Of a stretch of 64,000 bases of DNA, positions 1 to 64,000 are shown in pieces (the stretch's first letter is position 1; each line of letters opens with the position of its first letter). A program made the position numbers and the translations under genes. The notes under the pieces are model-generated. The model was not told where the DNA came from. It searched no databases and saw nothing but the letters and a program-made list of their open reading frames with translations. Source of the DNA: Flavobacteriaceae bacterium Ga0077528 (lineage in GTDB: Bacteria; Bacteroidota; Bacteroidia; Flavobacteriales; Flavobacteriaceae); assembly GCA_001464475.1 (NCBI GenBank), contig LNDX01000012.1:1-64000 (forward strand), given 5' to 3'.

Positions 1-3000
1 CCATTGTAAACTCTAAATCGGTACATAATTGCTCCATTAACTCCGTCTGCAATAATTAACTCAGAGTTACTTGTAACTTGATAGTTATTACATTGAACCG
101 ATCTAACTTGTGTAGTTGGATAAGCTGGAGTATTGATATCACATGGTGTACCATAAGGTAAGAAGGTACCATCAGTATTTCTTAATGAAACTTCTACTCT
201 ATAAGTACTAGCATACAAGATACCTGACAATTGTGTCATGTTAAACTTATTAGCTGGTTGTGTAGTTTCTTGAGAAGCTCCTGTTGGAACACCTGCAATT
301 ACTCTTGTAACTCTAAATCTATAAGCAGTAACATTAGAAACAGCTCCTGCATTTATCCATTGGTTCATGGCTGTTAATGTACTTCCACATTGTGCTCCAA
401 TTGTTGAAACTGGATTTGGTGTGTTTAAGTAACATGCTGGGCCATAAAAAGATTGCCATACACCATTCATCATTACAGCAACTTCAAACATGTATCTTGA
501 ATTATAAGTCGTTCCTGGAACGTTAGCCAATGAAATATTATTTACTGGTCTGTCAATGATAACTGGTGCAGCAATTGGTAAATTAGTATTCATATCCACT
601 TTAGTGATTCTGAATCTATATCCTTGAGCTAAATTAGACCATGTAGCAGTAACTGTAGAGAACCAACCAGCTAAAGTAGTTCCACAAGTTGCTGGAGCAA
701 TAGTTGAACAATTTGTATTAACTAGTAAAACTACACTTGTACCACTTGTTGGAACTAATGGACAACTTGGCGTCACGTCAACTCTTGTTACACTTGTAAC
801 AACAACTGATTGACCGGTTGTAGCCAAGAATACTTCGAATGTACCAACACCAGAAGCATTAGCAACAACGTTAACTGGTGTTTGTGAAACACCTCCTAAA
901 GTATAGGCAATTGTTGAAGTACTGTTAGCTACTAATCCAGATACTGTTAAAGTAGCATTTGTATTTAAACAAGCTGTAGTTGTCGAAATTGAACCATATG
1001 TTACTGAATTAACAGTAACCATTACCACATTACTTGTTGCTGAAGAACAAACTCCACTAGTAACAACAGCTTGATAATACGTTGTAGAAGTTAAACTTCC
1101 TGTATTAAGTGTAGCTGATGTTGCACCTGATATGTTAGACCAAGTCGTTCCATTAGCAGATTGTTGCCATTGGATTGAACCAACATTACCAGATAAACTA
1201 ATTGTAGTAGCGCTTCCTGAACATAATACTGAAGCAGCTGCACTAGCAGTACCTGCAACAGATGTTGGATTAACCGTAACAGAGCTTGTAGCTGCAGTCA
1301 CAAAACATCCAGTTGCTGTATTTGTAACAGTAACATTGTAAACACCTGAAGCCGCTGGAGTCGCATTAGCAATACTTGGATTTTGTAAAGCAGAAGTAAA
1401 TCCGTTTGGTCCTGTCCAAGCATATGACAGAGCGTTTGGTGTGTAAGTAATACTTTGGTTATTAACTAAACTTGCCGTATTGAATGAATATTGCTGAGCT
1501 GCAGTTGCACTATAGTTAAGTCCAACAGTAGCTGAACCACCATTATCATTAGCCGTAGCTCCTGCAAAAACAACGTCAGGATATACTAAATGTATTTGAC
1601 CTGATAATAAATCCAATTGAATTTGGAATGTAATAGTCCCTGTTCCTGTAGCAGCAAAACTGTCTTCATTAGTCCATTGAACTATGTATTTATTACCAAC
1701 AGTCTGTGTTCTAATTGAACCTCCAGCTCCAGGAGTTAAATCATCCCAATATGCACAAATAGCAGCAGCACCAGCATCTCCTAAGCCCGTAGTGGCACCA
1801 GAAGCAGCTTGTGGTAATGCAGCATTTGTCCAATATACATTACCCGATGTAGCACCAAGCACCATTACACCATTGTTACCAATAGCCGCAGTAGTATAAG
1901 GTACTGTATTATATGTAAATGTTGAAGGTAAAGTAACATAATGCTCAGAATCATCTGAAATAGCTCCTACAGAAGTTCCTGAAGTACTAATATCTATAAA
2001 AGCAACACCACTATTAGGGTTAACCGCATATCCTGTCAATAATTGAGTAGAAGCTGTTAAACTTAAAGTAGATCCTTCACAAGTAGGTGAAGCAGTCAAT
2101 GTAGGTACGTTAGGTAAAGCATTAACTGTTACCGTATAAGTAACAGGAGTTCCTGTACATCCGTTTGCTTTTGGAGTAATTGTTATTGTAGCCGAACCAA
2201 CAATACCTGTAAAAGAAGGAATTTCTGTTATATTTGTTTGATTAGCTAAACCAATAGATGCCCCACCTGTAATGTCAAAAACAACACCACTTGGAGTACC
2301 TGTTAATGGAATAGAACTAATTGGAGAACCAAAACAATAGTTTTGTGTTGCAGGTGCGGTAGCTGTTGGTGTTGGGTTAACAATTAAACTAACAGGAGTG
2401 CTAGTAGCAGTAGTTCCACAAGATGGAGTAACTAAAACTGTATAACTTCCTGATTGTGCAACTGCTGCATTAGTTATTACATAACTTGCTGAATTAGCAC
2501 CAACAATATCAACACCATTCAATTTCCATTGGTAAGTTAAACCAGGACCTGTAGCAACAACAGTAAAAGTAGTTGTACCTCCTTGACAAATAGGTGCGGG
2601 AGCAACTGGTTGAGTAGTAATTACAGCATCTGTAACTACATTAACCGTTGGAGTTGATGCTGTTGCATTACAACCTGTTGTAGATGAAGTAACAACAACA
2701 CTATAAGTTGTACTAACAGTTGGATTTACAATTGGATTTTTCAATGTTGAAGTAAATCCTGCAGGAACAGAAGACCAAGCATACGTATATGAAGGTGTAT
2801 TTCCTGGTGTAAAACGATACACTCTACCATTGTCTGGTAAAAGCGGTGCAGCGAAAGTACCAACTGCACAAGTAGAAGTACTACTTCCGCTTAGTGTTGG
2901 TGATGCCCATGAACCTGTATTAGATAAAGATCTTACATTCACAGAAGCAGCACTAGCGCCTCTAAGTCCAACTTGAACAGTACCTGCACCAGTTCTAGCA

Positions 3001-6000
3001 GATGAAGAAGTAAATGAACCATAACGCATTTCTACTACATGTGAACTCTCATACAACCACACTTGGAAATTTGCAGTTTGTGGATTAATCGTTCCTGAGA
3101 AACTTCTAACATTTACCCACTCTATTTTGGTAATTCTGTTTGGAGCTGTTCCAGTAGTTTGAACATAATAAGAAGTCGAAACAGTATTATTACCATTCAA
3201 GTCGCGGCTAAAAGCAGCTATAACATTATTTTCAGTACCATTTAAGGAATTATAATTAGTAGTTGCTGTAGAACCACTTCCTAAACTTAACCAACCATTT
3301 GTATTAATTTTAAAATTTGTGTAAGGTGTTCCACCAAAATTAAAGGTAAACGGTAAAGTTTGAGCAGCTGATATACCATCATCCATTGTTGCAGTAGCAC
3401 TCGATGATAATAAACTAACTGCTACAGTTCCAGGACCACCAACAATTGATTGAAATGGTGAAGTAGTATTAGTAAATGTATAAGCCCCAATATTTGATGG
3501 AGTAAATGACTGGTCTCCACTAGAGTCAAGTTGAACTGGTCCTCCAGTACAAACTTCAGTTAAAGAAGCAGTAGCTTGCGCAGAAACTGCATTTCCTACC
3601 ACTACATTTACTGTCGTTGAATTTACACAACCTGAAGCATCTGTTCCTACAACTGTGTATGTTGTATTTACTGATGGTGAAGCGGTAACTGTTGCTCCAG
3701 TTGTATCTGATAAACCTGTTGCAGGTGACCAAGTATAAGTTGAAGCACCAGAAGCAGTTAAACTAACTGGCGAACCAGGAACGCAATAACTTGCAGAACT
3801 AGGTGTCACTGTTATTGTAGGCTGTGTTACAGTCAAAGTAGCAGTAGCAGAAGTTACTGAACCACATGGAGAAACTCCATTTACTATAGCTCTGTAATAG
3901 CTTACACCAACTGGTGTTGAACCTGTTACACTAACATTTAAAGAAGCACCTGAACCAACTGAAGTCCATCCTGAAGTACCATTTGATGAAACTTCCCATG
4001 AAATTGACCCCACAGATCCTGAAGTACCAACATTGAAAGTTGCCGTTCCTGTAGTTCTACAAACAGACAAGCTTGATGGTTCTGCAGAAATAGAAACACC
4101 TTCACTAACGTTTAAGGTTGCTGTAGTACTTGTAGGACTATTCGCTGGACCCAAAACAATTGCATAATAGCTATAACCATTAACACCATTAGCAAAATCT
4201 ACTCCTGTCAATGTTAAGGTAGAATTTAAATTATTGAATGTTGCAGGCGTAGGATCGAAAGTAGAAATAGTGTAAGTAATTCCATTTGCAATTAATCCGT
4301 TAGTTAAAAGTACCGGTGGATTTGCATCATTTCTGTCTAAATACCACTGATATCCATCAACATCACCAGATGCTTCAATTGAGAAAGAAGTATTTCCAGA
4401 ATTACATAGACCCGGATTAGAAACTGGATTTACAGCAATACCTGTATTACCCACAGCTAATAACGCGCTTCCAGAAGTTTCTGGTCCACAAGGACTTGTT
4501 CCTGAAACAACACATTGATATTCTCTTCCATTGAAACCTGTTGGGATATCTCCACCAGCAACAGATGTTATAGTTAGAGTAGAAGTAGTAACATTGCCTA
4601 TAGTTGTAGTAGACACACTATAAGGTGGAGCGATAGTAATATCTGAAAAACCTCCATTTCCGTCAGTAGCTTCTTGCCATACAAATGATAAACCTGTACC
4701 GGTTGCAGATGAAGAGAATTGAGCATTAGAACCAGTAAGCGCCACTACATTAGATGGGCTATTAGTAATTGTAACTTGCTCTCTTACATTTATTGTGGTA
4801 GAAACTGTAGTAGAGCAACCATCATTAACTGTATAAGTTATTGTAGCAGTACCTTCAGAAAGACCTGTTACTACCCCACTTGCATCAACAGTTGCAATAG
4901 TTGGGTTTAATGTATTCCAAGTTCCACCAGTTGAAGATGATAATGTTAATGTATTTGGCATACATAATTCACTACCTCCTGTAATTGGTAAAACGGCAGG
5001 ATTTGGATTAATAGTTAATGGACTTGTACTATATCCTGTTCCAAGAGGTGTTGTAACTTCAAGAGTTCCAGAAGTTGCTCCAGATGGAATGACAGCAGAA
5101 ATAGAAACATCACTATTAAGTGTATAAGATACTGGAACACCACCTAAAGCTACATTTGTAGCTCCGTTGAAAGCATATCCAGATATTGAAACCGTACCGC
5201 CTTCAACACTACACAAAGATGCAGGTGTAAAACTAGTAATTTGAGGAGCTGGAATATCAATATTCCAGTTATCAACAGACATATCATAACTTCCAGCTAA
5301 CCAGTTTCCTGTTAATCTGATGGTTACTCCTTGACCTACAAAAGCACCTAAGTAATATTTGTAATTTCTGTAAGACGCTGTTGGCGTATCATTGATAGTT
5401 CCAATTGTTGTATAATTAATACCACAATCAGTACTAACTTGAACATCTATTGTTCCCCAACCTGCAGCTGGTGGTCCAAATGGTGAAGCAAAGTTTGATA
5501 TTTTTAAATCAAAAGACAAAGTGTGACCCACTAAAACTGGACCATACTTAGCTGATGTAAAAGTATTTGTAGTATTAGTAGAACTTAAGTTTGAAAAAGC
5601 ATTAGCACCAGGATTTCCTGTTGCTCCTCTTAACGTTCCTACTGAATAACCTCCTGATTGCGTCCATCCTCCCAAAGTACTTAAAGTAGTAAATGGTTGA
5701 GCTAGAGGTAATGGATTCGAATTTGTATTTATTTCAGAAACAGAAGAAAAAGCATCAGTTGCTGAGTTTGTACATGTAACTTTTAAACGATACTGAATAG
5801 TTGCACCTGTAAAAGTTGGCGGTGTATACGCTAATGAATTAGCACCACTACCACCTATTGCATTTACCCATGTAACACCACTATTAGTAGATTGTTCCCA
5901 TTGGTAAACAATACCAATATCTGCACTAGCACCAGTTACTGTAAAAGGAAGTACTGGTAAGTTTGGACAAACACTTTGAACTGCTGGAGTAGATGTTCCT

Positions 6001-9000
6001 CCAATTGGAGCACCTGAACAAATTGCACCAACTTTGAAATTATCAAAACCTAAATAATAGTCACCTGAAATCCAAGTTCCGTTAATTCTAATTTTGATGT
6101 CTTGACCTACATAAGCAGATAAATCATATAATTTATTTCTCCATCCACCGATACCATCATTAGTAACTGTTTCTAGGTTTGTATATGTAGCTCCATAATT
6201 AGTTGAAATTTGAACAACATAATTTCCTGAAGCTGCTGCAGGTGTATTAGTATCACTAAAGTTTACCAATCTGTAATCAAAAGTTAAGAATTGACCAGCT
6301 AAAACTGGACCAATATTAACCGTTGAAAAATTACCTGATGGAGTGCTACTCCATAAATTGATTGAAACCGCGTTAGTTGTTGGCGCTAAATTCGCAACTG
6401 CTCCGTATGAGAAACCTGTTGCTGACCAACCTGCTGGAGCAGTTGTAGTTGGAAAATCTTCCGTGTAAGGTGTTGGAACTACTAAAGGAGTAGCAAAACT
6501 ACCAGCGCCTGCCCATGAAGATTGATCTATACCACTACAATTTGAACGTACCCAGAAAAAATAGTTTGTATTTCCTGCTAAAGTAGTTAAATTAGCACTT
6601 AACGAAGCAGTATTTCCTGTTGGTGTAGTTAAAGCTGTAGGAGGTGTACTAGATGTTGAAACATAATAATCATATCCATTTGCAGGAGGTGTTATTGATG
6701 CAGCCCAACTTATAGTAGCTGAATTCGTATTTATTGAAGAAGTAGTTAAAGCTGTTGGTTCAACACATGTTGGAGTTAAAACAGCAAACATATCGTCAAT
6801 TGACATATCATTTGGAACACCATTATGAATTACTTCAATAAAGAAATAATATGCTCCTGTTGAAGGTGCAGTATATGAACCCTGAATTCTCTGATAAGTT
6901 GTATTTACAGGATTAGAAACCGTTGTTAACAAAGTAGCCCCTGTAACAGAAGGACTTGTGTTAACAAATAGTCTAATTGATGTCCAACCTGCTATTCCGT
7001 CAGTTAAGTACCAAGCACCAAAATCATAAGAAGTTGAAGCTGTTAAAGCTAAAGGAGCAGAATAAACATATTTATTTACTGTTGGTGTCCATCTAATGTT
7101 TTGATAAATCGTTCCGTTTCTTGGTGCAGCACCTGTTGCTGTAGTAGAACGAGTTAAAGGATGTGAACTTGTAACACAAGCAGGTAAAGCAGGTACAATA
7201 GCACTTTCAAATCCTTCATTATAAGGAATAGATAATGCTGTACAAGGCGTTGTAAATGAAGTTCCAGCTACCCATTCAGATTGCTCACTTAAACTACAAT
7301 TAGATCTTACCCAATAATAATAAGTTGTAGTTGGTGATAAACTTGAAACAGAAACTGATAATCCAGCCACATTTCCTGTAGGTGTAGAACCAGCTAAAGG
7401 AGTTGTATTTGTTGTAGATAAAATATAATCATATCCACTTGCTGGAGGAGTCGTTGAAGCATTCCATGACAAAGTTGCTGAACTAGCTGTAACTGCCGAA
7501 GATGTTAAAGCTGATGGAGCAACACAGTTAGGAGATAATACTGCAAACATATCATCAATTGACATATCATTTGGAGTACCATTATGAATTACTTCAATGA
7601 AGAAATAATATTGTCCAGTAGAAGGTGGTAAATAGGAACCTTGAATTTTTTGATAAGTAGTATTAACAGGATTACTTACTGTAGTAAGTAATGTTGCACC
7701 CGATATAGAAGGTGTTGTATTTACAAATAATCTTATTGAAGTCCATCCAGAAATACCATCCGTCAAATACCATGCACCAAAATCATAAGATGTTGAGGCA
7801 GTTAATGCTAGCGGAGCAGAATAAACATACTTATTAACCGTTGGTGTCCAACGAATGTTTTGATAAATAGTTCCTGTTCTTGGTGCAGCACCAGTTGCTG
7901 TAGTAGAACGTGTTAAAGGATGAGAGCTTGACATACAAGCTGGTAGATTAGGCACAACAGCAGTTTCAAAACCTTCATTATAAGGAATTGAAAAAGCAAC
8001 ACATGGAGTAACGAAATTTGATGATGACCAAGTACTAAAATCACCTGCACCACAATTTGCTCTTACATAAAAAGTGTAATTAGTATTCCCAGATAAACTA
8101 GATACCGCTGTTGTTAAAACACCAGCGCCAGTTGTACCGCTTGTCACTAAACCAGCTGGACCAGAACCAGCAGCTCCAGAAGTTCTTACTTCATATTCGT
8201 AACCATCTGAAGGTGATGAAGCTGATGCATTCCAATTTAAGGTTGCGTTTGTAGCGGTTACACCAGTAGCATTTAATCCTGTTGAAGGAAGACAAGTTGG
8301 TGGTGGAGCTAATGTCAAGTTCATTCTGTAACTTCTTAGTTGTGTTGTTGTAAGATTACCAGTTATAGCAACACTATTAGAAGTACCTACTGCTTGTATT
8401 GGAGTAGTAGTATTATATGTCCATTGAAATGAACCAGTTGTTGGATTTCCAGTTCCAGCATTAATTGACCAGTCAACTGCAATTTCTATACCTCCAGTAC
8501 CACCATATATAAATGGGGTTGAAAATGGAAACGTAACTGCACCAGTTGCTGCTAAATCTGCGGGAAGTACATTAGTATTATTATACACTAAGGTAGCACC
8601 AGATATCCATTGAGAAAAATTTTGTGTTCCAACTAAAGCCGAAGCGGCAGAACTTTTCATATAAATCCTCATAGTTGCCGTTCTACCAGCACTTAAAGTA
8701 TTTACTGATGTCTTATAAAAAGCCATTGAAGTAATACTTTGTGAGGATGTTAATCCAGCTGCTGTAAGTTGAGCACTAGTTAATAGGTGCACACTTTGCG
8801 AAAAGTTAAATGCACTCCCAGCAGAAGACCTGTAAATGGGATCTCCATTTGTTCCTGCTATTGACGTCAAAGCACCTGTACCGATTGTGATTGTTTGAGA
8901 AAAGACATTGCTAAAATTAAATAGCATCATCATTACGAACAAACTCATAAGCCACGACGTTCGCATTTTGCCACTAGAATTGGGAGCATTCCCAACTACT

Positions 9001-9065
9001 TCTGGCTCTTGCGAGCTGAGTTTCGAAAATTTTCGATAACTCAGAGAATTGTAGTTATTCATCAT
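1..9065 (-). CDS. Giant multi-domain surface adhesin, C-terminus cut by window edge
   Basis: The frame is open from an ATG at 9065 to the window edge, giving at least 3021 residues with no stop. My translation begins with a long polar N-region, a hydrophobic core ending NFSNVFSQ at about residue 58 (signal peptide) and a beta-rich module. It continues with fibronectin III domains alternating with MAM-like modules carrying IPYNEGFE motifs, including two near-identical 253-residue units (about 352-857). Then come cleaved-adhesin-like modules, an IPT/TIG-like domain (about 1268-1342), many Ig/PKD-like domains and, near the edge, Cys-containing repeats with the motif YRFR. Composition is rich in Thr, Ser, Gly and Asn. 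Families of this kind are secreted by T9SS and work in adhesion or gliding; the sorting domain should lie beyond position 1. An alternative start is Met34 at 8966, directly before the hydrophobic core. Exact binding function is unknown. Confidence 0.85.
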   Translation of the reverse strand, partial: MMNNYNSLSYRKFSKLSSQEPEVVGNAPNSSGKMRTSWLMSLFVMMMLFNFSNVFSQTITIGTGALTSIAGTNGDPIYRSSAGSAFNFSQSVHLLTSAQLTAAGLTSSQSITSMAFYKTSVNTLSAGRTATMRIYMKSSAASALVGTQNFSQWISGATLVYNNTNVLPADLAATGAVTFPFSTPFIYGGTGGIEIAVDWSINAGTGNPTTGSFQWTYNTTTPIQAVGTSNSVAITGNLTTTQLRSYRMNLTLAPPPTCLPSTGLNATGVTATNATLNWNASASSPSDGYEYEVRTSGAAGSGPAGLVTSGTTGAGVLTTAVSSLSGNTNYTFYVRANCGAGDFSTWSSSNFVTPCVAFSIPYNEGFETAVVPNLPACMSSSHPLTRSTTATGAAPRTGTIYQNIRWTPTVNKYVYSAPLALTASTSYDFGAWYLTDGISGWTSIRLFVNTTPSISGATLLTTVSNPVNTTYQKIQGSYLPPSTGQYYFFIEVIHNGTPNDMSIDDMFAVLSPNCVAPSALTSSAVTASSATLSWNASTTPPASGYDYILSTTNTTPLAGSTPTGNVAGLSVSVSSLSPTTTYYYWVRSNCSLSEQSEWVAGTSFTTPCTALSIPYNEGFESAIVPALPACVTSSHPLTRSTTATGAAPRNGTIYQNIRWTPTVNKYVYSAPLALTASTSYDFGAWYLTDGIAGWTSIRLFVNTSPSVTGATLLTTVSNPVNTTYQRIQGSYTAPSTGAYYFFIEVIHNGVPNDMSIDDMFAVLTPTCVEPTALTTSSINTNSATISWAASITPPANGYDYYVSTSSTPPTALTTPTGNTASLSANLTTLAGNTNYFFWVRSNCSGIDQSSWAGAGSFATPLVVPTPYTEDFPTTTAPAGWSATGFSYGAVANLAPTTNAVSINLWSSTPSGNFSTVNIGPVLAGQFLTFDYRLVNFSDTNTPAAASGNYVVQISTNYGATYTNLETVTNDGIGGWRNKLYDLSAYVGQDIKIRINGTWISGDYYLGFDNFKVGAICSGAPIGGTSTPAVQSVCPNLPVLPFTVTGASADIGIVYQWEQSTNSGVTWVNAIGGSGANSLAYTPPTFTGATIQYRLKVTCTNSATDAFSSVSEINTNSNPLPLAQPFTTLSTLGGWTQSGGYSVGTLRGATGNPGANAFSNLSSTNTTNTFTSAKYGPVLVGHTLSFDLKISNFASPFGPPAAGWGTIDVQVSTDCGINYTTIGTINDTPTASYRNYKYYLGAFVGQGVTIRLTGNWLAGSYDMSVDNWNIDIPAPQITSFTPASLCSVEGGTVSISGYAFNGATNVALGGVPVSYTLNSDVSISAVIPSGATSGTLEVTTPLGTGYSTSPLTINPNPAVLPITGGSELCMPNTLTLSSSTGGTWNTLNPTIATVDASGVVTGLSEGTATITYTVNDGCSTTVSTTINVREQVTITNSPSNVVALTGSNAQFSSSATGTGLSFVWQEATDGNGGFSDITIAPPYSVSTTTIGNVTTSTLTITSVAGGDIPTGFNGREYQCVVSGTSPCGPETSGSALLAVGNTGIAVNPVSNPGLCNSGNTSFSIEASGDVDGYQWYLDRNDANPPVLLTNGLIANGITYTISTFDPTPATFNNLNSTLTLTGVDFANGVNGYSYYAIVLGPANSPTSTTATLNVSEGVSISAEPSSLSVCRTTGTATFNVGTSGSVGSISWEVSSNGTSGWTSVGSGASLNVSVTGSTPVGVSYYRAIVNGVSPCGSVTSATATLTVTQPTITVTPSSASYCVPGSPVSLTASGASTYTWSPATGLSDTTGATVTASPSVNTTYTVVGTDASGCVNSTTVNVVVGNAVSAQATASLTEVCTGGPVQLDSSGDQSFTPSNIGAYTFTNTTSPFQSIVGGPGTVAVSLLSSSATATMDDGISAAQTLPFTFNFGGTPYTNFKINTNGWLSLGSGSTATTNYNSLNGTENNVIAAFSRDLNGNNTVSTSYYVQTTGTAPNRITKIEWVNVRSFSGTINPQTANFQVWLYESSHVVEMRYGSFTSSSARTGAGTVQVGLRGASAASVNVRSLSNTGSWASPTLSGSSTSTCAVGTFAAPLLPDNGRVYRFTPGNTPSYTYAWSSVPAGFTSTLKNPIVNPTVSTTYSVVVTSSTTGCNATASTPTVNVVTDAVITTQPVAPAPICQGGTTTFTVVATGPGLTYQWKLNGVDIVGANSASYVITNAAVAQSGSYTVLVTPSCGTTATSTPVSLIVNPTPTATAPATQNYCFGSPISSIPLTGTPSGVVFDITGGASIGLANQTNITEIPSFTGIVGSATITITPKANGCTGTPVTYTVTVNALPNVPTLTASPTCEGSTLSLTASTQLLTGYAVNPNSGVAFIDISTSGTSVGAISDDSEHYVTLPSTFTYNTVPYTTAAIGNNGVMVLGATSGNVYWTNAALPQAASGATTGLGDAGAAAICAYWDDLTPGAGGSIRTQTVGNKYIVQWTNEDSFAATGTGTITFQIQLDLLSGQIHLVYPDVVFAGATANDNGGSATVGLNYSATAAQQYSFNTASLVNNQSITYTPNALSYAWTGPNGFTSALQNPSIANATPAASGVYNVTVTNTATGCFVTAATSSVTVNPTSVAGTASAAASVLCSGSATTISLSGNVGSIQWQQSANGTTWSNISGATSATLNTGSLTSTTYYQAVVTSGVCSSATSNVVMVTVNSVTYGSISTTTACLNTNATLTVSGLVANSTSTIAYTLGGVSQTPVNVVANASGVGTFEVFLATTGQSVVVTSVTRVDVTPSCPLVPTSGTSVVLLVNTNCSTIAPATCGTTLAGWFSTVTATWSNLAQGYRFRITKVDMNTNLPIAAPVIIDRPVNNISLANVPGTTYNSRYMFEVAVMMNGVWQSFYGPACYLNTPNPVSTIGAQCGSTLTAMNQWINAGAVSNVTAYRFRVTRVIAGVPTGASQETTQPANKFNMTQLSGILYASTYRVEVSLRNTDGTFLPYGTPCDINTPAYPTTQVRSVQCNNYQVTSNSELIIADGVNGAIMYRFRVYN
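6493..8010 (-). repeat. Two in-frame 759-bp tandem repeats (253-residue modules)
   Basis: Copy 1 is about 8010-7252 and copy 2 about 7251-6493. Each encodes a MAM-like jelly-roll module followed by a fibronectin III domain. The jelly-roll halves differ at only about ten of roughly 130 residues, while the DNA carries additional synonymous differences. A third, much more diverged unit follows with the same 253-residue spacing, beginning near 6490. Confidence 0.85.
8981..9044 (-). other. Run of three stem-loops in the first codons of the giant adhesin
   Basis: Three inverted repeats follow each other. At 9016-9044 arms CTGAGTT/AACTCAG enclose the palindrome TCGAAAATTTTCGA with one bulged base. 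At 9005-9016 the arms are GCTC/GAGC. At 8981-8994 the arms are TGGGA/TCCCA around GCAT. All fall between the first ATG (9065) and the alternative start (8966). They could shape translation initiation or belong to a leader; this is inference. Confidence 0.5.
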
Positions 9066-9193
9066 AATTTAAAAATTGTGTTAATTAATGGGTTAAGATA
9101 TTAATAATTTTAATATAACGTTAACATGTTTTTCATAAAAACGATGTAATTACAAAAAAAATCGTTGAAATACATGCGACAAAGAAATTTAAC

Positions 9194-9228
9194 AAAAAAA
9201 AAAGCCCATACAAATATTGTATGGGCTT
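9194..9228 (-). terminator. Rho-independent terminator of the 1837-residue adhesin gene
   Basis: Perfect stem AGCCCATACAA/TTGTATGGGCT with a 3-nt loop (9203-9227). On the minus strand it is followed by an uninterrupted T-run, read as A at 9194-9203. It lies 26 bp after the stop of the gene at 9254, so the giant gene further left must have its own promoter within about 9066-9193. I could not place that promoter with confidence. Confidence 0.85.
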
Positions 9229-9253
9229 AACTAAATAATTAATTATTTAATTG

Positions 9254-12200
9254 TTAAAATAATATCTTTTTAGTAACAATAGTACCATTATCTGAAACTA
9301 CTTTAACAAGTAAGATTTGTTGTGATGAATGAAGATTAGTTATCTTATGTTCTATTGCATTCACCTTATCGTTTGAATATATTAAACTTCCTCTGATATC
9401 AAATATTTGAACAGATTTCATTGGAGTTAATGATGAAGTAATATTTATGCTTTGATTCTCTTTAAAAATTACTACTGACTCTTCTGTAAACAATTGATCA
9501 TCTAATTGTAAAGCACTGTCTGTAAAACGTAATGCAAAACGATCATCAAAAGTTCCTGCATTTGTAGTAAACGTATAATTACTTAACTTAATATTATGTA
9601 TTACGTTCAATAATTTATCTTCTAGATATACTTTTTGAGTATCGAAAATGCCATCAAAGTTTGATAGTTTTATTTCATAACTACCAGCTATTGTACTCTT
9701 AAATCCTAATGGTACAATATCATTTTCATTAAATGGTAATCCACGACCTTGAATAGCTAATTTCTTAATACCTAATGTAGAATAGAAATTCACTGTACTT
9801 CCAGAATCTAAGATTTCACCGTCATAACCACTATCATAAGCATTGGTTGCACCTCCTGCATATCCTACCATTGTTTGTTTGTAAGCTCCTTGATTGTTAT
9901 AAACTTCTAACCAAACGCGGCTTTTATTACCTGAATTTACAGCTGTTGCTTGATTATTATATCTAAAGAATTGGTTATTATTTCCAACTACTCTCATCGA
10001 ATTATTGAAAACTGCATTTCCGTTTAATAGTCCTTTTATAAAGAAACTTTGTCCTGAGGCTACTCTTCCGTTTGGAACTGCATTATTTGCTCCTGGTGCA
10101 CCGGTAGTACCAATTCCTCCCATATAATTGTAAACTGCGTAATCACTATTTACATAGTTATTATTAGTAACAATAGTGTTGTGCGTCCATAAATATATAG
10201 TTTTTTCAATTACTCCTGTACCTGTAGTAATACCATTGAAATCGAAGAACGTATCAATATTTAAAGCACTTGGATACGGATTACCAATCAAATTCACATC
10301 GTTAGCTCCAATAACTATTGGCGTACTAATAACACCATTATTTGGAGTACCAAAAAACTGACCATTAAATATAGAAGGTGTAATAGGGTCGAAATTATTT
10401 GGTGATCTTATAATATAACCTTTTCCTGCAATCATTAAATTAGTGCCTGTTTCACTTACCCAATTATTGATAGCTGGATTAAATGAAAAATATTTATCAA
10501 ATAGTGTTAGTGGAGACAATCCAACTAATGTTTGAGGAGCTACTGGTGAAGACCAATAAGTATAATCAAATTTTCTAACTGGAGTAGTATTTCTTCTATA
10601 AGTAATGTTACCTAAGTTAGTAATACCATTTACTACTTGAACTAAACTTGAATTATTTTCAAAAGTTAAAGTTCCTCCAGAAGTATCAACAATATTTTGA
10701 ACTATTAATGAATGACCTCCTAAGAAGGTAACATCACCACTTGAAATATATACTGAACAAGCATTTAAATCTCCTGTTGAAGTATAATCTCCATCAAAAA
10801 TTGCTGTTTTTGTGGCGCTTGGAAAACCATCACTCCAAACAGAACCATCCCAAGTTGTTGAATCATAAGTAACAGTAATAACATTTGAATAAGACGTACA
10901 ACTACCATTTGTAACTACAGCTCTGTAATATCTTGTTGCAAACAAGTTACCCATTTGAGCAGATGTCAATGTAGCTGAAGCACTAGCAGGAATAGCAACT
11001 GGTGTTGTAAAAGCTAAATTTGCCGAATATTGCCATCCAGTAATCGTACCTACATTACCTGATAATGTCAAATTGCTTGGAGCTCCATAACAAATAGTTT
11101 GATTTCCTGAGGCAGTTCCGGCAACAATTGGCGAAACGGTTAATGACACTGTATTTGTAGCTGTACAGATTGTAGGACCTGGAGTGCTCGCGGTAGCTGT
11201 ATAGGTTTGCGGTGTTGTTGATATAGCGTAAATAGTACTAGCCCCAGTACCAGTGTAAGGTGAAGTACCTGCAGCGTCATTAAATAAACCAGTTGTAGGA
11301 GACCATACAATTGCTGATGTTGCACTACCAGACACTCTAAAATTGTCGATAGCCCACCACCAACCCCAATTGGACTGGTATCTAAAACGAACTTGAATTG
11401 TATTTCCGGCTATTGCGTAGGTATTTAAGTTAATTATTGCTAGAGAAAAATTTGTAGCACTTCCTTGATCTGCAGTATAGGTAGCCAAAGTAGTCCATGT
11501 TGCACCTGCATTGGTTGTTACCTCAACTACAGCTACATCAGAAGCTGCAATCCAATTTAAATATTGGTAAAAACTTAATGAAGCCGTTTGATAACCTGTT
11601 AAATTTATTGGTGGAGATGTAATTGAAGTACGAGTAACACTTGGTGCTGGGGTACCGCCTTGAGCATCAGAATTTGAAACTATAAATTGTGAATTATCAT
11701 TACTTGTAAGTGCTTGAAAGGAAACTACCGAACCACTTGGAAGTGCATTCCAAGCTGGAGCTGCAGTGTTAGCACCACCACTTGATGTATTTGTAGTAGT
11801 CCAAGCTCCTATTCCAGAGTTAAAATTTTCAGTAAAAATACTAACATTAGAAACCACTCCTCCAGATGCCACTAATGGAATTCCAGGACCTTGCGGACAC
11901 ATAAGTGTTCCAGAAGGCGTAGTAATGGTTATAGGTGTTGGTACATCATTAGCTACATAAGTAAATGATGCCGAATTTGTACTGAATGCTCCACCTGTTT
12001 GATTTGCAGTAAGTATGTAAGTTGTATTACTTGAATTTGTAAATGTAAATCCTGACGCAGCCGTACCACTAACTCCAGTTGATGGTGTCCAAGAAAAAGT
12101 TTGGAAATCAGTTAGCGCTGACGGATTAACAGTAACAAGAGGAGAAGCCGTACCTGCACATTGTGTACTGGTACTTATATTTAATGAAAGTGGTGGTGGT

Positions 12201-14767
12201 GCCACTACAACATTAATAGAGTAATCTTCAAAAGCTTGGTAGGAACCTGCTCTACAAGGTGTTAAAGCCCCACCAGTAAAAGCTGGACTATCAATACTTC
12301 CAATTCTTAGACGTCTTGGGCCTAGAGGTTGTGTTAGAGGAACTACAAAACTTGCATTTAATGTCGATGGATTTGGCGCTGCTGAAACACCAGTATATAC
12401 TGATTCTCCTGCATCATCAAAATCACCATCGTTATTCCAGTCAACCCAAATGTTGGTATCATAAGTAAACCCAGTTCCAAATGTAATACTTACAGGAATA
12501 GTAGCTCCTTGAGCAACGTTAGTACTTAAACTAGAATAGTTTCCATAATTATTAACTTCTATTCCAGTAGTATTATTAATGGTACCCATAGTTACATTAG
12601 TAATACCATTAGGATCTTGAGGATTACCTAATCCAGAAGGCAAACAATAAGTTGGTGGAGCTGCATTAGTAGTAAAACTGATATAATCTGACCATTGACT
12701 AAAATCACCAGCTGAACAATTACCTCTTACCCATATATAATAAGTTGTACTTGGCGTAAGTCCATTAAGATTTAAAATAGTTGAACCTGCACTAACACTT
12801 CCTGATGGAGCTGTTGAGTTAGCAAGCAATTCTGTTGCTGTTCCTGTACCAGTTCCAACACCTGTTGCTATAAAAGTTGTTCCTATTGTATTTGATGGCG
12901 CACCAATAGTAGTGTAATTTGTAGTACCTAGTGTTGTAATTACGTAAGTGTTACCTATTACAAATGCTCCTGCATTTTTTACAGGATTTACAGTTGATAG
13001 AAAATAAGTATAACCTCCACCTGGTGCTGGCGCTGGAGCTGTCCAACTAACCAAAGCACTATTAAAAGAAATTAGTGCTGGAGGTGCTGTTAAACCAGTT
13101 GGTTTTCTACAGCTTGAGTCAACAATTTCAATATCATCTAAGTAAAGTTCACCATTATTAGCATCTGAATAGGCACGAAAACCAAAATAAAACACGCCAG
13201 TTGAAGGTGCTGTAAAGTTCACAACATTTGTCAAAGGAGATGTTTTAATAACTGGATGATTATCTATTGGTATCGTCATTGCAGTATTAACAGGAGCAGT
13301 ACCATATTTAACTTCCATTTTATTGGTGATGAAAGTAAACTGAGAAGAACCTCCATAAGTATATGAAATTCTATATTCATTACCAGCAATAAGATTTACA
13401 CCTCCAGTATAAAACCACGCATTGGCTGCAAAAGAACCATTAAAATTATAAGTCATGTGTTCATCACCAAACATGGAAGGCGCTGCTGTAGATGACACCC
13501 AATTATTACCTAGACCAGCATTTTGTCTTGATGTACATGGTGGTAAATTTGGAACTGAAAATCCTGTGAAAGGATCTATATATTCAAAATAAGGAAAAGT
13601 AGCATTACACAAGGTTGTAAAAGAACCACTTGAAACCCATGAACCATAAGTTGCTCCACCACAAAAAGAACGAATGTAAACAGTATAAGTAGTTCCTGCA
13701 GCTAAACCTGATAATGTAAAAGGATTAGATGGAGTCGCACCACTTTGAGCCAAACCAACGGCACCACTACCAGCTGCACCACTAGTTCTAACTTCGTAAA
13801 CATAACCATTTGATGGTGGTGTAGAAGGTGCTACAAAAAAAACATCGGCTGTATTGATAGCAATATTAGAAACCGAAACAGAGGAAGGACTTGGGCAAGG
13901 ATCTGGTGTCCATCTAAACAACCTATTACTATTGGCAACAATTAAACCATTTGTTCCTCTGGTTCTTACAACATAAGCGGAGTGTAATGCAGGATTTGTC
14001 CCTTCTACCATAGAACCTACAGGTGCAGGCGCAACACCAGGCCAATTGGCAGGTGTTGTATAATTTAGCATTTTGAAATCTGCATTTGAACTACCTCTTA
14101 ATCCAACTTGACCATTAACCGCTGTACCACCAGAAAAAGTTGTCGTTTGATAATGCATCTCAATTACATTAGTGGTTTCATATAAAAAAATTTGAATTGG
14201 AAAACTAGCGCCGTCCAATGGAGCACCAATCGCTGTTCCACCAGATCTTCTTGTTAACCATTCTATTCTTAAAATTCTATTTGGTGCAGTACCAGTAACA
14301 ATGTAAGATACATTAACAGTCGGGCTTGCTCCAATTAAATCAAGATCTGCACCAAATACTGAAATTGCACCAGCATAGGTCTCTGTACTTGTCACAGGCG
14401 TTACATTTGTCAAAGTAGGAGCTGTTGCTCCAAAGGTAACAAAACCATTCATGGAAACATTGATAAAAGATGGTGCCGTTATTGGTACATGTGCTGGATA
14501 ACTTGTACCATTAAAAGTGAAAGCAAAAGGCAGCGGTAAAGGAAACACACCATCTTCAGTAGCAGTTGTTGTAGAAGATAAAGGTATTTTAGTTCCTAAA
14601 GTAGCTAATGGTGTAAATACATTTTGTAATTGCTGAACCGTGTATGAAGAAACCTGTGCATTCACATTATTACTCAACAAAAAACCAACTAGTAAAAGCA
14701 TTAAAGCTTTAATTGTGTTGGATTTTAAAAAGGCATTCGTTACTTTTTTTTGTAATGATATCATCAT
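9254..14767 (-). CDS. T9SS-secreted multi-domain adhesin, 1837 residues
   Basis: Exported surface protein with a signal peptide (hydrophobic core at about residues 19-32, ending NNVNAQ). An N-terminal beta module containing MNGFVTFG is followed by a fibronectin III domain, a MAM-like jelly roll, and a second fibronectin III domain carrying a foreign-looking insertion (about residues 598-648). A GEVED domain (WVDWNNDGDFDD, about 755-865), Ig-like and cleaved-adhesin modules follow. A module at about 1300-1720 (TWDGSVWSDG, then DYTYWSSP and GNPYPSALN) is shared with the gene at 16332. The last 80 or so residues match a T9SS type A sorting domain (VQIFDIRG, terminal KKILF). T9SS cargo is cleaved at this domain and anchored or released outside the cell. 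The ligand cannot be told from sequence. It is monocistronic, with a terminator directly downstream. Confidence 0.9.
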   Translation of the reverse strand: MMISLQKKVTNAFLKSNTIKALMLLLVGFLLSNNVNAQVSSYTVQQLQNVFTPLATLGTKIPLSSTTTATEDGVFPLPLPFAFTFNGTSYPAHVPITAPSFINVSMNGFVTFGATAPTLTNVTPVTSTETYAGAISVFGADLDLIGASPTVNVSYIVTGTAPNRILRIEWLTRRSGGTAIGAPLDGASFPIQIFLYETTNVIEMHYQTTTFSGGTAVNGQVGLRGSSNADFKMLNYTTPANWPGVAPAPVGSMVEGTNPALHSAYVVRTRGTNGLIVANSNRLFRWTPDPCPSPSSVSVSNIAINTADVFFVAPSTPPSNGYVYEVRTSGAAGSGAVGLAQSGATPSNPFTLSGLAAGTTYTVYIRSFCGGATYGSWVSSGSFTTLCNATFPYFEYIDPFTGFSVPNLPPCTSRQNAGLGNNWVSSTAAPSMFGDEHMTYNFNGSFAANAWFYTGGVNLIAGNEYRISYTYGGSSQFTFITNKMEVKYGTAPVNTAMTIPIDNHPVIKTSPLTNVVNFTAPSTGVFYFGFRAYSDANNGELYLDDIEIVDSSCRKPTGLTAPPALISFNSALVSWTAPAPAPGGGYTYFLSTVNPVKNAGAFVIGNTYVITTLGTTNYTTIGAPSNTIGTTFIATGVGTGTGTATELLANSTAPSGSVSAGSTILNLNGLTPSTTYYIWVRGNCSAGDFSQWSDYISFTTNAAPPTYCLPSGLGNPQDPNGITNVTMGTINNTTGIEVNNYGNYSSLSTNVAQGATIPVSITFGTGFTYDTNIWVDWNNDGDFDDAGESVYTGVSAAPNPSTLNASFVVPLTQPLGPRRLRIGSIDSPAFTGGALTPCRAGSYQAFEDYSINVVVAPPPLSLNISTSTQCAGTASPLVTVNPSALTDFQTFSWTPSTGVSGTAASGFTFTNSSNTTYILTANQTGGAFSTNSASFTYVANDVPTPITITTPSGTLMCPQGPGIPLVASGGVVSNVSIFTENFNSGIGAWTTTNTSSGGANTAAPAWNALPSGSVVSFQALTSNDNSQFIVSNSDAQGGTPAPSVTRTSITSPPINLTGYQTASLSFYQYLNWIAASDVAVVEVTTNAGATWTTLATYTADQGSATNFSLAIINLNTYAIAGNTIQVRFRYQSNWGWWWAIDNFRVSGSATSAIVWSPTTGLFNDAAGTSPYTGTGASTIYAISTTPQTYTATASTPGPTICTATNTVSLTVSPIVAGTASGNQTICYGAPSNLTLSGNVGTITGWQYSANLAFTTPVAIPASASATLTSAQMGNLFATRYYRAVVTNGSCTSYSNVITVTYDSTTWDGSVWSDGFPSATKTAIFDGDYTSTGDLNACSVYISSGDVTFLGGHSLIVQNIVDTSGGTLTFENNSSLVQVVNGITNLGNITYRRNTTPVRKFDYTYWSSPVAPQTLVGLSPLTLFDKYFSFNPAINNWVSETGTNLMIAGKGYIIRSPNNFDPITPSIFNGQFFGTPNNGVISTPIVIGANDVNLIGNPYPSALNIDTFFDFNGITTGTGVIEKTIYLWTHNTIVTNNNYVNSDYAVYNYMGGIGTTGAPGANNAVPNGRVASGQSFFIKGLLNGNAVFNNSMRVVGNNNQFFRYNNQATAVNSGNKSRVWLEVYNNQGAYKQTMVGYAGGATNAYDSGYDGEILDSGSTVNFYSTLGIKKLAIQGRGLPFNENDIVPLGFKSTIAGSYEIKLSNFDGIFDTQKVYLEDKLLNVIHNIKLSNYTFTTNAGTFDDRFALRFTDSALQLDDQLFTEESVVIFKENQSINITSSLTPMKSVQIFDIRGSLIYSNDKVNAIEHKITNLHSSQQILLVKVVSDNGTIVTKKILF
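12823..12974 (-). other. Roughly 50-residue insertion resembling a phage structural-protein motif
   Basis: Within a fibronectin III domain, residues of about 598-648 begin AGAFVIGNTYVITTLGTT and end IATGVGTGTGTATE. From memory this resembles short motifs (GxFVVGxxYTITSxGTTxF...TATGxGTGTGTA) seen in phage and cyanophage structural proteins. The matching domain in the neighbouring adhesin (16332) runs straight from YFLSTTATPP to the next strand, so the segment looks like an insertion into a loop. Identification is by recall, not by search. Confidence 0.6.
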
Positions 14768-15059
14768 AGCATTTGTATTTAGGGTAATATACTTTTATTA
14801 TAAGTTGATAAAAATACATTAAATTTTTGTAAAATTTTAATTTAACTATCTGTCTAACTGACAAATCGACGAAGTGTAAAATATAATCGATAAAAAACAT
14901 AGTCTTTTAAAAAAAACACGCCTTAATAAGTAAGAATTATTTTGATAAAATATGCTTTTAAACAATTTTATTTAAATATTACCTCATTGTTATTTTTACG
15001 CTATTTTAACATTAAAAAATGATGAAGTGAAATTATTGTTTTTAATAAATTATTAAAAC
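14768..15059. other. AT-rich gap without recognisable gene
   Basis: The gap between the 1837-residue adhesin gene and the small secreted gene is very AT-rich. The short open frames here are shadows with no coding character. The adhesin promoter should lie close to 14768-14850, but no convincing TAnnTTTG box was found. Confidence 0.6.
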
Positions 15060-15090
15060 AAAAAAAAAGCTTCTCGAAAATGAGAAGCTT
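15060..15090 (-). terminator. Terminator of the 123-residue secreted protein gene
   Basis: Perfect 9-bp stem AAGCTTCTC/GAGAAGCTT (15067-15075 and 15082-15090) with a 6-nt loop, followed on the minus strand by a T-run (A at 15060-15068). It lies 39 bp after the stop at 15130. Confidence 0.85.
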
Positions 15091-15129
15091 CTATTCTAAC
15101 TAACCTATTTATTCTAATTCTAACCTAAC

Positions 15130-15501
15130 TTACGCGATTGCTGTTTCTTGACTGATAACTCTTTTCATAAAAGTTCTGTAAAGCACTTTATTTGGAGTTA
15201 CACCAGAAGAAATAATTTGTTTTTTTCTAGAAACTGTAGTTGCAGTTTCATCTGCTTTTTGAATAGTTTGTACTTGTTTAGAACCCATAAACCAATTCAT
15301 AAAATCTACATCAGAATCAAAGGCAACAGCTTTTACTGTTTCTGTGCAAATAGTAGTTGTAGTCGTTTCGCAAACTGGAGTAACCTCTGTTTTTGTTTGA
15401 CCAAACATACCTACGCTTGACAATAAAAATACAATAAATAAAACAACTAAAAACTTTCTGTTTTCAGAGATGAAAGAAGTTGATGTAGTATTTGTGTTCA
15501 T
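15130..15501 (-). CDS. Small exported protein of unknown function, 123 residues
   Basis: I do not recognise this family. The N-terminus has a 15-residue polar stretch, then a hydrophobic core (FLVVLFIVFLLSSVGMFGQ, about 17-35) that looks like a signal peptide cleaved after Gly or Gln. The mature part is about 88 residues. It starts with a Thr-rich stretch holding two Cys in the pattern CETTTTTIC, then FMNWFMGSKQ, and ends in a basic segment (RKK, RTFMKR). There is no T9SS sorting domain. The gene is a free-standing unit with a promoter-like box at 15525-15555 and a terminator at 15060-15090. It sits between two giant T9SS adhesin genes, so a link to the cell surface is possible but unproven. 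Confidence 0.75.
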   Translation of the reverse strand: MNTNTTSTSFISENRKFLVVLFIVFLLSSVGMFGQTKTEVTPVCETTTTTICTETVKAVAFDSDVDFMNWFMGSKQVQTIQKADETATTVSRKKQIISSGVTPNKVLYRTFMKRVISQETAIA

Positions 15502-15524
15502 TACCTTTGTTTAAATTTCTGAAG

Positions 15525-15555
15525 CAAAACTACAGCCGTACTAATGAGAATTAAA
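15525..15555 (-). promoter_or_regulatory. Putative Bacteroidota promoter of the small exported protein
   Basis: On the minus strand a TAGTTTTG box (15525-15532, matching TAnnTTTG) is preceded by TTTA at 15552-15555 with exactly 19 nt between. This matches the -33/-7 arrangement known for Bacteroidota primary sigma factors. The -7 box ends 23 nt before the ATG. Confidence 0.5.
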
Positions 15556-15648
15556 ATATTCTCGATGAATAGCACCAAAACTCGTTAAATCTCAACAAGA
15601 AAGTTGTTAGTCTATGAAAGATGTTTTTAATCTATGAAAAACTCTTAG

Positions 15649-16216
15649 CTTTTTGTAATGTTGACAAAGAAAACATCACACAACAAACTAACACCCTCTT
15701 TTTGTCATGTAGACAAAGGAAACATCACACAAAAAACTAACATCCTCTTTTTGTCATGTTGACGAAGGAAACATCACACAAAAAACTAACACCCTCTTTT
15801 TGTCATGTTGACGAAGGAAACATCACACAACAAACTACCACCCTCTTTTTGTCATGTTGACGAAGGAAACATCACACAAAAACTCAAACACCATTTTATC
15901 ATATTAACAAAGGAAACATCACACAAAAAACTTACACCCTCTTTTTGTCATGTTGACGAAGGAAACATCACACAAAAAACTTACACTCTCTTTTTGTCAT
16001 GTTGACGCAGGAAACATCAAACAAAAACTCAAACACCATTTTATCATATTAACAAAGGAAACATCACACAAAAAACTTACACCCTCTTTTTGTCATGTTG
16101 ACATAGGAAACATCACACAAAAAACTTACACCCTCTTTTTGTCATGTTGACGTAGGAAACATCACACAAAAACTTACACCCTCTTTTTGTCATGTCGACA
16201 AAGGAAACATCACACT
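15649..16216. repeat. 49-bp tandem repeat array, 12 units
   Basis: Twelve head-to-tail units have spacing of 49 bp (47 or 48 in three). The core GACGAAGGAAACATCACAC is preceded by CTCTTTTTGTCATGTT and followed by AAAAAACTNACACC. A variant containing CCATTTTATCATATTAACA occurs twice (about 15885-15915 and 16030-16060), 145 bp apart, so a three-unit block was itself duplicated. The array fills most of the gap between the small exported gene and the adhesin gene at 16332. Open frames across it (about 66 codons) only reflect the repeat. It is not a CRISPR array because the whole period is conserved, with no unique spacers. Flanks 15556-15648 and 16217-16331 hold nothing recognised. Confidence 0.92.
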
Positions 16217-16331
16217 TACAAACAGTTTTGTATAATTAGTATAAAGTTCTTAGCACTTTTATAAATAAAAAAAAGCACTAAAATTGCATCAATAGTTTAA
16301 AATAATTAGAGCTTTAGTAAAAGTAGTGGCT

Positions 16332-19300
16332 TTAATTAACATACTTCTTGGTAGCCTTCACTCCTTCACTAGTTGTAATTTCAATAAGTAGTACTTGATT
16401 AGTTGAACCTACATTAAAAGAAGTTTTATTAGCATTAATAGCTTCTTTTTCAAGCAACAACCTTCCTCTAATATCAAATACTTTAATTGATTTCATAATA
16501 GTTTTACCTGCATCGACATGAAGATCTTGATTTGGTTTATAAACTATAACATCATTAGCATTAAATGAAAACGAATTGATATTTAAAGCTTGGTTGCGAT
16601 AAACTAGAACAAATCTTTCATTAAAAGTTCCTGCATCAGCTCGGAAAGTGTAAGATGACTGTTTCAAATCATGAATGATATCGAGTGCTTTGTCTTTTAA
16701 ATAGATATTTTGATTAAGAAATAATCCATCAAAGTCATATAAATTAATTGTAAAACTTCCTGTAGTTGCAGCATAAAATCCTAAAGGTACCTCATCTAAA
16801 TCTGAAAAGGGTAAAGAACGACCTTGTATAGACAATGTTGTAGTAGAATTTGCTAAAGAATATAAAGCAACTGGATTTCCAACATTTAGATATTCACCAT
16901 CATAACCTCTATCAATTCCCATTGTTGCATCGGTAGCATAGCCAACTAAGGTTTGTTTGTAACTGCCTTGCTGGTCTACAATATCTAACCAAACTCTATG
17001 TTTCTCAGAAACGACTGTTTGTGATGTTGATGGATTCAATGGTGATTGCATTCTAAAAAACTGGTCATTGTTTCCAACAATTCTCATAGCGTTTGAGAAA
17101 GTTGCTGAACCATTAGAGAGTGCTTTAATAAAGAACCCTTGTCCTGAAGCAATTTTTCCATTAGGAACTGATGAGTTTACACCAGTATTTGGCGCAGAAC
17201 TAGTTCCTGTTCCTCCTAAATAATTATAAATAGCATAATCGTTAGAGGTATACTGACCTGCCGCAATTGGCGTATTGTGAGTCCAAAAATAAATAGTAGC
17301 ATCTACTACTCCAACATTCAGAGGATCTGATAAAAACAAATCTGCATTAACAGCACTTGGATATGGATTACCTATTAAATTAAAATCACTTGCAGAGACT
17401 AACACAGGACTTGCAACGATTCCATTGTTTGGCACTCCAACGAAACTTCCATTATAAACTGTTGTTGTAACAAGATTATAGGTAATAGGTGCTCTAACCA
17501 AATATCCTTTACCTACAGTCATACTAGAACCTGAAGCAACATTAGACCAATTGGCTATGGTTGGATTAAAAACAAAAAACTTATCGGTTGGTGTTAATGG
17601 AGAAAATGTAGACAAAACTTGATTCGCAATTGGAGAAGACCAATAAGTATAATCAAATCGTCTCATAGGCATTGCCGAACGTCTATAAGTTATGTTTCCA
17701 GTATTTATTGAAGCGTCATTAACCTGAACTAAACTTGCATTATTATTAAAAATTAAAGAACCGGCAGCAACAACAACATCGTTAGTTACAACTAAGGAGT
17801 GATTTGTATTAAAAGTTACAACACCTGAATTTATTCTAACAGAACAAGCAAATAAATCTCCTGTTGAAGTATAATTTCCAGCAAATATTGCTCTTGTTGT
17901 GGCATTTGGCGGACCATTACTCCAGGTAGTTCCATTCCAAGTGGTATTATAAAAGGCAACAAATACTACATTACTATATAATTGACTACATACAGTTCCG
18001 CTTCTAATTACTGCTCTAAAATAACGAATAGTAGTAAAAGTACCCATTTGAGCTGGTGTTAATATTGTTGTTGTGTTTGCAATAGTAGTTACACCTGATG
18101 TAAATGCTGCGTCGTTTGCATATTCCCATCGCAAAATAGAACCAACACTACCCGTTAGAACCAAATTGCTTGCTGGAACTCCAGTACAGATAGACTGATC
18201 ACTTGAAAGTACACCTGCAACTGTTGGAGGAGAAACTGTTAATGTATTTGTGACAACTCTCAAACATCCGTTAGAACCTGTCAAAGTTGCTGTATATGTT
18301 ATCGTATTGGTTGGTTTTGAGTAAACAACACTTGCTGGTGTACCTGCAACATATGGTATTGTTGCTGCTGCATCAGAATACAAATCTGTAATTGGCATCC
18401 ATGTTAGAGCCGCAGAAAGTGTTCCAGATACTCTAACATTATCTAACGCCCAACAATAACCCCAATTTGACTCATAATTAAATCGGATTTTTAAATCTGG
18501 CATACCTAAATAAGCAACTAAATCAACAACCACATTTGAAAATGCTGATGGTCCACCTTGCAAAACGGTATAAGACGTTAAATTAGTCCAAGTAGCTCCG
18601 TTATTTGAAGTAATTTGCACTTCAAATTTATCAAAAGCGATGGCATTGATATAGTGAAAAAAACTAAGATTGGCAGAAGTAAATCCTGCTAAATTAAAAG
18701 AAGGTGATGTTAATGTTGTTCTAGTAACTGTTCCAGCTGTACCACTTTGTGAATCGGAATTGGCTAAATAAAATTGGGAATTATCATTACTATTAAAAGT
18801 AGCATTCCAACCAAAACCATTTATGTAGTTATATCCACTTGGCCTTAAAGTCCATTGAGAAGCGTTTGTATCACCTCCAGTAGAAGTATTTGCAACAACC
18901 CAATTATTAGTTGGTGAATTAAAATTTTCATTAATTAAAATTGCAGGAGTAGCAATACTAGTACTACCAAAAAGTGGCTGAATAGTTCCTTCACAAATTG
19001 ATGGATTAACAGGAAGGATAGATACTATTGGAGGTGCTTGATTTACATTAATTGTTATTGAAGCTAAGTTTCCACAAAGACTTCCAGATGTTTGATTAGC
19101 TAACAATAAATAAGTAGTTGTAACTGTAGGATTAAAAGTAAAACCTGAAACGACATTTCCAGAAACTCCTGTAGCTGGAGACCAAACTAAACTATCATAA
19201 GCTCCTGCTCCACTAATAGTTACTAGCGAAGTTGTTTCGTTTTCACAAATAGTTAGAGAAGTTGTACTTAAACTTAAAGCTGGAGGTGTAGTAACTGTTG

Positions 19301-22175
19301 CAGTAACTGGTATTCTTGCTGATAAACATTCTGTTGTAAATTTCCAATTGTAGGCACCTAAATTAAAATTTCCATCAATACTATTACCGTCGATACTCGC
19401 CACAGATGAAGTATATGGATAGGCAGCATTTGTAGTATTCATCCTCAATCCTGAAGCTGGCAAAGTACTAAAATACAAATTATACATCCCTGGAATTAAA
19501 GTATAATTCATATTGATTTGTTGGAGTGTATTCCCTCCAGAAACCGTAGTTGTAAAATTAAAACTTGCAAGTGTAATATTAGATGAATTTCTTATCACCA
19601 ATTGACCTGATTGTCCAGATGCAATTGGAAAAATATCTACCGATTGTAAAGAGGTATTTGAATTAACTGTAAAATTTACAAAGCCTTGATAATTTTGAAG
19701 TCCTTTCACTCCCAATTGAGTGTTTGGATTGGATGGTCCTAACTTTGCTATTGCACCAAAAGCTCTAGCTTCTGCATAATAAGTTGTCGTTGCACTTATA
19801 GCTGGAGTAGTAAATGTGTTACCCGAGCCAACTTGAGCACCTCCAGATAAAGCGTCAAACCAACGAATTGCAGAACCTGTACTTGGATTAGCTACTAAAC
19901 TTGCAGTTCCATATCCACATCTCGTAACAGGAATAGTTGATACTACTGTAGGTGGTGAACACTCTGTATTGAAAGTTTCCTCCATCGACCAAATACTTTT
20001 ATCGGAACTTGAACAATTACCTCTTAACCAAACCCAATAACTTGTACTTGGATTTAATCCTGTAAGATTTAAAGTTGAAATACCTGCACCAACTGATCCA
20101 GTAGCAGTGGTAGCTATGGTTGGTGGCGTTGCTGTAGTTGAAAGAAAATATTCATACCCCAATGCTGGTGGAGTTGTAGAAGGAACCCAATTAAGAGTAA
20201 CAGTTGTAGCTGTAACAGCAGAAGATACAACCTCGGTAGGTTCAATACAAGATGGTGATAAAGTTACACTAATATCATCAATGGCAATATAAGTCTGATT
20301 GGCTATACTATATCCTCTGTATCCTATATAAAATACACCTGAACTAATTGGTGTAAAATCAATTTGAGTGGTTTCATAGAAACTATTATCAATTCCAGTT
20401 AGAGTAGTTAAAGTATTTGTCATACCTGCTACTGACTGGCTAGTACCATAATAAACAGCCAAATTCTCTGAATTAGAACTTGTATTTCCTGTATTATAAC
20501 TAAATTTTAATCGGTAAGAAACACCAGCTGTTAAATTCAAACCTGGCAGAAAAAACCAATCGTTCATATCACTTGTTATGTTTTTATCAATTTGAAATGA
20601 ACGAGGCGCTGATGCAAAATTAACCGTTTGTGTTCTCCATTGATTAGTGTCTGCATTGATGTTTAAAACAGAAAAACATGTTGGAGCCGATCCAACTGGA
20701 GTAGAATCAAAATTTTGAACATAAGGAATAGTATAAAAACCGCATGTTGTAGCAACCGTTATGGTATTACTATTAACAATACATCCAGGTCCCAAAGCTC
20801 TTACTCTGTAATAGTAGGTTGTAAATGGCAACAAACCTGATATATTAAGTGAGGTTGTTGCTGAACTTAAAATTAAATTGTTATAACCTGGCAGAAATGT
20901 CGCAAAAGTATTGCTAGTTGACACATCAATAGCATATCCTGTGGCACCAGCTACAGCTGACCAATTTGCGGTAAAATCATTTCCTCCTACTGCTGTTGCA
21001 GCCAAAGCTGTTGTAGACTGAAAACAAGTTGTTGCTGAACCAAAAAGTGGATTTGTCAAATTATAAAATGGTCCGCCAGCACATTTTTCATTATAAGAAA
21101 TAACCCAATAATAATAAGTTGTACCTGAAGTTAATCCTGTTTGATTGAACGTAAATAAATTAGAATTAGCGACAACTCTATAAACTGGAGCTGTTCCATA
21201 ATTAAATCCTACAGAATATATATTTCTATTTATGAAAGTTGCTGCAGTTGGTGGAGTATTTACTGTACTTCTAACAATTAAGTACTTTGATGGTGCTGGT
21301 GTTGCAGCAGTAAAAGTATTACCTACAAAAGAGTTGCTTGTAATACTTGTTCCTCCAATAACTAAATTTGTTGGTTGGCTTGGTGGAGTAACACATGGTG
21401 GACCAGGCACATATAAATATTGAAATCCAAAAGGAGGATAAGCCGATGAATTGGTAATAAGTGTATGTGAATTTACCGTCCCATTTATGGTTGCGCCAGT
21501 TACATCCCAAAGCTGACTACTTCCTTGAAAACGATTAAAAACATTTCCTTGAGAGATATCATTATTTTGCCCTCTCAAACCTACTTGAACATTTACCGTT
21601 AATGCAGAAAGAGATGTATCGCAATTACCATATGATAAAAGTATTTCATTAGAAGTTTCTGATAAGCGAATTTGAAAATCAAAATCACCAACAGCTGTCT
21701 TTCTATTTGCATTAGTCCATTGTACTACAAAAGTTCTATTGGGCGCAGTTCCCTCAGTTGCATAAACTATATTTGCTGGAGTAGTTGCACTTGAAATTAA
21801 ATCGGTACCTAAGGCACAAACAACACCTCCACTAGTTGCTCCATTATATGGTGTATTGTCTGACAAAGGTACATAATTACCTGATGCTGGTGCAACTACT
21901 CCAAAAGTAATAAAACCATTTGGGCTAATATAACATTGAGTAAAATTGTTGCTATCATAAGCAAAAGTAAAACCAAGTGGTACTTGAACTGACGCTTGAT
22001 TATCCCATGGTGCTACGAAAGCATTTGTTGTAGCTCCAGATAATGGAACATATCCACTAACTGATTGTGTAAGAGTATAAGCATTTACTTGTGCTTGAGT
22101 TTTGTTTATTCCTAACAGAACCAACATCAAAACAGCAAGAACAGTAATAAATGTAGTTTTTTTTCTATGCAACAT
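16332..22175 (-). CDS. T9SS-secreted multi-domain adhesin, 1947 residues
   Basis: The signal peptide runs through about residue 29 (core ITVLAVLMLVLLGI, ending NKTQAQ). The N-terminal beta module (SPNGFITFG) is homologous to the one in the gene at 9254. It is followed by three or more fibronectin III domains, a MAM-like jelly roll, Ig-like or HYR-like domains (VTRCGYGTASL, LTICENETTSL) and a cleaved-adhesin-like module (about residues 1080-1250). The long C-terminal module starts at about 1410 (TWNGTTWSNGPP, DYTYWSSPIA, GNPYPSAVN). The final 80 residues carry the T9SS type A sorting signal (IKVFDIRGRLL, terminal KKYVN). From the N-terminal module to the sorting domain it parallels the 9254 protein, so the two are paralogues. 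Probable role is surface adhesion. No terminator was found after the stop. Confidence 0.9.
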   Translation of the reverse strand: MLHRKKTTFITVLAVLMLVLLGINKTQAQVNAYTLTQSVSGYVPLSGATTNAFVAPWDNQASVQVPLGFTFAYDSNNFTQCYISPNGFITFGVVAPASGNYVPLSDNTPYNGATSGGVVCALGTDLISSATTPANIVYATEGTAPNRTFVVQWTNANRKTAVGDFDFQIRLSETSNEILLSYGNCDTSLSALTVNVQVGLRGQNNDISQGNVFNRFQGSSQLWDVTGATINGTVNSHTLITNSSAYPPFGFQYLYVPGPPCVTPPSQPTNLVIGGTSITSNSFVGNTFTAATPAPSKYLIVRSTVNTPPTAATFINRNIYSVGFNYGTAPVYRVVANSNLFTFNQTGLTSGTTYYYWVISYNEKCAGGPFYNLTNPLFGSATTCFQSTTALAATAVGGNDFTANWSAVAGATGYAIDVSTSNTFATFLPGYNNLILSSATTSLNISGLLPFTTYYYRVRALGPGCIVNSNTITVATTCGFYTIPYVQNFDSTPVGSAPTCFSVLNINADTNQWRTQTVNFASAPRSFQIDKNITSDMNDWFFLPGLNLTAGVSYRLKFSYNTGNTSSNSENLAVYYGTSQSVAGMTNTLTTLTGIDNSFYETTQIDFTPISSGVFYIGYRGYSIANQTYIAIDDISVTLSPSCIEPTEVVSSAVTATTVTLNWVPSTTPPALGYEYFLSTTATPPTIATTATGSVGAGISTLNLTGLNPSTSYWVWLRGNCSSSDKSIWSMEETFNTECSPPTVVSTIPVTRCGYGTASLVANPSTGSAIRWFDALSGGAQVGSGNTFTTPAISATTTYYAEARAFGAIAKLGPSNPNTQLGVKGLQNYQGFVNFTVNSNTSLQSVDIFPIASGQSGQLVIRNSSNITLASFNFTTTVSGGNTLQQINMNYTLIPGMYNLYFSTLPASGLRMNTTNAAYPYTSSVASIDGNSIDGNFNLGAYNWKFTTECLSARIPVTATVTTPPALSLSTTSLTICENETTSLVTISGAGAYDSLVWSPATGVSGNVVSGFTFNPTVTTTYLLLANQTSGSLCGNLASITINVNQAPPIVSILPVNPSICEGTIQPLFGSTSIATPAILINENFNSPTNNWVVANTSTGGDTNASQWTLRPSGYNYINGFGWNATFNSNDNSQFYLANSDSQSGTAGTVTRTTLTSPSFNLAGFTSANLSFFHYINAIAFDKFEVQITSNNGATWTNLTSYTVLQGGPSAFSNVVVDLVAYLGMPDLKIRFNYESNWGYCWALDNVRVSGTLSAALTWMPITDLYSDAAATIPYVAGTPASVVYSKPTNTITYTATLTGSNGCLRVVTNTLTVSPPTVAGVLSSDQSICTGVPASNLVLTGSVGSILRWEYANDAAFTSGVTTIANTTTILTPAQMGTFTTIRYFRAVIRSGTVCSQLYSNVVFVAFYNTTWNGTTWSNGPPNATTRAIFAGNYTSTGDLFACSVRINSGVVTFNTNHSLVVTNDVVVAAGSLIFNNNASLVQVNDASINTGNITYRRSAMPMRRFDYTYWSSPIANQVLSTFSPLTPTDKFFVFNPTIANWSNVASGSSMTVGKGYLVRAPITYNLVTTTVYNGSFVGVPNNGIVASPVLVSASDFNLIGNPYPSAVNADLFLSDPLNVGVVDATIYFWTHNTPIAAGQYTSNDYAIYNYLGGTGTSSAPNTGVNSSVPNGKIASGQGFFIKALSNGSATFSNAMRIVGNNDQFFRMQSPLNPSTSQTVVSEKHRVWLDIVDQQGSYKQTLVGYATDATMGIDRGYDGEYLNVGNPVALYSLANSTTTLSIQGRSLPFSDLDEVPLGFYAATTGSFTINLYDFDGLFLNQNIYLKDKALDIIHDLKQSSYTFRADAGTFNERFVLVYRNQALNINSFSFNANDVIVYKPNQDLHVDAGKTIMKSIKVFDIRGRLLLEKEAINANKTSFNVGSTNQVLLIEITTSEGVKATKKYVN

Positions 22176-22416
22176 CAGTGTTTATGTGACTTTTTAATAT
22201 TTGCGCTATTTTTTTTTTAAAGCTAACTATTTGAATATAAATAGAATTAGATAATTTAATCGTCTAAAATAGTATATTTTCTTTCACTGAAAATACAACA
22301 AAGCAAGTATTCGACTAGAAGCAATTATAATCGACGAAATGCATATTTTTAATAAAAAGAGCCATTAAAATTTATTGCCTTTTTATATAAAAATAAGTAA
22401 TTTAGTGAAAAAAAAT

Positions 22417-23169
22417 ATGGCCAAAGTTATTGCTCCATTTAAAATTGTAGGAACATTAGACGATTTAGTTTTTTATATAGACCAAGAAAAGGAGAACCGT
22501 GTAAAAACTAAAGGTAAAACAGGTGTTTCATCTGAAGAATTTAAACGAAATCCCATATTCAATAAGGTAAAAAACCATGGCAAAGAGTTTGGAAGATGCA
22601 CTAAAAAAGCGCAAAGCTTTAGATTCGTAGCGCATTATTTTAACAACAGAGCTAAAGATGGAAGTTTTGCCGGACGCTCTAATAGATTAATGCTTGATGT
22701 AATGAATGAAGATGAAACAAGTGTGCACGGAGAAAGAACCGTTGAAATTGGTATGCAATCTAATGACGCAAAAGAATATTTTATTGGTTTTGAAGGAAAT
22801 AAACTTAGAACTCTAAAAAAAGTACTTAATGCAAAATGGCATTGGAACGAAGAAACTAGTGAATTTTCAATAGATAAATTTGTACCCAAAAAGAATATCG
22901 ATTGGCCAGAAGAAGCAGAATTTTTACACATTGCAATAGCAAGAGCTAATTGGAATTATGTTGACAATAATTTCAGCACAGAGTATAGCGAAGAATTAAT
23001 ATTTGAAAAAGAAGAAGAAGAAAGCAACTTAGTAATTAAAACAAATATACCAAAAGGAAACCACCTTCAACTAACTTTCTTATTTATAGGGTTCTCATTA
23101 CAATATAGAAAAAAATTGAAAGAATTGAAACGAATAAACAATACGGTTTCCATAATTTGGAGTAAATAA
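22417..23169 (+). CDS. Conserved-looking hypothetical protein, 250 residues
   Basis: I do not know its function. The frame opens at 22375, but Met15 at 22417 (MAKVIAPFKIVGTLDDLVFY) is the better start, because the preceding 14 codons are AT-rich and non-descript. The protein is soluble, has no signal peptide and is rich in Lys, Asn and Phe. Visible segments are an N-terminal basic motif (RVKTKGKTGVSSEEFKRNP), a stretch RAKDGSFAGRSNRLML and an acidic EKEEEE near residue 205. From memory, related proteins with this N-terminus are common and often multi-copy in Flavobacteriaceae. It lies alone on the plus strand, convergent with the polysaccharide operon, with only 73 bp between the two stops. 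Confidence 0.7.
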   Translation: MAKVIAPFKIVGTLDDLVFYIDQEKENRVKTKGKTGVSSEEFKRNPIFNKVKNHGKEFGRCTKKAQSFRFVAHYFNNRAKDGSFAGRSNRLMLDVMNEDETSVHGERTVEIGMQSNDAKEYFIGFEGNKLRTLKKVLNAKWHWNEETSEFSIDKFVPKKNIDWPEEAEFLHIAIARANWNYVDNNFSTEYSEELIFEKEEEESNLVIKTNIPKGNHLQLTFLFIGFSLQYRKKLKELKRINNTVSIIWSK

Positions 23170-23242
23170 CCTTTTCTTACAATAGAATAAGTAGTACTCT
23201 TTTTTCTAAAATGATATTTTAAAAATAAAAACTCCTGCTATT

Positions 23243-23875
23243 TTATCTTACAAATCGATGAGGATTTCCAACATACAAACCTTGTTGTGTAATATTTTGA
23301 ATTACAACCGTTCCGCCACCAAGTTGGGTATTAGAAACAATCGAGACATTATCAATAATAGTACTATTGATTCCGAGAATACACAATTCTTCCACTTTAA
23401 TAAAACCGGCTAAAGCCACTCTTGGTGACAAGAAACAATGTGCTCCAACTACAGTATCATGAGCAACCGTACAAGATATATTAAGAATAGTATTTTGTTT
23501 TATTATGGCATGAGCATCAATACAACAAGAAGGATAAATAACACATCCTTTTTCTACGGTAGCAGTTTCATCAACCCAAGAGGTAGAATGAATTATTTTT
23601 CCGAAAGGAATGATCTCTGAAAAACGTTCAAACAATTGTTTTCTTACTGCTAGGTGCTTATAACCAATACCTATTAATAGTTCATCAAAGGATTGCTTTG
23701 CATATTCTTTTTCAACAGCATCAACATTGCCTAGTATAGGAAAACCATTAGCATGTGTTTCATTAGAAAAATCATCAAAAAAAACCACATTTTCATAATG
23801 CTTATCAGACAATGCATAATGTGCAATTTGTTGTCCCAAATGACCGGAACCGATAATGGCTAATGTTTTTTTCAT
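23243..23875 (-). CDS. NeuD/PglD-like sugar O- or N-acyltransferase
   Basis: Predicted acetyl- or acyltransferase acting on a nucleotide sugar or lipid-linked sugar. The N-terminal part (MKKTLAIIGSGHLGQQIAHY) is a PglD_N-type nucleotide-binding fold. From about residue 90 the sequence is a left-handed beta helix of hexapeptide repeats (GCVIYPSCCIDAHAIIKQNT), with the VAHDTVVGAHC segment carrying the likely catalytic His. It ends in GLYVGNP, as usual in this family, and its 210 residues fit the family length. Its ATG overlaps the stop of the glycosyltransferase gene as TAATG, so the two are translationally coupled. It is the last gene of the operon. Substrate unknown. Confidence 0.85.
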   Translation of the reverse strand: MKKTLAIIGSGHLGQQIAHYALSDKHYENVVFFDDFSNETHANGFPILGNVDAVEKEYAKQSFDELLIGIGYKHLAVRKQLFERFSEIIPFGKIIHSTSWVDETATVEKGCVIYPSCCIDAHAIIKQNTILNISCTVAHDTVVGAHCFLSPRVALAGFIKVEELCILGINSTIIDNVSIVSNTQLGGGTVVIQNITQQGLYVGNPHRFVR

Positions 23876-24798
23876 TAAAGATTAGTTTTATCTTTTATTG
23901 AATATAGTGGTCGTCGTTTAACCTCTTTATATATACGGCCAATGTATAAAGAAATGATTCCCATAAAGAATAATTGCAATCCAAAAACAACAATTATTGA
24001 AGCTATTATTGAAGGCCAACCTGCTTGAAAATTTATAAAAAACAGCTTTAGTAATACGAGAATAATTAAACCTAACAAACCAAATCCTACAAGTGACATT
24101 CCAAACTTTAGGGTCATTTTTACTGGAAGTTCTGAAAAGTCAAAAATAGCGTCAAATGCCAATTGCATTTTACGTTTAAAATTAAATTTAGAGGTTCCAG
24201 CAAATCGTTCAATTTGCCCAATTCCTATTGTTGTCCAATGCTTGGATATGTCTATAAATATTCCTTCTATAAAACGATTAGTTTCATTGTACTTTAGAAA
24301 TTCATCTGCAAAATCTCTATTAAACATTCGCATTACAGCAATACCTTTTGGAATATTTAATCCGGTAAATTTATTTAAGGTACCCAAAAATATTTTAGAA
24401 AACAATCTATTAATGAAAGAATCTCTTTTCTCTTTTCTTATTCCCCAAACCAAATCATATCCTTTTTCAATTTCTGCTAAAAATCTAGGAATTTCAATAG
24501 GTGGATCTTGTAAATATGGATCCATATACAATAAATAATCTCCTGTAGCGTGAGCAATAGCAGCAGAAACAGCATCTGGTTTTCCGTGATTATGTGAAAA
24601 AGCAATTAATTTAATTCGAGCATCTAACTTTGCTTGTTCTTTAATAATTTCAACTGTTTTATCCTTGCTTCCATCATCTACAAAAACATATTCATAGATA
24701 ATTGGTAAACTGTCCAACACAATTTTAGTCTCTTTTAAAAACTGAAGAATAACCTCTTCTTCATAATAAACTGGAACAACTAAAGACAGTTTCTTCAT
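23875..24798 (-). CDS. Family 2 glycosyltransferase with two C-terminal membrane segments
   Basis: Related to GtrB, ArnC and dolichol-phosphate sugar synthases, which move a sugar from a nucleotide donor to polyprenyl phosphate. The GT-A domain has VVPVYYEEE at the N-terminus, the nucleotide-binding FVDDGSKDKT at 39-48 and a recognisable LQDPP at 96-100. The usual metal-binding Asp-x-Asp just before it reads Asp93-Pro-Tyr95, so the second Asp is replaced by Tyr. SHNHGK replaces the more usual SRNFGK. Two membrane helices lie at about 231-251 and 262-288, followed by a basic RRPLYS tail. The ATG directly abuts the stop of the HAD gene. It may be an active enzyme with altered metal binding or substrate. 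Confidence 0.87.
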   Translation of the reverse strand: MKKLSLVVPVYYEEEVILQFLKETKIVLDSLPIIYEYVFVDDGSKDKTVEIIKEQAKLDARIKLIAFSHNHGKPDAVSAAIAHATGDYLLYMDPYLQDPPIEIPRFLAEIEKGYDLVWGIRKEKRDSFINRLFSKIFLGTLNKFTGLNIPKGIAVMRMFNRDFADEFLKYNETNRFIEGIFIDISKHWTTIGIGQIERFAGTSKFNFKRKMQLAFDAIFDFSELPVKMTLKFGMSLVGFGLLGLIILVLLKLFFINFQAGWPSIIASIIVVFGLQLFFMGIISLYIGRIYKEVKRRPLYSIKDKTNL

Positions 24799-25434
24799 TT
24801 AGATATGGTTTGTTATTTCTGCTAAATTAGAAATTTTATTTTTCAAATTGGGATAAAAATTATCTCTATCGATGACTAAAACATTAAATCCCAATTTTTC
24901 GGCAGGTTCTAAATCAAGTTTTATTGAATCTCCAATGTACAAAACTTCGTTCGCTTTAAACGGAATTCTATCCAACGCTTTTTGATAAAATTCTAAACTT
25001 GGCTTAGCTACTCCAAGTTCTTCCGAAACAAAAACATCCTGAAAAACAGGTCCGAAAAAGGAATGCAGTTTATCTTTTAAAGTAGTATTAAAATTAGAAA
25101 TCACACCAAGTGGAAGATTTAACTCTGATAAAATTTGAGTATCTTCAAAGGCTTCCCATGGCAAATAAGTGCAATTTTTGAAAATAGAATTCACTAAGGT
25201 ATCTTGAGGAACTATTCCAAGCAAATACAATAATTCTGAATTAAATTTTTTGTAAAAACCCTCATCTGTCCTATCTGGAAAATGAATAACTTCCGACAAT
25301 AATTTATGCTTGGCCTTAATATCTTCTAGCGAAACATCATGTCCAAAATCTTCAATTGTTTTTTGAATATTGTTATATAAGGATGGTTTTCCTAATAAAG
25401 TTCCAGCAACATCAAAGAAAATATATTTAATCAT
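24799..25434 (-). CDS. HAD-superfamily hydrolase-like protein
   Basis: Haloacid-dehalogenase fold with a C1-type cap. Motif I is FFDVAGTLL with nucleophile Asp8, motif II is VISNF (Ser113), motif III is Lys144 in GVAKPS, and motif IV is IGDSIKLD (Asp169, Asp174). The second Asp of the phosphatase signature DxDGT is Ala10. That Asp normally serves as acid/base in phosphatases and is also absent in dehalogenase-type members. In this context a role on a sugar phosphate or a lipid-linked intermediate is likely but not shown. It starts two bases after the ATP-grasp stop, in the tightly coupled tail of the operon. Confidence 0.82.
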   Translation of the reverse strand: MIKYIFFDVAGTLLGKPSLYNNIQKTIEDFGHDVSLEDIKAKHKLLSEVIHFPDRTDEGFYKKFNSELLYLLGIVPQDTLVNSIFKNCTYLPWEAFEDTQILSELNLPLGVISNFNTTLKDKLHSFFGPVFQDVFVSEELGVAKPSLEFYQKALDRIPFKANEVLYIGDSIKLDLEPAEKLGFNVLVIDRDNFYPNLKNKISNLAEITNHI

Positions 25435-25436
25435 AT

Positions 25437-26414
25437 TTAATAAATAATATGTGATACACTAGTGTTGTTTAACTTATCAAAATCGTTAGAATTTGGATAA
25501 ACAACATCCATCAGAATCCTTGTGGCTATTCCTTCAATTGGTTTTGGTTCATCAGGAACTTCATTTAATAAATATTCTTGAATGGCATATTTAACATCTT
25601 GAAAACCCAAATTATGACGAATTGAATTGGTTCCTGAGATTCTACAATTAATTTCAAATGGAACAATTGAGTCTTCATCTGTAACAATACTTTGAATATT
25701 AAAACTTCCAACCAAACCACCAAGAGCAATCATCTTTTCTGCAATGATTTTCATCTCATCGTCATAATTAAAAACTACTTTAGATTCGGTTGTTGTTCCA
25801 TTCGTTAAAGAACGTTCCATTGTAAACAATCCATGAAGATTTCCTTGTTTGTTTACATAAACTGCAGTTGTAATTTCGATTCCTTTAGACAAAGGTTGAA
25901 TCATATATCCTTGCGGCAACTGAGTTGGATTTTCAGGATTAAATAAAATTCCTCTAGAACCTCTTCCCTCTCTTGGCTTTGCAATAATTTCTTTTTCAGA
26001 AAAATCATATTCTGCAGCTATCCAAGATTTGGCAAAAGGAATACCATTGGAAGACAAATATTGATAAGTTTCATATTTATCCAAATAAATTTTGGCTGTT
26101 TTTGCTTCACTTGCAACAACAATGGCATTTAGCTTTTCAGCATTTTCTGAAAGATAATAAACCTCATAATCGGTAGATGGTATTACTAAATCAACTTTTT
26201 CAGTTTGAATTATATTTTGAAGTGTTGGAATAAAACTTTCATCATAAGAATAAGGCACTTGGTAAGAAACATCACACAAATGATTTCCTGGTGTGAAACC
26301 TGCAATATCAGTTCCAATTAATCGAATAGGTAAATTTAAAGACCGAATATTCCTTAAGATACCTTGCCCAACGTTTCCTCCTATTCCTGTTACTAAAACT
26401 GATTTTTTTTCCAT
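25437..26414 (-). CDS. ATP-grasp ligase, CarB-like
   Basis: The N-terminal pre-ATP-grasp domain begins LVTGIGGNVGQGILR, as in the carbamoyl-phosphate-synthase-large-subunit-like proteins of polysaccharide loci. The ATP-grasp core shows IIAKPREGRGSRG (Lys146 and the glycine loop at 148-155) and the metal-binding segment VPFEINCRISGTN (Glu254, Asn256). Such enzymes join a carboxylate to an amine or similar nucleophile through an acyl phosphate. Here it probably modifies a sugar or attaches an amino acid, but the substrate cannot be read from sequence. Its 5' end overlaps the SDR gene by 22 bp, and HAD and GT2 genes follow with almost no gap, which suggests one pathway. Confidence 0.85.
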   Translation of the reverse strand: MEKKSVLVTGIGGNVGQGILRNIRSLNLPIRLIGTDIAGFTPGNHLCDVSYQVPYSYDESFIPTLQNIIQTEKVDLVIPSTDYEVYYLSENAEKLNAIVVASEAKTAKIYLDKYETYQYLSSNGIPFAKSWIAAEYDFSEKEIIAKPREGRGSRGILFNPENPTQLPQGYMIQPLSKGIEITTAVYVNKQGNLHGLFTMERSLTNGTTTESKVVFNYDDEMKIIAEKMIALGGLVGSFNIQSIVTDEDSIVPFEINCRISGTNSIRHNLGFQDVKYAIQEYLLNEVPDEPKPIEGIATRILMDVVYPNSNDFDKLNNTSVSHIIY

Positions 26415-27247
26415 TGAATATAGTTGAAAATAATTTCTTTAAAATTGGTTTGCGGTTGCCATCCAAGTAATTCACAAGTCTTATTATTGTTATAATGAAA
26501 TGATGAAGCATTGTCTTCGTTAACAAACTCAATTGTAGCCGAGGTATATTCTGAGATAATTTTAGCCAAATCAATATTAGAATATTCCTCTTTACTCACT
26601 CCCAAAAGTACTTTATTTTTTACAGAGTCAAAATTTTGAATAGCTAAAATAATATATTGACAAGCATCTTCAACATAAATATAATTTTGCTCACGTTCTC
26701 CTTTACCCCAAACTGTAATAACTTGATTAATAATAGCTTGTTGAATATAATTGGGAATGATAGTATTTTCTTTCATTCCGACACCATAAAGAGACGAAAG
26801 TCTTATTATTGTTGCATTAGACGTTTCTAAAACTATTTGTTCTGCAAGATATTTGGAAGTTGCGTATTGCGATTGCGGATTAATAGGAGACTCTTCATGA
26901 ATTACTTCAGTTTTTAAATCATACACAGAACATGTGGATATATAAACTATCCTTGAAGAAGAAAACTTTTTAATTAATTGTTCAGTAAGTGAAACATTAA
27001 CTTCAAAAAGTTGCTCTTTATCCAAACTAATTTGTCCAGATGAAACAGCTGCATGACAAAGAATAAGAAAATCGGGTTGAATAGAAATAGCCTCTAAATC
27101 TGTTGATGAAAACACTTGAATATCGTTCCATATCTCTGTTTTTCTTCCAATTCCATAAACTATAAAATCGTCTTTCAACAAACTAAATAAATGACTTGCT
27201 AAAAATCCTTTTATACCTGATATTAGAATTGTTTTTTTCAAATTCAT
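26393..27247 (-). CDS. NAD-dependent epimerase/dehydratase (extended SDR)
   Basis: Nucleotide-sugar short-chain dehydrogenase of 284 residues. The Rossmann motif is SGIKGFLASHL, where the third Gly of GxxGxxG is Ala17. The active site is complete: Ser/Thr in YISTCSVY (about 104-105) and Tyr128-x3-Lys132 in YATSKYLAE. Proteins like this act as 4-epimerases, 4-reductases or dehydratases on NDP-sugars. Because RfbB lies just upstream, a role in turning the 4-keto-6-deoxy product into the final deoxysugar is plausible. The 52-bp gap before it and the 22-bp overlap after it mark it as the head of the coupled five-gene tail. Confidence 0.83.
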   Translation of the reverse strand: MNLKKTILISGIKGFLASHLFSLLKDDFIVYGIGRKTEIWNDIQVFSSTDLEAISIQPDFLILCHAAVSSGQISLDKEQLFEVNVSLTEQLIKKFSSSRIVYISTCSVYDLKTEVIHEESPINPQSQYATSKYLAEQIVLETSNATIIRLSSLYGVGMKENTIIPNYIQQAIINQVITVWGKGEREQNYIYVEDACQYIILAIQNFDSVKNKVLLGVSKEEYSNIDLAKIISEYTSATIEFVNEDNASSFHYNNNKTCELLGWQPQTNFKEIIFNYIQWKKNQF

Positions 27248-27299
27248 GAAACTAATTATATTGACAATTAGGCATTAAAAGAATTACTCTAACGATGCG

Positions 27300-28346
<1,047 letters not shown>

Positions 28347-28347
28347 A

Positions 28348-29628
28348 TTATAATTTACCATCAATTGAACATTTCAAAACTCCTTTTACATCATAAACAA
28401 CAGAGTTCGGGTTTTTAAATTGTTCTAAGTCTATATTTAAAAATTCGTTATGAGCAACAGCTAAAACTATGGCATCATATTTATCAGTAGGTATTGTTTC
28501 CGTTGTTACTAATCCATATTCATGTTTTACCTCACTTGGATTAGCCCATGGATCGTAAATGGATACTTCTATTCCGTAATCTTGTAATGATTTGATGACA
28601 TCAACTATTTTAGTATTTCTCACATCAGGGCAATTTTCTTTAAAAGTAATTCCCAACATCAGTAACTTAGAGTGATTTACAGGAATTCGCTTTTTTATCA
28701 TCAACTTCACAATTCGAGAAGCAACATATTCTCCCATACTATCATTAAGTCGTCTTCCTGCCAAAATTATTTCGGGATGATAACCTGCTTCTTGCGCTTT
28801 TTGAGCTAAATAATAAGGATCTACACCGATACAATGTCCACCAACTAAACCAGGCTTGAAATTCAAGAAATTCCATTTTGTACCAGCTGCTTCAAGAACG
28901 GCTTGGGTATCAATATCAAGAATATTAAAAATTTTAGCCAACTCATTTACAAAAGCAATATTGATGTCTCTTTGAGAATTCTCAATTACCTTGGCCGCTT
29001 CAGCAACTTTTATTGAAGGAGCTAAATGTGTTCCTGCAGTAATAACCGATTTATAAATTTCGTTAACTTTTATACCTATTTCTGGAGTTGAACCGGCGGT
29101 AATTTTCAATATCTTATCAACGGTATGTTCTTTATCTCCTGGATTAATTCGTTCTGGAGAATAGCCTGCGAAGAAATCAACATTAAATTTCAATCCGCTA
29201 ACACGTTCTAAAACAGGAACACATTCTTCTTCTGTAAGCCCAGGATAAACTGTAGATTCATAAATTACAATATCTCCTTGTTTAAGAACTTTACCTACTG
29301 TTTCGCTTGATTTATATAAAGGAGTTAAATCTGGTCGATTGTTTTTATCAACTGGCGTTGGTACGGTAATTATATAGTAATTACAATCTTTAATATCTTC
29401 TAAATTTGTTGTACAAAACAAACCTACTTTGCTTAAAGGTTTTTCTATAAGTACGGATTGTAATAATTCTTTTTCAACCTCAAGAGTAAAATCGTTACCT
29501 TTATTAAGTTCTGATACTCTATTTTGATTTATGTCAAATCCTACTACAGGATATTTGGTCGCAAACAATCTTGCTAGCGGCAATCCAACATATCCTAAAC
29601 CAATCACACCTATTTTTTTATCCATCAA
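28348..29628 (-). CDS. UDP-N-acetylhexosamine 6-dehydrogenase (TviB/WbpO-like)
   Basis: Member of the UDP-glucose/GDP-mannose dehydrogenase family that oxidises UDP-GlcNAc or UDP-GalNAc twice to the uronic acid, using NAD. It has an N-terminal Rossmann motif [11 protein letters not shown], the SPER motif (about 157-160), catalytic Cys266 in [11 protein letters not shown], and a C-terminal UDP-binding domain with [13 protein letters not shown]. At 426 residues it resembles TviB and WbpO more than UDP-glucose dehydrogenase. Together with the epimerase at 31055 it would give UDP-GalNAcA, as in Vi antigen synthesis. The operon neighbour upstream is a second, different UDP-sugar dehydrogenase 23 bp away. 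Confidence 0.9.
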
Positions 29629-29651
29629 AAAGTGGTTTATACAATTAAAAA

Positions 29652-31043
29652 TTATGAACCAATTTCTTGGTAAATAAAACCTATTTCTTTAATTTTATTT
29701 GCATCTAATAAATTTCTACCATCAAAAACAAAAGCTGGCTTTTGCATACTATCGTAGATTTTTTGCCAATCATAAGTTTTGAATTCATCCCATTCTGTCA
29801 ATACTGCGATAGCATGAGAATTGGCACAAGCTTCATATACATCTTTGAAAGACGTTACATGCTTTCTATTTTGCTCGTCAGTTCGTGTCTCAAGATAATT
29901 CAAATCGGAAATTACTTGTTTATAATCAACTTTAGGATCATAAACAGCAATTTTTGCTTGCTCATTAATCAAATCATCAGCAACATAAATAGCTGCTGAT
30001 TCACGAGTATCATTTGTGTCTTTCTTAAATGCCCATCCTAAAAATGCAATTTTTTTATCGGCAATGGTATTGTATAAAGTACTTACTATATTTTTAGAAA
30101 ATCTTCTTTTTTGGTGATCGTTCATGATAATAACTTGTTCCCAATAATCGGCAACTTCATTCAATCCGAAAGATTTAGAAATATAAACCAAATTCAAAAT
30201 ATCTTTTTGAAAACAAGAACCTCCAAATCCAACAGAAGCTTTTAAGAATTTTGGTCCAATTCTACTATCCATTCCAATAGCTCTGGCTACTTCATTTACG
30301 TTAGCACCAGTTTTCTCACAAAGTTCAGACATCGCATTTATAGATGAAACTCGTTGTGCTAAAAAAGCATTAGCTGTTAATTTAGACAACTCTGAAGACC
30401 AAACATTTGTAGTTAAAATTCTTTCTTTTGGAACCCAATTAGCGTAAACTTCAACTAAAGATTGAATAGCTCTTTGACCTTCTTCTGTTGTGTCACCACC
30501 AATAAGCACACGGTCTGGACTCAATAAATCTTCAACTGCTGTTCCCTCTGCTAAAAATTCTGGATTGGACAATATTTGAAATTGCACTCCATTACCTGTA
30601 TTATCTAAAATACTTTTAATAGCCTCAGCAGTTCTTACTGGTAAAGTTGATTTTTCAACAACAATTTTATCAGTTTTTGAAACTCTAGCAATTTGTCTTG
30701 CGCAAAGTTCAATATACTTTAAATCGGCCGCCATACCTTTACCAGAACCATAAGTTTTGGTAGGTGTATTTACCGAAATAAATATGATTTGAGCTTCTTC
30801 AATTGCTTTATCAACTTCTGTTGAGAAGAAAAGATTTTTTCCTCTTGAGTGTGCAACAATTTCTCCAAGGCCTGGTTCATAGACAGGAATATTGTCAACA
30901 TTTTCATCATTCCATCTTGCAATTCGCTCTTCATTTAAATCAACAACAGTGACTTTAATATGTGGACATTTTTGTGCTATAACTGCCATTGTTGGTCCAC
31001 CAACATAACCTGCTCCGATGCAGCAAATATTTGTTATTTTCAT
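29652..31043 (-). CDS. ugd: UDP-glucose 6-dehydrogenase
   Basis: Oxidises UDP-glucose to UDP-glucuronate with two NAD. The protein is of the longer eukaryote-like type (463 residues). It has [14 protein letters not shown] at the N-terminus, VYEPGL (about 54-59), [11 protein letters not shown], catalytic Cys277 in [10 protein letters not shown], and [14 protein letters not shown] in the C-terminal domain. It supplies an acidic precursor for the polysaccharide. It is separated by 11 bp from the epimerase gene upstream, so it is surely in the same operon. Confidence 0.93.
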
Positions 31044-31054
31044 TCTATTCTATT

Positions 31055-32035
31055 TTATTTTAAATTTTCCCAATACCATTCCACTGCTTCTTTAAGTCCC
31101 TGTGAAAAGGAATATTTTGGATTATAATTTAGTAATCGTTTCGCTTTTTCTATACTTGCCAAAGAGTGAGGTATATCTCCTACTCTATTAGCACCATAAA
31201 CAATTGATACTTCTGAAATTGAAGCATCGTGTTTAGATAAATTTTCTTTCAATAAATTAACCATCTCATTAAGAGTTACTCTATCACCAAATGCTGTATT
31301 ATAAACAGTATTAAGTGCCTCTTTATTTTTAGTATTCATTGCCAATTCATTCATTTGAATCACATTATCAATGTAGGTGAAATCTCTAGAATAGGTTCCA
31401 TCACCATTAATCACTGGACTTTCATGACGCATAAATTGCATAACAAATTTTGGAATAACCGCAGCATAAGCTCCGTTAGGATCTTGACGTCTTCCAAAGA
31501 CATTAAAATACCTCAATCCTATTGTTTCTAACCCATAGGTTTTACTAAACACGTCAGAATATAATTCATTTACATATTTAGTAATTGCATAAGGTGAAAG
31601 CGGTTTTCCAATTACCTCTTCTACTTTGGGTAAAGCCTCTGAATCTCCGTATGTTGAAGAACTTGCTGCATAAACAAATCTCTTAACTCCATTATCACGA
31701 GAAGCTACTAGCATATTCAAAAAACCAGAAATATTAACATCACTACTATTGATAGGATCTTGAATAGACCTAGGAACCGAACCTAAAGCTGCATGATGAA
31801 GAACAAAATCTTTATTTTTAGTAGCTTCTAAACAGGTTTCTAAATCTCGAATATCTCCTTCAATTAAATCAAATTTTTCATCACATAACAAATGCTCGAT
31901 ATTATATCGATGTCCGGTTGCAAAATTATCTAAACAAGTTACAAAGTAACCTTTGTTGATAAAATAATCGCATAAATTAGACCCTATAAATCCAGCACCG
32001 CCAGTGATCAATATTTTTTGAATAGAATTATCCAT
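31055..32035 (-). CDS. UDP-N-acetylglucosamine 4-epimerase (WbpP/TviC-like)
   Basis: Extended SDR that interconverts UDP-GlcNAc and UDP-GalNAc (or their uronates). The Rossmann motif is ITGGAGFIGSN, the active site AASSSTYGD with Ser126/127, and Tyr149-x3-Lys153 lies in YAITKYVNE. RYFNVFGRRQDPNGAYAAV is characteristic of the WbpP/TviC group. Its length of 326 is close to the family norm. Its ATG overlaps the stop of the Wzc gene as TAATG, so it is translationally coupled to the export machinery. It is the natural partner of the TviB/WbpO-like dehydrogenase at 28348. Confidence 0.88.
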   Translation of the reverse strand: MDNSIQKILITGGAGFIGSNLCDYFINKGYFVTCLDNFATGHRYNIEHLLCDEKFDLIEGDIRDLETCLEATKNKDFVLHHAALGSVPRSIQDPINSSDVNISGFLNMLVASRDNGVKRFVYAASSSTYGDSEALPKVEEVIGKPLSPYAITKYVNELYSDVFSKTYGLETIGLRYFNVFGRRQDPNGAYAAVIPKFVMQFMRHESPVINGDGTYSRDFTYIDNVIQMNELAMNTKNKEALNTVYNTAFGDRVTLNEMVNLLKENLSKHDASISEVSIVYGANRVGDIPHSLASIEKAKRLLNYNPKYSFSQGLKEAVEWYWENLK

Positions 32036-34497
32036 TATCTATTTTTCTTTTGAAAAATACGTTTAAACCATTTCACAAATAGATTTCTAGATTCTTCATC
32101 TTCATGGTAACCATTTGAATAAGCTCCGTACCCATATCCATAACCGTATCCATATCCAGCACCATATTTAGCTTTATTTTCATAACCATTTAATACGATG
32201 CTCACATTATTTAATTCACCTCTTGATACTCTATTATTTAATAGATTAATCATTTCTTTTTTAGTAAAATTTTGTCGCATGACATATAAAGTTACGTCGG
32301 CATATGTTGCTAACTCAACAGCATCTGTAACTAAACCTACAGGTGGTGTATCTAAAATAATGTAGTCGTATTTATCTTTAAGTTCATTTATAAGACGTTT
32401 CATGGTATCACCCATAATTAGCTCTGATGGATTTGGTGGAACTGGTCCAGATGAAATAAAATCTAGATAAGGTATTTTAGTGTTTTTAGTTACTTCATCA
32501 AGTGTGTTTTGTTCAATTAAATAATTTACTACTCCAATATCATTTTTTACGTTAAAGTCATCAAAAATCTTTGGTTTTCTTAAATCAAGACCTACTATAA
32601 CTGTTTTCTTTTCACTCATTGCAAAAACTGTTGCAATGTTTATAGAGCAAAATGTTTTTCCTTCACCACTGACCGACGAGGTTAACATTAATGTCTTGGA
32701 ACCTGAAACTTTTTGTTTTTTGTACAAAAACTGTAATGAAGAACGAATAGCTCTAAATGACTCTGAAAGTGCCGATTTTGGTTTGTCAAAAACGGCCAAA
32801 TTAGAATCAGTGTGTTTTACTCCAATAACTCCAATTAATGGAATATTTGTGTTACTAGAAATATCATCTGTATTTTGAACAGCGCTGTTAATGAAAAATA
32901 TTAAAAAAACTATTATTAAAGGAATTAAAAAACCTAAAAAAATTGCTATAACATAGTTAACACTTGTTCTTGGTCCAATTAAACCGCCACCAATATCTTT
33001 TGGTGGATCAATAAATTGTATATCTGATAGATTTGCCGCTTTAACAATTTGTGCTTCACTTCGCTTTTGAAGATAGGTTTGATAAATTTCATTACTCAAA
33101 TCATATTTTCTCATGATTTTAAGATACTCTTGTTTGTCTTCTGGAAGTGTAGTTAACTTATTTTCTGCGACAGATATCTTACTTCTAACTTGAGAAGATT
33201 CGTATTGAATTGCAGACTTCGCAGCCATTATATTTTCAAGTAATACCTTTTTGACAGAAGAAATTTCACTATCTATTTTATCATACATCACTTGACTTTT
33301 CACATAATCACTCATTTCTGCTCTTCGCACAGATAAGTCAATTAAAGCGGAAACATTTGTAATAATATTAGGATCATCAATTCCAGCGACCGATGGTGCT
33401 GGTAACTTTGAATAATCTGTTGAATTTTTTAGATAATTACTTAATGTGTTGTAATAATTTATTTTTCTATTAATTGCATCATTTGTTCTGTCTAAATCCA
33501 AAATTTGGCTATGAAATGTATCACCGCCGCTTTCTATTTGCGTAACATTTTTATTTCTACTAAAATCCTTAAGTTCAGCAGTATTCTGTCGCAAATCACC
33601 TTCCATCTTTTGTAGAGTAGTATCAATAAACTTGATAGTATTTTCTGCAAATAAATTTTTACTATCTAGCTGTCTTTTGATTAAAACTTTTACAGTCTCA
33701 TTTAAGTAATCTACAATTCTGTATTTATTTGTTCCATCTAATGAAAGTTTAATGATTGATGGTGCTTTTTCTTCTATACCAATTTTTACATTTCTATATC
33801 GTGAAACAATTTGATCTAGACTATTAAAAATTATGATGTATTCCTGACCTACATAATTATTTTCTGCTTTAACTAAATTTAAAGATAAATTAAGAAAGGG
33901 TAAATTTATATTTTGTCCTACTTTAAAGCGTTGAACAAAATCACCACTTCGATATTGGATTGTACCAGCTATGCTTGAAGAATAATTTATAACACTAACT
34001 GCATTTGATAAAGACTTGATAGAAACTTCATATTCATATGGTGAAATGAACTTTATATTTATGGGTGTTTTATATATTTGATTTTTATTTTTATCAATCT
34101 TTACTACAAAAGGAGTTTTTCCATAAACGTCCTCAGTGAAATATTTCTGCTCCTGTAAATAATCTATATAAAACTGTAATTTATCAACAACAAACTCATT
34201 ATGAGATCGGGATTTAAGTGTGGTTGCAATATTTTGCACCTCATCTGAAGTTCCACCCCAATTAAATATTAAACTTGTATTTGATGTAAATAGTGGGTTA
34301 TCTTGCTCTTTAATTGCAATAGTAGTATCTAAAGAGTAGATTTTTTGCTTTCTAATATTAATTTGATGAGCAATTGTTAAACACACTATTAAGCCAAATA
34401 AAAACCATTTCCAATAGCTGGCGGTCTTGATTAAAAAGCCTTTAAAATCAAAGCTGTTTTGGTTCTCAAAAAAAGAAAAATCTTTAACGTCTAACAT
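32035..34497 (-). CDS. Wzc-like polysaccharide co-polymerase and tyrosine autokinase
   Basis: Inner-membrane protein controlling polymer length and export. It has TM1 at about 30-47 (WKWFLFGLIVCLTIAHQI), a large periplasmic Wzz domain with coiled-coil stretches, a GNVR-like segment before TM2 (about 512-535), then a cytoplasmic BY-kinase. The kinase shows Walker A SSVSGEGKT (about 603-611), Walker A' VIVGLDLRKP and Walker B IILDTPP (about 712-718). The tail at about 778-797 is a Tyr-Gly cluster (YGAGYGYGYGYGYG) that should be the autophosphorylation site. Cycles of phosphorylation are known to regulate assembly in this family. It lies 11 bp from the Wza-like gene. Confidence 0.93.
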   Translation of the reverse strand: MLDVKDFSFFENQNSFDFKGFLIKTASYWKWFLFGLIVCLTIAHQINIRKQKIYSLDTTIAIKEQDNPLFTSNTSLIFNWGGTSDEVQNIATTLKSRSHNEFVVDKLQFYIDYLQEQKYFTEDVYGKTPFVVKIDKNKNQIYKTPINIKFISPYEYEVSIKSLSNAVSVINYSSSIAGTIQYRSGDFVQRFKVGQNINLPFLNLSLNLVKAENNYVGQEYIIIFNSLDQIVSRYRNVKIGIEEKAPSIIKLSLDGTNKYRIVDYLNETVKVLIKRQLDSKNLFAENTIKFIDTTLQKMEGDLRQNTAELKDFSRNKNVTQIESGGDTFHSQILDLDRTNDAINRKINYYNTLSNYLKNSTDYSKLPAPSVAGIDDPNIITNVSALIDLSVRRAEMSDYVKSQVMYDKIDSEISSVKKVLLENIMAAKSAIQYESSQVRSKISVAENKLTTLPEDKQEYLKIMRKYDLSNEIYQTYLQKRSEAQIVKAANLSDIQFIDPPKDIGGGLIGPRTSVNYVIAIFLGFLIPLIIVFLIFFINSAVQNTDDISSNTNIPLIGVIGVKHTDSNLAVFDKPKSALSESFRAIRSSLQFLYKKQKVSGSKTLMLTSSVSGEGKTFCSINIATVFAMSEKKTVIVGLDLRKPKIFDDFNVKNDIGVVNYLIEQNTLDEVTKNTKIPYLDFISSGPVPPNPSELIMGDTMKRLINELKDKYDYIILDTPPVGLVTDAVELATYADVTLYVMRQNFTKKEMINLLNNRVSRGELNNVSIVLNGYENKAKYGAGYGYGYGYGYGAYSNGYHEDEESRNLFVKWFKRIFQKKNR

Positions 34498-34508
34498 TGA
34501 CTTGAATA

Positions 34509-35291
34509 TTAATTTCTAAGTATCAAAAAAGTTGTTGTAGCAAGTGTTAATAGAGTAAAAATTGTCCCCAATGATTCAACTCCAGTTTTTCCTGTTCCCC
34601 AAGTTTTTTGTTTTAATGGTTTTACGTACACGTAATCATTAGGTTGTAAATAATACCCTGGTAATTGAACCGCTCTACTATCGGTTAAATCTAAACTAAA
34701 TGTCTCTGCTCCTTGCGGAAACTGCCTAATTACCTTAACATCTTTTCTATCGCCAGTAATTGAAATATCTCCAGAGTTAGCAATTGCCTCAAGAATATTT
34801 ACTCTTTCTTGATACAAAATTTTTGTACCAGGATTAGCAACTTCACCGTTGATTGTATACCTAAATCCGGCTAACTTAACACTTACAAAGATTCCAGCTT
34901 CTTTTTTAAAGTGATCTTGTAATAGTTTTTTTTCTATTATTTCTCTAACTTCTTCGATAGTAAAACCTAATATGTTCACCTCACCAAGAACTGGAACTCT
35001 AATATTACCATGATCGTTTATGGTATAACCATTAAAATAAAGGGTTTCTGTTGTTTGATTTAACTGTGAAGTAGAAGTATTAAAAATCTCTACTAATTTT
35101 GGATCTAAAGCCTTAATATTAATGCTAATCACATCATTAACCTGCAAGCGATATGGTTTTGAATTAACAACATTTATAGTTGGAATTGGCGAATTATCTT
35201 TTTTCTGTAAATAAATTAAATCTTTTGTGGGAACACAAGATGTAAACATAATTCCCGAGAAAAAAAGTATATAGAGTATTCTGTAGTTCAT
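34509..35291 (-). CDS. Wza-like polysaccharide export outer-membrane lipoprotein
   Basis: First gene of the polysaccharide operon. The frame extends to 35315, but that ATG lies inside the -7 box. The start at 35291 gives a clean lipoprotein signal (MNYRILYILFFSGIMFTSC) with lipidated Cys19. The following sequence has the Poly_export domain (YRLQVNDVISINI), then SLBB-type regions (GEVNILGFTIEEVREII, YTINGEVANPGT), and ends in a hydrophobic C-terminal helix (about 240-258, TLLTLATTTFLILRN), as in other Wza proteins where the helix crosses the outer membrane. Acts with Wzc as the export channel. Confidence 0.9.
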   Translation of the reverse strand: MNYRILYILFFSGIMFTSCVPTKDLIYLQKKDNSPIPTINVVNSKPYRLQVNDVISINIKALDPKLVEIFNTSTSQLNQTTETLYFNGYTINDHGNIRVPVLGEVNILGFTIEEVREIIEKKLLQDHFKKEAGIFVSVKLAGFRYTINGEVANPGTKILYQERVNILEAIANSGDISITGDRKDVKVIRQFPQGAETFSLDLTDSRAVQLPGYYLQPNDYVYVKPLKQKTWGTGKTGVESLGTIFTLLTLATTTFLILRN

Positions 35292-35312
35292 TATTAAATA
35301 AAATTTAGCAAA

Positions 35313-35342
35313 CAAAGATAGTTTTTCAATTGTAAAAACAAA
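35313..35342 (-). promoter_or_regulatory. Putative promoter of the polysaccharide operon
   Basis: On the minus strand TTTG (35339-35342) and TATCTTTG (35313-35320) are separated by 18 nt and lie 21 nt upstream of the lipoprotein ATG at 35291. The match to the Bacteroidota consensus TTTG/TAnnTTTG is complete. It excludes the ATG at 35315 as a start. Confidence 0.6.
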
Positions 35343-35363
35343 AAAGTTAGAAAAGAATATTGA

Positions 35364-35984
35364 CTAATTATTTTTTAAAGAATTCTCAAACGGAACTCTT
35401 TGCAAAATACTTCTTCCCAAAGTAACCTCATCGGCATACTCTAATTCGTCGCCAACCGCTATTCCTCTTGCGATTGTAGAAGTTTTTATATTACAATCTT
35501 TTATCTGTTTAAAAATATAAAAATTAGTAGTATCACCTTCCATTGTGGAGCTTAAAGCAAAAATAATTTCCTCTATTGAACCCATTTTTACTTTATCCAC
35601 TAAAGAATTGATATTCAATTGACTTGGACCGACACCATCAATGGGTGAAATTTTTCCACCAAGAACATGATAAATCCCTTTAAATTGGTTGGTGTTTTCA
35701 ATAGCCATGACATCTCTAACATCTTCCACAACACAAATTATTTTATGATTTCTTGAAGCGTTTGAACAAATTTCACACACATCAACATCGGAAATATTGT
35801 GGCAATTTTTACAAAATTTAATCTCATCTCGCATTGAAGTTAATGCTTGAGATAAAAAATGAGTTTGTTCACTTGGTTGTTTCAATAAATGCAATACCAA
35901 TCGTAAGGCAGTTCGCTTACCAATTCCTGGTAATTGTGCCATTTCGTTGATTGCTTTTTCTAGAAGTTTTGATGAAAATTCCAT
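35364..35984 (-). CDS. recR: Recombination protein RecR
   Basis: Recombination mediator that works with RecO and RecF to load RecA on gapped DNA. It has an N-terminal helix-hairpin-helix ([17 protein letters not shown]), a four-Cys zinc finger (Cys58, 61, 70, 73 in CKNC and CEIC), and a Toprim domain ([14 protein letters not shown]). Length is 206, usual for RecR. It ends 73 bp before the operon's lipoprotein start and has its own promoter-like box only 5 nt upstream of its ATG. Confidence 0.96.
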
Positions 35985-35988
35985 TTGG

Positions 35989-35996
35989 CAAAAGTA
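35989..35996 (-). promoter_or_regulatory. Putative -7 box of recR, nearly leaderless
   Basis: TACTTTTG on the minus strand fits TAnnTTTG and ends only 4 bases before the recR ATG at 35984. If it is used, transcription would begin at or beside the A of the start codon. No good -33 element is visible, because that position falls in the heptamer hairpin. Confidence 0.4.
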
Positions 35997-36004
35997 AAGA
36001 AAAA

Positions 36005-36085
36005 GTTGGAAGATGGAAGCTGGATGTTTGCCAAAATTAGATTGAAAAACTTTCTTCTGACTTCCAACTTCTAACTTCCAACTTT
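36005..36085. repeat. Heptamer-based inverted repeat (TTGGAAG / CTTCCAA)
   Basis: The left arm is built from degenerate 7-mers TTGGAAG, ATGGAAG, CTGGATG. The right arm is CTTCCAA, CTTCTAA, CTTCCAA, about 35 nt away, and can pair back on the left arm. It lies between the divergent recR and symporter genes. It is the first of three hairpin families with 7-bp periodicity in the next 4.5 kb. Confidence 0.7.
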
Positions 36086-36118
36086 TTTTCTATTTTAGCA
36101 CAACCAAAAAAACTATTT

Positions 36119-37657
36119 ATGTCTTCAGGAACTATTTTAGCGATTATCATTATCTATTTCGGAATTCTTATTCTTATTTCGAATCTTGTTAGTAAAAAAG
36201 ACAATAGTAACGATGCTTTTTTTAAGGCAAATAAAAATTCTAAATGGTATTTGGTAGCCTTCGGAATGATTGGAACTGCGCTTTCTGGCGTAACTTTTAT
36301 TTCCGTTCCTGGCGAAGTTGGCAATCCTGATTTGCAGTTCAAATATTTTCAATTTGTTTTGGGAAATGCGATTGGTTTTATCATCATTGCAACGGTCTTG
36401 CTTCCACTCTATTATCGCATGAATTTAACTTCGATTTATAGTTACATCGAGCAAAGATTAGGTGTAGTGAGTTACAAAACTGCTGCTACAATTTTCTTGA
36501 TAAGTCGCACCATTGGCTCTGCTTTTCGTTTGTATTTGGTTGTAATTGTGTTGCAACGTTTTGTTTTTGATGCTTACAATATTCCTTTTGCTGTAACTGT
36601 TTTAATTTCTTTAGCTCTAATTTTTGCTTACACCTATCGTGGCGGATTGAAAACTATTATTATCACAGATACTTTGCAAACTTTTTTCTTAGTTTCATCT
36701 GTTTTTTTGACGATTATTTTTATATGTAATAGTTTGGATTATAGTTTTACTGAAGCTTTTGAAGCAGTGAAAAACAGTAATTATTCTAAAGTTTTCTTTT
36801 ATGAAGATTACTTGAAAGGAAACTTTGTATTGAAACAAATTTTGGGCGGAATTTTTGTAACTATCGCCATGGTTGGATTAGACCAAGATTTGATGCAGAA
36901 GAATTTGAGTTGTAAAAATATTGGTGAAGCTCAAAAAAACATGTTCACGTTTACCGGAATTTTTGTGGTAATTAATATTTTCTTTTTGAGTGTTGGTGCT
37001 TTACTTTACTTATACGCTGAGAAAAACGGAATTGCTGTACCGATGGTAGATGATGTGAAACGTACTGATTTATTGTTTCCTGAAATTGCTTTTAATCATT
37101 TGAATATTGTCCCTGCAGTTGTGTTTTTGTTAGGATTGACTGCGGCAACTTTTGCTACAACCGATTCGGCTTTGACTGCTTTAACAACCTCTTTTTGTGT
37201 TGACTTTCTCGGAATGGATAAAGAAGGTAAAAATTCCAATAATGAAATTCCAAATTCCAATGAAGAAATTGAAATTAGAAATAAAAAGTTAGTTAGAACT
37301 CGACATTTGGTTCATGTTGGATTTTCGATTTTGATGTTTTTAGTGATTATAGTTTTTAATTCACTGAATGACAAATCGGTGGTGACGATGATTTTTAAAG
37401 TGGCGAGTTATACTTATGGACCACTTTTAGGATTGTATGCTTTTGGATTGTTTATGAAATCGAAAACGGTTCATGACAAATTGGTTCCTTTTATTTGTGT
37501 GATTTCGCCTTTGGTTTGTTTTTTAATTGCAAAAAATTCAGCTGCTCTTTTTGGAGATTATGTAATCGATAACGAATTAATCATCGTTAACGGATTGATT
37601 ACTTTTATTGGATTACTGATTATTAGCAAACCTGCTACTAGTCAGACGAAGTTTTAG
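36119..37657 (+). CDS. Sodium:solute symporter (SSS family)
   Basis: Inner-membrane Na+-coupled transporter of 512 residues with about 13 hydrophobic helices. FGMIGTALSGVTFISVPGEV near residues 49-68 is the typical TM1-TM2 start of this family, followed by RTIGSAFRLYL and AYTYRGGLKT. The solute is not predictable. The loop at about residues 369-390 (KNSNNEIPNSNEE) is encoded by a copy of the AATTCCA intergenic repeat, so it looks like an inserted segment in a cytoplasmic or periplasmic loop. The gene is divergent from recR. A 130-residue gene follows 15 bp after its stop. Confidence 0.92.
   Translation: MSSGTILAIIIIYFGILILISNLVSKKDNSNDAFFKANKNSKWYLVAFGMIGTALSGVTFISVPGEVGNPDLQFKYFQFVLGNAIGFIIIATVLLPLYYRMNLTSIYSYIEQRLGVVSYKTAATIFLISRTIGSAFRLYLVVIVLQRFVFDAYNIPFAVTVLISLALIFAYTYRGGLKTIIITDTLQTFFLVSSVFLTIIFICNSLDYSFTEAFEAVKNSNYSKVFFYEDYLKGNFVLKQILGGIFVTIAMVGLDQDLMQKNLSCKNIGEAQKNMFTFTGIFVVINIFFLSVGALLYLYAEKNGIAVPMVDDVKRTDLLFPEIAFNHLNIVPAVVFLLGLTAATFATTDSALTALTTSFCVDFLGMDKEGKNSNNEIPNSNEEIEIRNKKLVRTRHLVHVGFSILMFLVIIVFNSLNDKSVVTMIFKVASYTYGPLLGLYAFGLFMKSKTVHDKLVPFICVISPLVCFLIAKNSAALFGDYVIDNELIIVNGLITFIGLLIISKPATSQTKF
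37229..37264 (+). repeat. AATTCCA heptamer repeat inside the symporter coding sequence
   Basis: The string AAATTCCAAATTCCAA and a further ATTCCAA copy lie in frame in the symporter gene and are translated as NSN and IPNSN. The same words form the intergenic hairpin at 39411-39460. A spread of the repeat into coding DNA explains it best. Confidence 0.65.
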
Positions 37658-37672
37658 GTTATAAACCATTTT

Positions 37673-38065
37673 ATGAAACAAAATTATTCATCAGAGAAAT
37701 ATCAAATTTTATCAGAAATTAATTCTATTTCTTTTGAAAGAAAACTTGTAAATGAAACAGCATTTGATGGAATTGTAAAAATCTATAGTTTAAAAACTAA
37801 TTTTGAAAACATTAACCAAAAATTAGATGGACATTTTTTTGGCGACTTTTTTTATTCAACTGAAAAAGGGGTTTTTCTTAGAAAGTTTGACAACAAAGAT
37901 TCATGGCCTACATCAACATTAATTTATCTTGACCTTATAAACTTAACTTTAACAGAAATAAATAGAAATAATTCTTCTTGGAATATTTGGGAAGGAAAAA
38001 AGTTAGAAAACGGAAAATATTCGATAGAAATCTCTCCAAAAGAAAATATAGAATTTCAAACATAA
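37673..38065 (+). CDS. Hypothetical protein, 130 residues
   Basis: I do not recognise it. It is a soluble protein without signal peptide, rich in Asn, Lys, Ile and Phe. Visible landmarks are DGHFFGDFFYSTEKGVFLRKF near the middle and WNIWEGKKLENGKYSIEI near the end, which looks like the last strands of a small beta sheet. It starts 15 bp after the symporter stop on the same strand, so the two may be cotranscribed. A structured repeat follows downstream. Confidence 0.6.
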   Translation: MKQNYSSEKYQILSEINSISFERKLVNETAFDGIVKIYSLKTNFENINQKLDGHFFGDFFYSTEKGVFLRKFDNKDSWPTSTLIYLDLINLTLTEINRNNSSWNIWEGKKLENGKYSIEISPKENIEFQT

Positions 38066-38137
38066 TTAAATAAATTTGAAATGCATTTTTAAACTTAGAT
38101 TTCTAAAGATACTCAATCAAAAATTAAAATGGAAACC

Positions 38138-38220
38138 AACCTAGCCCTGATTGTAGTGTCACGAAGTAAAACGAAAAGCAGGAATTACCATCACTGATAA
38201 ATCCCGAGCCTTTCGCTCCT
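38138..38220 (+). ncRNA. Structured flavobacterial intergenic element, copy 1 (possibly Flavo-1-like)
   Basis: It begins TAGCCCTGAT, contains GAAAAGCAGGAA, ACTGATAA and CCCGAG, and ends TTTCGCTCCTAA. The same landmarks in the same order occur at 54574-54680. From memory this kind of element is scattered after genes in many Flavobacterium genomes, and the Rfam Flavo-1 motif may be it. It lies between the convergent genes ending at 38065 and 38219 and touches the stop of the latter. Confidence 0.5.
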
Positions 38221-38584
38221 AATATTGATTAGTTGTCAATAAAACCAAGGTGCAAGCTTCTTCTACTTTGATGGAATTGGCTTTAAGTAATTGATAAAAC
38301 TCTGGATTTTCGGTTCCTGGGTTAAAAACTACTCTTTTAGGTTTAGTTTCGATAATGTAGTTGTAATACTCGCGTTGGCGCACCGGATTTAGGTACAAAG
38401 TTACGGTATCAATATTTTTTAAAGGAATGTTTTTGGTTCTGATTGAAATTCCTGCAACCTCGCCTTGATTTTGTCCGATAGCTATAACCGAATGACCTTT
38501 ATCAACTAACATTGTTATGGCTTTGAAAGCGTATCTTTCGGGTTTGGTGGAAGCACCAAGAACTAAAGTTTTCTTGTTTTTCAT
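38219..38584 (-). CDS. CoA-binding domain protein (YccU-like)
   Basis: Small Rossmann-fold protein of 121 residues of the CoA_binding family. It starts MKNKKTLVLGASTKPERYAF, and the motif with Gly and the phosphate-binding turn is at about 8-16. Further family marks are VIAIG, TVTLYLNP and VVFNPGTENPE, then EEACTLVLL at the C-terminus. Exact biochemical role is not established. The frame runs up to 38614, but the Met at 38584 matches the usual start. It is divergent from marC. Confidence 0.87.
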   Translation of the reverse strand: MKNKKTLVLGASTKPERYAFKAITMLVDKGHSVIAIGQNQGEVAGISIRTKNIPLKNIDTVTLYLNPVRQREYYNYIIETKPKRVVFNPGTENPEFYQLLKANSIKVEEACTLVLLTTNQY

Positions 38585-38648
38585 AAATGTAGAAGTTGTT
38601 TTTTTAGAGGTCATTTATGGTATCGCCCTATTTGAAATTTGTTTTCAA

Positions 38649-38683
38649 CAAAAGTAATGTAAGTGGCGATTTCATTCTGCAAA
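38649..38683 (-). promoter_or_regulatory. Putative promoter of the CoA-binding protein gene
   Basis: TACTTTTG (38649-38656) fits TAnnTTTG on the minus strand, with TTTG (38680-38683) 23 nt upstream. This is at the long end of spacings reported for Flavobacterium. Confidence 0.35.
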
Positions 38684-38710
38684 ATTACGGATAATTGTTT
38701 TTATTTTAAC

Positions 38711-38739
38711 TTTATGCGTTACTTCTTTATTTATCTTTG
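38711..38739 (+). promoter_or_regulatory. Putative marC promoter
   Basis: TATCTTTG at 38732-38739 fits TAnnTTTG and is preceded 17 nt upstream by TTTA (38711-38714). It lies 24 nt before the marC ATG. Confidence 0.45.
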
Positions 38740-38763
38740 TCAAAAATTTAAACTTTTCAAAAA

Positions 38764-39399
38764 ATGGATGTTTTCTTGAATACTTTTTTTGTTTTGCTTG
38801 GTGCGCTGTTTTCGGTATTAAATCCGATTGGTGCGATTCCGTTTTTTGTGGGTTTAACACAAGATTATAACAAAGCAGAACGTTCGCGTGTTTCTTTATT
38901 GGCAGCAATAAATGTTTGTATCATTTTGTTGATTTCCTTTTTTGTTGGTGAATATGTTTTGAGTTTTTTCGGAATTACGATTTCGGCACTTAGAATTGCT
39001 GGAGGAATTTTGATTGCGAGTTCTGGATTTGGTTTACTTAACGCCAATCCGAAAAAGCGAAAAGGAATTAGTAAAGAAGTGGAAGAAGATTTACAAAGCA
39101 GAACCTCTATTGCTTTAACGCCGCTTGCAATGCCAATGTTGGCTGGACCTGGTTCAATTTCCTTATTAATAGCATTTAATCAAGATCATAAAACTACACC
39201 TGAAATTTTGTCTTCTACACTTGCTATTTTCGTGGTTTCTCTTCTAATATTTTTGGTATTGAGAAGTGCTCATTACTTAGCTAAATATCTTGGAGCATCA
39301 GGAATTGTGGCGATTTCTAGAATTGTTGGTTTCTTAACTGTCGCAATTGGTATTCAGTATATTATTAGTGCGGTTTTAAGTATTATTAGAGGAATATAA
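38764..39399 (+). CDS. marC: MarC family membrane protein
   Basis: Integral inner-membrane protein of 211 residues with six predicted helices. The family start is visible in FFVLLGALFSVLNPIGAIPFF, with LAMPMLAGPGSISLLIAF in the fourth helix region and ISRIVGFLTVAIGIQYII near the end. The family was once linked to multiple antibiotic resistance, but that role has not held up and the substrate is unknown. The gene has its own promoter and is followed by a strong inverted repeat that separates it from the convergent ctlX. Confidence 0.9.
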   Translation: MDVFLNTFFVLLGALFSVLNPIGAIPFFVGLTQDYNKAERSRVSLLAAINVCIILLISFFVGEYVLSFFGITISALRIAGGILIASSGFGLLNANPKKRKGISKEVEEDLQSRTSIALTPLAMPMLAGPGSISLLIAFNQDHKTTPEILSSTLAIFVVSLLIFLVLRSAHYLAKYLGASGIVAISRIVGFLTVAIGIQYIISAVLSIIRGI

Positions 39400-39410
39400 G
39401 TGAAATTCCA

Positions 39411-39460
39411 ATAAAAAAATTCCAAATTCCAATTGTAATCATATTGGAATTTGGAATTTC
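39411..39460. terminator. AATTCCA inverted repeat, possible bidirectional terminator
   Basis: The arms AAATTCCAAATTCCAAT (about 39418-39434) and ATTGGAATTTGGAATTT (39443-39459) are exact reverse complements around an 8-nt loop, with an extra left copy AAATTCCAA just before. It lies between the convergent genes marC and ctlX. It belongs to the heptamer repeat family also found inside the symporter gene. Confidence 0.7.
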
Positions 39461-39505
39461 GTTTATTCTAAAATATTGGCTTCGAGAGCCTCAGCCAACA
39501 AAAAA

Positions 39506-40444
39506 CTATTTTCTCGGAAGAAAAACTTCTGCCATCATGCATCTTGCGCTTCCGCCACCGCATGCTTCGATGGTGTCTAGGCTTGAATGAAGAATTGTAA
39601 TGTGTTCTTCTAATTGTGCGATTTGCTTTTTTGTTAAAGCATTGTAAGCTGAAGAACTCATGATTAAGTATCTTCTTTCGTCTGCGCCTTGCAATTCTAA
39701 CATGTTTCCTGCGAAATTGTTCATTTGGTCTTCGGTAATTAGAATAATTTCTTTTTCGTCAGAACGAAGACTATCTAAAACCATTTTACGTTCTTTTTTA
39801 TCATCGATACAATCAGCACAAATTACGGCAAATGTATCTCCAATGCACATCATTACGTTGGTATGATAAATTAGCTTTCTTTCGCCATTAACAGTTTGAA
39901 ATGCTTCAAATATGATTGGATTCAAATCAAAATCTTCGCAAAATTCTATGAATAATTCTTCATCTGCTCTTGGAGAAAGAGCGCAATAGGCTTTTCCGTT
40001 TTCTCTATCAAGAACAATACTTCCTGTTCCTTCTAGGTAAAAACCATCTTCTTCTGCAGAAGTGTAATCCATAATTCCGTCGTTGATTTCGTAACCTTTG
40101 GCTTCAAGAATATCGAGAATATCTTCACGTCTTTCAGCACGACGGTTTTCGGCAAACATTGGATACAAAACCACATCACCATTTTCGTGAAAAGAAATCC
40201 AATTGTTTGGAAAAATACTGTCTGGCGTATCTGGATCTAAAGTATCGTCAACAACCGTAACATCGATTCCGACCATTCTTAATTTGTTTACGAAAGTATC
40301 AAACTCTTGTTGCGCTTTTTCGTTGACATTCGCTGGAGTTAATCCGTCAAGGACTTTTTGATAATAATTGTTTACCGCCGTTTGTTCGTTCATTCTAAAC
40401 GCTACCGGACGAATCATCAGAATTGAGTTTGTAGTTTGATTCAT
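39506..40444 (-). CDS. ctlX: Citrulline utilization hydrolase CtlX-like protein
   Basis: Guanidino-modifying hydrolase of the arginine deiminase superfamily, with 312 residues. Family marks are the start ILMIRPVAFRMNEQTAVNNYYQ-like segment near residue 9, the acidic/substrate region FPNNWISFHENGDVVLYP, YLEGTGSIVLDR, a His in LIYHTNVMMCIGD, and the catalytic Cys302 in GGGSARCMMAEVF. The physiological substrate is uncertain. A second superfamily member lies just upstream (40520), separated by a heptamer hairpin, so the two probably act in one guanidino or arginine pathway. Confidence 0.85.
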   Translation of the reverse strand: MNQTTNSILMIRPVAFRMNEQTAVNNYYQKVLDGLTPANVNEKAQQEFDTFVNKLRMVGIDVTVVDDTLDPDTPDSIFPNNWISFHENGDVVLYPMFAENRRAERREDILDILEAKGYEINDGIMDYTSAEEDGFYLEGTGSIVLDRENGKAYCALSPRADEELFIEFCEDFDLNPIIFEAFQTVNGERKLIYHTNVMMCIGDTFAVICADCIDDKKERKMVLDSLRSDEKEIILITEDQMNNFAGNMLELQGADERRYLIMSSSAYNALTKKQIAQLEEHITILHSSLDTIEACGGGSARCMMAEVFLPRK

Positions 40445-40454
40445 TTTTTTGTTT

Positions 40455-40512
40455 GTTTAAAGTTTCAGGTTTCAGGTTTCAGGTTTTACAACTTGAAACA
40501 TTAAACTTGAAA
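40455..40512. repeat. Heptamer-based inverted repeat (TTTCAGG / CTTGAAA)
   Basis: The left arm consists of about three TTTCAGG units. After a short loop the right arm is CTTGAAA, CATTAAA, CTTGAAA, which pairs imperfectly with the left. It sits between the two guanidino hydrolase genes and could act as an attenuator or terminator. It is the third heptamer family in the region. Confidence 0.7.
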
Positions 40513-40519
40513 CAAATTT

Positions 40520-41434
40520 TTAATCTCTTATCAAAGGTAATGTCGAACATCTTAATAGTCCTTCTTGTTTTGCTATTTCTGCGTATGGAATTTCTTCCAC
40601 TGTAAAACCTTGTTCTCTTAGCCAATTGTTCAATCTTGTGAAGTTTTTCTCCGAAACTACTACATCTGGTGCAATTGAAAACACATTGGAATTCATATGA
40701 TACATTTCATCGCGCGTGATGTGAAAAAGGTTTTCTTTCCCGAATAATTTTACTAAGTAAACGTAATCTGCTTCTTCACGGAAACCACTTTTATAGATGA
40801 TTCCTTTATTGGTTCCCACTGGCTGAAAGCAGCAATCAAGGTGTAATGCATTATCGCGCGCTTCTAATTTAGATTTCACTAAATCAAATTCTTTTACAAT
40901 TTTGTTTGGAAATAAATCTTTAATGTATTGAACTCCTTGCATATTAGTTCGAGCTGTAATGTAATCTTTATAATCAGAACCTTTATAAGTTCCTATAAAA
41001 ATATAATCATTCCAAAGCATTACATCGCCACCTTCAATATGAACATCCTCTGGCGGACGAACGACTTTAGCAGGATTAATTTGGTCAATTACATATTGAA
41101 TTGCATCCAATTCACGATTTCTATCAGGTAAAATATTGGCTTTTATAAAAACATCATCGATTACAAAACCAATATCTCTGGTGAAAATTTGATTGTAATT
41201 TTCAATCATTTCTGGACGAAAAACTTTCACATCATATTTTTGAAATACTTTATTGAAGGCTTCCATTTCTTTAACCATATCTTCTTCCACTGGATATGTA
41301 CCTGCGAGAATGTGTTCTAATGATTTTGGATCGTAGGCTTCTTCTGCTGTTGGAGTTGGTCCGTTATTTACTGCAGAACCTAATACAACGGCTCTTAATC
41401 TTGAAGTTTCGTTTTTTACATTTAATTGTAACAT
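40520..41434 (-). CDS. Arginine deiminase/DDAH-superfamily hydrolase
   Basis: Amidinotransferase-fold enzyme of about 304 residues, related to dimethylarginine dimethylaminohydrolase and arginine deiminase. Visible marks are RDIGFVIDD, HIEGGDVMLWNDYIFIG for substrate binding, LHLDCCFQPVG with the probable catalytic His, and the C-terminal nucleophile Cys in GLLRCSTLPLIRD. Start 41434 (MLQLNVKNETSRLRAVVLGS) fits the family. The frame also has an ATG at 41452, only 5 nt from the -7 box, so use of that ATG on a leaderless message cannot be excluded. It is paired with ctlX downstream. Confidence 0.85.
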   Translation of the reverse strand: MLQLNVKNETSRLRAVVLGSAVNNGPTPTAEEAYDPKSLEHILAGTYPVEEDMVKEMEAFNKVFQKYDVKVFRPEMIENYNQIFTRDIGFVIDDVFIKANILPDRNRELDAIQYVIDQINPAKVVRPPEDVHIEGGDVMLWNDYIFIGTYKGSDYKDYITARTNMQGVQYIKDLFPNKIVKEFDLVKSKLEARDNALHLDCCFQPVGTNKGIIYKSGFREEADYVYLVKLFGKENLFHITRDEMYHMNSNVFSIAPDVVVSEKNFTRLNNWLREQGFTVEEIPYAEIAKQEGLLRCSTLPLIRD

Positions 41435-41457
41435 ATAATTTGCTTTTGGCATTTGTA

Positions 41458-41465
41458 CAAATATA
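41458..41465 (-). promoter_or_regulatory. Putative -7 box of the DDAH-like gene
   Basis: TATATTTG on the minus strand fits TAnnTTTG. It directly touches the T-run of the terminator of the upstream gene, so stop and restart of transcription lie within about 35 bp. No clear -33 element is seen; it would fall in the terminator hairpin. Confidence 0.4.
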
Positions 41466-41494
41466 AAAAAGCTCCGTTGATTAACGAAGCTTTT
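41465..41494 (-). terminator. Terminator of the T9SS protein gene at 41513
   Basis: The hairpin has AAAAGCT/AGCTTTT outer arms and CGTT/AACG inner arms with one mismatch, around GATT. It is followed on the minus strand by a T-run (A at 41465-41470) and lies 19 bp after the stop. Confidence 0.75.
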
Positions 41495-41512
41495 GTTTAT
41501 AAGTATTTACTT

Positions 41513-43474
41513 TTAATTTTTAATTAACTTTTCTGTATGTACTTGTCCATCATCTGAAATTACATTAACAATATAGATGCCTGTTGGATATTTACTGACG
41601 TCAACTTGTGTTCTGTTTATTGTTTCCACTTGTTTTTCATAAACTATTTTTCCATCTATTGTTGCAATACTTAGTTTATTGAAATTACCGTCATTCATAA
41701 CAACTTCAATGAAATTACTTGATGGATTTGGAATAATAGAAAATCCGTTTACCAATTTTATTAAATTAATATTTTCTTCTGGGATTTCTTGATAAACAGA
41801 TTGTTCCTCACCTGGTCTGTATACAAAAGTGCTAGAACATCCTTCAGGATAAGCTGCAAATTGAGAGCCTAATACTGCTTCGAAACCAGGATTTAATTCC
41901 ACATAATTTTCAGCATGATAAACAACACCATTTCCTTGAACATTATCACCGACAGAAATAATATTGGATGCTTTAATCCAATCGGATCGTTCACGTTTCT
42001 TTATTGCTGGAATAGCTAAGTTGTTACTATCATCCGTTGGCGATGTTAAAGTTAGCGTTGGAATACAACAATCAATAAAAGTTACATCTGGTCCAACATT
42101 AGCAGAATTATCTGATATTTCATATAAAAATGTTCCAGCTGTACAATTAACATTAAAGTCGGCATTTACCTGAAATTCGAAATTTCCGGATGGATTAGTT
42201 CCAAAAACACTTGGTAAGAAACTAAAACAAAAAGTATTTGCTGTAAGTTGCGAAGGTGTGTTTAAAGTAGCAATTACTACTCCACCTTGGGTTATTTGCA
42301 TTGAAATGGTATTTAAAACTGCATTTGCTGGAGCTGCATAAGTACCGCAAACTTCTATTGGAATTGTACTTGTTGGACTTGGACAATTAATATTAGTTGG
42401 ATTAGTATTTATTGCGCCTAATTGAGGTGAAGCACATGTAAATCCGCAAATGTTGTCTATATAAACTGTTCCGAAGTGTGCCGATGGTTGACAATCACTT
42501 ACAGAAAACTCAATTGTTCCTGGTTGATTTAAAATATCACCAACATTTAATCTTGCGCAAATCCAACCTGTATATAGTACTCTTCTATCAGAATTTACAT
42601 TTATCGTTGAAAACAAACAATTATTTGGATTTGCAATTATACAAAACTCATCAACTACGTTTCCATATTGATCTAAAACTCTTGCTCTAAAATAAGGCTG
42701 AATATCTTGTGCATGCCCAGGTTTATTATCCATAACCAACGAAAAATTGAAATCAATTGTAGTTTGGTTTATCACAGGAAAATATCTAGAAACAGTAGTT
42801 AAATCTGACGAACCCATTCCGCCAGTATTATTTAATTTTATTGCTTTTGTTCCGCCATTGGTGTTTAAAGTTGGAACATTTACACCAAAACTAGCCAGAA
42901 CAGGATCAAATTGCTGATAACCTGAAGCAGCACTATTAATAACTGTTGCTCTTGAATTAAAATTGTTTGTCGTTGGAGCTAACACATTAGTTGTAGTTAA
43001 AACTGTTGGTGTCGCACATGATTGGAAAAAAGAAGTTCCAGACCCTGGTTGTGGATGCAAATCTGCCCAGAAAGTGTATCCTGCAGTTCCATCTTCAAAA
43101 TCACCATTAACACAATTTTGAGCCACAGACGCAGGAAGTTCAATTGCTTTGTAATCAGCTACTGCTTCACGATTTCTTGAAAAAAATAATTTTCTTAACT
43201 CATATCGTTTTGCGTCTATTAGAGCTTTTTCCAATTGTATATCTGTAAAATCTTCTTCCTCTCTAAGATGTTTAATCACCTCATCTGTAACCTCAACGGC
43301 TAACTTATACTTATTGAAATTATCCGAAATAAATCGTTCAACTTCTTTCTCTGTTTTTTCTGTTCTTGATACTCTTTTATTTTCTGCCTCAAGATATTCG
43401 TTTACTTGAGCAACCAATGAATTGGAATTAAAAAACAACAGAGCAATTAAAACTATTTTAAATATTTTAATCAT
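41513..43474 (-). CDS. T9SS-secreted protein with helical N-terminus, 653 residues
   Basis: The signal peptide (IKIFKIVLIALLFFNSNSLVAQ) is followed by a charged helical region (about 22-110, with ERFISDNFNKYKLAVEVTDE). A carbohydrate-binding-like beta domain follows, with Cys residues around FEDGTAGYTFWADLHPQPG and YIDNICGF. Later comes a region ending NYVELNPGFEAVLGSQFAAY, a pattern common just before flavobacterial sorting domains. The last 80 residues are a T9SS type A sorting domain (FSIIPNPSSNFIEVV, YPTGIYIVNV, terminal KLIKN). It is the second gene of a two-gene unit with the tail-fibre-like protein, 6 bp apart. Ligand unknown. Confidence 0.85.
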   Translation of the reverse strand: MIKIFKIVLIALLFFNSNSLVAQVNEYLEAENKRVSRTEKTEKEVERFISDNFNKYKLAVEVTDEVIKHLREEEDFTDIQLEKALIDAKRYELRKLFFSRNREAVADYKAIELPASVAQNCVNGDFEDGTAGYTFWADLHPQPGSGTSFFQSCATPTVLTTTNVLAPTTNNFNSRATVINSAASGYQQFDPVLASFGVNVPTLNTNGGTKAIKLNNTGGMGSSDLTTVSRYFPVINQTTIDFNFSLVMDNKPGHAQDIQPYFRARVLDQYGNVVDEFCIIANPNNCLFSTINVNSDRRVLYTGWICARLNVGDILNQPGTIEFSVSDCQPSAHFGTVYIDNICGFTCASPQLGAINTNPTNINCPSPTSTIPIEVCGTYAAPANAVLNTISMQITQGGVVIATLNTPSQLTANTFCFSFLPSVFGTNPSGNFEFQVNADFNVNCTAGTFLYEISDNSANVGPDVTFIDCCIPTLTLTSPTDDSNNLAIPAIKKRERSDWIKASNIISVGDNVQGNGVVYHAENYVELNPGFEAVLGSQFAAYPEGCSSTFVYRPGEEQSVYQEIPEENINLIKLVNGFSIIPNPSSNFIEVVMNDGNFNKLSIATIDGKIVYEKQVETINRTQVDVSKYPTGIYIVNVISDDGQVHTEKLIKN

Positions 43475-43480
43475 AACTCA

Positions 43481-46087
43481 TTATTTTTTTTGAATTAATT
43501 CTTTCATTTGATTTTTTAATTCCTCAATCTCTTTATTCTGATTTTCTATAGCTTTACTTTGGTTTTCTAAAGTTTTATTTTGCTCGATTATATATAATGT
43601 TAATTCTTCAATTTTCTCCATTTGTTTTGCTTGCATAGCAGATAAATCTAAGCCATTTTTAGCCAAATCCTCTGCAGAATCAACACCTGGTAAATGATTG
43701 TTATTATTTATAAATACTTCTACTTGTTTTAATGGCATCAATTTATAATCATCTGCAAATACATAATCTGCCCAATTATTAGTACTTCTTAAGGCTACTT
43801 TTACTTTTTCTGTTAGAATTCCTCCTTCTACAAATAATTTATAGTTTCCTGTGTTGTTTGGATAAACCCAACTAGAACCGATATACATTTTACCATGATT
43901 TGGACTTGTTGCAGTATTGAACCAAATATTTCTATCGTTCATATTTACAACTCTATTGTTGTTAGTCGTAGTTGATTGATTGATAACACCATTATTTCCG
44001 TAAAGACTTGTATCTATTGAGCTTACTTGATATGGTGTAGCCGGCATACCATTACCAGTTATAGTAACATTACTTCCTGGTATTATTGTAGTTGTTGGTA
44101 AGTTAATTGTATTTCCATTAGAAATTGTCAATGTATTTCCAACTAATGAAAGTGATTGTGCGTCTGTATCAGTATCAGTAAATGTTGGTAAAGTAATTGT
44201 ATTTCCGTTTGAAATTGACAATGTATTACCATTAATTGTAAGTGATTGCGCATCTGTATAAGTTGGAAGAACTACTGTATTACCATTAGAAATTGATAAA
44301 TTATTTCCAACTAAAGAAAGTGATTGAGCGTCTGTATCAGTATCAGTAAAAGTTGGTAAAGTAATTGTATTTCCGTTTGAAATTGACAATGTATTTCCAG
44401 CAATTGTAAGTGATTGTGCATCGGTGTAAGTTGGAAGAACTACTGTATTACCATTAGAAATTGATAAATTATTTCCAACCAAAGAAAGTGATTGAGCATC
44501 AGTATCTGTAAAAGTTGGTAGTGTAAATGAACCTCCACCATTAGATAATGTTACAATATTTCCAGATTGAGTTAAAGTTTGCAATTCATTTGTTGTGCTT
44601 CCATCAACTTCATTGAATGTAGGTATAGGAATTGTTACAGGATTACTTGCAATTCCGTTTACAGAGGTAATTAACTGATTATTTGCATTAAAAACATTTG
44701 AAATTGAATTTACTATAGTTGCATTAGACGAAATACCATTAACATCACTAGTCATCGTATTTGCTTGAGATGTTAATTCATTTGTAGCAACTAGATTAGG
44801 CATATATTGTAGTACAACATCACCATTACTATCAACACTTAAAAATTTATTTGTTGAACCAATAGTTGATGGGTTAAAAGCACTTGTTAAATTTGTAAAA
44901 CGAAGTCCAGAAGTATTAGGAGCTTCACTTTTTACTTCTAAAGTATTTTTAGGAATTGTTGTGTTGATACCAATTTGTCCTAATTTAGTAGTAAGATTAT
45001 CAGAACTACTCAATCTATTCATATTGTAACCAAAAATTACATTACCAATATTAAGAATATTATCACTTAATGGATTTACTTGAAAACCAGGATTAATATT
45101 TGAATTATTTCCCAATAGTATATTCCCATTTCCTGTTTTTCCACCTGCATTTTCACCAATAGCAATATTCTTAGAACCTGTATTAACTCCTGAACTATTT
45201 CCTAAAAATAGATTATTAGAACCTTGAGTAGTTGAATAACCTGATCGAGCTCCTATAAAAATATTACTTGAGCCTGATCTCAAAAAATGACCAGTGTAAA
45301 ATCCTAAATATAGATTTTTTTCTCCTGTTTGTAATAAAGAGCCTGCGGCTACTCCTAAAAACATGTTGTTATCACCAGTAGAAGAACTACCTGCAGAGCT
45401 TCCAATACCAATATTATTATCACCTGAAACATTACCATTTAATGACCATCTGCCAAGAGCGATATTACTGTTTCCGCTTTCATTTAATTCGAGTGAAGCA
45501 TTACTCAAACCAATATTATCACTTCCTAATATATTATTTTTTAAAGCTCTATATCCTAAAGCCGTATTTGAATTGCCTATTGTATTAAATTTACCAGATT
45601 CAGCACCAATAAATGTATTTCCGAACCCTGTAGTGTTATAAGTTCCTGTTCCCGTTCCAACAAAAGTATTTACAGAACCAGAAATATTTGACATTCCTGA
45701 ATTTTCTCCTATAGAAATATTATAAAAATTTAAAGAATGATTGGAATCACTTCCAGCTCTTTTCCCTATGTTGATATTAGCATTCCCTCCATTTCCTGCA
45801 TAAAAACCATAGGACGTATTTAGTGTGCCTATTTTTCCACTAAAAATATTATTTCTCCTAAACACCAAATCTTGATTATCGGTAGTCCCAATAAAATTGA
45901 CATTAGATGAAGTTCCAGAATTTCCATTTACATTCCAAAATGGTCTTACAGCTAGTAAATTAGAATTAGCACTCAAATTCCTATTAAGAACATCTGTTTT
46001 TGAAATAGAATCTGATTGTGCGTGTAAAGTATTAATAAGTCCAAAAAAAGCTGTTAATACAAATAAATAGTAGTTTTTTTTCTTCAT
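43481..46087 (-). CDS. Tail-fibre-like exported repeat protein, 868 residues
   Basis: The signal peptide (YYLFVLTAFFGLINTLHAQ) is followed from about residue 60 to 330 by short repeats of the form GNxNxxIGxxAG (GNTFIGAESG, NIALGRWSL, NLFLGNSSG). These resemble the left-handed rolls of trimeric YadA heads and phage fibres. At about 520-650 there are tandem units AQSLSLVGNNLSISNGNT. The C-terminus has YVFADDYKLMPLKQVEVFI and a final coiled coil (about 810-868, EKIEELTLYIIEQNKTLENQ). No T9SS sorting domain is visible. Many Bacteroidota encode such proteins. Trimerisation through the coiled coil is likely. It probably forms a unit with the T9SS protein downstream. Confidence 0.82.
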   Translation of the reverse strand: MKKKNYYLFVLTAFFGLINTLHAQSDSISKTDVLNRNLSANSNLLAVRPFWNVNGNSGTSSNVNFIGTTDNQDLVFRRNNIFSGKIGTLNTSYGFYAGNGGNANINIGKRAGSDSNHSLNFYNISIGENSGMSNISGSVNTFVGTGTGTYNTTGFGNTFIGAESGKFNTIGNSNTALGYRALKNNILGSDNIGLSNASLELNESGNSNIALGRWSLNGNVSGDNNIGIGSSAGSSSTGDNNMFLGVAAGSLLQTGEKNLYLGFYTGHFLRSGSSNIFIGARSGYSTTQGSNNLFLGNSSGVNTGSKNIAIGENAGGKTGNGNILLGNNSNINPGFQVNPLSDNILNIGNVIFGYNMNRLSSSDNLTTKLGQIGINTTIPKNTLEVKSEAPNTSGLRFTNLTSAFNPSTIGSTNKFLSVDSNGDVVLQYMPNLVATNELTSQANTMTSDVNGISSNATIVNSISNVFNANNQLITSVNGIASNPVTIPIPTFNEVDGSTTNELQTLTQSGNIVTLSNGGGSFTLPTFTDTDAQSLSLVGNNLSISNGNTVVLPTYTDAQSLTIAGNTLSISNGNTITLPTFTDTDTDAQSLSLVGNNLSISNGNTVVLPTYTDAQSLTINGNTLSISNGNTITLPTFTDTDTDAQSLSLVGNTLTISNGNTINLPTTTIIPGSNVTITGNGMPATPYQVSSIDTSLYGNNGVINQSTTTNNNRVVNMNDRNIWFNTATSPNHGKMYIGSSWVYPNNTGNYKLFVEGGILTEKVKVALRSTNNWADYVFADDYKLMPLKQVEVFINNNNHLPGVDSAEDLAKNGLDLSAMQAKQMEKIEELTLYIIEQNKTLENQSKAIENQNKEIEELKNQMKELIQKK
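44161..44519 (-). repeat. 168-bp tandem repeat inside the tail-fibre-like gene
   Basis: Two full copies start at about 44161 and 44329, and a partial third starts at about 44497. They encode 56-residue units containing DAQSLSLVGNNLSISNGNT and DAQSLTIxGNTLSISNGNT, so each unit is itself two related halves. Copies are nearly identical at DNA level, implying recent expansion. Confidence 0.85.
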
Positions 46088-46153
46088 AGCGTAGGTTTTA
46101 GTTTATTAATAATCTGTTTTGGGGAAAACAATTATGATTTCTTATTGTTATTT

Positions 46154-46161
46154 CAAAAATA
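46154..46161 (-). promoter_or_regulatory. Possible -7 box of the tail-fibre-like gene
   Basis: TATTTTTG fits TAnnTTTG on the minus strand 67 nt before the ATG at 46087. No -33 element is found at a normal distance. Confidence 0.25.
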
Positions 46162-46271
46162 AGTATTAATTATTCAAAAATATCGCTTATATACCTATAT
46201 ATTCGATTAAATACATCTTTTTAAATAAACATAATATAAATATCCTACAAATTATACAAACAAAAAAGCAT

Positions 46272-46308
46272 AAAAAAAAACCCCTTAAATAATTAAGGAG
46301 TTTTTTTT
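46272..46308 (-). terminator. gltA terminator
   Basis: CCTTAA/TTAAGG around ATAA is extended by one mismatch, a C-G pair and runs of A and T on either side. It lies 13 bp after the gltA stop. The flanking A and T tracts let it work in both directions. Confidence 0.85.
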
Positions 46309-46320
46309 ATAGATAGAAAC

Positions 46321-47604
46321 TTATCTTTTATCCATTGCTACAAAATCTCTTAGTGGATGACCAGTGTAAACTTGTCTTGGTCTTCCTATAGGTTCTTTGT
46401 TAACTCTCATTTCTTTCCATTGTGCAATCCATCCAGGTAAACGACCTATTGCGAAAAGTACAGTAAACATATCCGTTGGAATTCCTAATGCACGGTAAAT
46501 GATACCAGAATAGAAATCTACGTTTGGATATAATTTTCTTGATACAAAATACTCATCAACTAAAGCAGACTCCTCAAGTTTTTTTGCAATTTGTAGAATT
46601 GGATCATTAACTCCTAGTGTAGATAAAACTTCATCCGCAGCTTTTTTAATGATTTTTGCTCTAGGATCAAAGTTTTTGTATACTCTATGACCAAATCCCA
46701 TTAAGCGGAATGGATCATCTTTATCTTTTGCTTTTGCTAAATATTTGTCTGCATCACCTCCATCTTTTTGGATTTCTTCAAGCATTTCCAAAACTGCTTG
46801 GTTTGCACCACCATGTAATGGACCCCAAAGTGCAGAAACTCCTGCAGAAATCGATGCAAATAAACCTGCGTGAGAAGAACCAACAATTCTTACCGTTGAT
46901 GTAGAACAATTTTGCTCATGATCAGCATGAAGAATAAACAATTTATCTAAAGCATCAATTACAACTTGATTTTGTGTATAAGGACCTGTTGGTAACTCAA
47001 ACATTAAATGCATGAAATTTTCAACATAACCTTTAGTATTATCATAGTAATTTAAAGGATAACCCATCATCTTTCTGTAAGTCCAAGTAGCAATAACTAA
47101 AAATTTAGCCATTGTTTTACATACAGCTTCATACATTTCTTTTTCATTCTCTACATTAACCACTTTAGGATTAAAAGCTGTTAAAGCAGAAGTTAATGAA
47201 GATAGAACTCCCATTGGATGAGCTGTTTTTGGGAAACCATCAATGATATTTTTCATTTCTTCGTTTACCAAAGTATACTTACGAATATCATTTTCAAATT
47301 GAGTTAGTTGCTCTTTTGTTGGTAACTCTCCGAAAATCACTAAATAAGAAACCTCAAGAAAATCAGCTTTTTCAGCTAAATCTTCAATAGCATAACCTCT
47401 GTAGCGTAAAATCCCTTCTTCTCCATCAAGGAAAGTAATATCACTTTTACAAGAACCTGAATTTTTATAACCTGGATCTAAAGTGATAGCGCCAGTCAAG
47501 GCACGTAGTTTTTCAATATCGATAGCTGGTTCGTTTTCGCTTCCAACAATTACTGGAAACTCATACTTTTGGCCATCATATTCTAATATTGCTGTTTTTG
47601 ACAT
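46321..47604 (-). CDS. gltA: Citrate synthase
   Basis: Condenses acetyl-CoA and oxaloacetate to citrate, the first step of the TCA cycle. It is a type II enzyme of 427 residues with the N-terminal beta domain (LEYDGQKYEFPVIVGSEN). Active-site segments are ADHEQNCSTSTVRIVGSSHA, WGPLHGGANQAVLEML and GFGHRVYKNFDPRA, with the catalytic Asp in VDFYSGIIYRALG. The start at 47604 (MSKTAILEYDG) was chosen because the ATG at 47646 falls in the promoter box and adds residues foreign to the family. It has its own promoter and terminator. Confidence 0.97.
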   Translation of the reverse strand: MSKTAILEYDGQKYEFPVIVGSENEPAIDIEKLRALTGAITLDPGYKNSGSCKSDITFLDGEEGILRYRGYAIEDLAEKADFLEVSYLVIFGELPTKEQLTQFENDIRKYTLVNEEMKNIIDGFPKTAHPMGVLSSLTSALTAFNPKVVNVENEKEMYEAVCKTMAKFLVIATWTYRKMMGYPLNYYDNTKGYVENFMHLMFELPTGPYTQNQVVIDALDKLFILHADHEQNCSTSTVRIVGSSHAGLFASISAGVSALWGPLHGGANQAVLEMLEEIQKDGGDADKYLAKAKDKDDPFRLMGFGHRVYKNFDPRAKIIKKAADEVLSTLGVNDPILQIAKKLEESALVDEYFVSRKLYPNVDFYSGIIYRALGIPTDMFTVLFAIGRLPGWIAQWKEMRVNKEPIGRPRQVYTGHPLRDFVAMDKR

Positions 47605-47643
47605 AATATGTGTGGAAATTAATCGTGATAATTTATAATTTAA

Positions 47644-47679
47644 CAAAATTATGGAATTCTAAATGAATTAAAAAACAAA
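47644..47679 (-). promoter_or_regulatory. Putative gltA promoter
   Basis: TAATTTTG (47644-47651) fits TAnnTTTG on the minus strand, 39 nt before the gltA ATG. A TTTG at 47676-47679 is 24 nt further upstream, slightly beyond the usual spacing. Confidence 0.4.
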
Positions 47680-47737
47680 TACGTTAACGTTTTCGTTAAT
47701 TTTAATATAAAAATTGCAAGGTTAGTATAGTTGAATA

Positions 47738-47759
47738 CAAAAGTGCGCCTAAGCACGCT
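47738..47759 (-). terminator. Possible terminator of the LRR protein gene
   Basis: AGTGCGC/GCACGCT around CTAA forms a 7-bp stem with one mismatch and one wobble pair, followed on the minus strand by TTTTG. The U-run is short, so it is a weak candidate. It lies 22 bp after the stop at 47782. Confidence 0.4.
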
Positions 47760-47781
47760 TTAATTAACTAAATAACTTAAC

Positions 47782-50439
47782 CTATTCTTTAACTATTCTT
47801 TCTACTTTAATTCCTTTATCAGATGTAATTTTAAGAAAATAAATGCCTTTTGATTTATCTGAAATATCAATTGATGTTGAATTTTCCTCAGTTAATTTTG
47901 TTTGCAACAACCTTCCTTGCACATCGTATAATTGTATTGATTTAATTCTATTTTCAGATTTTACATTAATAATTGATTGTGTTGGATTTGGAAAAATCAC
48001 AACTGAATTGTCTTTTTCAAAGGCACTATTATTTAACGATTGAAATACTGTATTCGCGATTCCTGTATCTATTGGAGCATTGTAATCAAAGAAAATATCA
48101 CCACGTTTTGTAACCATATCTCCGCTAACTAAACTATTTGTGGTTTGTATTTTAAACAACACATTCCCGTGGTCTCCAGAATCTAGCGCAATGTTTTCAA
48201 AAATAAATTCGACTATATTGCCTGTAATTTTTGTATATGAATTGTGTGATGTATTTAATAACTGTAACGAATTGATATTATATTTTGTAGTATCAATCAC
48301 AATTTTTACTACTACATTTTCTGCTGGGAAATTACCGGTGTTTTCAAAATTTACCACATAATGCAAGTATTGACCAATATAACTCGGACTAACCACATCA
48401 CCTTCTAAACATTCAATATTGTTGGGATCATAAGCTCCGACAACAGTTTGATTGTAGTTAAAAACATTATCATTTGGCATTTCATCACCAGCAATTGGAT
48501 AGATTGTAGTTGCAAAATTTAAAACATCTCCAATATTTACCGCTGGAGTTTCAACAGGTGAATTAACATTTAAAACTAAATAAATTATTTTGCTTTCAAA
48601 AGGTAGTAAATTGGCATAATTCCAATTTAGTGTATTAAGTACTAAGTTATCAGGATTAGGATTTGCCGAAACAAAATCAGTTCTATCATCATCAAATGTT
48701 AAACTCACATTACCTGAAAGTGTTTGATTACCTTTGTTTTTATATACTATTTTATAGGTTGCATCAAAACCAGGTCGTGCCACAGAAATAGGCATTATTT
48801 CAACTTCTAGATCAGGATGAACTCCGTTAGGCAAAATACAAAAATCTTGGGTAAAAATATTATTGTTATTATTAGTAAATGAAATGATTGCCGATTGTGG
48901 AGTAAAATTAAACCATGAAGGGTTTTCTACTGATGGTTCAACTAATTGATCTGCAAATGTGGTATAAAAAGTATAAACTCCATTTACATTTGAAAAAGTA
49001 GCACTATTAATTCCCCATTGAGTCATTTTCATTCGAATGTTAGGAAATACTAAATCATTACTATCACAACCATTACTATTTGAATCAAAACGGATTGTTC
49101 CAGTTATGGTATTGTAATTTCCACTAGGATTAAAGGAACAATATGAACCGACTACAACTTGAGTATTATTAGCACTAGTATATAAATTTTGTATCGTATT
49201 AACCTGATCATCATTGACACAGATGTATTCAAAATTTGGTAAATTTGCTGTGCCACCTACAACATATTGAGTAAACTTATCAGATATATTGGGAATACCT
49301 TTTAGGTTTATAGATTCTAATAAAAAATTACCTCCTGCTAAAAAATTAAGATTATCTATATTTATTGAACCAGAAAGATCAATATTTTTAAAATCACCAG
49401 CTACAATATTTATGTTTATTAAATTTGGTAAATTAGATAAATCAAGATTTTCAAATAACAAAAATTGAGTTGTTATCGAATTCAAAGATGTACAACCTGT
49501 TAAATCTATTCCATTTAATATAGACACACTAGGACAATTTATATTAGTCAGATTTATACAATTTGATAAATTAATATAGTCTGCATTAGAAACTCCAGAG
49601 AATGTAATTAAATTTGTACAATTGCTTAAATTTATAATTATATTATCTTCAAACGAGAAATCAATATCGAAATACGAAATTGAAGTTCCTGACAAATTAA
49701 CAAAATTTAAGTTATCATTATTATAGATTGTAGCTGAAGTTAAATTAGTAAAATTAGATAAATCAAGTTCAGTAATTAAATTATTTATACAATTCAAACT
49801 AGTTAAATTTGGCACATTGTTAAAAGTTATAGAAGTTAAATCATTCCATCCGCACTCTACACTTGTTAGATTTAGTAAATTATTGAATGATAAAGATGTT
49901 ATATTATTATTATCACATTTTAAAGTACTCAAATTTGGAAGATTATTAACGTTCAAAGAAGTTAAAATACTTGCGCCTGAATTAACATGTGAAACATCTA
50001 AATTCATTAATGACGGATTATTAATGTTTAAAGAATTTTGTACGTTAATATTACGCCAAATTAAGGTTTTTAAATTAAGTAAATCATCAAAATTAAATAC
50101 CTGTAATTGTTGCCATGAAACATTTAAATATTCAATATTGACAAAACCACTTATACCTTGTAAATCAATTATTCCAGCTGAGGAGTCTAATCTTAAATAT
50201 TTAATTAGAGATGCTTCACTTTCTTGAATTTCACCATCATTATTAGTATCAATTTTATTATAACTACTTACAGACCAAGTATCATTATTTGAATTATAGG
50301 TTGGAGCTTGAGTTGAAGCAATATCAATCCCAACGTTTGCTTCTAACAACTTAGCTTTAAAATTCGCATCAGGAATATTCACAATCTGAGCAAAACCAAT
50401 TCCCGTAATAAATAACAAAAAAAGCACTAATTTCTTCAT
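47782..50439 (-). CDS. Leucine-rich-repeat T9SS-secreted protein, 885 residues
   Basis: Start at 50439 (MKKLVLFLLFITGIGFAQ, a signal peptide); the upstream ATG at 50460 lies inside a -7 box. After VNIPDANFKAKLLEANV and an EF-hand-like DTNNDGEIQESEA, about 300 residues are short Asn-rich leucine repeats (NLTSVECGWNDLTSITFNNV). From about residue 430 there are beta-sandwich domains (GTIRFDSNSNGCD), then a DUF11/DUF7619-like region (VGAYDPNNIECLEGD, FDYNAPIDTGIANT). The final 75 residues are a T9SS type A sorting domain (VVIFPNPTQSIINVK, SKGIYFLKI, terminal ERIVKE). Likely a surface adhesin or recognition protein. It sits between gltA and eno. Confidence 0.9.
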   Translation of the reverse strand: MKKLVLFLLFITGIGFAQIVNIPDANFKAKLLEANVGIDIASTQAPTYNSNNDTWSVSSYNKIDTNNDGEIQESEASLIKYLRLDSSAGIIDLQGISGFVNIEYLNVSWQQLQVFNFDDLLNLKTLIWRNINVQNSLNINNPSLMNLDVSHVNSGASILTSLNVNNLPNLSTLKCDNNNITSLSFNNLLNLTSVECGWNDLTSITFNNVPNLTSLNCINNLITELDLSNFTNLTSATIYNNDNLNFVNLSGTSISYFDIDFSFEDNIIINLSNCTNLITFSGVSNADYINLSNCINLTNINCPSVSILNGIDLTGCTSLNSITTQFLLFENLDLSNLPNLININIVAGDFKNIDLSGSINIDNLNFLAGGNFLLESINLKGIPNISDKFTQYVVGGTANLPNFEYICVNDDQVNTIQNLYTSANNTQVVVGSYCSFNPSGNYNTITGTIRFDSNSNGCDSNDLVFPNIRMKMTQWGINSATFSNVNGVYTFYTTFADQLVEPSVENPSWFNFTPQSAIISFTNNNNNIFTQDFCILPNGVHPDLEVEIMPISVARPGFDATYKIVYKNKGNQTLSGNVSLTFDDDRTDFVSANPNPDNLVLNTLNWNYANLLPFESKIIYLVLNVNSPVETPAVNIGDVLNFATTIYPIAGDEMPNDNVFNYNQTVVGAYDPNNIECLEGDVVSPSYIGQYLHYVVNFENTGNFPAENVVVKIVIDTTKYNINSLQLLNTSHNSYTKITGNIVEFIFENIALDSGDHGNVLFKIQTTNSLVSGDMVTKRGDIFFDYNAPIDTGIANTVFQSLNNSAFEKDNSVVIFPNPTQSIINVKSENRIKSIQLYDVQGRLLQTKLTEENSTSIDISDKSKGIYFLKITSDKGIKVERIVKE

Positions 50440-50457
50440 AACATCATAATTAACAAT

Positions 50458-50465
50458 CAAATATA
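50458..50465 (-). promoter_or_regulatory. Putative -7 box of the LRR protein gene
   Basis: TATATTTG fits TAnnTTTG on the minus strand and ends 18 nt before the ATG at 50439. It overlaps the alternative ATG at 50460 and so argues against that start. The -33 element is unclear. Confidence 0.35.
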
Positions 50466-50527
50466 ATAATTTTATTACAAATAATATTTCTAAATTAACA
50501 TTTGAAATTTATCAACTGCTGTATAAC

Positions 50528-50556
50528 AAAAAAACCCGACCAAATCAGCTGGGTTT
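50528..50556 (-). terminator. eno terminator
   Basis: AAACCC/GGGTTT arms around a 13-nt loop (50532-50556) are followed on the minus strand by a T-run (A at 50528-50534). It lies 20 bp after the eno stop. Confidence 0.65.
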
Positions 50557-50575
50557 AATTTATTAAAGTTAATTT

Positions 50576-51895
<1,320 letters not shown>

Positions 51896-51920
51896 TTACA
51901 TATTCTCAAAATATGGAACA

Positions 51921-51928
51921 CAAATTTA
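51921..51928 (-). promoter_or_regulatory. Putative eno -7 box
   Basis: TAAATTTG, identical to the carA box at 54501-54508, lies 52 nt before the eno ATG. A -33 element at 17-23 nt is not evident. The rest of the 324-bp gap between eno and the gene at 52193 is AT-rich, with only the second promoter at its far end. Confidence 0.4.
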
Positions 51929-52108
51929 AGCATTAGTCAAAACTTAATCATTAATTTTTAAAAAAACTTATAAACTCAATCGTTTTAGTAGGGTAAAAAA
52001 AATGTAAACTGTTATTATAGTTGAGTGAAATACATTAAATAAAAAAACATAAATATTTGTAGTATTTTTATTATATTTTATAAATATTTAATCATTTTAT
52101 CGTGTTTT

Positions 52109-52135
52109 TTTGCATTTTATAGACACATACATTTG
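52109..52135 (+). promoter_or_regulatory. Putative promoter of the exported helical protein gene
   Basis: TACATTTG (52128-52135) fits TAnnTTTG, with TTTG at 52109-52112. The spacer is 15 nt, shorter than usual. It leaves a leader of about 55 nt before the ATG at 52193. Confidence 0.35.
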
Positions 52136-52192
52136 TGTGTTACAAATAATTATCTATTTTTATTGTGTCAAATTCATTATAATTAAAATCGT

Positions 52193-53260
52193 ATGAAAAA
52201 ATATTCTTTTTTAAGTACTACCAACTTAAAATCAGTTTATTACGGATTGTTGTTTTTGGGATTTCTATTGTCTTATCAAACAGGAACTGCTCAGAACTAC
52301 AGAAATGCTAAAGCCTACATAACTGACTTTGGTAGAAACGAATTATTTGTCAAAGAATCTTTGATGGAATATTCAACCTCAATTATTGATGCTAGTCCTG
52401 ACGATAGAGTTCAAACAACTTTGGAAAGAATTTACAAAAAGCTTGAAGATGTCAATGAAAATTTAACTAAAAATGACCGAGGAGTTTATGGAGACACCGA
52501 TTTAAGAGATGCCTTTATTAAACTAAACAACAAAACGATAACATTACTAAAAAACAAATCATTGAAACTTAATGATTATCAAGTTCAAAGTAATTTAGAT
52601 TACTCTGAAATCTTTAAAAATTATGCTTACAAAGAATCTGAAATAGCTAAATATTATTCTGAAATATTGAATTATGAAAGTACAAAAAGAGATTTTGGTT
52701 TAAAATACAAAATAAACATTAGAAACTTTAATAAAAGAAATGTTTTTGAATATAATGCCTATCAGAATTTAATTTTTTATAAACTAAATGTTTTAGACGA
52801 TAAATTAATTCAATTATTTAAATATAGAAAAGTTGAAGATGTTTTAGAATGTGTAAACTTTATGACTAGTGTTGCTCAAGAATCGTTAACAAAAACCGAT
52901 TTGTTTAAAGATGATTTTACAGATACTTCATTAAACGATGCTAATATTGAATTTATAAATTTTATTATAAAACAAAATGAGAAGCTAGTTCAATTGTATC
53001 AAGATTATATTTTGGTGCATGAAGATTTTCAAAAAATAAAAAAGAAATTTTTAGAAACAAACGAAATCATTAAAGTTGAAGACTACAACAATGAAGTGAG
53101 AAGATATAATATAGTAAAGAATACATTTTTTGATGCTTTACATGAAAATCAAATTGTTAAAAGTGAATTATTGAAAAGATGGTATATAACCAATAGTTTG
53201 TTTCTTAAAAACAATATTGAGTTTGAAAATCTTTATGAAAAATTCACAAACTTAGATTAA
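52193..53260 (+). CDS. Exported helical protein of unknown function, 355 residues
   Basis: I do not recognise the family. The N-terminus has a signal-like segment (SVYYGLLFLGFLLSYQTGTAQ, about 14-34) and the rest looks almost entirely alpha-helical and charged. It contains many Lys, Asn, Asp, Glu and Tyr residues and segments such as RIYKKLEDVNENLTKND and FKIxxKFLETNE-like helices. No Cys-based lipobox and no T9SS sorting domain are visible, so it is probably periplasmic. It is the only plus-strand gene between 39.4 kb and the right edge. It is convergent with carA across a shared bidirectional terminator and divergent from eno. Confidence 0.75.
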   Translation: MKKYSFLSTTNLKSVYYGLLFLGFLLSYQTGTAQNYRNAKAYITDFGRNELFVKESLMEYSTSIIDASPDDRVQTTLERIYKKLEDVNENLTKNDRGVYGDTDLRDAFIKLNNKTITLLKNKSLKLNDYQVQSNLDYSEIFKNYAYKESEIAKYYSEILNYESTKRDFGLKYKINIRNFNKRNVFEYNAYQNLIFYKLNVLDDKLIQLFKYRKVEDVLECVNFMTSVAQESLTKTDLFKDDFTDTSLNDANIEFINFIIKQNEKLVQLYQDYILVHEDFQKIKKKFLETNEIIKVEDYNNEVRRYNIVKNTFFDALHENQIVKSELLKRWYITNSLFLKNNIEFENLYEKFTNLD

Positions 53261-53306
53261 AACAAAAAGGATTTCTTAATTAGTAATTATTTCCTAAAGT
53301 ATTAAA

Positions 53307-53345
53307 ATAAAAAAATGAGGGTTTCCAAAAACCCTCATTTTTTCT
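53307..53345. terminator. Bidirectional terminator between the gene at 52193 and carA
   Basis: Perfect 11-bp stem AATGAGGGTTT/AAACCCTCATT with a 4-nt loop, flanked by A-runs and T-runs on both sides. It serves the plus-strand gene ending at 53260 and carA, whose stop is at 53344. Confidence 0.9.
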
Positions 53346-54462
53346 ATACTTCTTGAAATTTATCTTGTTTAATATTTGCTATAAAATCATCAAATAAATA
53401 GGATGAATCGTGAGGACCAGGACTTGCTTCAGGATGGTATTGGACTGAGAAGCAATTTTTTGATTTCATTTTCATACCTGCAACTGTATTGTCATTGATA
53501 TGATAATGAGTAATTTCTAAATCTTGATGATTTTCCAGTTCTTCTCTGTTTACAGCAAAACCATGATTTTGTGAAGTAATCTCTCCTTTTCCAGTAAGAA
53601 CATTCATAACTGGATGATTGATTCCTCTGTGTCCATTAAACATTTTGTAAGTTGAAATTCCGTTTGCTAAACCTATGATTTGGTGACCTAGACAAATTCC
53701 GAACACTGGTTTATCTGATGCTATCATTTGTTTAGCTGTTTCTTGAACTTGCTCAAGAGGTTCTGGATCACCAGGACCATTTGACAAGAAATATCCATCA
53801 GGATTAAATGCTTTTAAGTCATCAAAAGATGTATTGTATGGAAATACTTTTATATAACAATCTCTTTTTGCAAGGTTTCTAAGGATGTTTCTTTTAATAC
53901 CTAAATCTAAAGCAGAAATTTTGAAAGTTGCGTTTTCATTTCCAAAAAAGTAAGGCTCTTTGGTAGAAACTTTTGAAGCAAGTTCCAACCCTTTCATATC
54001 AGGAACATTTGCTAATTGTTTTTTTAATTCTTCTATTGAAGTTCCATCTGTTGAAATCACAGAATTTTGTGCTCCATTATCGCGAATGTAACTAACAAGC
54101 GCTCTTGTGTCTACATCTGAAATACAGATTAGATTTTGTTTTTCAAAGTAATCGTATAAATTACTTTCAGAATCGGGACGAGAATGATTAAAGCTGAAGT
54201 TTTTACAAACAAGACCAGATATCATTATTTTTTCAGATTCTACTTCATTGACATTTACTCCATAGTTTCCAATATGTGGATTGGTAGCCACCATTATTTG
54301 ACCAAAATAAGATGGGTCAGTAAATATTTCTTGGTAACCTGTCATTCCAGTATTGAAACAAACTTCACCGAAAGTTGTTCCAGAAATTCCGATTGATTTA
54401 CCATAAAAAATGGTTCCATCGGCTAATAATAAAATGGCTTGTGGTCGAGTTGTGTATTTCAT
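53344..54462 (-). CDS. carA: Carbamoyl-phosphate synthase small subunit
   Basis: Glutamine amidotransferase subunit that feeds ammonia to CarB for carbamoyl phosphate, used in pyrimidine and arginine synthesis. The protein has 372 residues. It has the N-terminal CPSase_sm domain (FGEVCFNTGMTGYQEIFTDP) and a class I glutaminase with nucleophile Cys257 in PVFGICLGHQI, His343 and Glu345 in QYHPEASPGP. carB is not in the window. It has its own strong promoter and lies downstream of the ribosomal block. Confidence 0.97.
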   Translation of the reverse strand: MKYTTRPQAILLLADGTIFYGKSIGISGTTFGEVCFNTGMTGYQEIFTDPSYFGQIMVATNPHIGNYGVNVNEVESEKIMISGLVCKNFSFNHSRPDSESNLYDYFEKQNLICISDVDTRALVSYIRDNGAQNSVISTDGTSIEELKKQLANVPDMKGLELASKVSTKEPYFFGNENATFKISALDLGIKRNILRNLAKRDCYIKVFPYNTSFDDLKAFNPDGYFLSNGPGDPEPLEQVQETAKQMIASDKPVFGICLGHQIIGLANGISTYKMFNGHRGINHPVMNVLTGKGEITSQNHGFAVNREELENHQDLEITHYHINDNTVAGMKMKSKNCFSVQYHPEASPGPHDSSYLFDDFIANIKQDKFQEV

Positions 54463-54500
54463 TTGATATAGTTAGTAAAAAGTAGTTAGTTGTTGTTTTG

Positions 54501-54531
54501 CAAATTTAAGTTAATCTTTTATAATTCTAAA
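54501..54531 (-). promoter_or_regulatory. Putative carA promoter
   Basis: TAAATTTG (54501-54508) and TTTA (54528-54531) on the minus strand have exactly 19 nt between them. The -7 box lies 38 nt before the carA ATG. Confidence 0.55.
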
Positions 54532-54573
54532 GTGGATTTATTAAAGTTTATAAACATTCTAATAGTTGGCTAT

Positions 54574-54680
54574 TTAGCCCTGATGCAAGGGAAAAGCCTT
54601 GTCTCGTTCTTTTAAACGAGAGAAGCTTTGGAAAGGCAGCAGGAAAATGGATTACTGATAAAGCCCAAACGATTCGCTTC
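54574..54680 (+). ncRNA. Structured flavobacterial intergenic element, copy 2 (possibly Flavo-1-like)
   Basis: It begins TAGCCCTGAT and contains an internal hairpin CTCGTTC...TTTAAACGAG, then GGCAGCAGGAA, ACTGATAAAGCCC and GATTCGCTTC. The same ordered landmarks occur at 38138-38220, with a different inner hairpin. The pattern of conserved ends and a variable inner stem suggests a structured RNA or a mobile repeat. It lies between the rplQ terminator and the carA promoter. Confidence 0.5.
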
Positions 54681-54710
54681 AAATTAAAAAATAATTTAAT
54701 ATTGGGTATA

Positions 54711-54742
54711 AAAAAAAGGATAAACTCGAAAGCTTATCCTTT
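54711..54742 (-). terminator. Terminator of the ribosomal protein/rpoA operon
   Basis: AAAGGATAA/TTATCCTTT stem (54715-54723 and 54734-54742) with a 10-nt loop, followed on the minus strand by a T-run (A at 54711-54717). It lies about 43 bp after the rplQ stop. Confidence 0.85.
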
Positions 54743-54784
54743 ATATTTATGAAATTGAATTCATTATTCTGCTGATTGCTTCGC

Positions 54785-55297
54785 CTATTCGCTAGCGCTC
54801 GGGTCAGTAGTTTCTTCAGAAGAAGTTTCTGGAGCTTCAGGAGCTTTTGTTTCAGCTGCTGGAGTTTCAGATTTTTTAGCTTTTCCACCACGACGGCTTT
54901 TAGCTTTTTTCTCTTCTTTTTTACCACCATTGTAAATTTCGTTGAAATCTACTAACTCAATCATTGCCATATCTGCGTTATCACCTAAACGGTTACCAAC
55001 TTTGATGATACGAGTGTATCCACCTGGACGGTCACCAACTTTAGCTGCTACTTCTCTAAAAAGTTCAGTAACACCATATTTATTACGTAAGTAAGCGAAA
55101 ACGATACGACGATTGTGAGTAGTATCTTCTTTTGATTTTGTTATAAGCGGCTCAACGAATTGTTTAAGTGCTTTTGCTTTAGCAACAGTTGTGTTAATAC
55201 GTTTGTGTTCAATTAATGAACAAGCCATATTAGCTAACATAGATTTTCTATGTCCAGTCTGTCTGCTTAAGTGATTGTTCTTTTTTCCGTGTCTCAT
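54785..55297 (-). CDS. rplQ: 50S ribosomal protein L17
   Basis: The core L17 fold is in the first 120 residues ([57 protein letters not shown]). It is followed by a low-complexity tail of about 50 residues, first Lys/Arg-rich and then Ala, Glu, Pro and Thr-rich, ending DPSASE. E. coli L17 lacks this tail, but such tails occur in Bacteroidota. Last gene of the operon, 30 bp after rpoA. Confidence 0.97.
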
Positions 55298-55327
55298 TTT
55301 AAATGCTATTTAATTTGAATAAAGAAA

Positions 55328-56320
55328 CTAGTCTTTATCTAATTTATATTTTGACAAATCCATTCCGAAAGTTAAATTTTTAACTGCAACTAGTTCATCT
55401 AATTCTGTTAAAGATTTTTTACCGAAGTTACGGAACTTCATTAAGTCGTGTTTGTTAAAAGAGACAAGGTCTCCTAATGTATCAACTTCAGCTGCTTTTA
55501 AGCAATTTAATGCTCTTACAGATAAATCCATATCAACAAGCTTAGTTTTAAGCAATTGTCTCATGTGTAATGATTCCTCATCGTATGAATCTGTTTGAGC
55601 GATTTCGTCTGCCTCAAGAGTGATTCTCTCATCTGAGAATAACATGAAGTGGTGAATTAATACTTTTGCAGCTTCAGTAAGAGCATCTTTTGGATTGATA
55701 GAACCATCAGTTTTGATTTCAAAAACTAATTTTTCATAATCTGTTTTTTGCTCAACACGGAAATTTTCAATAGCATATTTCACGTTTTTCACTGGTGTAA
55801 AGATAGAATCTGTAAAGATTGTACCAATTGCAGCATTTTGCTTTTTGTTTTCTTCTGCAGGAACGTATCCTCTACCTTTTTCAATTGTTAATTCCATATT
55901 GAAATTAACTTTTGGATCAAGGTTACAGATAACTAATTCTGGGTTTAAAACTTGAAATCCAGAAATAAATTTTTGAAAATCACCAGCTGTAATTTGCTCT
56001 TTACCAGTTATAGATATAGTTACTGATTCGTTATCGATATCTTCAATTTGACGTTTGAAACGTACTTGTTTAAGACTAAGGATAATTTCTGTAACATCTT
56101 CAACAACTCCTGAAATTGTAGAAAACTCATGCTCTACACCTTCAATTCTTGTAGATGTAATAGCATAACCTTCTAAAGCAGAAAGTAAAACTCTTCTAAG
56201 TGCATTACCAACAGTCAATCCGTAACCAGGTTCTAAAGGTCTGAACTCAAACTTACCTTCAAAATCGGTTGAATCGATCATGATAACTTTATCGGGCTTT
56301 TGAAAATTAAATATTGCCAT
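55328..56320 (-). CDS. rpoA: RNA polymerase alpha subunit
   Basis: The 330-residue alpha subunit. Its N-terminal domain dimerises and assembles the core enzyme ([28 protein letters not shown]), followed by a linker and the C-terminal domain with a helix-hairpin-helix pattern ([36 protein letters not shown]), which binds promoter DNA and activators. Located between rpsD and rplQ as in most bacteria. Confidence 0.98.
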
Positions 56321-56341
56321 AATTTAGACTAGTGTCAATTA

Positions 56342-56947
56342 TTATTTGTTGTACAACTCTACGATTAACTGTTCTTTAATGTTTTCTGGAATTTGAAGTC
56401 TAGCAGGAACAGTAACGAACGTACCAGATTTAGTATCATTATTCCATGTAATCCATTCGTAAACATGATTAGAGTTTGATAAAGAACGTTCAATTGACTC
56501 TAAAGATTTAGATTTTTCGCGAACAGCTACTACGTCACCTGGTTTCAAGTGATAAGAAGGTATGTTTACTAATTCACCATTTACTGTAATGTGACGGTGA
56601 GAAACAATTTGTCTTGCAGCTCTTCTAGAAGAAGCAATTCCCATTCTGAAAACAACATTGTCTAAACGAGCTTCACATAATTGTAAAAGGATTTCACCTG
56701 TTACACCTTTAGAAGCTGCTGCTTTTTCGAATAAGTTTCTAAATTGTTTTTCTAAGATTCCGTAAGAATATTTAGCTTTTTGCTTTTCCATTAACTGGAC
56801 AGCATATTCAGATTTCTTACCTCTTTTTTTAGCCATCCCGTGTTGTCCAGGAGGATAATTTCTTTTTTCGAATGCTTTATCAGCTCCGAAGATTGCTTCG
56901 CCAAATTTACGAGCAATTTTTGTACTTGGACCAGTATATCTTGCCAT
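56342..56947 (-). CDS. rpsD: 30S ribosomal protein S4
   Basis: Primary 16S rRNA-binding protein with 201 residues. It begins [20 protein letters not shown] and has the S4 RNA-binding domain ([20 protein letters not shown], then [17 protein letters not shown]). It lacks the N-terminal zinc-binding Cys cluster, so it is the zinc-free form. A 117-bp gap with a palindrome separates it from rpsK. Confidence 0.97.
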
Positions 56948-57042
56948 TTTAAAATTGTTTTGAGATAGAGATTATGAATTCAGGTCAATAAATCCTTCGA
57001 TAATCTTTGTTCTTTCTCTTGTTATACTTAATTATATATTAG

Positions 57043-57060
57043 ATACTGAAATTTCAGTAT
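57043..57060. other. 18-bp perfect palindrome between rpsK and rpsD
   Basis: ATACTGAAATTTCAGTAT is exactly self-complementary and sits 4 bp after the rpsK stop. It can form a 7-bp stem with an AATT loop in RNA, or it could be a dimeric protein-binding site. No U-run follows, so it is not a standard terminator. The gap is the largest in the operon apart from rpsN-rpsH. Confidence 0.6.
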
Positions 57061-57064
57061 AAAA

Positions 57065-57448
57065 TTATACTCTACGTCTTTTTGGAGGACGACATCCATT
57101 GTGAGGCATTGGAGTAACATCAATGATTTCTGTTACTTCTACTCCACTATTATGTATTGATCTGATAGCAGATTCTCTTCCGTTACCTGGACCTTTAACA
57201 TAAACTTTTACTTTTTTAAGTCCTGCTTCTAATGCTACTTTACTGCAATCTTCAGCTGCCATTTGAGCAGCATAAGGAGTGTTCTTTTTAGAACCTCTAA
57301 AGCCCATTTTACCAGCAGAAGACCAAGAAATAACTTCACCTTTTTTGTTAGTTAACGAAATGATGATGTTGTTAAAAGTTGCATTAATATGAGCTTCTCC
57401 TGAAGATTCAATAATAACTTTACGTTTTTTTGTACTTGCTTTAGCCAT
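57065..57448 (-). CDS. rpsK: 30S ribosomal protein S11
   Basis: The 127-residue S11 of the small-subunit platform. Family marks are [40 protein letters not shown] and the basic end [12 protein letters not shown]. It lies 8 bp after rpsM. Confidence 0.97.
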
Positions 57449-57456
57449 ATTACTTA

Positions 57457-57831
57457 CTATTTAGTTGCTTTTTTCTTGTTAGCAACAGTTTTTCTCTTAC
57501 CTTTTCTTGTTCTAGAATTGTTTTTAGTTCTTTGTCCTCTTAATGGAAGACCAGATCTGTGACGAATTCCTCTATAACATCCGATATCCATTAAACGTTT
57601 GATGTTTAATGAAGTTTCTGAACGAAGTTCACCTTCAATTTTGTAGTATGATACAGCATCACGAATTGCTCCGATTTGATCATCATTCCAATCTTGAACT
57701 TTAGTATCTTGGCTAACTTGAGCTTTTTCTAAAATCTCAATAGCTCTACTTTTTCCTACTCCGAAGATATAGGTAAGTGCTATAACACCTCTTTTATTTT
57801 TAGGTATATCTACCCCTGCTATTCTTGCCAT
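57457..57831 (-). CDS. rpsM: 30S ribosomal protein S13
   Basis: Head protein that contacts the large subunit; 124 residues. It begins [20 protein letters not shown] and has [20 protein letters not shown] plus a basic tail rich in Lys and Arg. Its ATG follows the rpmJ stop by 2 bp. Confidence 0.97.
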
Positions 57832-57833
57832 AA

Positions 57834-57950
57834 TTATCCTTGTCTTTGTTTAAATCTAGGATTCTTTTTGTTAATAACGTATAATCTTCCTTTTCTACGC
57901 ACAATTTTACATTCTGCGCTTCTCTTTTTTACTGATGTTCTTACTTTCAT
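57834..57950 (-). CDS. rpmJ: 50S ribosomal protein L36
   Basis: A small gene of 38 codons found by reading the gap between infA and rpsM. It translates as [20 protein letters not shown], then [18 protein letters not shown]. Only one Cys (residue 14) remains of the usual zinc-binding set, so this is the zinc-independent form. Position between infA and rpsM is the normal one. Confidence 0.93.
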
Positions 57951-57961
57951 TTTTAATAACT

Positions 57962-58177
57962 TTAGTATCTGTAAGTGATTCTTGCTTTAGACAAATCGTA
58001 AGGACTCATTTCAAGTTTCACTTTGTCACCAGGTAACAACTTGATGTAATGCATACGCATTTTTCCTGAAATGTGTGCGATAACGATATGCCCGTTTTCT
58101 AATTCTACACGGAACATAGCATTTGATAATGCTTCAATTATTGATCCGTCTTGTTCTATTGCTGATTGTTTTGCCAT
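57962..58177 (-). CDS. infA: Translation initiation factor IF-1
   Basis: OB-fold protein of 71 residues that binds the 30S A site during initiation. Visible marks are [17 protein letters not shown] and [19 protein letters not shown], ending RITYRY. It starts 5 bp after the secY stop. Confidence 0.97.
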
Positions 58178-58182
58178 AAAAA

Positions 58183-59526
58183 TTAAGCTACTGCTTTTCT
58201 ATTTTTACCACTTTTCATCAAACCATCATAATGCTTATTCAATAAATAAGTGTTTATTTGTTGAATAGTATCGATTGCAACTCCAACCATAATGATTAAA
58301 GAAGTTCCACCATAGAACATAGCCCATGATTGTTGTACATCTAAACTAACTACAATTGCTGGGAACACAGCTATTAAAGCTAAGAATAACGAACCTGGAA
58401 AAGTTACTAATGACATAATTTTATCAAGAAAATCTGCTGTTTCAACACCCGGTTTAATACCTGGTATAAAACCACCACTTCTCTTTAAATCGTCTGCCAT
58501 TTTATTTGTTGGAACCGTAATCGCCGTGTAAAAGAATGTAAAGATAATGATTAATAAAGCAAAAACTAAATTATACCATAATCCAAACATGTTGCTAAAA
58601 GCACCTGCAATAGATTGAGATGTTTCAGACTGTGAAAGACCAGCTAAAGCAGCAGGGATAAACATAATTGCTTGAGCAAAAATGATTGGCATAACACCAG
58701 CTGAATTTAATTTTAATGGAATCCATTGTCTATTACCACCCATCATATCTTGTTCAAAATCACCAGAAGTTGTTCTTCTAGCATATTGAACAGGTATCTT
58801 TCTAATTGCCATAACTAAAAGTACACAAGCAATAATTACCAACATCCAAACAATAATTTCAATAACAAGAATCATTAAACCACCATTATTGTTGGTAACT
58901 CTTGATTGAAACTCTTGAATAAGAGCTTGAGGTAATCTTGCTAAAATACCGACCATAATTAATAGAGATATACCATTTCCTATACCTTTATCAGTAATTT
59001 TTTCTCCTAACCACATAGCAAAAATTGTACCTGTAGTTAAAATCAAAACTGAAGAAAATAAGAAAGAAAATGAATCAAATCCTAACAAAAATGCGCTACT
59101 AGGAATGGTTCTGTACAAGTTATAAATATAACCTGGACCTTGAAGTAATGTGATACCAATAGTTAACCAACGTGTAATTTGGTTTAATTTTTTTCTACCA
59201 CTTTCACCATCCTTTTGTAATTTTTGCAAATAAGGAATTGCTATACCCATTAACTGAACAACAATTGAAGCAGAAATGTAAGGCATAATACCTAATGCAA
59301 AAACAGATGCTTTTGAAAATGCTCCACCGGTAAACATATCAAGAATTGATCCAATTCCTTTATCTGTTTGCCCTGCAAGTCCAGAAAGCTGTGTAGCATC
59401 GATACCAGGAAGAGTTACATGAGCACCGAATCTATATACTAAAAGTAAACCCAAAGTAAACAAGATTCTGTTTCTCAACTCTTCTATTTTCCAAACATTC
59501 TTAAACGATTCAATAAAATTCTTCAT
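58183..59526 (-). CDS. secY: Protein translocase subunit SecY
   Basis: Channel subunit of the Sec translocon in the inner membrane, 447 residues with ten predicted helices. The plug/TM2 region is visible as [27 protein letters not shown]. Other marks are [17 protein letters not shown], the cytoplasmic loop [11 protein letters not shown] and [18 protein letters not shown] at the end. It will export the signal-peptide proteins of this window, including T9SS cargo that then crosses the outer membrane. Confidence 0.97.
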
Positions 59527-59538
59527 AAGGTCAGAATA

Positions 59539-59991
59539 TTATAATGTTACTGCTTCACCACCAGCAGCTTCGATAGCAGCCTTTGCAGTAGCAGTAAATT
59601 TGTGAGCAGTTACTTTTAATTTTGCTTTTAATTCACCTCTACCTAAAATTTTAACTAATTCGGTTTTGGTAGCTAAACGGTTTTCGACTAAAACTGTAAA
59701 ATCTACAGTATCAGTAACGATTCCGTTATCAACTAAAGCTTGAAGAGTGTCAAGATTTACACCTTGATGCTCAATTCTGTTAATGTTCTTGAAACCAAAC
59801 TTAGGAACACGTCTTTGAAGTGGCATTTGACCTCCTTCAAAACCAATCTTTTTAGAATATCCAGAACGAGATTTTGCTCCTTTGTGACCTCTTGCAGAAG
59901 TACCACCTTTACCAGAACCTTCTCCTCTACCAACTCTTTTATTTTGATTGTGTGTAGAACCTTCAGCAGGTTGTAAGTTACTTAAATTCAT
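59539..59991 (-). CDS. rplO: 50S ribosomal protein L15
   Basis: Late-assembly large-subunit protein of 150 residues. It has the glycine-rich start (VGRGEGSGKGGTSARGHKGA), FEGGQMPLQRRVPKFGF, and a C-terminal KFTATAKAAIEAAGGEAV. It lies 12 bp before secY. Confidence 0.97.
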   Translation of the reverse strand: MNLSNLQPAEGSTHNQNKRVGRGEGSGKGGTSARGHKGAKSRSGYSKKIGFEGGQMPLQRRVPKFGFKNINRIEHQGVNLDTLQALVDNGIVTDTVDFTVLVENRLATKTELVKILGRGELKAKLKVTAHKFTATAKAAIEAAGGEAVTL

Positions 59992-60002
59992 AACTATAAT
60001 TG

Positions 60003-60185
60003 TTATTTAACTTCCTCAACGGAAACTAAGTGTTTAACTTTATTTATCATTCCAAGGATTGTTGGATTTGAATCATGCTCAACAACCTGTCCCATTTTAC
60101 GAAGACCTAAAGCTTCTAAACCTCTTTTTTGAGTAAGTGGACAGTTGATTTTGCTTCTAACTTGTTTTACTAATAATTTAGCCAT
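60003..60185 (-). CDS. rpmD: 50S ribosomal protein L30
   Basis: Short 60-residue protein, typical for bacterial L30: [40 protein letters not shown] and [14 protein letters not shown]. It lies between rpsE and rplO as usual. Confidence 0.95.
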
Positions 60186-60197
60186 AATTTCCTTGAA

Positions 60198-60719
60198 TTA
60201 ACCTTTAAAAACTTTCTCTAAAGAAACTCCTCTTTGTTTTGCAACAGTGTAGGCGCTTCTCATTTGTAGTAATGCATCAAAAGTTGCTTTCACCACGTTA
60301 TGTGGATTTGAAGAACCTTGAGATTTTGATAATACGTCGTGAATTCCAACTGATTCAAGTACTGAACGAACAGCACCACCAGCAATAACTCCTGTACCAT
60401 GAGATGCAGGCATTAAGAACACACGAGCTCCACCAAATTTACCTTTTTGTTCGTGAGGTACAGATTGACCACTCAAAGGAATTCTAACTAAGTTTTTCTT
60501 TGCATCTTCTACTGCTTTCGCAATTGCTTCAGAAACGTCTTTAGATTTTCCTAATCCATGACCAACAACACCATTTTCATCACCTACAACAACAATTGCT
60601 GAGAACCCAAAAGCTCTACCACCTTTTGTTACTTTGGTAACACGATTTACACTTACCAAACGATCTTTTAATTCAAGACCACTAGGTTTTACTAATTCTA
60701 CATTTTTGTATTTAGACAT
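60198..60719 (-). CDS. rpsE: 30S ribosomal protein S5
   Basis: Protein of 173 residues involved in decoding fidelity. The double-stranded-RNA-binding-like domain ([20 protein letters not shown]) is followed by the glycine-rich [20 protein letters not shown], then [19 protein letters not shown]. Length and position are normal. Confidence 0.97.
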
Positions 60720-60725
60720 AATATA

Positions 60726-61079
60726 TTAGAATTTAAGTCCAGCGGCTCTAGCGCCTTCTGCTAATGATTTAATACGACCGTGATATAAATAACCTCCTCT
60801 ATCGAATGTTACTGAATCTATACCGGCTTTTAACGCTTTTTCAGCAACAAGTTTTCCAACCGCTGTTGCAACTTCTACGTTAGTACCTTTAATATCCGCT
60901 CCTTTATCTCTAGATGAAGCAGCTAATAAAGTAACACCATTTACATCGTCAATTAGCTGTGCGTAGATTTCTTTATTACTTCTGAATACAGAAAGTCTTG
61001 GTCTAGCAGCAGTACCGCTAACAATCTTTCTTATTCTATACTGGATTCTCTGTCTTCTTTCAGATTTTGTTAATGACAT
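60726..61079 (-). CDS. rplR: 50S ribosomal protein L18
   Basis: 5S rRNA-binding protein of 117 residues: [35 protein letters not shown] and the end [20 protein letters not shown]. It lies 11 bp after rplF. Confidence 0.97.
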
Positions 61080-61090
61080 AACCTTTATTT

Positions 61091-61633
61091 TTAAGCTGAT
61101 TTACCTGCTTTTCTTCTTAATACTTCACCTACAAACTTGATACCTTTTCCTTTGTATGGTTCTGGTCTACGGAAATTTCTAATTTTCGCAGTAATAGCAC
61201 CTAAAAGTTGTTTATCATAAGATGTAAGTTTTACGATAGGGTTTTTACCTTTTTCAGAAATAGTTTCTAAAGTAACTTCTTTAGCAACTTCTAAAATGAT
61301 ATTGTGAGAAAAACCTAAAGCTAAATCAAGTTTTTGTCCTTGATTTGAAGCTCTGTATCCCACACCCACAAGCTCTAATTCTTTAGTAAAACCAGTTGAT
61401 ACTCCAACAATCATATTATTGATTAATGATCTGTACAAACCATGTTTAGCTCTATGATCTTTGTGGTCAGATGATCTTTCCACAATTACTTGACCTTCTT
61501 CTAACTTTACAGTAACGTCCGAAAACTCCTGAGTTAGTTGTCCTAATTTTCCTTTTACTGTAACCAATCCTTCTTTAACTTCTACAGTTACACCAGCTGG
61601 AACTACAATTGGATTTTTTCCTATTCTTGACAT
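61091..61633 (-). CDS. rplF: 50S ribosomal protein L6
   Basis: Protein of 180 residues with the two typical L6 domains: [20 protein letters not shown] at the start and [19 protein letters not shown] at the end, which is the rRNA-binding signature. It lies 17 bp after rpsH. Confidence 0.97.
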
Positions 61634-61650
61634 TGTCGCTTAGCTTTAAA

Positions 61651-62049
61651 TTAGTATACGTAACAAATTACTTCTCCACCAACATTCAATTGCTTAGCTT
61701 GTTTTCCTGTCATCAAACCTTTTGATGTAGAAACAATAGCAATACCCAAACCATTTAAGATTCTTGGTAATTTTGAAGCACCTGCGTACTTACGTAAACC
61801 TGGTTTACTAATTCTTTGGATGTCTTTAATTACAGGCTCTTTAGTATCTTTATCATACTTCAAAGCAATTTTGATAGAACCTTGAACGGTTGAATCCTCA
61901 AATTTGTAACTTAAGATATATCCTTGATCGAATAAAATCTTTGTGATTTCTTTTTTAAGATTAGAAGCTGGAATCTCAACCACTTTGTGGTTAGCTCTAA
62001 CAGCATTTCTGACTCTCGTAAGATAATCTGCAATCGGATCTGTATACAT
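61651..62049 (-). CDS. rpsH: 30S ribosomal protein S8
   Basis: Primary 16S rRNA-binding protein of 132 residues: DPIADYLTRVRNAVRANHKV, ILNGLGIAIVSTSKGLMTGK and the end GGEVICYVY. In E. coli S8 represses the spc operon by binding a hairpin that mimics its rRNA site. Here a hairpin lies directly upstream (62124-62177). Confidence 0.97.
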   Translation of the reverse strand: MYTDPIADYLTRVRNAVRANHKVVEIPASNLKKEITKILFDQGYILSYKFEDSTVQGSIKIALKYDKDTKEPVIKDIQRISKPGLRKYAGASKLPRILNGLGIAIVSTSKGLMTGKQAKQLNVGGEVICYVY

Positions 62050-62123
62050 ATTTATTAAAATTCGGCTACGGTTTTCAAAAGAACTATTCTATTGAACCTG
62101 AAGCCATTAAACTCAATTTTTAA

Positions 62124-62177
62124 AGCAGATAATTGCACGTTACCGGCAAAAATCCGGCAAATGTACAATTATCTGCT
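62124..62177 (-). promoter_or_regulatory. Hairpin in the rpsN-rpsH gap, candidate regulatory element
   Basis: Perfect 12-bp arms AGCAGATAATTG/CAATTATCTGCT enclose a 30-nt loop holding two CCGG words separated by 7 nt. The gap of 141 bp is the largest in this operon, where neighbours are usually 2-25 bp apart. There is no U-run after the stem in the direction of transcription, so it is not a standard terminator. A ribosomal-protein binding site or a processing site is possible. Confidence 0.6.
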
Positions 62178-62190
62178 GAAATAAACTAAT

Positions 62191-62460
62191 TTACCAACTA
62201 GCTTTTTTAACACCTGGAATTAATCCTTGGTTTGCCATCTCACGGAATGTAACACGTGAAATACCGAATTGACGCATATAACCTCTTGGTCTACCTGTCA
62301 ATTTACAACGATTGTGTAAACGAACTGGTGAAGCATTTTTAGGTAATTTTTGTAAACCTTCATAGTCTCCAGCTTCTAATAAAGCTTTTCTCTTTTCAGC
62401 ATACTTAGCTACCGTTTTTTCTCTTTTAACCTCGCGGGCTTTCATTGATTCTTTAGCCAT
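62191..62460 (-). CDS. rpsN: 30S ribosomal protein S14
   Basis: The longer, zinc-free S14 of 89 residues: [20 protein letters not shown], then [20 protein letters not shown] and [11 protein letters not shown]. It carries one Cys instead of the CxxC pairs of the short zinc form. It lies 3 bp after rplE. Confidence 0.97.
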
Positions 62461-62463
62461 GTC

Positions 62464-63015
62464 TTAATTCTTTTTAAAAGGTAAACCTAATTCTGCTAAT
62501 AATGATTTTGCTTCTTTATCAGTTGCTGCTGAAGTTACAAAAGTAATATCCATACCTGAAATTTTGTTTACTTTATCAATATCAATTTCTGGGAAAATGA
62601 TTTGTTCCAAAACACCAAGATTATAATTACCTCTTCCGTCAAATCCAGTAGCTTTGATTCCGCTAAAATCTCTTACACGTGGTAAAGCTGAAGTAATAAG
62701 TCTATCTAAAAACTCATACATTCTTTCGCCACGTAAAGTAACTTTAGCACCAATAGGCATTCCTTTTCTTAATTTGAATGACGCTACGTCTTTTTTGGAA
62801 ATTGTAGCTAACGCTTTTTGACCAGTAATTTTAGTTAATTCATCTACTGCGTAGTCAACTAACTTTTTATCTGATACAGCTGCACCAACTCCACGGCTAA
62901 TAACGATTTTTTCAAGTTTAGGAACTTGCATTACGTTTTTATAACCGAACTCTTCTTTAAGAGCTGCAATTACTCTGCTCTTATACTCTTCTTTTAGTCT
63001 AGGGATATATGCCAT
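62464..63015 (-). CDS. rplE: 50S ribosomal protein L5
   Basis: 5S rRNA-binding protein of 183 residues: [29 protein letters not shown]-like [35 protein letters not shown], and the end [19 protein letters not shown]. It lies 2 bp after rplX. Confidence 0.97.
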
Positions 63016-63017
63016 AA

Positions 63018-63335
63018 CTATAATACTTGATTTGATTTTTTAGAAAATCTCACTTTCTTATCTCCTTCTACTCTTGTTCCTGTTTTTGTAGCTTCTTTAG
63101 ATTTTGGATCTATTAAAGACAAATTAGAAATATGAATAGGAGCTTCTTTCTTAACGATTCCTCCTTGAGGGTTTTTTGCACTTGGTTTAGTATGTTTCGA
63201 AACCATGTTAGCACCTTCAACAATCGCTTTATTTTTCTCACGGTCAACTTTAAGAACTTTACCTTCAGCACCTTTATGGTCTCCAGCAATAACTCTTACT
63301 ACGTCACCTGATTTTATTTTTAACTTTGTCATCAT
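63018..63335 (-). CDS. rplX: 50S ribosomal protein L24
   Basis: KOW-domain protein of 104-105 residues that initiates large-subunit assembly: [40 protein letters not shown]. There are two adjacent Met codons at the start (63335 and 63332), and either may be used. Confidence 0.96.
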
Positions 63336-63343
63336 TAATCGAA

Positions 63344-63712
63344 TTAAAGCACTTCAGGTGCTAATGATACAATTTTCATGAATTGTTTTTCACGAAGTTC
63401 TCTGGCAACCGGACCAAAAACACGAGTTCCTCTCATTTCACCAGCAGCATTTAACAATACACATGCGTTATCGTCAAATCTGATATAAGATCCATCAGCT
63501 CTTCTCACTTCTTTTTTGGTACGTACAACAACTGCAGTAGAAACAGCACCTTTTTTAACGTTTCCATTTGGTGTTGCATCTTTAATAGACACTACAATTT
63601 TATCTCCAACAGAGGCATAACGACGTTTCGTTCCTCCTAAAACACGGATAGTCAAAACTTCTTTTGCTCCTGTGTTATCTGCTACTTTTAATCTAGATTC
63701 CTGTTGTACCAT
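63344..63712 (-). CDS. rplN: 50S ribosomal protein L14
   Basis: Protein of 122 residues on the subunit interface: [20 protein letters not shown], the signature [20 protein letters not shown], and [20 protein letters not shown]. It lies 2 bp after rpsQ. Confidence 0.97.
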
Positions 63713-63714
63713 AA

Positions 63715-63975
63715 CTATTTCGCTCTTTCAATGATTTCAACTAATCTCCAACATTTCAACTTAGATAAAGGTCTTGTTTCCATGATCTTTACTGTATCAC
63801 CAATGTTACAGTCATTTGTTTCGTCGTGTGCAACATATTTTTTAGTTTTTAACACGAACTTACCATACATTGGATGCTTTACTCTTCTTGTTTCAGAAAC
63901 AACAATAGATTTCTCCATTTTGTTGCTAGTAACCACACCAATTCTTTCTTTTCTTAAATTTCTTTTATCTTCCAT
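63715..63975 (-). CDS. rpsQ: 30S ribosomal protein S17
   Basis: OB-fold 16S rRNA-binding protein of 86 residues: [40 protein letters not shown] and [20 protein letters not shown]. It begins 11 bp after the end of rpmC. Confidence 0.97.
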
Positions 63976-63986
63976 CGTTCAGCAGA

Positions 63987-64000
63987 TTACAATTCTCTTT
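63987..64000 (-). CDS. rpmC: 50S ribosomal protein L29, last codons only (partial)
   Basis: The minus strand at the right edge reads Arg-Glu-Leu and then the stop TAA (63987-63989), 11 bp upstream of rpsQ. L29 sits in this position in the operon and flavobacterial L29 often ends in KREL or similar. Only three codons are visible, so the call rests on context. Confidence 0.55.

Follow-up and report, generated by a model that had tools for sequence, protein, structure and literature searches.

A conserved SDR, ATP-grasp, HAD and NeuD-like gene cassette in a Flavobacteriaceae polysaccharide locus that may serve the synthesis of an acylated amino sugar

In the 64,000-nucleotide stretch of Flavobacteriaceae bacterium Ga0077528 DNA analysed here (the window; contig LNDX01000012.1, positions 1 to 64,000), genes for an ATP-grasp ligase and a HAD-family hydrolase lie together with genes for an SDR, a GT2 glycosyltransferase and a NeuD-like acyltransferase, which raises the question of what such a combination would make. 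Gene content and order suggest that the product is probably an unusual acylated amino sugar of the surface coat. The five reading frames are all open, lie on the minus strand and occupy 23243-27247:

26393..27247, minus strand: SDR of the extended, epimerase/reductase type, 284 aa (Epimerase, 4e-30; Pfam/NCBIfam)
25437..26414, minus strand: ATP-grasp ligase, PylC/CPSase-like (PRK12767-like), 325 aa (ATP-grasp_3, 3e-11, and PylC-like_N)
24799..25434, minus strand: HAD-family hydrolase, REG-2-like, 211 aa (HAD Hydrolase, 9e-14)
23875..24798, minus strand: GT2, ArnC/PgfS-like polyprenyl-phosphate glycosyltransferase, 307 aa (Glycos_transf_2, 1e-27)
23243..23875, minus strand: NeuD/PglD/VioB-family acyltransferase, left-handed beta-helix, 210 aa (TIGR03570)

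The tight coupling described in the first-pass annotation was confirmed at every junction: the SDR and ATP-grasp genes overlap by 22 bp, followed by a 2 bp gap, a 0 bp gap and a 1 bp TAATG overlap. The block is not free-standing, being the 3' end of a longer, closely spaced same-strand gene run that reads, from its 5' end, wza, wzc, TviC-like, Ugd-like, TviB-like, RmlB and then the block:

34509-35315, minus strand: wza, start of the gene run
32035..35315, minus strand: the export genes wzc and wza, 5' end of the run
28348..32035, minus strand: TviB-like, Ugd-like and TviC-like nucleotide-sugar genes
27300..28364, minus strand: RmlB, dTDP-glucose 4,6-dehydratase, adjoining the SDR gene upstream (TIGR01181, 477.7 bits, above the cut-off of 365.1)

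The run stops at an oppositely oriented ORF 3' of the NeuD-like gene. A scan of 22000-36500 found no terminator-like site just downstream of the NeuD-like gene; it gave 6 terminator-like sites against 5.7 expected in shuffles and 62 promoter-like sites against 75.5 expected.

Outside the window genome, the order SDR-ATP-grasp-HAD-NeuD was found in all 12 orthologue loci, and the 22 bp overlap recurs in nine of them (with start codons assigned mechanically), so the grouping is not by chance. The first-pass annotation had proposed a fixed five-gene unit and a search for its gene order in other genomes. Four of the genes do stay together, but GT2 is present in only six of the 12 loci. A further gene, for a WecE-type aminotransferase, is the more constant companion and comes directly after NeuD in 11 of 12. 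The boundaries of the cassette need redrawing, with GT2 as an optional and the aminotransferase as a usual member.

In the window genome (G000), the WecE-type aminotransferase is encoded outside the operon and the window, at positions 116310-117404 of contig C8, and this counts against the pathway proposed below. One other genome (G724) also has its WecE homologue on a different contig from its cassette. The C8 aminotransferase is 77% identical to the copy in locus L027, which matches solved dTDP-4-amino-4,6-dideoxygalactose transaminases with an E value of 4e-131. Contig C8 shows the transcription order of a Phocaeicola locus described below (L076), with a PglD-type acetyltransferase in the slot taken there by ATP-grasp and HAD. 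It also carries an HTTM-like gene away from the block ends; a truncated HTTM-like gene on C8 was considered and dropped, with tblastn coverage beginning at residue 16. The location of the WecE and HTTM-like genes on C8 instead of at the block ends, and the halt of the operon after NeuD next to the opposing ORF, would also suit a decayed remnant that has been nonfunctional in this strain since it parted from the aminotransferase. We regard this as very improbable, since none of the five ORFs is interrupted, no stop codon breaks the C8 aminotransferase gene, and in a near relative (L026/L012) these five ORFs are likewise open, at 89-94% identity to the window.

RmlB would be the source of dTDP-4-keto-6-deoxyglucose, and RmlA is encoded on contig C1 of the window genome (463.6 bits, above the cut-off of 360.65); in one orthologue locus (L066), an RmlA-like gene, so labelled from its sequence, adjoins RmlB. 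With RmlB immediately upstream of the block, RmlA in the genome and the WecE homologue on C8, the sugar is probably dTDP-4-amino-4,6-dideoxygalactose (dTDP-Fuc4N). From the gene families, their order, their conservation and the presence of an aminotransferase gene on another contig, all of which the sequences give directly, we infer the reactions, the order of substrates and the identity of the acid as follows. The reading that we prefer, with about an even chance of being right, is that the block encodes most of a pathway to a dTDP-linked 4-acylamido-4,6-dideoxygalactose with ligase, phosphatase and acylation steps. RmlA and RmlB would supply dTDP-4-keto-6-deoxyglucose, and the WecE-type enzyme would convert it to dTDP-Fuc4N. 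The ATP-grasp ligase would then join a small carboxylic acid, probably phosphorylated (for example, 3-phosphoglycerate or O-phosphoserine), to the C4 amine, after which HAD would take the phosphate off the ligated acid. As the ATP-grasp enzyme would occupy the C4 amine, the NeuD-like enzyme would need another target and may acetylate a remaining free group, for instance the amino group of an amino acid attached by the ligase, although an amino acid as the added acid is a guess. The SDR may adjust redox state or an epimer; it fits no clear step of the pathway, which counts against the scheme. It is the most divergent cassette protein, with 29-46% identity to the aligned others (n=11) except for 89% in L026, and its YxxxK motif is kept in the 12 aligned cassette sequences. 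The earlier suggestion of a ligase-modified and then acylated sugar agrees with the presence of ATP-grasp and acyltransferase genes and with the four genes staying together in 12 of 12 loci, but not as the product of a fixed five-gene unit.

The ATP-grasp protein consists of ATP-grasp and PylC-like domains without a sugar-transferase domain, and its KPR and ExNxRxSG motifs are kept in the 12 aligned cassette sequences. It scores 170.5 bits (E 4e-50) against the PRK12767 family NF009402, below the cut-off of 218, and is a relative rather than a curated member of that family. A metabolite pathway of the Ter-operon type was set aside, as the ATPgrasp_Ter score was 23.7 bits against a cut-off of 29.1 and the surrounding genes are those of a polysaccharide locus; a distant Ter link remains because the ATP-grasp proteins of L040 and L076 exceed this cut-off (41.7 and 53 bits). 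No match to the ATP-grasp protein was found in the phage collection at 1e-5. AlphaFold2 models from two-sequence alignments (window and L012) had mean pLDDT values of 28.8 for ATP-grasp and 47.1 for HAD and were discarded.

Among 16 loci with related ATP-grasp genes outside the cassette clade, which we chose and which are not all independent, a gene of a phosphatase family lies no more than two genes from ATP-grasp in 13. Four types without relation to one another are represented (HAD, calcineurin-like, PHP and LMW-PTP). No phosphatase was found near ATP-grasp in the other three (L081, L082 and L011, the last a 2.9 kb stretch only). In a Clostridia locus (L040), the genes for WecE, ATP-grasp, SDR, phosphatase, a hexapeptide acyltransferase and an RmlA-like protein are consecutive, with a calcineurin-like phosphatase where the cassette has HAD. 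RfbB, ATP-grasp, DegT and LMW-PTP genes are consecutive in Streptomyces, and in Phocaeicola (L076) ATP-grasp and HAD are flanked by a phosphoglycosyl transferase and by DegT with a CapD-type dehydratase. However, a DegT aminotransferase gene is present in only six of the 16 stretches, and this counts against the preferred pathway. Three loci (L029-L031) with ATP-grasp relatives at 31% were rejected as the same system, for their ATP-grasp gene lies beside a metallophosphatase and not beside SDR, HAD and NeuD. By eye, L030 encodes a FemAB-like protein, whereas those of L029 and L031 are OmpA-like.

Motif I of the cassette HAD reads DxAGT, which keeps the nucleophile Asp, whereas the second Asp is replaced by Ala or Ser in the window and in all 12 orthologues, leaving no DxD; the six HADs from more distant loci keep it. 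Motifs II to IV are present, with SNF, KP and GDSxxLD conserved in 12 aligned sequences, the window included. Because the second Asp is missing, this HAD may not be an ordinary phosphomonoesterase. A HAD of this kind would be suited to substrates whose leaving group is good, an acyl phosphate for instance, and N-acetyl-aminoacyl amino sugars occur in O-antigens. Both points would favour a scheme in which ATP-grasp couples a free amino acid to the C4 amine, N-acetylation of that amino acid by the NeuD-like enzyme yields an N-acetyl-aminoacyl Fuc4N, and HAD acts elsewhere, for example on a stray acyl phosphate or a sugar phosphate unrelated to the acyl arm. Such a scheme makes the best use of a ligase and an acyltransferase that are both present in 12 of 12 loci, yet it leaves unexplained why four unrelated phosphatase types should accompany ATP-grasp in 13 of 16 loci, and we consider it rather unlikely.

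The NeuD-like protein passes the cut-off of the NeuD/VioB family TIGR03570 (165.3 against 160.8 bits) and matches the structures 7txp (VioB) and 4ea7 (perosamine N-acetyltransferase). Among known structures, a pilin glycosylation protein and UDP-sugar enzymes of the PglD type match it best, with the dTDP-sugar enzyme VioB behind them, an order that would speak against a dTDP-sugar pathway. WecE and NeuD alone would be enough for an N-acetyl sugar, and the operon of the window has genes for UDP-GlcNAc- and UDP-Glc-dehydrogenase-like enzymes, which would provide uronic acids that ATP-grasp could amidate. The NeuD-like enzyme might accordingly make ordinary dTDP-Fuc4NAc, the sugar of enterobacterial common antigen (ECA), while SDR, ATP-grasp and HAD make a separate second component, for instance a uronic acid from the TviB/TviC/Ugd branch with an amide on its carboxyl. 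This division of labour is unlikely, for the three genes travel with NeuD and WecE and not with uronic-acid genes: Ugd/TviB homologues lie near the cassette in three of 11 loci (L024, L025 and L026; L066 was not counted), and ATP-grasp adjoins a DegT gene in Acetoanaerobium, Streptomyces and Sphingobium.

In the preferred pathway, the sugar would reach the polymer via polyprenyl phosphate and then a membrane glycosyltransferase where GT2 is present, and directly by a soluble glycosyltransferase, such as a WecF-type enzyme, where it is not. The GT2 of the window scores below the curated cut-offs of PgfS (220 of 500 bits) and ArnC (167 of 529 bits) and, by hydropathy only, has two C-terminal hydrophobic segments like the GT2 of ArnC/PgfS/GtrB-type systems with a membrane GT-C; in the six loci that have it, GT2 is compatible with transfer to polyprenyl phosphate. 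As in such systems, a membrane protein of 405-424 aa with 6-9 hydrophobic segments is encoded in L020-L023, and L027 has a homologue of 404 aa. A search of the window genome returned no homologue of this protein, but it likewise failed to find the weakly similar copy of L020. Two of the six loci without GT2 (L019 and L028) have a WecF-type glycosyltransferase (Pfam GT56) after WecE, and a search with the L028 protein at 1e-5 retrieved nothing from the window genome. Since half of the loci lack GT2, the lipid-carrier step is not core, so that assembly on a lipid carrier, as first proposed, fits the loci with GT2 but falls outside the core.

The nearest known pathways share parts of this cassette. 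Like the ECA dTDP-Fuc4NAc pathway (RmlAB, WecE, WecD, WecF), the window genome has RmlA, RmlB and a WecE-type aminotransferase. The ECA acyltransferase, however, is of the WecD type, whereas the cassette has a NeuD/VioB-type enzyme and the extra ATP-grasp, HAD and SDR. As with VioA/VioB (dTDP-Qui4NAc) and the perosamine N-acetyltransferases, a NeuD/PglD/VioB-family acyltransferase stands beside a 4-aminotransferase; those routes are not known to include an ATP-grasp or a phosphatase. The Clostridium locus of CAC2189, an "ATP-grasp amino acyl ligase", is described as uniting that ligase with aminosugar N-acetyltransferases and with a phosphatase of the HAD family among surface-sugar genes (PMC4000134). 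By description, the combination of ATP-grasp, acyltransferase and HAD is alike, but that locus has another gene order and the sugar genes SpsE and SpsF (PMC4000134). No description of an ATP-grasp/HAD/NeuD/WecE cassette was found in searches of CC-licensed papers, which is weak evidence of absence. "Undescribed system", as the first-pass annotation had it, is nevertheless too strong, because acylation of a C4 amine has already been attributed to the ATP-grasp of Neisseria PglB2: two reports ascribe to it the glyceramido group that a 4-amino sugar nucleotide carries on its C4 amine, the domain standing in for an N-acetyltransferase in the GATDH branch of pilin O-glycosylation, and PglB2 joins ATP grasp and a phosphoglycosyl transferase in one protein with a UDP-trideoxy sugar substrate (PMC11130364, PMC6959607). 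On those descriptions, PglB2 appears to be the nearest precedent for the cassette ligase, and the PglB2 locus likewise holds an aminotransferase and a dehydratase. Unlike PglB2, the window ATP-grasp is a free-standing protein that is not fused to a phosphoglycosyl transferase. Its sugar substrate is probably dTDP-Fuc4N, and the cassette has an acyltransferase, HAD and SDR in addition.

Taken more widely, an ATP-grasp ligase with an interchangeable phosphatase may, as a tentative possibility, represent a general and unrecognised route by which bacteria and archaea acylate 4-amino sugar nucleotides, in which a phosphorylated metabolite would be ligated and then dephosphorylated by a phosphatase from at least four unrelated families. 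The donors would be phosphorylated compounds that are abundant in the cell, 3-phosphoglycerate or phosphoserine for example. The charge of a bacterial coat and the face that it shows as an antigen depend on the acyl groups of its amino sugars. If the ligase-phosphatase device is common, it would make sense of many loci in which a gene now labelled "carbamoyl phosphate synthase-like protein" or "ATP-grasp domain-containing protein" neighbours a "HAD hydrolase", and the glyceramido branch of Neisseria would gain a wider family and a testable donor.

The window, the leading 64 kb of the 103,555-base contig C12 in a genome of 3.45 Mb, carries the cassette directly behind an RmlB gene. The five reading frames and four junctions described in the first-pass annotation all proved correct on the window sequence, and its domain assignments match ours: an extended SDR, an ATP-grasp protein with a PylC-like N-terminal domain, a HAD protein, a GT2 glycosyltransferase and a NeuD/PglD/VioB-type acyltransferase. 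The five genes follow RmlB after a gap of 52 bp and belong to a tightly spaced, same-strand run that reaches back to wza at 35315.

Features of the cassette region
16332-22175, downstream of the cassette, 1947 aa ORF whose start is, by eye, a signal-peptide-like stretch
22375-23169, plus strand, 264 aa ORF with a TTG start, between the 1947 aa ORF and the cassette
23243-23875, minus strand, NeuD-like acyltransferase
23875-24798, minus strand, GT2
24799-25434, minus strand, HAD
25437-26414, minus strand, ATP-grasp
26393-27247, minus strand, SDR
up to 35315, minus strand, gene run in the order wza, wzc, TviC-like, Ugd-like, TviB-like, RmlB, five cassette genes

The 264 aa ORF had no match in a Pfam scan. 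In the cassette locus of a near relative (L026), the 1947 aa ORF is also found (426-6269) and only 266 bases separate it from the cassette, so that the 264 aa ORF is absent there.

Searches with the ATP-grasp protein recovered orthologues (E below 1e-60, 49-93% identity) from 7 of 299 family, 4 of 101 genus, 4 of 395 order and 3 of 395 phylum genomes, samples that overlap and each include the window genome. All 12 orthologue loci of other genomes (L018-L028 and L066) were examined. The five-gene order first described recurs there for four genes, SDR, ATP-grasp, HAD and NeuD-like, in 12 of 12 loci, but GT2 lies between HAD and NeuD in just six (L020-L023, L026, L027). SDR and ATP-grasp overlap by 22 bp in nine loci and by 19 or 16 bp elsewhere, and a WecE-type aminotransferase gene comes right after NeuD in every locus except L026 (11/12). 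The core is thus SDR-ATP-grasp-HAD-NeuD-WecE, with GT2 optional. Four further family-search matches at 31-32% identity (L029-L031, L011) had no cassette SDR, HAD or WecE detectable by phmmer in stretches of 18-19 kb, or 2.9 kb for L011. The cassette is real, conserved and coherent.

In the window genome the WecE-type aminotransferase sits on another contig, C8, and is 77% identical to the L027 copy. The same split is seen in a 93%-identical relative (G724), with the aminotransferase on C175 and the cassette on C98; the aminotransferase is present in 11 of 11 genomes searched, plus G1019 (copy in L066). The L027 aminotransferase matches solved dTDP-4-amino-4,6-dideoxygalactose transaminases (E 4e-131), RmlA is found above its cut-off on contig C1, and the L066 gene run includes RmlB and an RmlA-like gene, so labelled from its sequence start. 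On these matches, the sugar is likely dTDP-Fuc4N.

On C8 the aminotransferase gene and a gene for an HTTM-like membrane protein adjoin each other (L038:16274-18947, both genes). A pair of ABC-2 transporter genes and numerous glycosyltransferase genes, labelled from sequence starts, lie close by. An HTTM-like gene also lies immediately before SDR in seven of the 12 orthologue loci and one gene farther in L028 (L019:6117-8012, with equivalents in L018, L020-L023, L028 and L066). The label comes from a below-cut-off Pfam match in L019, where a DCC1-like domain is over its cut-off; this domain is present in the L019 and C8 copies. WecE and the HTTM-like gene flank the cassette in most relatives and are paired on C8 here, as if the block had moved to C12. 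About 1 kb from the C8 end is a low-complexity reading frame with YLLSIICYLLSAIYYLL repeats (L039:510-815).

Both the KPR and the ExNxRxSG motif of the ATP-grasp protein are conserved in all 12 aligned cassette sequences, the window's included. Related genes (about 23-35% identity) were inspected in 16 loci outside the cassette clade, from the family search (L011, L029-L031) and from plasmid matches (L040, L041, L051-L053, L076-L082) picked at one or two per genus from 101 and 103 records. A phosphatase-family gene lies at most two genes from ATP-grasp in 13 of these 16, a raw count over loci that are not all independent.

Phosphatase-family genes beside ATP-grasp
L029-L031, L040: calcineurin-like phosphatase
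L041, L053: PHP phosphatase (L053 by record annotation only)
L051, L052, L076-L078, L080: HAD
L079: LMW protein tyrosine phosphatase

None was seen in L081, L082 or the 2.9 kb stretch of L011. A DegT aminotransferase lies within the fetched stretch of six loci (L040, L051, L076, L079, L080, L082). Because unrelated phosphatases are interchanged, the gene neighbourhoods suggest that the ligase needs dephosphorylation rather than one given protein, and we propose that the acid joined by the ATP-grasp ligase would carry a phosphate. On the Streptomyces plasmid locus L079 (3465-7063), RfbB, ATP-grasp, DegT aminotransferase and LMW phosphatase genes are consecutive, and this phosphatase probably acts on a small molecule. 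In Sinorhizobium (L041:1574-7919 and L053), PHP phosphatase, ATP-grasp and SDR genes come right after the sulfate-activation genes cysD, nodQ and cysQ.

The Phocaeicola locus L076 is transcribed in the order phosphoglycosyl transferase, ATP-grasp, HAD, DegT, CapD-type dehydratase, and C8 in the order phosphoglycosyl transferase, PglD-type acetyltransferase, DegT, CapD-type dehydratase. ATP-grasp and HAD of L076 thus occupy the slot that a C4 N-acetyltransferase fills on C8. A like exchange is reported for Neisseria PglB and PglB2: in the passages of PMC11130364 and PMC6959607 on these proteins, the acetyltransferase half of PglB leads to the diacetyl sugar, and the 4-glyceramido sugar is ascribed to the ATP-grasp half of PglB2 (PMC11130364; 'proposed' in PMC6959607). 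PglB2 is accompanied by an 'ORF8'.

The sugar may be used in two ways, judging from gene content. GT2 orthologues (59-100%) occur in seven of 13 genomes, always within the cassette; of the other six, four have 32-34% relatives and two nothing over threshold. L020-L023 also encode a protein of 405-424 aa that has 6-9 hydrophobic segments, and a homologue of 404 aa is encoded in L027; those of L021-L023 and L027 are clearly similar, that of L020 weakly so. The four copies scanned (L020-L023) had no Pfam match over cut-off, and topology would make these proteins GT-C-like. The L021 protein found no homologue in nine of 13 genomes, including the window genome and G724, although this query also missed G193, whose L020 copy is weakly similar; a GT2/GT-C pair is therefore not established for the window genome. 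The alternative to the GT2 route would be a WecF-type GT56, encoded after WecE in two of the six loci lacking GT2 (L019, L028). In G193, a GT2-bearing genome, a third copy is located some 20 kb away from the cassette, and none was found at 1e-5 in ten of 13 genomes.

Several features sit awkwardly with the proposed route. Motif I of the cassette HAD reads DxAGT, DxSGT or DxANT (D[VA][AS][GN]T), and its second Asp is missing in 13 of 13 copies, the window's included; six HADs of distant ATP-grasp loci (L051, L052, L076-L078, L080) keep it. Without this Asp, a phosphatase would have to rely on a different acid or act on a substrate whose leaving group is good. The presence of both ligase and NeuD-like protein calls either for two sites of acylation or for the ligated acid to be an amino acid; the top structure matches of the NeuD-like protein are UDP-sugar acetylation enzymes, with VioB behind them. 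The SDR, which also adjoins ATP-grasp in L040, L041 and L053, has no assigned step in the proposed route and diverges faster than any other member (29-46% identity to other aligned copies, 89% in L026).

The cassette is best regarded as a variant form of the known acylation of 4-amino sugars, with a reported precedent for its ligase step. We consider ligase-based acylation of a 4-amino sugar likely enough, at even odds, to adopt as its general mechanism; the bolder version, in which ligation of a phosphorylated acid followed by dephosphorylation would be a general device, is rather doubtful.
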